A stretch of 32,141 bases of DNA, from the NCBI GenBank assembly GCA_016793775.1, contig JAEULK010000007.1:1-32141 (forward strand), written 5' to 3'. Numbering within the stretch: the stretch's first letter is position 1; each line of letters opens with the position of its first letter. This DNA comes from Sphingopyxis sp. GTDB lineage: Bacteria > Pseudomonadota > Alphaproteobacteria > Sphingomonadales > Sphingomonadaceae. Under the pieces are notes generated by a model that worked only from the letters and a program-made list of their open reading frames with translations, ran no database searches and had not been told where the DNA came from. Shown in pieces: positions 1 to 32,141 of the stretch. A program made the translations under genes and the position numbers.

Positions 1-1
1 C

Positions 2-268
2 GTCCAGCGCATCCATCAACATCGCGCCGAAACCTTTGGCGGCTACACCAAGGAATATGGGATCAAGCGGCTCGTCTGGTTCGAACGCCATGAGACCATG
101 GACAGCGCCATCCTGCGCGAGAAGCGCATCAAGCGATGGGTGCGGCCGTGGAAATATGATCTGATCAACGCGATCAACCCGACTTGGCGCGACCTCGCCG
201 AGGATTTCGGGTTCGAGCCGTTGCCGCTGGCGCCAAGGAAGGCGGGTCCCGGGTCAAGCCCGGGATGA
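2..268 (+). CDS. GIY-YIG family endonuclease, C-terminal fragment
   Basis: The frame is open from the first bases and ends at TGA 266-268, so only the last 88 residues are present and the N-terminal GIY-YIG motif lies outside the window. The visible part (GGYTKEYGIKRLVWFE, then LREKRIKRW and a WRDL segment) matches the C-terminal half of small single-domain GIY-YIG nucleases of the YhbQ/UPF0213 type: a lysine-rich helix after the conserved Glu-rich stretch, followed by a short tail. The role is unknown; family members are putative DNA endonucleases. Oddly, the last ten codons (KAGPGSSPG and stop) are supplied by a dispersed palindromic repeat that recurs nearby. Family assignment is fairly sure, function is not. 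Confidence 0.75.
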   Translation, partial: VQRIHQHRAETFGGYTKEYGIKRLVWFERHETMDSAILREKRIKRWVRPWKYDLINAINPTWRDLAEDFGFEPLPLAPRKAGPGSSPG

Positions 269-270
269 CG
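239..270. repeat. Dispersed palindromic repeat, copy 1
   Basis: This 32-nt unit (core GTCCCGGGTCAAGCCCGGGA) is identical to 577-608; the identity extends left to 235-270 against 573-608. It is itself largely self-complementary around CCGGGTCAAGCCCGG. It provides the stop codon of the upstream GIY-YIG frame. Units of this look are common as dispersed intergenic repeats in sphingomonads; that comparison is from memory. Confidence 0.85.
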
Positions 271-522
271 AGTGACGGCTAACGACCGGTTGCCGACATT
301 TTCTGCTCAAGGTAAGGCGATGTTTCTCTCAGCCAAGCCGGCGGATTTGACTTGGCGAGGGGATCAGCCGGGGCCTTGCGAAAGGCAGAGGAGTTTCCGT
401 CGCTCTCCCGGCACCAGCAATCAACAGCAACGGATCAGCGTCCGCTACCCACTCCATTTCAGCCATTCGCTACCGGGCGGATAAGATAGCCGCTAGTGGG
501 CGAGGACAGACGTCCCATTCCC
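271..522. other. Intergenic stretch without a supported gene
   Basis: Between the GIY-YIG fragment and the inverted repeat pair no reading frame has a convincing start, ribosome binding site or recognisable protein. A 70-codon frame at 272-484 gives a low-complexity product rich in Ser, Arg and Gln and is rejected. No tRNA, hairpin terminator or promoter stands out. Confidence 0.5.
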
Positions 523-608
523 CGTCACCCCGGGCTTGACCCGGGGCCTGCCTTGTCTTTGGTCCGGCGACGAAGGAAGGCGGGTCCCGGGTCAAGCCCG
601 GGATGACG
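523..608. repeat. Inverted pair of the dispersed palindromic repeat
   Basis: The left arm (523-554) is the reverse complement of the right arm (577-608) with 29 of 32 positions matching; the 22-nt spacer is 555-576. Each arm is also internally palindromic, so the pair could fold as one long cruciform or two small hairpins, as in REP doublets (BIMEs). It lies just downstream of the leftward glutamine amidotransferase gene, where it could act as a transcript end or mRNA stabiliser. No T-tract is present, so a classical terminator is not claimed. Confidence 0.85.
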
Positions 609-631
609 ATGCAATAAACGTCCGCGTGCCC

Positions 632-1330
632 CTACTCCGCCAACTCTCCCAGCCACTGCCCGATCATTCGCCGCCCCGCCGCGACCGCGTCCGGCCCGAG
701 GCGCGCATGGTCGGCGCGCATCGTCTCCGCCGAACTGCCAACCTCGGCCAGCGCCTCGGGCCATTGGTCGACCCAATGGTCGAAGCGCGGGTCGAACCCC
801 ATTTCGGCGTGGAATTGCAGCGCCAATATGTTCGGCCCGCGCCGGAAAGCCTGATGCGGATAGGCCGGGCTCGACGCCAGCAATTGGGCGCCGTCCGGCA
901 GGTCGAAGGTGTCGCCATGCCAGTGCAACACCGGCACCTCGGCCAGATGCCCCAGCGGCGAGGCGCCGTCGATCGCCGTCAGCGCCCGGAAGCCGACCTC
1001 TTTCGCCGGCCCCGGATAGACGCGCGCGCCCAGCGCCGCGGCGATCATCTGCGCGCCAAAGCAGACGCCCAGCGTCGGCCGCCCCGCCTCGAGCCGCCGC
1101 GCAAGCCGCCTGAGCTGGCACGCGATCCACGGATGCTCGGCCTGCTCATAGACCCCCATCGGCCCGCCCATCATGATCAGCAGATCGGGTTCGCTAAGGT
1201 CGATGCCGCCGAAACCCGGATCGCCGACGTCGACCCGGTCGAGCACATAGCCCGCCGCCTCGATCGGCTCGCGAAACCCCGCGAGTCCTTCGTGCGGCAC
1301 ATGGCGGATGATGAGTCCGGTCCTGGTCAT
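632..1330 (-). CDS. Type 1 glutamine amidotransferase (GMP synthase-like)
   Basis: This 232-residue protein is a stand-alone class I glutamine amidotransferase, which releases ammonia from glutamine or acts on related gamma-glutamyl amides in the cytoplasm. The triad is complete: nucleophile Cys90 in GVCFGAQ, His174 and Glu176 in LQFHAE. An oxyanion-type MMGGPMGVYE segment sits at 53-62. The length (about 230-240) fits the GuaA-like single-domain group, whose partner and physiological substrate are usually unknown. The start at 1330 is the first ATG of the frame; upstream purines (AAGAAAGAGAA) are rather far, so the start is only moderately certain. It is transcribed toward the inverted repeat at 523-608. 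Alternatives include gamma-glutamyl-amine hydrolases (PuuD-like), but the short form and GVCFGAQ fit the GuaA-like group better. Confidence 0.85.
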   Translation of the reverse strand: MTRTGLIIRHVPHEGLAGFREPIEAAGYVLDRVDVGDPGFGGIDLSEPDLLIMMGGPMGVYEQAEHPWIACQLRRLARRLEAGRPTLGVCFGAQMIAAALGARVYPGPAKEVGFRALTAIDGASPLGHLAEVPVLHWHGDTFDLPDGAQLLASSPAYPHQAFRRGPNILALQFHAEMGFDPRFDHWVDQWPEALAEVGSSAETMRADHARLGPDAVAAGRRMIGQWLGELAE

Positions 1331-1430
1331 GGGCGTGGCGGGACGATTCTCTTTCTTCGGGCGACGAACGGAGTTTTTGCTGCGCCGTTTCGAGCGCTTC
1401 CAGTCTAGCCAGAAGCATCGCCCGCTGTCA

Positions 1431-1499
1431 CTCTACCAAAGCAGTAGAGATACTGTCGCGGCCCGTAGCTGAGCTTTGGCTCCCTCGGTTACGGGCCGC
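1431..1499. other. Two nested-stem hairpins in the amidotransferase upstream region
   Basis: CTCTAC (1431-1436) pairs with GTAGAG (1444-1449) across seven bases. Next to it GCGGCCCGTA (1458-1467) pairs perfectly with TACGGGCCGC (1490-1499), and the loop holds an inner GAGC/GCTC stem (1471-1474 and 1479-1482). No T-run follows on either strand. This could be a structured leader of the leftward amidotransferase mRNA, a protein-binding site or a small repeat; the sequence does not decide. Confidence 0.4.
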
Positions 1500-1526
1500 C
1501 GATTTTCCCAGCCCATCGATCAACAT

Positions 1527-1602
1527 CGTCATTGCGAACGAAGCGAAGCAATCCAGGGCGGTTTACGCCACTCTGGATTGCTTCGCTTCGTTCGCAATGA
1601 CG
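1527..1602. repeat. REP-like hairpin with perfect 30-nt arms
   Basis: The arm at 1527-1556 (CGTCATTGCGAACGAAGCGA and ten further bases) is the exact reverse complement of 1573-1602; the loop is 16 nt. The sequence type, attgcgaacgaagcgaagcaatcc, is a familiar dispersed repeat in many bacteria. It lies right after the leftward small membrane protein gene (stop at 1609), where it would form a very stable hairpin at the 3' end of that message. Confidence 0.9.
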
Positions 1603-1608
1603 GACCAT

Positions 1609-1881
1609 TCAGGCGGCCGTCGCGACGACCCGCTTCGTCTTTACCGCCTTGTACCCCAGCGCGATCGCCGCAACCAGCACCACCGTCTGCGCGATCAGGA
1701 ACGGCGGTTCGTTGCCATTGGGGGCCAGCGCGTTGAGCGCCGGAACCATCAGGAAGCTTTGCACCACCAGCACGAACAGGTTGAGCCACAGCGCGATCGT
1801 CGCGGTCACCGCATAGATCGTCCGCGCCGACCCGGCGAGCTTGCGGCCGTACCAGCCCCAGAAGGTCAGGACGAGGATCAT
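1609..1881 (-). CDS. Small integral membrane protein, function unknown
   Basis: A 90-residue protein with a strong ribosome binding site (AAGGAG about eight bases before ATG 1881). Three hydrophobic stretches are visible: the N-terminal LVLTFWGWYG region, VTATIALWLNLFVLVVQSFLMV around 25-46, and FLIAQTVVLVAAIALGY around 61-77. A short basic tail (KAVKTKRVV) predicts that the C terminus stays in the cytoplasm. I do not recognise a characterised family. It follows the alpha/beta hydrolase gene by 58 nt on the same strand and could share its transcript, then ends at a REP-like hairpin. Confidence 0.7.
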   Translation of the reverse strand: MILVLTFWGWYGRKLAGSARTIYAVTATIALWLNLFVLVVQSFLMVPALNALAPNGNEPPFLIAQTVVLVAAIALGYKAVKTKRVVATAA

Positions 1882-1939
1882 GGCACGTCTCCTTGCGGCA
1901 GGAGGGGGCGCGGACCTGATGCCCGCGCCCCGCTGCGTA

Positions 1940-2767
1940 TCAGCGGTTGATGAAGTCCAAAAGATCGGCGTTGAACCGGTCCTGGTGGGTAACCGTCAGG
2001 CCATGGCCGGCGCCTTCATAGACCTTGAGGACGGCTTGGCTGACGATCTTGACGGTCGAGAGCGCCGCCGCGCCGATCGGCACGATCTGGTCGTCGTCGC
2101 CGTGCAGCACGAGCGTCGGCTTGTCGAAGCGCTTCAGGTCTTCGTGGAAGTCGCTCTCCGAAAAGGCGCGGATGCTGTCGAGCAGGCCCTTGAGGCCGCC
2201 GTTCAGGCCCTGCCGCACGAAATCGTCGCGCACCGCTTCGCTGACAACGGCACCTTCGCGGTTATAGCCGTAGAAGGGGATCGTCAGGTCCTTGAAGAAC
2301 TGCGGGCGGTTGTCGAAGGTGCCCTTGCGGATGCCGTCGAAAACTTCCAGCGGCAGGCCGCCGGGATTGGCTTCGGTCTTGAGCATCAGCGGCGGGACCG
2401 CACCGATCAGCGCGACCTTGGCGACCCGGTCGGTGCCGTGTCGGCCGATATAGCGGGTGACTTCGCCGCCGCCGGTCGAGTGGCCGACGAGGATCACGTC
2501 ATGGAGGCCCAGCTGGTCGATCAGCTCGCCGAGGTCGTCGGCATATTGGTCCATAGTGTTATTCTCCCAGACCTGGTCCGAGCGGCCATGGCTGCGGCGG
2601 TCGTGGGCGATGGTGCGAAAGCCCTGATTGGCGAAGAAAACCATCTGGGCGTCCCAGGCGTCCGCGCTCAGCGGCCAGCCGTGCGAGAAGATGATCGGCT
2701 GCCCATCCTTCGGACCCCAGTCCTTGTAGAAGATGTGCGTGCCGTCCTGGGTGGTGATCGTGGTCAT
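1940..2767 (-). CDS. Alpha/beta hydrolase, non-haem chloroperoxidase-like
   Basis: This 275-residue protein has the complete alpha/beta-hydrolase layout of the cofactor-free haloperoxidase/esterase group: oxyanion-hole HGWP (29-32), the family signature [10 protein letters not shown] (54-63, usually HDRRGHGRS), nucleophile Ser97 in GHSTGG, acid Asp226 in HGDDDQIVP, and His255 in GAGHG. Such enzymes hydrolyse esters or lactones, and peracid formation is a side reaction; the natural substrate is not deducible. No signal peptide is seen, so it is probably cytoplasmic. The start at 2767 is preferred over an ATG six codons earlier because AAAGGAA lies at good distance before it. It is divergent from a GlxA-type regulator that probably controls it, and the small membrane protein gene follows. 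Confidence 0.88.
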
Positions 2768-2850
2768 GTCGTGGTTCCTTTCCACTTGGGTGGGGCGAAA
2801 GTGCCCGTCCCTGTGACACCTATCTAGGTCAGGTTTCGCTTGCGCGGGAT

Positions 2851-2885
2851 TGGCGGAAACGACATCATGCGGGCCAAATACGACA
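2851..2885. promoter_or_regulatory. Candidate GlxA/AraC-type operator, direct repeat
   Basis: ACGACA occurs at 2859-2864 and again at 2880-2885, exactly 21 bp apart, each preceded by a GGC-rich half (2851-2858 and 2872-2879). On the other strand this reads TGTCGT twice. Regulators with a DJ-1/PfpI-like domain plus AraC DNA-binding domain, such as Pseudomonas ArgR, bind direct repeats built on TGTCG spaced by about two helical turns. The site is 16 nt before the regulator start and about 84 nt before the divergent hydrolase start, so it could serve both. Inference only. Confidence 0.4.
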
Positions 2886-2900
2886 AACCGGAGTCACGTT

Positions 2901-3959
2901 ATGCGGCACCTTCGCCAACATCCGCAGAATCTCCCCCCCAAACTCCCGGAAGTCGGTCTGATGCTCTACCCCGACTGCCAGATGGGCATGGTCAGCGGAA
3001 TCACCGACCTCTTCCACGTCGCCGGCCGCTTCGCCGCCGAGCATGAGCGCCCGCCTATCCGCGTCAGCCACTGGAGCCTGCAGGACGGCGGCGGCTTCGC
3101 GCGCTGCCACGACAGCCACCCCGACGAGCCCTGCGCAACCGCCCCGACCTATCTGATCGCCCCGGGCAGCCTGCATAAGCTGCTCGAGGCCGACGAGGTC
3201 GTCCCCTATGCGCGCTGGCTGCTCGACCGCCACGCGCAGGGCACGACGCTCGCCTCGACCTGCGGCGGAGCCTTCGCCCTCGCCGCGACCGGCCTGCTCG
3301 CGGGGCGCCCCGCGACCACCCACTGGTATTTCGCCGACGAGTTCCGCGCGCGCTTTCCCGACGTGCGCATGGAATCGGACCGCATGGTGATCGACGACGG
3401 CGACATCATCACCGCCGGCGGCCTCATGGCCTGGACCGACCTCGGCCTGCGCATCGTCGAACGGCTGCTCGGCCCGACGGTGATGATGGAGACCGCGCGC
3501 TTCTTCCTGATCGATCCCGGCGGCCGCGAGCAGAAAAATTACGCGAGCTTCGCGCCGCGCCTCACCCACGGCGACGAAGCGATATTGAAGGCGCAGCACT
3601 GGCTGCAGGCGAAGGAGGGCCGCATGTCGGGCGTTGCCGAACTCGCGGCCGAGGCGGGGCTGGAGGAACGGACCTTCCAGCGCCGTTTCAAGGCGGCGAC
3701 GGGCATGACCCCGATCGAATATTCGCAGCATTTGCGCGTCGGCAAGGCGCGCGAACTGCTCGAGTTCACGCGCCGCACCGTCGACCAGATCGCATGGAGC
3801 GTCGGTTACGAGGACGCCGCCGCCTTCCGAAAGCTTTTCCACCGCATCACCGGCCTGTCGCCGAACGACTATCGCCAGCGTTTCTCGACCGAAACGCTGG
3901 CGATAGTAGCCCGATCACGGACGCGTCAGTCCAGCTTGAAGCGGACGCCGACGCGGTAG
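2901..3959 (+). CDS. GlxA family AraC-type transcriptional regulator
   Basis: A 352-residue regulator with an N-terminal DJ-1/PfpI-like (GATase1-like) domain (about 15-200; VGLMLYPDCQMG at the start and the elbow STCGGAFALA with Cys121) and a C-terminal AraC double helix-turn-helix domain (about 240-340; AAEAGLEERTFQRRFKAATGMTPIEYSQHLRVGKARELL, then IAWSVGYEDAAAFRKLFHRITGLSPNDYRQRF; read as separate segments). The start at 2901 is chosen because GGAG lies six to seven bases upstream; an earlier ATG at 2850 lacks this. It is divergent from the chloroperoxidase-like hydrolase, its likely target. The 3' end overlaps the convergent TonB receptor gene by 34 nt, so the last residues (after QRF) are a poorly conserved tail. 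Confidence 0.9.
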   Translation: MRHLRQHPQNLPPKLPEVGLMLYPDCQMGMVSGITDLFHVAGRFAAEHERPPIRVSHWSLQDGGGFARCHDSHPDEPCATAPTYLIAPGSLHKLLEADEVVPYARWLLDRHAQGTTLASTCGGAFALAATGLLAGRPATTHWYFADEFRARFPDVRMESDRMVIDDGDIITAGGLMAWTDLGLRIVERLLGPTVMMETARFFLIDPGGREQKNYASFAPRLTHGDEAILKAQHWLQAKEGRMSGVAELAAEAGLEERTFQRRFKAATGMTPIEYSQHLRVGKARELLEFTRRTVDQIAWSVGYEDAAAFRKLFHRITGLSPNDYRQRFSTETLAIVARSRTRQSSLKRTPTR

Positions 3960-6900
3960 GTGCGGCCCAAGAGGTCGGAGAAGGTACTGTTCGCAGCCAG
4001 GCCCGTTTCGGGGAGCAGCAGCGGATTCGCGTCGAACAAATTGGTGACGTTGAAGAAGAACTCGGCCTCCGACGCATTGCCGACCCTGATCTTCTGCGTC
4101 AGGTTGAGGTCGATGTAGAATGTGCCTTTGACATGGTTGTTGTCATAGGTCGGGAACTGGCTGGTCGAGGTCGGGCACGCCGAGGTGCATTCGATCGCGT
4201 TGGCCAGATATTTGCCAGAGCTGACCCCGCGCCCGGTGACCGTGCCCGAGAAGGTCGGGGTCGAATAGTTGAGGTTGGCGCGGAAAATCCACTTGGGCGT
4301 GCTCGCCTGCCCGCCGTTGGCGCCCACCGTATTGACCGGCGTCGTCCCGGCGATACCCGTCTCGGCCAGATTCTCGATATAGCGGGTCGCCGTGCCCTTC
4401 AGCGTGATCGCGCTGTTCTCGCCCACCGGCAGGCGATAGGCGGCGTCAAAGTCGATCCCACGCACCAGCCGACGCACATAGTTGAACGGCTGGGTGCGGA
4501 TCAGCAGATAGGGGACGGTCGGGGTCGAGCGCGTCGGATCGGTGGTGATCGCATCGCAGAAGGCCTGCACGCCCTCGTCGCAGCGGTTGACCACTTCCTG
4601 CGCACTTATCGTATCGATCGCGCCCTCAAGATCGATGCGGAAATAATCGACCGACGCCTGGAAGCCCGGCAGGAAGCGCGGTGTGATCACCCCGCCAATG
4701 TTCCACGAATCGGCCTTTTCGGGTACCAGGTCCGGATTCCCCTGGGTCAGCCCCGAATAGGGGAAGAATTGCGGGCCGTTCGCCGGGTTGTTCGCGTCGA
4801 AGTTGGGGTTCCGTACCGAATCGCTGTTCGCGGTGCCCGCTTGGAACAGCTCGTTGAGGTTCGGCGCGCGAATGTCGCGCGACCGCGTGACGCGGAGCCG
4901 GATATCCTCGATCGGCGCCCAGGTCGCGCCGAGTTTCCACGTGGTGACATAGCCGGAGTTCGAATAGTCGGTCGCGCGCACCGCCCCGTTGAATTCGAGT
5001 CCGAATCCCAGCGGGATCAGCGTTTCGAGATAGGCTTCCTTCACACTATAGCTGCCCTTGAACGGCAGGTAATTGCCAACGGACCAGGCGTTGCGGAAGC
5101 CGGGGCGGCCGGTGCCATCGACCGTCGCGATCGGCTGGAACTCCTGCGGAACGCTGCCGCGGATTTTTTCTTCGCGATATTCGCCGCCGATCGCGATGCT
5201 GACATCGCCCGCCCAGGTGGCGAAGGGGGTCAGCGACAGGTTGGCGCCGGCAACATATTGTTCGAGCACTTGCTTGCGGAACGGATCGCCGAGCACATAG
5301 TCGATCGCCGCCGGGTCGGCGACGCCGATGCCGAGGCGGTTGAGCGGCACGCACGCCGCATCGTCGTTGGCCGCATCGGCGTCGACGTTGATCTTGCACT
5401 GGATCGAGCCGACGGCATAGCCGCGCGCATTGCCCGCGGGCGCGAAGGCGGCGTCGGTCGCGGCCGTCATCTTGGCGACATGCATGATGTTGCGCAGCTG
5501 CTCGCGCACGTCCGACCGGCCATATTGGCCGTAGATATCCCAGCGCGCCGCCTTGCCGAACGCGTCGAACTCGCCCTCGGCGCCGATGACGTAGCGCTGG
5601 ACCTGGCGCTTGTTGTTGATGCCGCGGAACGGCAGATCCGCCGCCGTCGTCGTGATGCCGAAAGTGTTGATGCCCGCCAGTCGCGTCGCGCCCAGCGTCT
5701 GCAGCGCAAAGGCGTTACAGGTGATGGGAACCGGTACCGTCGTACAGCCGGTCGTGGTGATCGTCGCCGAGCCGAGGTTGGGGCCGGCGTTGAAGAACAC
5801 TTCCTGCTTGTTGAACGACCCCTCGGCGAACAGCGTGACGCCATCCGACACGTCGAAGCTGAGGCGACCATAGAAGCCGTAGCGATCGTCCTTCGGTGCG
5901 AGCCCGATGCGGCGGCCCGAATCGTTGAGGCGCCAGTCGCCCCCAACCGTGCGCGTGACCGCGGCGCCGGTGCCAGGGCCGGTCGGGTTCAGCACCGGCG
6001 AATTGAACGAGCCATATTGGAACTGGCGGACTTGCCCGCCATCGCCGAAATAGAGGCCGCGCAGCGCATTGGTCATGCCGCCGGTCGAACCGGTGATGAA
6101 GCCGCCCGGCGCCTGGTTCGTCTGCCCGGCATTTTCGCGGAAGGTGATGAATGCCGCCTGGCCGTTGCCGACGCCGTTGGTCACCACATAGGCCGGGTTG
6201 GCAAAGGCAAGATAGCCCTTGTGGTTCCAGGGCCGGTCGTTCGGATCGACTTCGTAGATGCCGTCCTGATGCGCAATCTCGGCGTTGAAGACCAAATGGC
6301 CGCGGCCGTCGGCAAAGGATTTGCCGCCCGCGACGCTGCCCGAATAGTTGAAGCCGTCGCCGACATTGGTGACGCCGACGTCGCCGGTGATGCGCAGCCC
6401 CTCCATCTTCTTGTTGAGGATGAAGTTGACGACGCCCGTGACCGCGTCCGAGCCATAGGCCGACGAGGCGCCGCCGGTGACCAGTTCGACGCGCTCGATC
6501 AGCGCCTGTGGGATGGTGTTGACATCGACCCAGCCGAAGATCGTCGAGCCGACCGAGCGGCGGCCATCGACGAGCACGAGCACGCGGCTCTCGCCCAGGT
6601 TGCGCAGGTTGAGCGCGTTGATGCCCGCCGATCCGTTGGAGATGTTGAGGCGCGAGTTGGCCGGCTTGGTCGAACCCGCGAGCTGCGGCAGCTGGTTGAC
6701 AAAGTCGGCGATATTGTTCGACGGCGAGGTGTTCTGGATATCCTCCTGCGTCAGCACGATGACCGGGGTCGGGGCCCGGAACCCGTCGCGCGCGATGCGC
6801 GAGCCGGTGACGACGATCTGGTCGCCGGGCGCCGCGTTGTCGCTTTCCGCCGGGGCGGGGGTGTCCTGAGCCATGGCCGGAACGCTGTGAACCAGCGCCA

Positions 6901-6970
6901 GTGCGGTCATCGCCGCGCCGAACCCGATATTGCGGCCCAGCGACCCGCGAACTCGTCCAAAATTACGCAT
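3926..6970 (-). CDS. TonB-dependent outer-membrane receptor
   Basis: A 1014-residue receptor that takes a ligand across the outer membrane using TonB/ExbBD energy. The cleavable signal peptide ends at AMA-QD (residue 34). The TonB box DQIVVTGSR lies at about 50-58. A plug domain follows (TPVIVLTQEDIQNTSPSNNI, then LNLRNLGESRVLVLVDGRR and VTGGASSAYGSDAVTGVVNF), then a long beta-barrel ending in YRVGVRFKLD. The length and Gly/Asn-rich extracellular loops fit the large sphingomonad type with a plug like those of peptide and polymer receptors. The start at 6970 is chosen for the signal peptide and the AAAGGGGA site before it, although the frame stays open to 7306. It is divergent from the penicillin-acylase-family gene, and the pairing suggests that the acylase acts on the imported compound. 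The ligand is unknown. Confidence 0.93.
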   Translation of the reverse strand: MRNFGRVRGSLGRNIGFGAAMTALALVHSVPAMAQDTPAPAESDNAAPGDQIVVTGSRIARDGFRAPTPVIVLTQEDIQNTSPSNNIADFVNQLPQLAGSTKPANSRLNISNGSAGINALNLRNLGESRVLVLVDGRRSVGSTIFGWVDVNTIPQALIERVELVTGGASSAYGSDAVTGVVNFILNKKMEGLRITGDVGVTNVGDGFNYSGSVAGGKSFADGRGHLVFNAEIAHQDGIYEVDPNDRPWNHKGYLAFANPAYVVTNGVGNGQAAFITFRENAGQTNQAPGGFITGSTGGMTNALRGLYFGDGGQVRQFQYGSFNSPVLNPTGPGTGAAVTRTVGGDWRLNDSGRRIGLAPKDDRYGFYGRLSFDVSDGVTLFAEGSFNKQEVFFNAGPNLGSATITTTGCTTVPVPITCNAFALQTLGATRLAGINTFGITTTAADLPFRGINNKRQVQRYVIGAEGEFDAFGKAARWDIYGQYGRSDVREQLRNIMHVAKMTAATDAAFAPAGNARGYAVGSIQCKINVDADAANDDAACVPLNRLGIGVADPAAIDYVLGDPFRKQVLEQYVAGANLSLTPFATWAGDVSIAIGGEYREEKIRGSVPQEFQPIATVDGTGRPGFRNAWSVGNYLPFKGSYSVKEAYLETLIPLGFGLEFNGAVRATDYSNSGYVTTWKLGATWAPIEDIRLRVTRSRDIRAPNLNELFQAGTANSDSVRNPNFDANNPANGPQFFPYSGLTQGNPDLVPEKADSWNIGGVITPRFLPGFQASVDYFRIDLEGAIDTISAQEVVNRCDEGVQAFCDAITTDPTRSTPTVPYLLIRTQPFNYVRRLVRGIDFDAAYRLPVGENSAITLKGTATRYIENLAETGIAGTTPVNTVGANGGQASTPKWIFRANLNYSTPTFSGTVTGRGVSSGKYLANAIECTSACPTSTSQFPTYDNNHVKGTFYIDLNLTQKIRVGNASEAEFFFNVTNLFDANPLLLPETGLAANSTFSDLLGRTYRVGVRFKLD

Positions 6971-7250
6971 TATTACCGTCCCCTTTGTTGCCCTGAGACC
7001 GAACCGCACGTCGCTTGCCGCGTGCTTTGGCTCGCCCTGTCGTCCCACCTGACCGCCTGACGGAGCGTCGCCCCGCCCTCTTCTTTTTCTTGGACAATCA
7101 CGTAACCGGGCCGGCAATCGCCGCGACCGGGGGCCGCGGATGTCCGGCTTCGTGACGGGGAGGTTACAGGGTGGTTGCAGCCGGTCAACTGCTCCGCCGC
7201 TAACCTCGCGATATGGACATATAGCCCGAGGATATAGGGCGGCACACGCA
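6971..7250. promoter_or_regulatory. Divergent promoter region, receptor / acylase
   Basis: 280 nt separate the two divergent starts. Near the acylase side a perfect palindrome ATATG-GA-CATAT (7211-7222) lies about 30 nt before the acylase start and is a possible operator or -10 area. Frames running through this region from both sides lack ribosome binding sites and are taken as noncoding. Confidence 0.35.
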
Positions 7251-8929
7251 ATGTTGGGCTTTCCGGCGCGCGCGCCGATCGAGGTGATCGAGGACGAACT
7301 GGGCATCTTGGATGTCCGCGCCGCCTCGCTCCACGACGCCTTTTTCGGGCAGGGTTATCTGGTCGCCCGCGACCGCCTGTTCCAGAACGACATGGAGCAT
7401 CGCCGCGACAGGGGGCGGATGGCCGAAGCCTTCGGCCCACGCTTCGTCGCCGCCGACCGGGCGGCACGGCTTTTCCACTATCGCGGCGATATCGACGCCG
7501 AGTTGGCGGCCTTGCCGCCCGATGTGCTCGAATGCGCGCGCGGCTATGTCGCGGGGGTGAACGCGCGGATCGACGAACTGGCGGCCGATCCGGCGCAGCT
7601 GCCGCTGGAATACGGGATATTGGGGATCGTCCCGCTGCACTGGGATGTCCGCGACTTGGTGCAAGGCCGCGGCACCGGCATGGGCGATACCGACGACGAG
7701 ATACGCCGAGCGCAGCTCGCGGCGCGTGGGCTGCTCTACGCCGACCAATTGATAGCGCCGCTGCGCCCCGCCCGGTCCTTTACCGTTCCCGACGTACTCG
7801 ACGTCGCGTCGGTGAGCGAGGCCGACCTGGGCCTGCTCGATCCGGCGACCCGCCCGACGCCCTTCGATGTCGTGCAGGAAGCGATGCTCGATCCCGAACA
7901 GCGCGGGATCGACCGTTTCGCGCTGGGCAGCAACGCCTGGACCATCGCGCCATCGCGCAGCGCCACCGGGCGACCGATCCTGACCAACGGCCCGCATCTG
8001 GGCATCGGGCGCTTCAGCCCGCGCCACATGGTCCATCTGATCGCACCGGGGCTCGACGTCATCGGCGCCGGCGGGCCCGGACAACCCGGCATCATCCAGG
8101 GTCACGCCGATCGCTTCGCCTTCGGCCGCACCAATTTCCACATCGACCAGACCGACCTGTTCATCCTGCGCACCAAGGAGGGAGACCCCGACCGTTATTG
8201 GCACAAGGGCGCATGGAAGCCGTTCGAGATTTTCGAGGACGAGATCGCGGTCAAGGGCGCCCCGGCGGCGGCGCTGCTGCGGCGCTGGGACTGCGGGATC
8301 GAGGCCGACAGCGCCGCCGCGCTGCTCTTCGAAATGGTGATGCTGGCGCTGTCGTCCGATTTTCGCGACGGCATCGTGCCCGAAGGGGCGAAGGACCTGA
8401 TCCCCTCGGTCAACCTGTCGGAGATGCTGCGCATCCTCGCCGCGCCCGACCGGCGCCTCGGCGACGACCCCATGGCCGCGCGCGACGCGATGATCGACCG
8501 TGCGCTGGTGGCGGGCTGGAACCGCGCCGTCGTGCTCGGCGGCCCCGACCCGAAGCGGTGGAAATGGGGCGATTTCCACCGGGTGACGATCGCGCATCCG
8601 CTGGCGTCGAACCCGGCCATCGCGGCGGCGTTTCCCCGGATCGAGGGCGGCCGATCGGGCGGCGACGGGACGACGCCGATGGCGCGCGGCTTCAACGCGC
8701 GGCGCGGTTCAATGTATCGCATGGCGCGAGCTTCTTGTTCGTCGCCGACGTCGGCGCCTGGGACAACAGCCGGTTCCTGCTGCTGCCCGGCCAGTCGGCC
8801 GACCCGCGCTCGCCGCGCTACCGCGACTTTTATCCCAAATGGCTCGCGGGCGACATGCAGCCGCTTTGGTTCAGCAAGGCGGCGGTCGATCGCCACGCCG
8901 CCGAACGGCTGATCCTGACACCCGCTTAA
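7251..8929 (+). pseudogene. Penicillin acylase family protein, frameshifted near the 3' end
   Basis: Ntn-hydrolase of the S45 family, which cleaves amide bonds (beta-lactam side chains, acyl-homoserine lactones, other N-acyl substrates). From ATG 7251 the frame gives an alpha-chain-like part (HDAFFGQGYLVARDRLFQ, 28-45), then the autocleavage site with catalytic Ser227 in ALGSNAWTIAP and the TNGPHLG strand. At about 8685-8705 the family sequence leaves this frame and continues one base back: RFNVSHGASFLFVADV, PGQSADPRSPRYRDFY and WLAGDMQPL run to TAA 8927-8929. One base missing within a GC-rich CGCGCGGCGCGG run explains this; the total of 1679 nt is one short of a 559-residue gene. In the unshifted frame a nonsense tail ends at 8912. 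No signal peptide is visible, unusual for this family, and the gene is shorter than typical 700-800 residue members. It could be a true mutation or a sequencing error. Confidence 0.85.
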
Positions 8930-10404
8930 AGCGCTTCGGCAATCACAACGAGCGCGCGGTCGATCGCGGCGGTGGCCTCTGCGTCGGTGTCCTCGGGCAT
9001 GTCGTTCGCCAGCGCCGAGAAGATCAGGGTCTTGCCGCTGCGCGTCACCAGATAGCCCGACAATGCGCGCGAGGCGTTGAGCGATCCGGTCTTGGCGAAG
9101 AGCCTGCCCTCGAGCAGCGTGCCCTTGAAACGGTTCTGGAGCGTGCCGTCGCGCCCGGCGATCGGTAGTGTGTCGCGCCATGCCGCGCCCCAGGGCTGGC
9201 GCACGATCCAGCCCAAGAGCGCGACGGCGCCGCGCGGCGAGAGGCGATTGTAGCTCGACATGCCCGAGCCGTCGGCGAAGAAATAGCCCGCATCGGGCAG
9301 CCCGGCGTCCGCCATCGTCGTGCGCAGCACCGCCTGCCCGTCGGCGATCGAGCCGCTGCCCGCGGCCCGCGCGACGCGGCGCAGCATCAGCTCGCTGTGC
9401 AGATTCTGGCTCTCCTTGTTGATCCGCACCATATTTTCGGCGAGCGGGGGCGCGGGCAGTTCAGCGAGCATCGCGGGTTCGGCGGGCAAGACTACCGGAG
9501 CCTCCTTGCGCGCCTTGGGATCGTCGGCGGCGGTCAGCGGCCGGTGGCGCACATCCGCCGTACCATCAACCTTCACCCCGCGTTCGCGCAGCAATTCGCC
9601 GAGCCGCCACGCCGCATAATGCGCCGGATCGTCGATGCCATAGCGCAGGATCATCGGCCCCGCCTCGGCGCCGATAGTGCCGGTCAGGCGCAGGGTGCGG
9701 CTGAAGGGCATGCGGTCGACCTCGATCGCGTCTTCTTTGCCCGCCACGGTCGCGACGCGGTTTTCGATCGTATAATAGCCCGAGGTCTGAAAGCTTGGCG
9801 CGGCGCCGACCGCGCCCGGGGCGAGTTTCACCACCAGCTCATTGTCGTCGAGCGTCAGCGCCGAGATGCCGGTGCCGTAGCGCGACGGGATATTGTTCCA
9901 GCTCATCCCCGGGCTCCAGCGCTCGTCGGGGAACCAGCGGTCGTCGCCGACCACATTGCGGACGTGGCGGGTCTGCGCCGCGACCGCGTCGGCGAGCGTC
10001 TGCAGGCAGTCGAGCTTGCAATCGGCGGCGCTCGACAGGAGGGGGTCGCCGCGGCCGTGGAGGATGACGTCGGTGGCGCCGTCAGGACCCTTTTCGAGCC
10101 TCACACCGGTGCCCTTCGCGCTGGCTTGCAGCTGCGGAAGCCGGGCATAAGCGAGGGCGGTGGTGAACATCTTGGTGTTCGACGCAGGGATGAAGCGCTG
10201 GTCGGGGGCGATTGCCACCAATATCTCACCCTCGAGCGTGGTGACGAGCAAGCCGAAACGCGCGCCCGCCGGTCCCTCGGCGAGCTTTTGCTCGGCCACC
10301 GTCAGCAGCGGCGGCGTGGCAGGGGCGGTCTGGGCCTGGCTCGTCAGCGGGAGCGCCAGCACGAGCGCCGACGCCAGCGCGATGCGTCCGATCGATAGTG
10401 TCAT
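8926..10404 (-). CDS. dacB: D-alanyl-D-alanine carboxypeptidase / endopeptidase (PBP4 type, S13)
   Basis: A 492-residue periplasmic penicillin-binding protein that trims D-Ala from, or cuts cross-links between, peptidoglycan stem peptides. The signal peptide ends at SQA-QT (about 24). All three active-site motifs are present: SNTK at 75-78 (SxxK), SYN at 384-386 (SxN) and KTG at 438-440. The long insert between the first two motifs (about 85-370) is characteristic of family S13, and the length matches it. Two cysteines (129 and 133) sit in the insert. AAGGAG seven bases before the ATG supports the start. Its start overlaps the stop of the upstream serine-hydrolase gene by four bases, and it is the last gene of the dgcN-dgcA operon. 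It ends four bases into the convergent acylase gene. Confidence 0.93.
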   Translation of the reverse strand: MTLSIGRIALASALVLALPLTSQAQTAPATPPLLTVAEQKLAEGPAGARFGLLVTTLEGEILVAIAPDQRFIPASNTKMFTTALAYARLPQLQASAKGTGVRLEKGPDGATDVILHGRGDPLLSSAADCKLDCLQTLADAVAAQTRHVRNVVGDDRWFPDERWSPGMSWNNIPSRYGTGISALTLDDNELVVKLAPGAVGAAPSFQTSGYYTIENRVATVAGKEDAIEVDRMPFSRTLRLTGTIGAEAGPMILRYGIDDPAHYAAWRLGELLRERGVKVDGTADVRHRPLTAADDPKARKEAPVVLPAEPAMLAELPAPPLAENMVRINKESQNLHSELMLRRVARAAGSGSIADGQAVLRTTMADAGLPDAGYFFADGSGMSSYNRLSPRGAVALLGWIVRQPWGAAWRDTLPIAGRDGTLQNRFKGTLLEGRLFAKTGSLNASRALSGYLVTRSGKTLIFSALANDMPEDTDAEATAAIDRALVVIAEAL

Positions 10405-11426
10405 AGCGTTTCTCCTTCGTCACAGGCGGCGATGACCGCATCCCCCACGGCGGGGCGCAGGGTCGTGATGCCGCTGTCGGCGTGGCGGGTCGGATGGACC
10501 CGGTTGGTCAGCAAAGCCCAAGCGAGGCCGCGCTCGAAATTGATCCAAAGGCCGGTGCCGGTGAAGCCGGTATGGCCGATGGTCTCGGCCGAACAAGCGT
10601 CGCCGCCGTGCCAGCCGGCAAAGGCGCGTTCCCAGCCGCAGGTGCGGTGGCGCTCGCCCGCCGCGCGGACCTCGGCCATCATCGCGGGCGACAGTATCTC
10701 GCCGGCCAGCATCGCGCGGGCGAAATCGAGGACACCGTCGATCGTGCCGAACAGCCCGGCGTGGCCGGGGGCGCCGCCAAGGGCATGGGCGTTTTCGTCA
10801 TGGACCGCGCCCTTCATCACCCGGCCGCGCCAGCTGCAATCCTCGGTCGCGACCGCCGGGCCCGGGGGTGGGCCGAAGCCGAGGCCGTCGCCGAGCGGCC
10901 AGGCGGACAGCGACGCGCCGGTGAGACGCTCGATCGCGATGCCGAGCAGGATGAAATTGATGTCCGAATAGACCGGCGGCCCGTGCCGCCACTCGCGCTG
11001 GAGGACGAAAGCGCGCAGCCGCGCCGGATCGTCGCCATAAGTGTAGATAGGCTCGACCGCGGGCAGGAAAGTTCGATGCATCAGACAGTCGCGGAAGGTC
11101 AGCCGGCGCTCGGCGGCGGCCGCGACATCATATTGGCGCAGGTCGGGGATCGCATCGGTCAGCGGGCGGTCGAGATCGAGGCGGCCTTGCTCGGCTAGCG
11201 TCAGGATGATCGTCGTGGTGGCGATCACCTTGGTCAGCGATGCGAGGTCGAACCAGTGGTCGCGGGTCAGCGTCTCGCGCTCGGGAACGAGCGCCGCCAT
11301 GCCGACGAGGCGCACCGCGCGACGCCCGTCGGCGCCGATCACCCCGAGCGTCGCGCCCGGGATGCGCCCGCTGGCGACCGCCGCCGCTGTCGGCGCAAAA
11401 CCCCGTTCGCAAATCGCCTCGATCAT
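10401..11426 (-). CDS. Serine hydrolase, beta-lactamase / PBP-like fold
   Basis: A 341-residue protein of the class C beta-lactamase/DD-peptidase/esterase superfamily. Motifs: SLTK at 63-66 (SxxK, catalytic Ser63), YSD at 153-155 in the YxN position (Asn replaced by Asp), and HTG at 285-287 (KTG equivalent) in HTGFTGTG. HTGFTGTGLWI is typical of EstB/AmpH-like peptidases and esterases rather than true lactamases. No clear signal peptide is seen, so it probably works in the cytoplasm. The start at 11426 follows the dgcA stop by eight bases with AGGA between; the in-frame ATG at 11450 would overlap dgcA. Given its place between dgcA and dacB, hydrolysis of a D-amino-acid-containing peptide is plausible but not shown. 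Confidence 0.85.
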   Translation of the reverse strand: MIEAICERGFAPTAAAVASGRIPGATLGVIGADGRRAVRLVGMAALVPERETLTRDHWFDLASLTKVIATTTIILTLAEQGRLDLDRPLTDAIPDLRQYDVAAAAERRLTFRDCLMHRTFLPAVEPIYTYGDDPARLRAFVLQREWRHGPPVYSDINFILLGIAIERLTGASLSAWPLGDGLGFGPPPGPAVATEDCSWRGRVMKGAVHDENAHALGGAPGHAGLFGTIDGVLDFARAMLAGEILSPAMMAEVRAAGERHRTCGWERAFAGWHGGDACSAETIGHTGFTGTGLWINFERGLAWALLTNRVHPTRHADSGITTLRPAVGDAVIAACDEGETL

Positions 11427-11434
11427 CGATCCTG

Positions 11435-12427
11435 TCACAAGCCGCCCCAAAAGCCGGACTGCGGCGGCGCCAAATAGCCGTTCGCGCCGCGCACCCCGCC
11501 CGCCCGATCCTCGGCAAGCCAGAGCGGGCCGTCAAGGTCAGCGAAATCGCTTTGCATCGCCATAGCCCAGGCGGGCGCGATCGACAGCGATGAACAGATC
11601 ATGCAACCGGTCATCACGCCGAACCCGCGCGCACGCGCCGCGTCGGCAAGGTCGAGCGCGGCGGTGAGCCCGCCCGTCTTGTCGAGTTTGATGTTCACGA
11701 CCGCATAGCCGTCCGGCAGCCTGTCGAGGTCGGCCGCGACATGGATCGATTCGTCGGCGGCGATCGGGATGGCGGACAGAAAACCGCCCAGCTCACAATC
11801 GGCGTCGGCGGGCAGCGGCTGTTCGAGCAGGTCGATGCGCAACTCGGTCATCAGCCCTTGCAGGTCGCGCACTTCGGCGATGGTCCAGCTTTCATTGGGA
11901 TCGACGATCATTCGCGGTTTCGGTGCGGCGCGCCGGACGGCCATGAGCTGACCGGCGGGATCGCTGCGGTCGACCTTGACCTTCACCAGCGGCGCATCGG
12001 CCAGCGCTGCGGCGGCGGTCGCCATGCGATCGGGTGTATCGAGCCCGACCGTCATCGCGGTGACGATCGGCTGAAACGGCGCATCGAGGCCGAGCGCCGC
12101 CGCAACATCGCTCCCCGCCAGCCGCATTTCGAGATCCCAGAGTCCACAATCGACCGCGTTGCGCGCGGCCCCGGCGGGCATCAGGTCCAGCAACTCCTGC
12201 CGGCCCACACCCTGCTCGACCCCGCTACGCACCGCCTCGATCGCCAGCATCGCGCTTTCGGCATTCTCGCCATAACGCGGATAGGGCACCGCTTCGCCGC
12301 GCCCGGTGACGCCGTCCTGCGTCAGGGCGACGGTGACGACCTGCGCGGCGGTCCTGACTCCGCGCGATATGCGAAAGGGCGTGCGAAGCGGCAGGATCTC
12401 GCTTCGGACCGACAGGCTGCGGATCAT
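11435..12427 (-). CDS. dgcA: N-acetyl-D-glutamate racemase DgcA (enolase superfamily)
   Basis: A 330-residue enolase-superfamily enzyme of the dipeptide-epimerase branch (muconate-lactonising type). The barrel residues are visible: KVK at 149-151 (base lysine), metal ligands Asp176 (VDPNESW), Glu202 (LEQP) and Asp225 (ADES), and the opposite-face lysine in IKLDKTGG (246-253). Proteins of this type next to DgcN convert N-acetyl-D-Glu to N-acetyl-L-Glu, so the D-isomer can enter normal metabolism. Alone it could have been called L-Ala-D/L-Glu epimerase; the dgcN partner ten bases upstream decides for DgcA. Both activities relate to peptidoglycan-derived D-Glu. The start at 12427 is chosen because earlier codons of the frame lie inside dgcN. 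Confidence 0.85.
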   Translation of the reverse strand: MIRSLSVRSEILPLRTPFRISRGVRTAAQVVTVALTQDGVTGRGEAVPYPRYGENAESAMLAIEAVRSGVEQGVGRQELLDLMPAGAARNAVDCGLWDLEMRLAGSDVAAALGLDAPFQPIVTAMTVGLDTPDRMATAAAALADAPLVKVKVDRSDPAGQLMAVRRAAPKPRMIVDPNESWTIAEVRDLQGLMTELRIDLLEQPLPADADCELGGFLSAIPIAADESIHVAADLDRLPDGYAVVNIKLDKTGGLTAALDLADAARARGFGVMTGCMICSSLSIAPAWAMAMQSDFADLDGPLWLAEDRAGGVRGANGYLAPPQSGFWGGL

Positions 12428-12437
12428 CGGGAGAATG

Positions 12438-13472
12438 TCAGGCGGTTTCGGCGATGCTGGGCGCGGCGACATCGGTCCCGAGCAGCCGGTCCAGGATCGC
12501 TTCGACCCCGAAGCGATAGGGGTCGCTGGTCGGCAGGCCGAATTCGGCCTCGGTTGCGGCGCACAGCGCGCGCGCCGCATCCTCGGGCATCGCCGAGGTG
12601 TTGAGCGCGATGCCCACCACCCGCACATCGTCGTTGGTCAGCCGCGCGGCATTCAGATTGGCCTCGATCGTCTGCGCGATGCCGGGCAGCGGATAATGCG
12701 GCAGGCCGCGCATATGCGGGCGCACCGGGTCGTGGCAGAGGACCAGCGCATCGGGCTGTGCCCCGTGCAAGAGCCCCATCGACACGCCCGCGAAGGACGG
12801 GTGATAGAGCGAGCCCTGCCCCTCGATCAGGTCCCAGCCGTCGTCGCCGCGCGCAGGCGACACCTGTTCGATCGCGCCGGAGATGAAGTCGGCGACCACG
12901 GCGTCGAGCGGCACGCCGTCGCCCGCGACCAATATGCCCGTCTGCCCGGTCGCGCGGAAATCGGCGGCGACCCCGCGCTTTTCGAGCGCACTCGCAAGGC
13001 ACAGCGTCGTGTACATCTTGCCGACCGAACAATCGGTGCCGACGGTGAGCAGCCTCTTGCCGGCGCGGCGCTTGCCGTTGCCGATCGGAATGTCGGGCCG
13101 CGGATCGCGCACGTCGTGCAGCTGGCGGCCGAGCCGTGCCGCAGCTTCGATCAAACGCGGTTCGGCGTTGAGCCGATGGTGCAGCCCCGACGCGATATCG
13201 AGACCCGCCGCCATCGCCGCCAGCGCGTCGAGGATCAGGTCCTCGCCGAGCTTGCCGCCGGCATTGGCGATGCCCAGCACCAGCGTCCGCGCGCCCGCCG
13301 CGTGCGCGGCGGCGAAATCGAGGCGCGGCAAGTCCAATGTCAGTGGGCAATCGTCGTGACGAAATTCGCCGATGCAGATGTCGGGCCGGAACACCGCGAG
13401 CCCGCGCGAGGTCTTGATGTCGGCGGGGTCGCTCGCATGGCCGAGGTAGAGAAGATAGGGTGTTTCGATCAT
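12438..13472 (-). CDS. dgcN: D-glutamate N-acetyltransferase DgcN (DUF1611 family)
   Basis: A 344-residue DUF1611-type protein. The N-terminal part (1-130) opens with PYLLYLGHASDPADIKT and GLAVFRPDICIGEF. The C-terminal P-loop domain starts with GTDCSVGKMYTT (145-156; Walker A with Lys152) and continues with FRATGQTGILVAGDGVPLD and EGQGSLYHPSF. Members with this layout were shown to acetylate D-Glu using acetyl-CoA in the DgcN-DgcA pathway; older annotations call them NAD-dependent epimerase/dehydratase-like. The start at 13472 (MIETPYLL) matches the family N terminus; the ribosome binding site is weak (CAGGTCTTCC). It is the first gene of the operon and lies 96 nt after the lysR gene, with a LysR-type box between. 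Confidence 0.85.
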   Translation of the reverse strand: MIETPYLLYLGHASDPADIKTSRGLAVFRPDICIGEFRHDDCPLTLDLPRLDFAAAHAAGARTLVLGIANAGGKLGEDLILDALAAMAAGLDIASGLHHRLNAEPRLIEAAARLGRQLHDVRDPRPDIPIGNGKRRAGKRLLTVGTDCSVGKMYTTLCLASALEKRGVAADFRATGQTGILVAGDGVPLDAVVADFISGAIEQVSPARGDDGWDLIEGQGSLYHPSFAGVSMGLLHGAQPDALVLCHDPVRPHMRGLPHYPLPGIAQTIEANLNAARLTNDDVRVVGIALNTSAMPEDAARALCAATEAEFGLPTSDPYRFGVEAILDRLLGTDVAAPSIAETA

Positions 13473-13555
13473 GGATCCGGAAGACCTGCGTAAAGGAGGA
13501 AACGCCAAGCCTAGCCCCACTACCCACGCCGCCCCAATATCTAGCGCCGCCTTTC

Positions 13556-13574
13556 CTATAACTTGACGCTATAG
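13556..13574 (-). promoter_or_regulatory. LysR-type box upstream of dgcN (CTATA-N9-TATAG)
   Basis: A perfect 5-bp inverted repeat with nine-base spacer that contains the canonical T-N11-A core of LysR regulators. It sits about 84 bp before the dgcN start and overlaps the stop codon of the lysR gene. A related box lies before lysR itself (14505-14523). A downstream TAGATA could be a -10 element, but no convincing -35 is spaced to it. Confidence 0.55.
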
Positions 13575-14453
13575 TCCTTCGATCACCGTTGCGAGGACCG
13601 CAAGAAACGCCGATGCGGTCCGCGACGGCGGGCGGTTCTGCAGATAGACGGCGTTGATGTCAAAGGTGATCGCGGGTTGCAAAGGCCGGCTCGACAGGCC
13701 GGGGGGCAGGGCGGCATGGGCCGTAAAATTATCGACGATCGCCATTCCGACCCCCGCCCCGACCAGCGCCGCCGCGACATAATAGGTGCGCGCCGACACC
13801 AGCTCGTCGAGCTCCACCTCCAGCCGGCTGAGTTCGCTCGACAGCATCCGCCCGATCGGCCCGCTCTGTACCGGGCTGATGAACTTGTGCCCGCACAGTT
13901 CGTCGAGGCGCAGCCGCGGCGGGGCGCCCGGCATATCCCCTTCGTGATAGATCACGACCAGCTCGCCCTCGCCGATGACCTGGTGCGCGACGGGGGCCGA
14001 CAGCGGCACTTCGAAGCCGATAGCGATGTCGGTCTCATGTTCATAGAGTTTCCGCACCATCTCGTCGTGGTGGAGCGTCTGGAGGTCGAACATGATATCC
14101 TCATGATCGCCCAGAAAGCGCGATACCGCCGCAGGGATGGCGCCGAGGCCGAGCGAGGGCAGCGCCGAAATGCGGAGCAGTCCGCCCCGCCCGTGGCGCA
14201 TATTCTGGCACGCCTGGCGCAGCGACCGCACCCGGTCCTGAATGTCGGACACCTCTGCGAACAAAGTATGCGCATCCTGCGTCGGGATCAGCCGCCCCTT
14301 CGACCGTTCGAACAGGGTCAGGCCGATCGAGCGTTCGGCATGGCGCAGCACCTTGGTCACCGACGGTTGCGATACGTTGAGCGAGCGCGCTGCGGCGCTG
14401 ACGGTGCCGTGCAGGAAGACGGCATGGAATATCTCGATCTGGCGCAGGTTCAT
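13569..14453 (-). CDS. LysR family regulator, likely of the D-glutamate operon (DgcR-like)
   Basis: A 294-residue LysR-type regulator. The winged helix-turn-helix is at 1-60 (MNLRQIEIFHAVFLHGTVSA and ARSLNVSQPSVTKVLRHAE, read as separate segments), followed by the linker helix and a two-lobed effector domain (90-294). It is co-directional with, and directly upstream of, dgcN-dgcA, the arrangement expected for the activator of D-Glu catabolism (DgcR in marine bacteria is of this family). The ligand is therefore probably D-Glu or N-acetyl-Glu, an inference from context. Two matching LysR-type boxes flank the gene, one upstream (autoregulation) and one over its stop codon (control of dgcN). The upstream flank has been disturbed by an IS3-family insertion. 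Confidence 0.88.
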   Translation of the reverse strand: MNLRQIEIFHAVFLHGTVSAAARSLNVSQPSVTKVLRHAERSIGLTLFERSKGRLIPTQDAHTLFAEVSDIQDRVRSLRQACQNMRHGRGGLLRISALPSLGLGAIPAAVSRFLGDHEDIMFDLQTLHHDEMVRKLYEHETDIAIGFEVPLSAPVAHQVIGEGELVVIYHEGDMPGAPPRLRLDELCGHKFISPVQSGPIGRMLSSELSRLEVELDELVSARTYYVAAALVGAGVGMAIVDNFTAHAALPPGLSSRPLQPAITFDINAVYLQNRPPSRTASAFLAVLATVIEGL

Positions 14454-14504
14454 CCGGTCATAGCCTCGCAGCCGCGACCCGATTTTCGCGGCCGCTCGCC
14501 CTTT

Positions 14505-14523
14505 TTATGCCATTGGGTTATAG
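14505..14523 (-). promoter_or_regulatory. LysR-type box upstream of the lysR gene
   Basis: On the minus strand this reads CTATA-N9-CATAA. It has the same left half-site, spacing and T-N11-A core as the box at 13556-13574, but a weaker right half. It lies 52-70 bp before the lysR start, the usual position for autoregulatory sites, and would also face any divergent gene to the right. Confidence 0.45.
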
Positions 14524-14643
14524 GGGGTGCAACAACGCTGGCTGGACGCGGGACGCCCGGACGGGACATGCTCGCGCCCTGCGCCGATATTTCCCTCGGA
14601 GGATCCCGCCGATGTCGCCAGCCTTGCTCCCCTTCCGCCGGAT

Positions 14644-15729
14644 TGATCTGCCCCCTTCAGAGTGGTCCAAAATTGGTGATATTCTGGATCATGAAAGAGA
14701 CATGGAATGCCGACCAGGAAGCATCGCCCGGAAGAGATTATCGGCAAGCTGCGTGAAACGGAGGTTTTGCTGGCGTAGGGGGCGACGGCGGCGGAAGCGT
14801 GCCGGCGGATCGCTATCAGCGAGCAGACCTATTATCGGTGGCGTAAGGAATATGGCGGCCTGAAGACCGATCAAGCGCGGCGAATGAAGGGCCTGAAGAA
14901 AGAGAATGCGCGGCTTCGCCGGGCGATCTCGGATCTGACATTGGACAAGCTCATCCTGCAGGAGGCCGCCCGGGGAAACTTCTGAGCCCCCGCCGGGTGA
15001 CGGCGTTGCTGCGCGATGCTGGGTGGCATGTGAACCGCAAGCGGGTTGAGCGTATCTGGCGCCGCGAAGGGCTGAAGGTGCCACAAAGGCAGCCGAAGCG
15101 CGGGCGGCTCTGGCTGAACGACGGATCGTGCATCCGGCTCCGGCCGGAATATCCCGGGCACGTCTGATCCTACGACTTCGTCGAGGGCCGGACGCACGAC
15201 GGCCGCAAATACCGGATCCTGTCGATCATCGACGAGGCGAGCCGGGAGTGCATGGCGTTGCCGGTCGCGCGCAAGCTCAGGAGCGATGACGTGCTGGCGG
15301 CCCTCGCCGAGCTGTTCGTCACGCGCGGCCCGCCGGCGCAGATAAGGTCGGACAATGGCCCGGAGTTTATCGCGACGGCGGTGCAGCAATGGCTCGCCCA
15401 GATCGGCGTGAAGACGCTCTACATCGCGCCCAGATCGCCATGGGAGAATGGCTATTGCGAGAGCTTCAACGGATCGCTGCGTGATGAGCTGCCGGGCGGC
15501 GAGATCTTCTACTCGCTCGCCGAGGCCCGCATCCTGATCGAAGCTTGGCGGCGACACTATAACACCGTCCGGCCGCACAGCTCGCTCGGATATCGACCAC
15601 CGGCGCCGGAAGCCGTTCCATCGCCAGTGTCGCCCTCCGGTTCCGCTTCGCTCCACCTACGGCCGACACTGGCGATCAAGGCGTCAATGCACTAACAATC
15701 CGAACGGACCACCCGGTGGGGGGCGGTCA
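14644..15729 (+). mobile_element. Decayed IS3-family insertion sequence (IS407-like)
   Basis: Imperfect terminal inverted repeats are visible: the left end TGATCTGCCCCC...GTGGTCC (14644-14668) matches the reverse complement of the right end, TGACCGCCCCCC...GTGGTCC (15706-15729). The element is 1086 bp, shorter than the 1.2-1.3 kb normal for the group, because part of orfB is deleted. The four bases next to the left end (GGAT) and right end (TTCT) do not match, so no target duplication is seen, consistent with age or rearrangement. The transposase is dead in three ways (see the pseudogene). Confidence 0.85.
14707..15695 (+). pseudogene. IS3-family transposase OrfA/OrfB, inactivated
   Basis: OrfA starts at ATG 14707 (MPTRKHRPEEIIGKLRETEV) and has the Tn3/IS3 helix-turn-helix and leucine-zipper pattern, but codon 24 is TAG (14776-14778) where relatives have Gln. 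OrfA ends at TGA 14983-14985. The -1 slippery heptamer G-GGA-AAC (14973-14979) used to make OrfAB is intact. After slippage the frame reads GKLLSPRRVTALLRDAGW, so the region between LSP and RR, about 60 codons in relatives, is missing. A second stop, TGA 15165-15167, replaces Trp in HV-W-SYDFV. The rest of the DDE integrase domain is clean: IRSDNGPEF, SPWENGYCESFNGSLRDE, WRRHYNTVRPHSSLGYRPP, to TAA 15693-15695. Confidence 0.88.
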
Positions 15730-16142
15730 TTCTCGCGCAGAGACTCGGGCCAATTTCACGCTCTTTCACAGGCGAGAGCACCGTGACCAGAAACCGTCCA
15801 CGCCTCGCAGACACCGACAATTGCGCCATTTCGCCGACGAAACTGTCTATCGGTTGGTTCGATGAATATGGTTGGAGGTGTGCGCAGTGCTGGTGCCACC
15901 CGTCTCTCTGACGATTTCCCTGCACTGCAGGGTATTTGCAGGGAATTTGCTCACACGAGGGCAGAGCCGCCGCCATTAGTCCTGATGGGTGCGAGGTTTT
16001 CTGTCAGTTCGATCATCGATTTCCCTAACGTGAAATGCAGGGAATATTCGAAGCGACACCGCATCGCGCGCCAATACGACGCCAATTTATGAAGGAGGCG
16101 AGCTAGCGGCACCTACCGCTCGCGCCCGCGATATAGGCGTTT
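15730..16142. other. Intergenic stretch with CCCTGCA/TGCAGGG repeats
   Basis: No supported gene lies between the IS remnant and the ComA-like gene. The region holds a cluster of a short motif in both orientations: the 15-bp palindrome CCCTGCA-C-TGCAGGG (15918-15932), TGCAGGGAATTT (15937-15948), and TTTCCCT...TGCAGGGAATATT (16020-16048). Sequences of this look often accompany insertion sequences and integrase scars in Alphaproteobacteria, so this may be old mobile DNA. Short frames here (15862-16092) look random. Confidence 0.4.
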
Positions 16143-16976
16143 TCAGCCGTTGAAAGCCGCAATGTTCATTGCGAACGTACCCGACCGGAAAGCGGCGATA
16201 TAGCCGAGGTCTTCGGCGCCCGCGAAGATATTGACGTCCGAGCCGAAGCTGTTGAGCAGCCAGCGGATGATCGTCACCGAGCTCGCCTCCCAATAGAGCA
16301 TTTCCTCGGGCAGGCGCGACGCGATGCGCCACACGGCATCGCGGTTCCAGTCGCGTTCGTCGTTGGCGCTGTTGCCGCTCGAGAAGAGGCCGTCTTCCTC
16401 GATCATGATCGTCCAGGCGCCGGCCTCGACCATCGCCTCGGCTTCGCGGATCATCTTTTCCGCGCTGACCTTGCCGCGGTCGCCGGGGCTCCAGCCGGTG
16501 ATCTCGGGCTTGGCCTTCATGCCGAGCGCGTTGACCGCCTTCACCAGTCGCGCCTTGTCCTGCACCGAGATCGAGACGAGCGCCGACGACAGCTCGACGA
16601 TGTCGAAGCCCAGTTCCTTCGACTGTTCGAGATAGCGGTGTACCGCGACCTCGCCCAGGGGCAACACCGTCTCGATCAGCCCGCCGGTCGATACCTCGAT
16701 CTGATTGGCGTGGAGATAGGCGTTGATCTCCTTCACGGTGTCGCGGCTCAAGAGCCGCTGGGTGCCGCAGGTCCATTTGACGCTGTCGACGAAATCGCCG
16801 AGCCCCTCGACGATCCCGGTGAGCTGGTGGAGCGAATAGGCGGGAGACCGGATTTCGGTGAGGCCGACCGTGCGCGGCTTGGGTTTCGGCTCGACGATCG
16901 GCACGATGTCGCTGAACGCCCTCTCCCTGGCGTCGGTCATGCTCTTCTGGTCCTGAAGCGGGCGCTCGATATTCAT
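16143..16976 (-). CDS. Phosphosulfolactate synthase-like protein (ComA family)
   Basis: A 277-residue predicted cytoplasmic TIM-barrel protein of the ComA family. The archaeal founder adds sulfite to phosphoenolpyruvate to make 2-phospho-3-sulfolactate for coenzyme M; plant relatives (HSA32) have other roles. Family landmarks: PRTVGLTEIRSP (34-45), GLGDFVDSVKWTCGTQRLL, a central GFDIVELSSALVSIS, and the IMIEEDGLFSSGNSANDERDWNRD segment near 190-215 (read in parts). The start at 16976 overlaps the stop of the MFS gene (ATGA), so the two are translationally coupled; this is the last gene of the receptor-esterase-permease operon. Nothing else for coenzyme M or sulfolactate is nearby, so the real reaction here is open. 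Confidence 0.75.
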   Translation of the reverse strand: MNIERPLQDQKSMTDARERAFSDIVPIVEPKPKPRTVGLTEIRSPAYSLHQLTGIVEGLGDFVDSVKWTCGTQRLLSRDTVKEINAYLHANQIEVSTGGLIETVLPLGEVAVHRYLEQSKELGFDIVELSSALVSISVQDKARLVKAVNALGMKAKPEITGWSPGDRGKVSAEKMIREAEAMVEAGAWTIMIEEDGLFSSGNSANDERDWNRDAVWRIASRLPEEMLYWEASSVTIIRWLLNSFGSDVNIFAGAEDLGYIAAFRSGTFAMNIAAFNG

Positions 16977-18367
16977 GGATTTTCTTTCTGAGGTGCCTCG
17001 GACGGCTTTACTGTCGAGAGCAGCGCCAGCCCGATGGCCAGCAGGACGATCACCGGCACGAAGCCGGCTTGTTGAGATTGTGTGGCTGCGGTCGCCCAGC
17101 CGATCGCGAGCGGCGCGAGCCAGGCGGTGACCGTGCCGGCCATCGCATAGAGGCCGAAATAGGCGCCCGCCTCGCTTGCCGGGCTGAGCGATGCGAGCAG
17201 CGCGCGGCTCGACGCGGTGGTGCCCGACGTCAGCCCGGTCATGGTGAGCAGCAGCGCGAGGAAGACGATGTCGGTGACGCGGGCGAACACCGGCCCGGTC
17301 CAGACAACCGGGGTGCCGTCCAGCGGCACGAAGAAGATCCGGTCGGGAGATGTCCCGACGATGATGAGCAGCGCGAGGATCATGCCGCTGAGCATGATCT
17401 GCAGCGTGCGTTTCGACCCAATGCGCATATCGAGCCGCGCGAGGAAAATGGCGCCGGTGGCGGCCGCTGCGAGCTGGCCGATGCCGAGCAGGAGCAGCTC
17501 GGTCGCGCTCCACCCCATCACCCCGCCGGCGAGCACGCCGGTGAAGATCGAGATGGCGGCGATTCCGTCGGCATAGATCATGCGCGCAAGCAGGAATTTC
17601 GCGGCGTTGGGCCGTGCCTTGAGATGCTGTGCGAGCCCGCCGAGATAGGCGAAGGCACCGCCAAACGACGCGCCCCAGCTCTTGTTCGTCGGCGGATAGT
17701 CGCGCGCGTAGAGCAGCAGCGGCACGCTGGCAGCGACAAGCAGCAGCGCCGCCATCACGGGGACGATGCGCAGATGCTGGAAGCTTGCGGTATCGAGCCC
17801 GAAGAGCGGCACATCGGGCTGCACGAGCGCGAGGAGGATGAAGATCAGGAAGAGGAAGCCGCTCGACGCGCCGATGGTGATCGAGAGGCCCGAGAGCCGC
17901 GCCATCGACCCGCCCGACGCCGCGACGGCGAGGAGCGAATTATGGAGCATCTCGGTGTAAGTGTAGAAGAGCTTGCCGAGCACCAGCAGCGTCACGATCA
18001 CCCCGATCGGCAGCCCGGCAGCGTCCGGCTTCGCGAACCAGAGCGCGGCGACAACAGCGACGAGGATCGCCATGAAGGCGACGATCCACGGCTTGCGCCG
18101 CCCGCGCTGATCGAGCAGCGCGCCGAGCAACGGCGCGGTGCAGGCGGCGGCGAAACCCGCATATTTGGCGAAGTTCGCGACCTCGGCCTGTCCCGCGACC
18201 GCGTCGCCGACGACGGTCTTGGCGAAATAGGGAATGAAGACGACGCCGAGCATCACGACATAAGGGATGCGCCCGCCCTCGAACAGCGCCCAGGCGAGGC
18301 CGGGACGGTCGAGACGCGCGGGCGCGGCCGGGGCGGGTGCGATCTCGGGCGCGGTCGTGCTGGCCAT
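16973..18367 (-). CDS. MFS transporter, Atg22/UMF1-like
   Basis: A 464-residue inner-membrane transporter with about twelve hydrophobic segments. The first loop carries the MFS signature in the form GALLDQRGRRKPWIV between helices 2 and 3. The N terminus MASTTAPEIAPAPAAPARLD is a short soluble tail. The pattern recalls UMF1/Atg22-like permeases, but the substrate is not deducible. The start at 18367 overlaps the last base of the carboxylesterase stop (TGATG), and the stop overlaps the ComA-like start, so the three genes are tightly coupled. In context it probably carries the product of periplasmic ester cleavage into the cytoplasm. Confidence 0.88.
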   Translation of the reverse strand: MASTTAPEIAPAPAAPARLDRPGLAWALFEGGRIPYVVMLGVVFIPYFAKTVVGDAVAGQAEVANFAKYAGFAAACTAPLLGALLDQRGRRKPWIVAFMAILVAVVAALWFAKPDAAGLPIGVIVTLLVLGKLFYTYTEMLHNSLLAVAASGGSMARLSGLSITIGASSGFLFLIFILLALVQPDVPLFGLDTASFQHLRIVPVMAALLLVAASVPLLLYARDYPPTNKSWGASFGGAFAYLGGLAQHLKARPNAAKFLLARMIYADGIAAISIFTGVLAGGVMGWSATELLLLGIGQLAAAATGAIFLARLDMRIGSKRTLQIMLSGMILALLIIVGTSPDRIFFVPLDGTPVVWTGPVFARVTDIVFLALLLTMTGLTSGTTASSRALLASLSPASEAGAYFGLYAMAGTVTAWLAPLAIGWATAATQSQQAGFVPVIVLLAIGLALLSTVKPSEAPQKENP

Positions 18368-20001
18368 CAGGCGGCTCCCATCGCTTGGCGGTCTTGGAAC
18401 GGGTTGTTCGCGACGTGCGGCTTCACGTCGAGCAGCATCGTCTCGCGTTTCTTCGCGGTATAGGCGGGCCAGCGCGGGAGCAGCGCGTTGTCGGGTTTGC
18501 CATGGCGGGCGAAGCTGGCCCAGCTGCGGCCCATGATCCGACTCATTTCGGCAACATGTGGCGAGTCCGCAAACCAAGGCGTGCGGCTCATTTCGGTGAG
18601 ATTGGCATAATTGCCCATGACGAGCGGCACGTCGGTCGCGTGTCCCGCGCCGCGCGGTCCATCGGCGGTGCCGCCGGCATAGGTCATCACATAGACGAAG
18701 GTCGGCGCTGCCTTCGCCGACGCCTTAGCATCGGCCAACTTGTTGGAGAGATAGCGCCAACTGCCCGCGGTCTCGACACGCACCATCAGCGCGCCGAGCG
18801 AGAGCTCGGGCCAGACCTTCCGGTAATGCGCAAGGACCGCATCGGTGCGGTCGCCGAGCTTGACGAAGGGGCCGTCGGCGAGGCGCGCATGCACCTCGGC
18901 CTCGCTCATCGTTTCGAGCTGCTTCAGACCCTCGGGACCCTGATAGCCCGCGATCGGTTCGTCGAGCGTGCTGCCGATCATGGTGGGGATCGTTCCGGAC
19001 GCGCCCGCCGCGACGGCAGCGCCGGGGTGCTGGAGCAGGGTCACGCCGTCGACGAGCGGCTGCGGACCGCCGCCGCCGCCATAGCCGCCCTCGGGATCCT
19101 GCCCCGCCTTCGACAGCGCCGCCACCGCTTCGAGGATCGGCGCGGCAGGCATCGCCAGCAACTCGCGCGCGCGGGAGCGGTCGAGGCCCAGCTTTGCGAG
19201 CAGACGATCGGAGTAAGCGGTGGCGGCCGGGAGTTCGATCGCGGTCGAGAGCGCCCCGCTCATCACGATCGCGCGGTGGAACAGGCCGTTCGCCGCGGGC
19301 ATCGCGAGCAGATGGCTGATCTTCTTGCCGCCGCCCGACACGCCGAAGATGGTGACGCAGCCCGGATCGCCGCCGAAGGCCGCGATATTGTCCTTCACCC
19401 ACTGCAGCGCGAGGATCAGGTCGAGATTGCCGGCGTTGCCCGCGGCATAATCGCCGCCGAGGAGGTCGCCGAGATAAAGATAGCCGAGCGGCCCGATGCG
19501 GTGGTTGAGCGAGACGACGACGACATCCTCGGTCAGCGCCAGATGCGTGCCGTCGCTCGACGCGCCCGAACCCGATCCGGTGCGAAAGCCGCCGCCGTGG
19601 AGATAGACCATCACCGGACGCTTTGCGGCGTCGGTGGCCGGGGTCCAGATGTTGAGCACGAGGCAATCCTCGGCACCGGTCAGGTCGCGTCCGCCGAGCT
19701 GCGGGCAGCTCGGGCCATAGGATGCCGCCTCGATCACCTCGCCGCGCGGCTTGAAGGACTGCGGCGGCAGAAAGCGCGCCGCCCCGCCGGTCGGCTCGCC
19801 ATAGGGGATGCCCTTGAAGACGCGGACGCCGCGGTCGCTGGTCCCGCGCACCTTGCCCGATGTGGTTTCGACCAGGTCCATGACCTCGCTCGTCGCCCTT
19901 GCACCGCTTGTCGCAGCCACCACCGCCAGCCCCGCCGCGCCGCCGAGGAAGCGGCGGCGATAGAGGGGAAGCGCCAATGGCAATGTTGACCCGATTGTCA
20001 T
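18367..20001 (-). CDS. Type B carboxylesterase, Tat-exported
   Basis: A 544-residue carboxylesterase/lipase (type B family) with a twin-arginine leader (YRRRFLGGAAGLAVVAA, cleavage near ARA-TS at about 36), so it acts folded in the periplasm. Landmarks: VFKGIPYGEP (61-70), probable disulfide Cys99-Cys113, EDCLVLNIWTP (111-121), oxyanion hole HGGG (135-138), nucleophile Ser222 in FGVSGGG, acid Glu348 in GSTLDE, and His454 in GAGHATDVPLVMGN. The nucleophile elbow GVSGG differs from the usual GESAG. The start at 20001 follows GGGGAAG and gives the Tat leader; the longer frame to 20103 runs into the receptor gene. It lies 49 nt after the TonB receptor gene and overlaps the permease gene by one base. 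Confidence 0.9.
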   Translation of the reverse strand: MTIGSTLPLALPLYRRRFLGGAAGLAVVAATSGARATSEVMDLVETTSGKVRGTSDRGVRVFKGIPYGEPTGGAARFLPPQSFKPRGEVIEAASYGPSCPQLGGRDLTGAEDCLVLNIWTPATDAAKRPVMVYLHGGGFRTGSGSGASSDGTHLALTEDVVVVSLNHRIGPLGYLYLGDLLGGDYAAGNAGNLDLILALQWVKDNIAAFGGDPGCVTIFGVSGGGKKISHLLAMPAANGLFHRAIVMSGALSTAIELPAATAYSDRLLAKLGLDRSRARELLAMPAAPILEAVAALSKAGQDPEGGYGGGGGPQPLVDGVTLLQHPGAAVAAGASGTIPTMIGSTLDEPIAGYQGPEGLKQLETMSEAEVHARLADGPFVKLGDRTDAVLAHYRKVWPELSLGALMVRVETAGSWRYLSNKLADAKASAKAAPTFVYVMTYAGGTADGPRGAGHATDVPLVMGNYANLTEMSRTPWFADSPHVAEMSRIMGRSWASFARHGKPDNALLPRWPAYTAKKRETMLLDVKPHVANNPFQDRQAMGAA

Positions 20002-20050
20002 GGACGCTTCCCCATCGACCGGCACCGCCAGGTTGCCGGTATGCGATCGC

Positions 20051-22573
20051 TCAGAATTGATAATTGAGTTCAAGATACCATTGCCGCGGCGGCGCATAGA
20101 CATCGATGTTGATGCCGTTCGTCGCGCGCAGTTCGTTGCCGCCGACCTTGCCGTTGAAGTTGGTGACGTTGGTCACCGCAAACGCCGCGCTGAAATTGGT
20201 GTCGGCGATGTTGCGCCAGTCGAGCCGGAGGTCGAGCTGGGTGTTCGCCGGGATCGTCCGCTGCGCCTCGATATCGGTGTTCGGCTCGCTCGAATAGAAG
20301 GTGCCGCGGTGGTAGATATTGCCCGACAGGGAAATGTCCGGAATATCGCCGCCCATCTTGCCGAAATCGATCGTCGGCCGGATGCCCCACACCCATTTCG
20401 AGATACCAGCGAGGTTGAAGAAGGTGAGGTCGGGGAAGGTCGCGACCGGATATTGCGGGAAATTGCCGCCGTTCGGATATTCGCGATATTTGCCGTCGGT
20501 CAGCGTCACGAAGGCGCCGAGGTTGAACCAGCCGTAATTGACGTTGGCGTCGAAATCGAAGCCCTGGATCCGCGCCTTGGCGACGTTCGCGAGGAACACC
20601 GTCGGCGTACCGTTCACCGGCTGGGTCACGCTGCGCTGGGCATTGTTGTAATTGTCGCGGAAGATGTCGAACGACACGAGCCCGCGCAGATCGCCCGAAT
20701 GCCAGCCGATCTTGGTCCCGATTTCGTAATCGGTCACCGTCTCGGGCGCGTAGAATTCGAACCCCGGCGCGAAGCGGCTGTTGCGGCCGCCCGGATTATA
20801 GCCGCTGCGCGTGGTCGCATAGACCATGAAGTCCTTCGAGAACTGATATTGCGCCGCGAGCGTATAGGTCCCCTTCTCCGACTTCACCGTGAAATAGGTC
20901 TCGCCGGGGATCGAGCGGATCCGCGAGCCGGGGACGAGGAAGGGCGGCGCGCCGTTCATCGTCAGCATCTGCGACGCGATCGTGCCACCCGTGAGCAGCG
21001 GCGAGAGCGACGAAATCGTCTGCGACGCCGACTTGCGGCTGCTCCACGTATAGCGATAGCCGCCGGTCAGCGAGAATTGATCGGTGATGTTGATCGTCGC
21101 CTGGCCGTAGAGCGCCTTGTCGATGCCGCGCGTGCGGCTCACCGTCGTCTGCGCGCCGGTCCAGCAATAGAAGGCGCCGTCGGGGCCCGCATCGGCGCGC
21201 GCGCCGAGCGCGCCGCAGCCCGCCGCGGTCGTCGACTGCGCGATATAGCCGCCGTAGAAGACGTTCGAACCGCCGAGATAGAAGGGCGTCCAGTTCTTCT
21301 CATAATAGCCGCCGGTCGTGAACTCGATCAGGTCATCGAACAGGCTGCCCTGCAGCTGCAATTCCTCGGTCAGCCCGTCGCTCGGCCCGCGCGTCGCGTT
21401 GATCTGTTCAAGCATCGGCAAGCCGAGGCCGTCGATATTGACCGAGGTCGGCCCCTGCCCCTTGGTGCGCTGGCGGCTGAAGATATTCTTGATCGAGATA
21501 TCGGGGCTGAGTTCGACCACCGTGGTGTTGATCAGCCCGAGCTGGCGCGAGTTCGGATTGCCGTAATTGACGTTGTTTTCGTTCACGACATAGGGCGAAC
21601 GGCCTGCCGCCGCCGTCACCTGACCCTGCGCATATTCGAGCCAGGTCGGGCAGATATTGCCGGGGCAGGCAACACCGTTCAGCTGCGCGATGATCGGCGC
21701 GATGCGCTGGGTGTTGCCGCGGTTGAGCGTGGCGCTGCCCGAGTTGAACTGGCGCGCGATCGTCGCGACGCCCGAGCGCGTCGGATCCTCGATATAGTCG
21801 GCGACGAGGATCGTCGTGTTGGTCAACCAGTCGGCCGGGGTAAATTTGACGATCGCGCGATAGGATTGGCCGTCGCGGCCATCCTGCCGGCTGTCGTTGT
21901 AGAGATTGCGCGAGAAGCCGCTGCTCTTGAGGAACTGGCCCGCGAGGCGAACGGTCAGGAGGTCGGGCGCGACCGGCACGGTGACCCCGAACTCGAGGTC
22001 GCGGCGGCCATATTGGCCGACCTTGAAATTGCCATAGCCCTCGAATTCGTCGCCCGGCATTTGCGGTGTGAAGAGGATCGCGCCGCCGGTGGTGACGCGG
22101 CCGAACAACGTGCCGACCGGGCCCTTGAGCACCTGGACATTTTGCAGGTCGTAGAAGGGCGTGCCGATGTCGGGGACTTCGGCGAAATAGGTCGCGACGC
22201 CGGCGAGGCCGGTCGTGCCCTGCCCGCGGATCGCGAAGCGCGAAGTGCGGCGCGACTGGTTGGCGCCGAGCTGCGCGGTGAGACCCGGGGTCACCTTGAT
22301 CAGGTCGGGCGCCGTGCTGACATCCTTCTCGCGCAGCATCTCGCCCGAGGCGACGCTGACCGCGACGGGCGTTTCGAGGATCGATTCCTCGCGGCGCTGC
22401 GCGGTGACGATGATCATCGTCGGATCGGCGTCGCTGGCGGCCTGCTCTTCGTCGGCGGGCGGCGTAGCCTGCGCGAACGCCGCTGCCGGCATCAGCGCCG
22501 CCAGGCTGGCCGCGGCCAGCAAGGCCGCCCGAAAATCGCATGCGCCGCGGGCGCGCTCCTGCTTCCCAGTCAT
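20051..22573 (-). CDS. TonB-dependent outer-membrane receptor
   Basis: An 840-residue receptor. Signal peptide (ALLAAASLAALMPAAAFA, cleavage about residue 35), TonB box in MIIVTAQRREESI (53-65), plug domain (VSVASGEMLREKDVSTAPDL, then SRFAIRGQGTTGLAG and VQVLKGPVGTLFGRVTTGGAI), then the beta-barrel ending in the classical aromatic terminus YLELNYQF. It is of the VTAQRR type common in sphingomonad catabolic clusters. The start at 22573 is right after a GGGAGGGAGAGG purine run. It is the first gene of an operon with carboxylesterase, permease and ComA-like genes, and has a candidate TetR operator 60-81 bp upstream. The likely ligand is an ester-containing molecule cleaved by the linked esterases. 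Confidence 0.93.
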   Translation of the reverse strand: MTGKQERARGACDFRAALLAAASLAALMPAAAFAQATPPADEEQAASDADPTMIIVTAQRREESILETPVAVSVASGEMLREKDVSTAPDLIKVTPGLTAQLGANQSRRTSRFAIRGQGTTGLAGVATYFAEVPDIGTPFYDLQNVQVLKGPVGTLFGRVTTGGAILFTPQMPGDEFEGYGNFKVGQYGRRDLEFGVTVPVAPDLLTVRLAGQFLKSSGFSRNLYNDSRQDGRDGQSYRAIVKFTPADWLTNTTILVADYIEDPTRSGVATIARQFNSGSATLNRGNTQRIAPIIAQLNGVACPGNICPTWLEYAQGQVTAAAGRSPYVVNENNVNYGNPNSRQLGLINTTVVELSPDISIKNIFSRQRTKGQGPTSVNIDGLGLPMLEQINATRGPSDGLTEELQLQGSLFDDLIEFTTGGYYEKNWTPFYLGGSNVFYGGYIAQSTTAAGCGALGARADAGPDGAFYCWTGAQTTVSRTRGIDKALYGQATINITDQFSLTGGYRYTWSSRKSASQTISSLSPLLTGGTIASQMLTMNGAPPFLVPGSRIRSIPGETYFTVKSEKGTYTLAAQYQFSKDFMVYATTRSGYNPGGRNSRFAPGFEFYAPETVTDYEIGTKIGWHSGDLRGLVSFDIFRDNYNNAQRSVTQPVNGTPTVFLANVAKARIQGFDFDANVNYGWFNLGAFVTLTDGKYREYPNGGNFPQYPVATFPDLTFFNLAGISKWVWGIRPTIDFGKMGGDIPDISLSGNIYHRGTFYSSEPNTDIEAQRTIPANTQLDLRLDWRNIADTNFSAAFAVTNVTNFNGKVGGNELRATNGINIDVYAPPRQWYLELNYQF

Positions 22574-22630
22574 CCCTCTCCCTCCCTGCTCGTTCAAAGT
22601 TGAGCATGTGTCAATTTTCGAACTCGCAAT

Positions 22631-22656
22631 TTACTGGCTGGTTGTCAAGCAAGTTT
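22631..22656 (-). promoter_or_regulatory. Candidate TetR operator O1 before the receptor operon
   Basis: A 22-bp imperfect palindrome ACTGGCTGG-TTGT-CAAGCAAGT (22633-22654; 7 of 9 half-site positions pair) within a 26-bp block that recurs at 27715-27740 with 24 identities. Read on the minus strand it includes TTGACA, a good -35 hexamer, so binding would block the promoter of the receptor gene; no clear -10 is seen at standard spacing. Further half-sites (CCAGCCAGC at 22664-22672 and GCTTGCTT at 22677-22684) continue toward the tetR gene and could add autoregulation. Confidence 0.65.
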
Positions 22657-22741
22657 TTGCTGTCCAGCCAGCCAATGCTTGCTTCGCCCCACACCAGCGC
22701 GCATAGATGGCGCGTTTCGGGGCAATGATTCAGGGGGTTGA

Positions 22742-23335
22742 GTGCGGCGCACGCAGGAAGAACGGCGGCAGGAATCCGAAAGCCGGTTGCTCGCCGCGGC
22801 GGTCAAGCTGATCGCCGAAAAGGGCGCGAACGGCTTCACCCTCGCCGAGGTCGGGCACGAGGCGGGATACAGCCGCAGCTTGCCCGGCCATTATTTCGAG
22901 ACCAAGGAAGCGCTGCTCGCGCGCGTCGTCGAGCATATCACGCGCGACTCGCTCGCCGCGATCACCGACCCCGACGCCGAGCCCGGAATCGAATCGATGC
23001 GCGCGCGCTGGGGGCGTGCGCTGGCCGCCGAAGGCGCCGATTCCTATCGCACGCGCGCGCTGTACGCGCTCTTTCTCGGCGCGATGTTCGACCCCGAGCT
23101 CGCGAAGATCATGGCGCGCTACAACCAGGCGACGGTCTCGCGCATCGCCGACAGCCTGCGCGAGGCGATCGCGCGCGGCGACGTGCGCGGCGACGTCGAC
23201 GTCGAGGTCGAGGCGCAGGCGCTGCTGCTGTTCCGCCGCGGGTCGGCGCTGGTCCATTTCACCGACCCCGCGCTCGACCTGGTCAGCATCCTCGACGGTT
23301 ATCTGACGCAGGTCGCCGAGCGGCTGAAACCCTAA
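22742..23335 (+). CDS. TetR family transcriptional regulator
   Basis: A 197-residue TetR-type repressor. The N-terminal helix-turn-helix is at about 12-58 (LLAAAVKLIAEKGANGFTLA, EVGHEAGYSRSLPGHYFETKE; last part of the canonical recognition helix and YF motif). The ligand-binding domain (65-197) is all-helical and not diagnostic. The start is GTG at 22742 after CAGGGGG. It is divergent from the receptor operon and convergent with the first hydrolase gene (four-base overlap). The shared palindrome before both leftward operons makes it the probable local regulator of both; release by a substrate or breakdown product is inferred. Confidence 0.88.
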   Translation: MRRTQEERRQESESRLLAAAVKLIAEKGANGFTLAEVGHEAGYSRSLPGHYFETKEALLARVVEHITRDSLAAITDPDAEPGIESMRARWGRALAAEGADSYRTRALYALFLGAMFDPELAKIMARYNQATVSRIADSLREAIARGDVRGDVDVEVEAQALLLFRRGSALVHFTDPALDLVSILDGYLTQVAERLKP

Positions 23336-24777
23336 CCCGCCGCGACCGGACCCGTCGCTGCCTCGGCGAAATATTCCTCGGCGCGATAGGGCAGGATCAG
23401 GTCGCCAAGCAGCGCGTCGTCGACCGCGGCCCGAATGGCATTCGTATAGGCCTCGTCGGTCGGATAGAGCCGCCGCAGAAGCTCTTCGGGAAGCGGCTTG
23501 CGCCCACCGCGCGCGGGCGACGTCTTGGTATCGAACACCGCCGTCGGCGCCGCGACTTCGGGCAGGCGCACGCCGCCGAGCGCATTGCCGTGGACGTCGG
23601 TGACGATGTCGCGGAGCGTCGCACCGCGCAGCAGCCGCGGATGCCGCGCGAGCGGGACGCCGCCTTCCTTCCACCGCACGAGCGCCAGCCCCGCGGCCGC
23701 CATCGTCGGCATGAACCGCACCATGCGCGCGTCCGACCCGCCGACCGAATCCTTGATCCCGTCGCGCTCCGCGACGCTCGCGCGGTAGCCGGTGTCGCAC
23801 GCCGAGCCATGGACGGTGCCCGCGAGTTCCCACAAGCGCAGTTTCGCGGCATCGGGCTGGGGCGGCACGCGGTGCATGCGCGCTTCGGTTTCCGACAGCA
23901 TGACCAGGATCGGCACGTCGAGGTCGTCGCGGATCACCGTCTCGACGATGCGCGCGAAGAAGCGCTTGTTGTAGTCGGCCGCGCTCTCGCCCGGAATGAT
24001 CTCGGGGTTCGCTAGCTCGCTTCCGCCGCCGACGAGCACGCAGGGGATGAAGGCCGAGAAGAATTGCGCGAGCGGATGGACCGCGTTGATATAGGTCGCG
24101 AGCCGCGCAGCCGACTGCGACTCGCCGGTAGCGATGACATGCTTCGCCTGCAGCCCAGCGAGCGGATCGGGGCCGCTGGGCCCCTTCGCAGATACCAGCG
24201 CCTGCGCCACCTGGGTGAAGATGTCGTAAGAATAGGCGTCGCCTGGATGAACGAGGCCATCATATCGGTCGCCGTCCCAATTTTTGAGCCCCGCGGTCGG
24301 TACCGTGTCGAGCCCGTCGATCCCGACCTTCTGCGCCGAGATCGCTACATAGACATAGCCGCTCTGCCAGAAGCTTTCGTTCACCGCGTTCGACAGATCG
24401 CTGAAAGTCGAGACATTGGTCCATTCGGCCATCACGACGCCGTTGAATTTCGCCGGGTCCGTCGGGCGATGGACGATGACGCGCGTTTTGTAGAGCGCGC
24501 GGGCATCGGGCGCGACCTTCCATCGCCCGTCCTTGCCGAGATCGCCGAGCGGCTTGAAGCTCTGTGCGGTGCCCGAGACGAAATATTCCTCCTCGACATA
24601 GCCGTGCGCCGCCATGTCGCCATGGAAGGCGCCATAGATATGGCCGCGCTTGCCGCCCGTGACCGGGCCTTCGACCCTCGTCGCAGCGGGCCCTTTCGCA
24701 GCGGCGGCGGTCGCGGCGAGCGCGAGGGTTCCCGCGGCGGCGGCGGCGGTCATGGCAAAGTCCCGGCGTGACAGCAT
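23332..24777 (-). CDS. Alpha/beta hydrolase-domain protein, Tat-exported (paralog 1)
   Basis: A 481-residue member of the large alpha/beta-hydrolase-domain family (Abhydrolase_10 type) seen in Sphingomonadales and Actinobacteria. The twin-arginine leader MLSRRDFAMTAAAAAG predicts periplasmic location. Core features: RVIVHRPTDPAKFNGVVMAEW (99-119), SYDIFTQVAQAL (183-194), and the nucleophile elbow ATGESQSAARL with Ser220. A candidate His is in ELAGTVHGSA, and VHGNALGGVRLPE is a family signature. The substrate is unknown; esters are likely. It is the third and last gene of an operon of three paralogs, 18 nt after the middle one; its stop overlaps the tetR stop by four bases. It resembles paralog 3 more than paralog 2 (YVEEEYFxxGTA, GESQSAARL). 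Confidence 0.85.
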   Translation of the reverse strand: MLSRRDFAMTAAAAAGTLALAATAAAAKGPAATRVEGPVTGGKRGHIYGAFHGDMAAHGYVEEEYFVSGTAQSFKPLGDLGKDGRWKVAPDARALYKTRVIVHRPTDPAKFNGVVMAEWTNVSTFSDLSNAVNESFWQSGYVYVAISAQKVGIDGLDTVPTAGLKNWDGDRYDGLVHPGDAYSYDIFTQVAQALVSAKGPSGPDPLAGLQAKHVIATGESQSAARLATYINAVHPLAQFFSAFIPCVLVGGGSELANPEIIPGESAADYNKRFFARIVETVIRDDLDVPILVMLSETEARMHRVPPQPDAAKLRLWELAGTVHGSACDTGYRASVAERDGIKDSVGGSDARMVRFMPTMAAAGLALVRWKEGGVPLARHPRLLRGATLRDIVTDVHGNALGGVRLPEVAAPTAVFDTKTSPARGGRKPLPEELLRRLYPTDEAYTNAIRAAVDDALLGDLILPYRAEEYFAEAATGPVAAG

Positions 24778-24795
24778 GTCTTCCTCTCCGAAGGG

Positions 24796-26217
24796 TCAGG
24801 TGGTGGGTGGCATGTCGGCGGCGCGAGCTTGCTCGACATAGGCTTTCGCGCGCGCTGGCAGGATAATGCCCGCGGCGAGCGCAGCCTTCGCAGCAGCGGT
24901 GACGCGATCGACGTAGGTATCGTGATCGAGATAGAGTCGCTTCAACTCGTCGGCGACGAACGGATGCGTCTCGCCCGCGAGAAAATGCTTCGACCCCTGC
25001 CCCTTGTAGCTCGCGATCGGAACCTCGAGTTCAGGGAGCCGCACGCCGCCCAGCGCATTTCCATGAACGTCGCGTGCGATCGTCTTGCCGTCGGCCTCGA
25101 AGGCGATCGGCGGCTGTGCGGGCGGCGGCGGACCGCCGGCGAGCCAGCGGTGCACGTGATGGATCGCGGCGTCGGAGGTCGGCTGCCACGACACGGCGCT
25201 CGCCGCGTCGAAGGCGTGCCAGCGGCTGCCGACGCCGTCGCGATCCTCCTTGCCGTGGATGATCTTGAGCAGCTCGGCGGGACCGTGCGACGCGCCGGCG
25301 ACCTCCCAGCTGCGATAGGACGGCGTGTCGGGCTGGCGGATCGCGCGGAAGAAGGGCGCCTCGAACTCGGTGTTGAGCTGCATCGTCGGAATCCCGAGAT
25401 CGGCGCGCACCTGGGTGAATAGCGGCCGCGCGCGCGCCGCGGCGATGCCGGGTGCCGCGCCGCCCTCGAACGGCGCCGCCGCTCCCGCGCAGAGCATCGG
25501 CATCAGCGCATCATAGGCGCGCGCCAAGGGCTGCACTCCGTTCGCATAGGCGAGGATGCGGCTGCCCGACTGCGAGATGCCCGCGCCGATCAGCTTCTTT
25601 ACCTTGTAGCCGTGGAGTGGATGCCCGCGCGCCGCATTCGCGCGCAGCGCACGGCCTGCCTGGGTGAAGATGTCGTACGACCAGTCGTCGCCGGGATGGA
25701 CGAGCGCGGCATAACGATCGGCATCCCAGTTCTTCAGGCCCTGTGGCTTGTCGCCTTCGCCGAACACCCCGCCATATTGCGGCGTGACCCCGACATAGGT
25801 GAAGCCGTCATAAAGGCCCGCCCCGTCGAGAAAGCTGACGTCGAAGCCGAGGCTGACGTTGAGCCATTCGACCACGACGGTGCCGTTGAACTTCTTCGGA
25901 TCCCCCGGACGGCGCACGAACAGGCGGGTCGCAAAGGGCCGGCGTTCGCCGGGCGCGAGCATCCATTTCCCGTCGGAGGTCAGCGCACCCGCAGCGGCAT
26001 AGCGTTCGGCCTCGCCCTCCAGCAGATACTCGTCCTCGATATAGCCGAGCGCCGCGAGGTCATCGAGCGTCGTCCCGAAGAACTTGCCGCGCCCGGCGGC
26101 AGGCATCGGACGCAGCATCGCCGCTGCCCCGTCAGCGGCGCGGGCCCCGATCCCCATGGCTCCGAGCGTCGCCCCGGCCAGCGCCGTGGCGGCAAAACTC
26201 CGCCTGCTCATCCGCAT
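24796..26217 (-). CDS. Alpha/beta hydrolase-domain protein, Tat-exported (paralog 2)
   Basis: A 473-residue paralog with the Tat leader MRMSRRSFAATALAGATLGA. The conserved frame is kept (LFVRRPGDPKKFNGTVVVEW, SYDIFTQAGRAL, VHGNALGGVRLPE). The nucleophile elbow differs: GAGISQSGSRI with Ser215, where the neighbours have GESQSAAR. The region after it is also more divergent, so a different substrate or bond preference is likely. A candidate His lies in EVAGASHGPA. The start at 26217 follows GGAGAAAAGG; earlier codons of the frame fall in the upstream gene. It sits 17 nt after paralog 3 and 18 nt before paralog 1 in one transcript. Confidence 0.85.
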   Translation of the reverse strand: MRMSRRSFAATALAGATLGAMGIGARAADGAAAMLRPMPAAGRGKFFGTTLDDLAALGYIEDEYLLEGEAERYAAAGALTSDGKWMLAPGERRPFATRLFVRRPGDPKKFNGTVVVEWLNVSLGFDVSFLDGAGLYDGFTYVGVTPQYGGVFGEGDKPQGLKNWDADRYAALVHPGDDWSYDIFTQAGRALRANAARGHPLHGYKVKKLIGAGISQSGSRILAYANGVQPLARAYDALMPMLCAGAAAPFEGGAAPGIAAARARPLFTQVRADLGIPTMQLNTEFEAPFFRAIRQPDTPSYRSWEVAGASHGPAELLKIIHGKEDRDGVGSRWHAFDAASAVSWQPTSDAAIHHVHRWLAGGPPPPAQPPIAFEADGKTIARDVHGNALGGVRLPELEVPIASYKGQGSKHFLAGETHPFVADELKRLYLDHDTYVDRVTAAAKAALAAGIILPARAKAYVEQARAADMPPTT

Positions 26218-26234
26218 CGCCTTTTCTCCGTTCT

Positions 26235-27677
26235 TCAATAATAGGGCACCGGCCCGCTGGCCGATTTCGCGACATATTCGTCGCGGCGACGCGGCAGGAT
26301 CAGCCCCGCGGCCGCAGCCCATTCGGCCGCCGCTTTGATGCGTGCGGCATAGTCCGCATCGGTCGAATAGATCGCCTTCAAGGTCTCCGCGTCGAAGGGT
26401 TCCAGCCGCCCCGCGGCGTCGTTCGTCTGCGTCACATATTTCGCTGCGGGCACGGCGATTTCAGGCATGCGGATGCCGCCCTTCGCATTGCCGAAGGCGT
26501 CGGTCCGGATGACCGGCTTGTCGCCCGCGACCGCGATCCGGTCGAACCGCCCGAGCGGCGCGCCGCCGGAGAGCCAGCGATCGAGGCCGACGGCGGCGGC
26601 TTCGAGGATGGGAAACAGGTCGACCATCTTCGGCCAGCGCGCCGCCATGTTGGGAATGCCGTCACGCTGCGAAATATCGGGACGCCGCCCGCCGCCGATC
26701 GCGGAGGCATGGGTCGATCCCGCAACCTCCCAGAAGCGGTACCAGTCGCTGTCGGGCTGGCGGCTCGCGACGAAATAAGGCGTCTCGGTCTCGGAATTGA
26801 CGATTAGCACCGGCACCTTCTGGTCGGTGCGCACGCGCGTTTGCACGGTCCGCGAGCGGCGGACATTGTTATTCTCGTCGAGCGATTTGGCGGGATCGTA
26901 GACAAAGTCGTCGAACTCGGTCGACCGGCCGACCGCGACGACGATCATGAAAGCATCGAAGACATTGGCGAGCCGGTGCACCGCATTCACATAGGAAAGC
27001 AGTCGTGCCGCCGATTGCGACTCACCAAGCGCAAAGAGGCGTTCGACAGGCAATCCAGCCATCGGGTCGCTCCCGCGTCTTGCCCGCCCCGGCCCGAGCG
27101 CCCGCGCGACCTGCGAGAATATGTCGTAAGAAAAGCTATCCCCGGCAATCTCGAGCGATCCATAACGTTCCGGATCCCATTGTTTCAGCCCGAGGGGCCG
27201 CTCCTTCGTCCCTTCGAGCCCCATGCGCTGCGCCGAGATCGCCGCATAGGCGTAGCCGTCTTTCCAGAATTGCTGGTTCACTGCCGACGAGATTTCGAAA
27301 CCGGCCGAAACATTGGCCCATTCGCAGATGACGGTGCCATTGAACGTCGCGGCGTCCTTCGGCCGCTGCACGATCACGCGCGTCTTGAACGGCGCCTGCT
27401 TCGCGGGTGCGACGGTCCATACACCGTCGGGTCCGAGCGTGCTGACGGGCGCATAAGCGTCGGCCGTACCCGCGATGAAATATTCTTCCTCGACATAACC
27501 ATGCGCGGCGAGATCGTTGGCATGCGCGCCGAAAATCCGATTCCGCTGTCCACCCGTTATGGGCCCCTCAGTGCGACTTGACGCCATACGAGGTTTTGCG
27601 ATCGCCTCACCGGGAGCGATGAGCGTGGCCATAGCACCAATCGCAATCCGTTTCCCGAACCCGCGCCTATCCAGCAT
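26235..27677 (-). CDS. Alpha/beta hydrolase-domain protein, Tat-exported (paralog 3)
   Basis: A 480-residue paralog, first gene of the three-hydrolase operon. The leader MLDRRGFGKRIAIGAMATLI carries the RR pair and a hydrophobic stretch, so Tat export is likely though the h-region is short. Core: RVIVQRPKDAATFNGTVICEW, SYDIFSQVARAL, nucleophile Ser220 in ALGESQSAARL, EVAGSTHASA with a candidate His, and FGNAKGGIRMPE. An insert rich in charged residues (FDDFVYDPAKSLDENNNVRR) near 250-270 may cap the active site. The start is supported by GGTGGGAG before ATG 27677. The candidate TetR operator O2 lies 38-63 bp upstream. Confidence 0.86.
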   Translation of the reverse strand: MLDRRGFGKRIAIGAMATLIAPGEAIAKPRMASSRTEGPITGGQRNRIFGAHANDLAAHGYVEEEYFIAGTADAYAPVSTLGPDGVWTVAPAKQAPFKTRVIVQRPKDAATFNGTVICEWANVSAGFEISSAVNQQFWKDGYAYAAISAQRMGLEGTKERPLGLKQWDPERYGSLEIAGDSFSYDIFSQVARALGPGRARRGSDPMAGLPVERLFALGESQSAARLLSYVNAVHRLANVFDAFMIVVAVGRSTEFDDFVYDPAKSLDENNNVRRSRTVQTRVRTDQKVPVLIVNSETETPYFVASRQPDSDWYRFWEVAGSTHASAIGGGRRPDISQRDGIPNMAARWPKMVDLFPILEAAAVGLDRWLSGGAPLGRFDRIAVAGDKPVIRTDAFGNAKGGIRMPEIAVPAAKYVTQTNDAAGRLEPFDAETLKAIYSTDADYAARIKAAAEWAAAAGLILPRRRDEYVAKSASGPVPYY

Positions 27678-27714
27678 CTCGCACTCCCACCGTTCTAGGT
27701 AGGCAAATTAAAGA

Positions 27715-27740
27715 TTACTAGCTGGTCGTCAAGCAAGTTT
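27715..27740 (-). promoter_or_regulatory. Candidate TetR operator O2 before the three-hydrolase operon
   Basis: ACTAGCTGG-TCGT-CAAGCAAGT (27717-27738), differing from O1 only at two positions in the 26-bp block. On the minus strand it contains TTGACG with TAATTT 16 bases downstream, a plausible weak sigma-70 promoter, so the operator would cover the -35 region about 60 bp before the first gene. Confidence 0.62.
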
Positions 27741-27996
27741 ATATTGAGCTATCGTAGTGTTGAGGGGTGGCGGCCGCGACTTTGGTACGCTCGCCCCGGA
27801 CGGACCAAAGACCGCCAAAGGCCCTCTACCGCGTTCGCCACATTGACTTATCGCAAGGAAATTTCCGATATCGGTCGAGCTACTAGGCTCAACATCGGCC
27901 GAAGACTCTCGACATCCCCCATATTACTCACAGAATTCCCTAGTCATCGGCGCAGGGAACGTTGCGCCCGAAGTCCGAATATTTCAGTATGACCCT
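27741..27996. other. Intergenic stretch between hydrolase operon and phage module
   Basis: 256 nt without a recognisable gene; lower GC and different texture from the left side. It probably contains the border of the phage-derived segment, but no tRNA, direct repeat or integrase is seen to define an attachment site. A frame at 27744-27992 has a random-looking product and is rejected. Confidence 0.4.
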
Positions 27997-28758
27997 ATGC
28001 CGAGACCCCGCACTCTCGATCCGATCGGTGCATCCGATTATCCGAACATCGTGGAGGATCCCGTTCGCGTAGCAGCGATCGTCGCAAGCTTTATCGACCG
28101 CCTAAATTACCTTCAGCGCGGATGCCGGTTCGCGAAGACAATACTCCAGTCCAACCAAGTCGCATTCAACGAATCCCTCAGGCGCTTGAAGGATCAGTTG
28201 GCGCGCATTGATCGCGGACAGCATGTGGCCTTCGAACGATCGCAAGACAATCGACTTCATCCGGAACTCGAACTGCTGATCAATGTCGAGGCCCGAAATC
28301 GAGCTGGCGTAGATCAGAGCGCGGCCTTGTTGCCCGAGCATCAATCACACGTCCTCGCCGCAGCCAGACAGATTGCATCTGCTCAAGCTCCTCGAAGGGG
28401 TCGACCCGGCCGCGGGGTTCTGATGCAGTATCTCGAAGGACTGGTGGCACTGATAATCGAGGTGACCGGAAAGCCCGTCATGGCACCACGAACGTCGAAC
28501 AGCGTCTACGAACCAAGGCTGACAGGTGCCGCTGGTCAGGTAATTCGAATGTTTGCGGACAGTGTCGAACCCGGCCTCTCCGACACTACGCTCGTGAACA
28601 TGATCGGGAAAATCCGGCGAAAAAATGCCGGCAAAGAGATGAAATTTTCCGACCTTTTCCCCTTCTACCGAAGCCGGGTAACGAAGGATGGGTTGGAACT
28701 GGGTGCCGGCTACCGTGTGGAGGCGTCCGGCATCATTTTCCCAATTTATTGTCCTTAG
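27997..28758 (+). CDS. Hypothetical protein, phage/mobile-region type
   Basis: A 253-residue protein without a family I can name. The middle is mostly helical (FAKTILQSNQVAFNESLRRL). The C-terminal half has a pattern seen in short unknown proteins of alphaproteobacterial prophages and islands: RRGRPGRG, then a helix VALIIEVTGKPVMAP, then a GAAGQVIRMFADSV helix and SDTTLVNMIGKIRRK. The codon third positions are less GC-rich than in the left part of the window. The start is uncertain; no good ribosome binding site precedes ATG 27997. It lies 54 nt before the methyltransferase gene on the same strand. Opposite-strand frames here look like shadows. Confidence 0.5.
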   Translation: MPRPRTLDPIGASDYPNIVEDPVRVAAIVASFIDRLNYLQRGCRFAKTILQSNQVAFNESLRRLKDQLARIDRGQHVAFERSQDNRLHPELELLINVEARNRAGVDQSAALLPEHQSHVLAAARQIASAQAPRRGRPGRGVLMQYLEGLVALIIEVTGKPVMAPRTSNSVYEPRLTGAAGQVIRMFADSVEPGLSDTTLVNMIGKIRRKNAGKEMKFSDLFPFYRSRVTKDGLELGAGYRVEASGIIFPIYCP

Positions 28759-28812
28759 CGGCGACCACATTCACCGATAGTTGGTTGGCTCCAATTTTTC
28801 TGGAGCAAACCA

Positions 28813-30138
28813 ATGACGACAAAATCCCTCGCGCATCCCCACATCGAAATGGTGCGGCGCAAGTCCCTGAAGCCCAACCCGACCAACGCCCGCGACCACT
28901 CGGACAAGCAAATCGCGCAGATCGCGGCGAGCATCGAGAGGTTCGGCTTTTTGATCCCGATCGTCATCGACGACGATGACATGATTGCTGCCGGTCACGG
29001 CCGGTGGCAGGCGGCGAAGCTGCTGCGGTTGAAGGAAGTACCGATCATCCGCGCAGGCTTTCTGACCGATGCCGATCGGCGCGCCTTCGCTCTCGCCGAA
29101 AACCGCATCTCCGAACTCAGCAGCTGGAATGAGGATCTGCTCGCGAACGAGCTGAACATTCTGTTCGAGGAAGGGTACAACCTCGAGATCACGGGCTTCT
29201 CGACGAGCAGTCTCGATTTCTCGTCCCCCGACGAAAAGAAGAAGCCCGGCCCCGAAATGATCGAACTGCCCGATCCGGAGGCGCTCGCCGTGTCGCGCGC
29301 AGGAGACCTGTGGCACATCGGGCCCCACCGCCTCTATTGCGGCAACGCTCGCGAGGTCGAGAGCTACGAGGTGCTGCTCGGCAGCGACCGCGCGGCCATG
29401 GTGTTCAGCGACCCGCCCTACAACGTTCCGATCGATGGCCATGTATCCGGGCTCGGCAAGCAGCGTCACCGCGAGTTCGCCGAAGCCAGCGGCGAAATGA
29501 CGCAGGCCGAGTTTACTGCCTTCCTGCGCTCGATCTTCAGGAACTGTGTCCGGTTCGCCAGAGAAGGTTCGATCCACTACCACTGCATGGACTGGAAGCA
29601 CTGCCGCGAGATCCTCGATGCGGCCGATGGCGTCTATTCCGGCTTCAAGCAGCTCATCACCTGGGTCAAGGACAATGCGGGAATGGGCACCTTCTATCGG
29701 TCCCGCCACGAACTGATCTTCGTGTTCAAGTCGGGCCGTGCGAAGCACATCAACAACTTCGGCCTCGGGGACACCGGGCGCTACAGGACCAACGTCTGGG
29801 AATATGCCGGCGCCAACAGCTTCCGCAAAGGCCGGGCGAAGGATCTCGCGGCGCACCCGACGGTCAAGCCGACCGCGCTCGTCATCGACGCCATCCGCGA
29901 CTGCTCGAACCGCGGCGACCTGATACTCGATCCGTTCAGCGGGTCGGGCACGACGCTGATCGCGGCGCACAAGGCCGGCCGGCGCGGCGCGGCCATCGAA
30001 ATCGACCCGCTCTACTGCGACACCAGCATCCGCCGGCTGATGGAGGCCTCGGGTCTCGACGCCGTCCGGGAGGACGGCCGCCGCTTCGTCGACCTCGAGG
30101 CCGAGCTGAACCAGGATATGACCGATGACGAAGGATAA
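28813..30138 (+). CDS. ParB-domain DNA methyltransferase (site-specific)
   Basis: A 441-residue fusion. The N-terminal ParB/Sulfiredoxin-like domain (10-130) shows LKPNPTNARDHSDKQIAQIA, IVIDDDDMIAAGHGRWQAAK and LAENRISELSSW. The C-terminal amino-methyltransferase domain (165-430) has motif IV DPPY at 200-203 followed by motif I DPFSGSGT at 373-380, the order of beta-class N6-adenine/N4-cytosine enzymes. Such fusions are typical of phages and prophages, where they protect or mark phage DNA, and they lack a linked restriction enzyme, as here. GGAGC precedes ATG 28813. The 3' end overlaps the DUF5681 gene by 14 nt, so this is part of the packaging operon. Confidence 0.92.
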   Translation: MTTKSLAHPHIEMVRRKSLKPNPTNARDHSDKQIAQIAASIERFGFLIPIVIDDDDMIAAGHGRWQAAKLLRLKEVPIIRAGFLTDADRRAFALAENRISELSSWNEDLLANELNILFEEGYNLEITGFSTSSLDFSSPDEKKKPGPEMIELPDPEALAVSRAGDLWHIGPHRLYCGNAREVESYEVLLGSDRAAMVFSDPPYNVPIDGHVSGLGKQRHREFAEASGEMTQAEFTAFLRSIFRNCVRFAREGSIHYHCMDWKHCREILDAADGVYSGFKQLITWVKDNAGMGTFYRSRHELIFVFKSGRAKHINNFGLGDTGRYRTNVWEYAGANSFRKGRAKDLAAHPTVKPTALVIDAIRDCSNRGDLILDPFSGSGTTLIAAHKAGRRGAAIEIDPLYCDTSIRRLMEASGLDAVREDGRRFVDLEAELNQDMTDDEG

Positions 30139-30571
30139 GAACCCCGGCGATTATGAGGTCGGCTACGGCAAGCCGCCCAAGCACACCCGCTTTCCGCCCG
30201 GCCAGTCCGGCAATCCCAAGGGGAGGGAGAAGGGCAAGAAGGGCCTGAAGACCGATCTTGCGGCGGAGCTCGACGCGAGGCAGACCATCCAGATCAACGG
30301 GGAGAAGATCAGTGGGCGCCGTCAGCGCCTTGCAGTCCGCACCTTGGCGATGCGCGCAGCGGCCGGCGACCAGAAGGCGCAGTCGATCTTCTTCCCGCTC
30401 ATCCTGCAGGTGCTAGGCGTCGAAGACCGCGGCACCGGGGGACAGAAATTGTCGCCGCAGGACCAGGCCATCCTCGACGCGATGCTCGACGAGGCGGGCG
30501 ATGCACTCGACGCTGATGAGACCGGCAGCTCCAACCACGATGGGGAGCAGGGCAATGAAGCGGGTCGATAA
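30125..30571 (+). CDS. DUF5681 protein, probable small terminase-like partner
   Basis: A 148-residue protein with the DUF5681 signature near the N terminus (YEVGYGKPPKHTRFPPGQSG then NPKGREKGKKG). A conserved helical part follows (LAVRTLAMRAAAGDQKAQSI and FFPLILQVLG) and an acidic tail. DUF5681 proteins regularly precede large terminase genes in prophages, so a DNA-recognition or small-subunit role is plausible but unproven. It overlaps the methyltransferase gene upstream (14 nt) and the terminase gene downstream (17 nt), indicating coupled translation. Confidence 0.85.
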   Translation: MTKDKNPGDYEVGYGKPPKHTRFPPGQSGNPKGREKGKKGLKTDLAAELDARQTIQINGEKISGRRQRLAVRTLAMRAAAGDQKAQSIFFPLILQVLGVEDRGTGGQKLSPQDQAILDAMLDEAGDALDADETGSSNHDGEQGNEAGR

Positions 30572-32066
30572 CCCCACCCTGCTCCTGCAGGAGCTGATGC
30601 GTCGTGACTTCCGCGCTTTCCTCCGTAAGGCCTTTCCCACCATCCGCGGCGGCGATGAAATCCTCTGGAACTGGCACCTCGATGCGATCGCTTACGAACT
30701 GGACCGGATCGATCGCGGCGAGAACCAACGGCTGCTCGTCACCCTGCCCCCGCGCAACCTGAAATCGATCGCCATCTCGGTCGCCTGGGTGGCGTGGATG
30801 CTCGGCCGCGATCCGCGCCGCAACTTCGTCTGTATCAGCTATTCGAACGAGCTGTCGGGCAAGCTCGCGCGCGATTGCCTCGCGATCATGCAGTCGGGCT
30901 GGTATCGCTCGATGTTCCCGCGCACCATATTATCGCCCAAGCGCTCGGCGTCGGGCGACTTCGAGACGACGCGCGGGGGCGGCCGTCTCGCGACCTCGAT
31001 CACCGGCACTCTGACGGGTCGCGGCGGCGATATCCTGATCATCGACGATCCGATCAAGCCCGACGAGGTCTATTCCGATACCGCACGTGAGGGTGTGAAC
31101 AACTGGTACCGCTCGACGCTGACCTCGCGCCTCAATGACAAGGCGTCGGGCGCTATCGTCACGGTCATGCAGCGGCTGCACGAGAATGATCTCGCGGGCA
31201 TGCTTCTCGAAACACCGGGGTGGCGCGAGCTGCGACTGTCGGCGATCGCAGCTGAGGACGAGATCATCGCCTTGTCGCGCCGAAAGGTGCATTACCGCAA
31301 GGCAGGCGACGTTCTGCATCCCGAGCGCGAAAGCCTTGAAGTATTGCAGGCGCAACGGCTCGCCATGGGCTCGTCGGCGTTCGAGGCTCAATATCAGCAG
31401 AATCCGATCCCCGCAGTCGGAAACATGGTGAAAGCCGAATGGCTGCGCATCTACACCGACATTGAACTCGCCGAGAAGCCGGGCCGTATCGTGCAGTCGT
31501 GGGACACCGCCAGCAAGGATGGCGTCCACAACGACTATTCCGTCTGCATCACCGCCAGCATCCACCGCAACGAGATCCGCATCCTCGACGTATTCCGCGC
31601 CAAGGCGGCCTTTCCCGAACTGAAGCAGGCGGCGATCCGCCTGGCGCGGCAATATCGCGCCCGCACGATTTTGATCGAAGATGCCGCGTCCGGGCAGCAA
31701 TTGCTGCAGGTACTGCGCAATGAGCAGCCGCGCGGCGTGCCGATGCCGATCTCGCGCAAACCCGAGGGTGACAAATTGTCTCGGATGGCTGGTGTCTCGG
31801 GCCAGATCGAAGGTGGGCAACTCCTACTGCCGGAAGATGCGCCTTGGCTCGCCGAGTTCAAAAAGGAACTTCTCGGTTTCCCCAATGCCCGTCACGACGA
31901 CCAGGCCGATGCCCTCACCCAGCTCATGAGCTGGGGCATGCAATGGGACTATGGCAGGGATCATCAGCAGATATTGGGCGAAGGTGCCGTGCTGTTTGTG
32001 AATTGTCAAACGGCGTTCAAAAGGGACCCCCGATCGGCGTCGAAGAGGGACCCCCTTTTCGGATAA
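30555..32066 (+). CDS. Phage terminase large subunit, C terminus replaced by IS DNA
   Basis: A 503-residue packaging motor and nuclease. The ATPase domain has a Walker A-like PPRNLKS (65-71, usually PPRxGKS, so the Gly is replaced by Leu) and Walker B LIIDD (161-165). The RNase H-like nuclease domain has Asp317 in QSWDTAS, the acidic pair in LIEDAASG (375-376) and HDDQADA (448-453). The start at 30555 has GGGGAGCAGGG before it. Residues from about 480 on (FVNCQTAFKRDPRSASKRDP) are encoded by the IS21-type end that begins near 31993, so the native tail is lost; the catalytic residues remain. No portal or capsid gene follows in the window. Confidence 0.9.
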   Translation: MKRVDNPTLLLQELMRRDFRAFLRKAFPTIRGGDEILWNWHLDAIAYELDRIDRGENQRLLVTLPPRNLKSIAISVAWVAWMLGRDPRRNFVCISYSNELSGKLARDCLAIMQSGWYRSMFPRTILSPKRSASGDFETTRGGGRLATSITGTLTGRGGDILIIDDPIKPDEVYSDTAREGVNNWYRSTLTSRLNDKASGAIVTVMQRLHENDLAGMLLETPGWRELRLSAIAAEDEIIALSRRKVHYRKAGDVLHPERESLEVLQAQRLAMGSSAFEAQYQQNPIPAVGNMVKAEWLRIYTDIELAEKPGRIVQSWDTASKDGVHNDYSVCITASIHRNEIRILDVFRAKAAFPELKQAAIRLARQYRARTILIEDAASGQQLLQVLRNEQPRGVPMPISRKPEGDKLSRMAGVSGQIEGGQLLLPEDAPWLAEFKKELLGFPNARHDDQADALTQLMSWGMQWDYGRDHQQILGEGAVLFVNCQTAFKRDPRSASKRDPLFG

Positions 32067-32141
32067 TATGATGCTGGTTTGTTGAAGATGGCCTTGCGCT
32101 GCGTGCGGCGGAGGGCGGGCGTAGCCCGACCGGAGGCGCGC
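31993..32141 (+). mobile_element. Left end of an IS21-family insertion sequence (continues beyond window)
   Basis: The sequence after the terminase core begins TGTTTGTGAATTGTCAAACG and carries two copies of a 20-bp subterminal repeat: GGCGTTCAAAAGGGACCCCC (32012-32031) and GGCGTCGAAGAGGGACCCCC (32036-32055), 17 of 20 identical. Multiple AAAAGGGACCCCC-type repeats in a TG-starting end are a hallmark of one IS21 group, where they bind the transposase. The istA gene would start to the right of the window. The exact left boundary is uncertain by a few bases. Confidence 0.7.

Follow-up and report, generated by a model that had tools for sequence, protein, structure and literature searches.

The upstream regions of two neighboring operons in Sphingopyxis sp. 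carry nearly identical palindromes, and the distribution and conservation of these sites strongly suggest that the two operons constitute a single TetR regulon of eight genes under the control of a repressor encoded between them. The window that we analyzed spans 32,141 nucleotides (positions 1–32,141 of contig JAEULK010000007.1, assembly GCA_016793775.1). As originally predicted, the blocks at 22631–22656 and 27715–27740 agree at 24 of 26 positions, are oriented in the same way and each lie upstream of a leftward operon, and a tetR gene divergent from the first of these operons is situated between them. The prediction of one regulon encompassing both operons is supported, with its gene count revised from nine to eight (a TonB receptor, a carboxylesterase, an MFS transporter, a ComA-like protein, TetR and three hydrolases), since the next reading frame after the ComA-like gene encodes an integrase core.

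The receptor operon, on the minus strand, begins with a TonB-dependent receptor (20051–22573; PF00593 and PF07715), whose start at 22573 appears by eye to be conserved in the alignment. It is followed by a type-B carboxylesterase (18367–20001; PF00135, 313 bits), an MFS transporter whose start overlaps the esterase stop (16973–18367; PF11700 and PF07690) and, last, a 277-residue ComA-like protein of the phosphosulfolactate synthase family (16143–16976; PF02679, 163 bits against a cut-off of 25). The hydrolase operon, on the same strand, consists of three alpha/beta hydrolases that match PF20091 over nearly their full length with 376–417 bits (cut-off 23): H1 (26235–27677; 412 bits), H2 (24796–26217, with 26217 its likely start; 417 bits) and H3 (23332–24777; 376 bits). 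By eye, H1–H3 and the carboxylesterase all appear to begin with Tat-like twin-arginine motifs; in the carboxylesterase this is the stretch RRRFLGG, which we take to be such a motif. Aligning 11 of the 14 hydrolases found in five genomes shows both the twin arginine and a G-x-S-Q-S motif to be invariant. The tetR gene (22742–23335, plus strand, GTG start), divergent from the receptor gene and convergent with H3, encodes a TetR-family regulator of 197 amino acids that matches PF00440 at residues 16–62 (41.6 bits, cut-off 24). The best TetR_C match of its C-terminal part is TetR_C_11 (29.7 bits, cut-off 32), and the protein scores below every curated cut-off of the named NCBI equivalogs (BetI at 43.7 bits against 201, with MtrR, ScbR and others likewise under).

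Several other features of the window lie outside these operons. An IS3-like stretch with an integrase-core domain and a stop inside one frame occupies 14660–15710, between the ComA-like and LysR genes; the assignment of the integrase-core frame to the IS3 type is a reading by eye. The segment from 27997 to 32066, at the contig end, is prophage-like, with frames carrying ParB_N/DNA methylase, DUF5681 and terminase domains. At 3926–13527 lie a second TonB receptor, a penicillin-amidase-like frame, an S13 peptidase, and beta-lactamase-family and enolase-superfamily genes, none of which were found in the regions fetched from relatives save for weak TonB matches; the same holds for the window genes left of the ComA-like gene as a whole.

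As a 26-mer identity, this match is the highest between the upstream regions of the two operons; dinucleotide-preserving shuffles, run as 500 pairs, reached 14–20 matching positions. At the core of both blocks is the inverted repeat ACTNGCTNG-N4-CNAGCNAGT, a symmetrized form of the pattern in the original prediction. It defines two 22-bp candidate operator palindromes, both on the minus strand: O1 (22633–22654), upstream of the receptor operon and 59 bp before the receptor ATG, and O3 (27717–27738), 39 bp before the first ATG of the hydrolase operon. With up to three mismatches allowed, the originally predicted pattern matches only these two places in the window, where none would be expected. 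The right half, TCAAGCAAGT, is the same in all 11 sites that we compared, and the left half differs at three positions.

The original prediction would have been undermined by many matches at unrelated places, and these proved to be few. The genome of origin (3.93 Mb in 106 contigs, 96% complete) contains two exact core matches, O1 and O3. Among the matches listed there is no place with one mismatch and there are 17 others, each with two mismatches; since the reversed control gave 77, we regard these as background. Searching with a stricter, asymmetric pattern and allowing three mismatches recovered O1 and O3 on both strands, plus three extra places, all with three mismatches. In 396 other genomes of the family there were two further exact matches, one in each of two genomes (G089 and G343). 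Both are G+C-rich palindromes of a different type, and their 3-kb loci contain no tetR homolog beyond one tblastn hit with an E value of 0.7; they were set aside.

Within the genus, the motif and the regulator occur together. A close TetR ortholog (86–99% identity) is present in 5 of 80 Sphingopyxis genomes, the exact core is present in the same five, and the other 75 have neither; the reversed control gave one match in each of four other genomes. Four of the five genomes carry two exact copies and S. panaciterrulae carries one, such that an exact site precedes the receptor operon in all five and the hydrolase operon in four, including the O3 counterparts of G212, G227 and G269. The hypergeometric probability of this co-occurrence is 4e-8, but given the relatedness of the genomes and the physical linkage of O1 to tetR, this value serves mainly to rule out an unrelated regulator, a repeat or a general promoter. 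The co-occurrence is also partly trivial, as O1, O3 and tetR travel as one cluster in four of the five genomes. More distant TetR relatives, at nine Sphingopyxis loci (26–41% identity) and in G085 (33%), have no palindrome with up to two mismatches in their 3-kb loci and were not used; three places with one mismatch in G277, where the control gave two, were likewise set aside. A search of plasmids for the TetR gave no match.

All six loci with a close TetR, the five from Sphingopyxis and one from Devosia riboflavina, have the exact O1 core between tetR and the receptor-operon or MFS side, and no conserved stretch in the intergenic alignment, genes aside, is longer than the block around O1. Residues 1–62 of TetR are identical at 61–62 of 62 positions in all five orthologs, and the remainder is identical at 132, 108 and 132 of 135 positions, at 118 of 132 and, in Devosia, at 98 of 135. 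As read from these sequences, the operator site and the DNA-binding part of TetR are conserved together, also in Devosia. The receptor appears to change faster than the regulator: in G212 the TetR shares 98% identity with that of the window and the receptor only 59%, which suggests either faster change or an exchange of the receptor. In G227 the O3 counterpart (L040, ~13151–13172), itself a near-perfect palindrome, is embedded in a perfect inverted repeat whose arms exceed 20 bp. A scan of ten neighboring reading frames indicated that the neighbors of the cluster differ at each of the loci examined, as expected of an accessory unit.

Two loci depart from this arrangement. In S. panaciterrulae the two operons are on different contigs: the receptor cluster is on C5, with 88 kb or more to each contig end, and the hydrolase operon is at the end of C4, where a site with one mismatch precedes it. 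With up to one mismatch allowed, the genome contains only two places, one before each operon, and the reversed control gave six. Retention of a site upstream of an apparently unlinked hydrolase operon speaks for shared control, though this is a single genome. The first hydrolase gene there (L046, 14164–15594, on C4) has an H1-like start, an H2-like body and an operator-bearing promoter upstream; this is suggestive only, and the gene may be an H1–H2 fusion that has kept the H1 promoter. The second locus is that of D. riboflavina, which belongs to another order. Its TetR is 81% identical, and an exact O1 site lies 121 bp before an MFS gene, which is followed by a ComA-like gene. In the 40 kb searched, these two are the only regulon genes beside TetR; homologs of the receptor and the carboxylesterase were not found there, and the whole genome contains no H3 homolog at an E value of 1e-15. 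Among 75 Devosia genomes the TetR was found at 1e-20 in D. riboflavina only; a Devosia place with one mismatch (G275:C1:172891) was set aside because it lies inside a longer hairpin. The presence of the sites can be read directly from the DNA, as can their uniqueness, conservation and co-occurrence with TetR.

Adjacent to O1 on the tetR side is a weaker operator-like palindrome, O2 (22655–22676, plus strand), which the original prediction overlooked and which ends 65 bp before tetR. Its center is 22 bp from that of O1, and although only 10 of the 14 core bases are matched in the window, the same shift recurs at all six loci, with 10, 11, 11, 10, 12 and 11 of 14 core bases matched. Of the 150 shifts tried, +22 ranked highest apart from zero, with 65 of 84 matches and the next at 51, and a palindrome score of at least 10 is reached at 0.05% of positions. 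Two dimers may sit side by side on O1–O2, two helical turns apart, and the position of O2 would fit autoregulation of tetR. On the other side of O1, between it and the receptor start, is a TTGA-N7-TCAA box (22600–22614 in the window) that is present at all five Sphingopyxis loci and partly in Devosia; it is possibly a site for a second regulator or a promoter element.

The core was also originally said to overlap a TTGAC(A/G) hexamer. The hexamer is present, but the assignment of the promoter has to be corrected: by eye, TTGCTT-N18-TTTAAT fits better for the hydrolase promoter. No sigma-70-type site emerged from a promoter scan of the leftward strand at either operon. Reading the hydrolase promoters by eye, we find TTTAAT, TATAGG or TATAGA 18–19 nt after a TTGCTT inside the operator. 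In this arrangement O3 would cover the −35 element and the spacer, and TetR binding there would block RNA polymerase.

We weighed three other accounts of the shared block. It could be a general promoter element, an extended −35, rather than a TetR site, as the block carries TTGAC(A/G) or TTGAT and none of the 11 sites varies in the right half; promoter function could indeed explain part of that conservation. However, the genome contains just two exact sites, 75 of the 80 Sphingopyxis genomes lack the motif, the left half is conserved as well and mirrors the right, and the Devosia site has been kept alongside the same TetR, all of which make this account very improbable. We judge it only slightly less doubtful that a different transcription factor, encoded elsewhere, acts on both sites and that tetR is a mere neighbor. 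A LysR regulator is indeed encoded in the window (13569–14453), but the regions of about 40 kb around tetR in four Sphingopyxis genomes and one Devosia genome have no counterpart of it, the motif accompanies TetR into Devosia, in a different order, and the DNA-binding part of TetR is nearly invariant.

A match of 24 of 26 positions between sites 5 kb apart could, alternatively, stem from copying or recombination of one promoter region, leaving the second block with no regulatory role. The regions flanking the two blocks show no resemblance, though, and in all five Sphingopyxis genomes the palindrome of O3 has been kept while its spacer and flanks have diverged; in G227 it is a near-perfect palindrome within a longer inverted repeat. 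We consider this the least credible of the three.

We favor, and hold very probable, the model in which a TetR dimer on O1 and O3 represses both operons, with O2 as an accessory site and release by a ligand. A dimer of the TetR encoded at 22742–23335 would bind the 22-bp palindrome at both sites and keep the two leftward operons off, at O3 by occupying the −35 element and spacer of the hydrolase promoter. A second dimer at the weaker O2 probably strengthens repression in the divergent region and also acts on tetR expression. We infer binding, repression rather than activation, and the ligand and substrate discussed below from the arrangement of sites and genes; TetR could instead activate. Release would most likely be caused by a small breakdown product on which the MFS transporter and the ComA-like enzyme act, as the smaller gene set in Devosia suggests that what these two proteins handle is the TetR ligand. 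The receptor, four exported esterases or hydrolases, the transporter and the ComA-like enzyme would then be switched on together.

The combination of a receptor, four hydrolases, a transporter and an intracellular enzyme suggests the uptake and processing of an ester-bearing compound, which would be bound at the surface, cleaved outside the cytoplasm, imported and processed. The last enzyme is probably not a phosphosulfolactate synthase. It belongs by PF02679 to the same family as ComA, (2R)-phospho-3-sulfolactate synthase (PDB 1qwg, 9cm1 and 1u83; phmmer E values of about 1e-10 to 6e-5), but it scores 75.6 bits against the archaeal ComA equivalog TIGR03849, under the cut-off of 280, and the ComA stretch EGRESG aligns with EEDGLF in the window protein. 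Both the low score and this difference indicate that its activity is probably different. A search of 385 genomes of the class found the protein in its own genome only. More speculatively, and with less confidence than we would need to argue for it, the cluster may be a catabolic unit, mobile and modular, that serves an undescribed class of ester natural products. Its transferable core would be TetR, the MFS transporter and a ComA-like enzyme of new activity; Sphingopyxis would have added the surface receptor and the four exported hydrolases, all controlled by the same operator, and two TetR dimers would act side by side on O1–O2.

According to passages of PMC9736018, TetR regulators occupy palindromes as one dimer or as a pair of dimers, an example being MexZ, on a palindrome of 20 bp. 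In TetR/tetO and MexZ/mexXY, as described in those passages and as here, the regulator has an N-terminal helix-turn-helix, its gene is divergent from its target and an intergenic palindrome of about 20 bp lies between them. TetR itself, as a further similarity, has two operator sites. Unlike in these systems, the same operator recurs here before a further operon at a distance of 5 kb (in S. panaciterrulae on a separate contig), and the targets are uptake and ester-cleaving genes rather than an efflux pump. The number of sites also differs from that of PA3973 of Pseudomonas aeruginosa, for which the same passages give more than 300 ChIP-seq sites with a 13-bp motif, as compared with two exact 22-bp sites in the genome here. 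In sphingomonads, TonB-receptor genes often adjoin substrate-metabolism genes and share regulatory elements with them, according to passages of PMC7142613, and the grouping of the receptor with metabolic genes is the same here; those passages mention neither a TetR operator common to two operons nor genes of the ComA-like or PF20091 type. A literature search for this cluster gave nothing among the matches listed, and one for the hydrolase family found no paper naming Abhydrolase_10 or PF20091 in the collection searched.

A regulon of this type is ordinary and known; what is unusual is the set of genes, together with the ComA-like enzyme. The shared operator joins eight genes into one unit that can be tested, and it provides a co-regulated setting for the PF20091 hydrolases and for the ComA-like enzyme. 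Any compound that frees TetR from O1 or O3 would be the substrate of the pathway or would lead to it.
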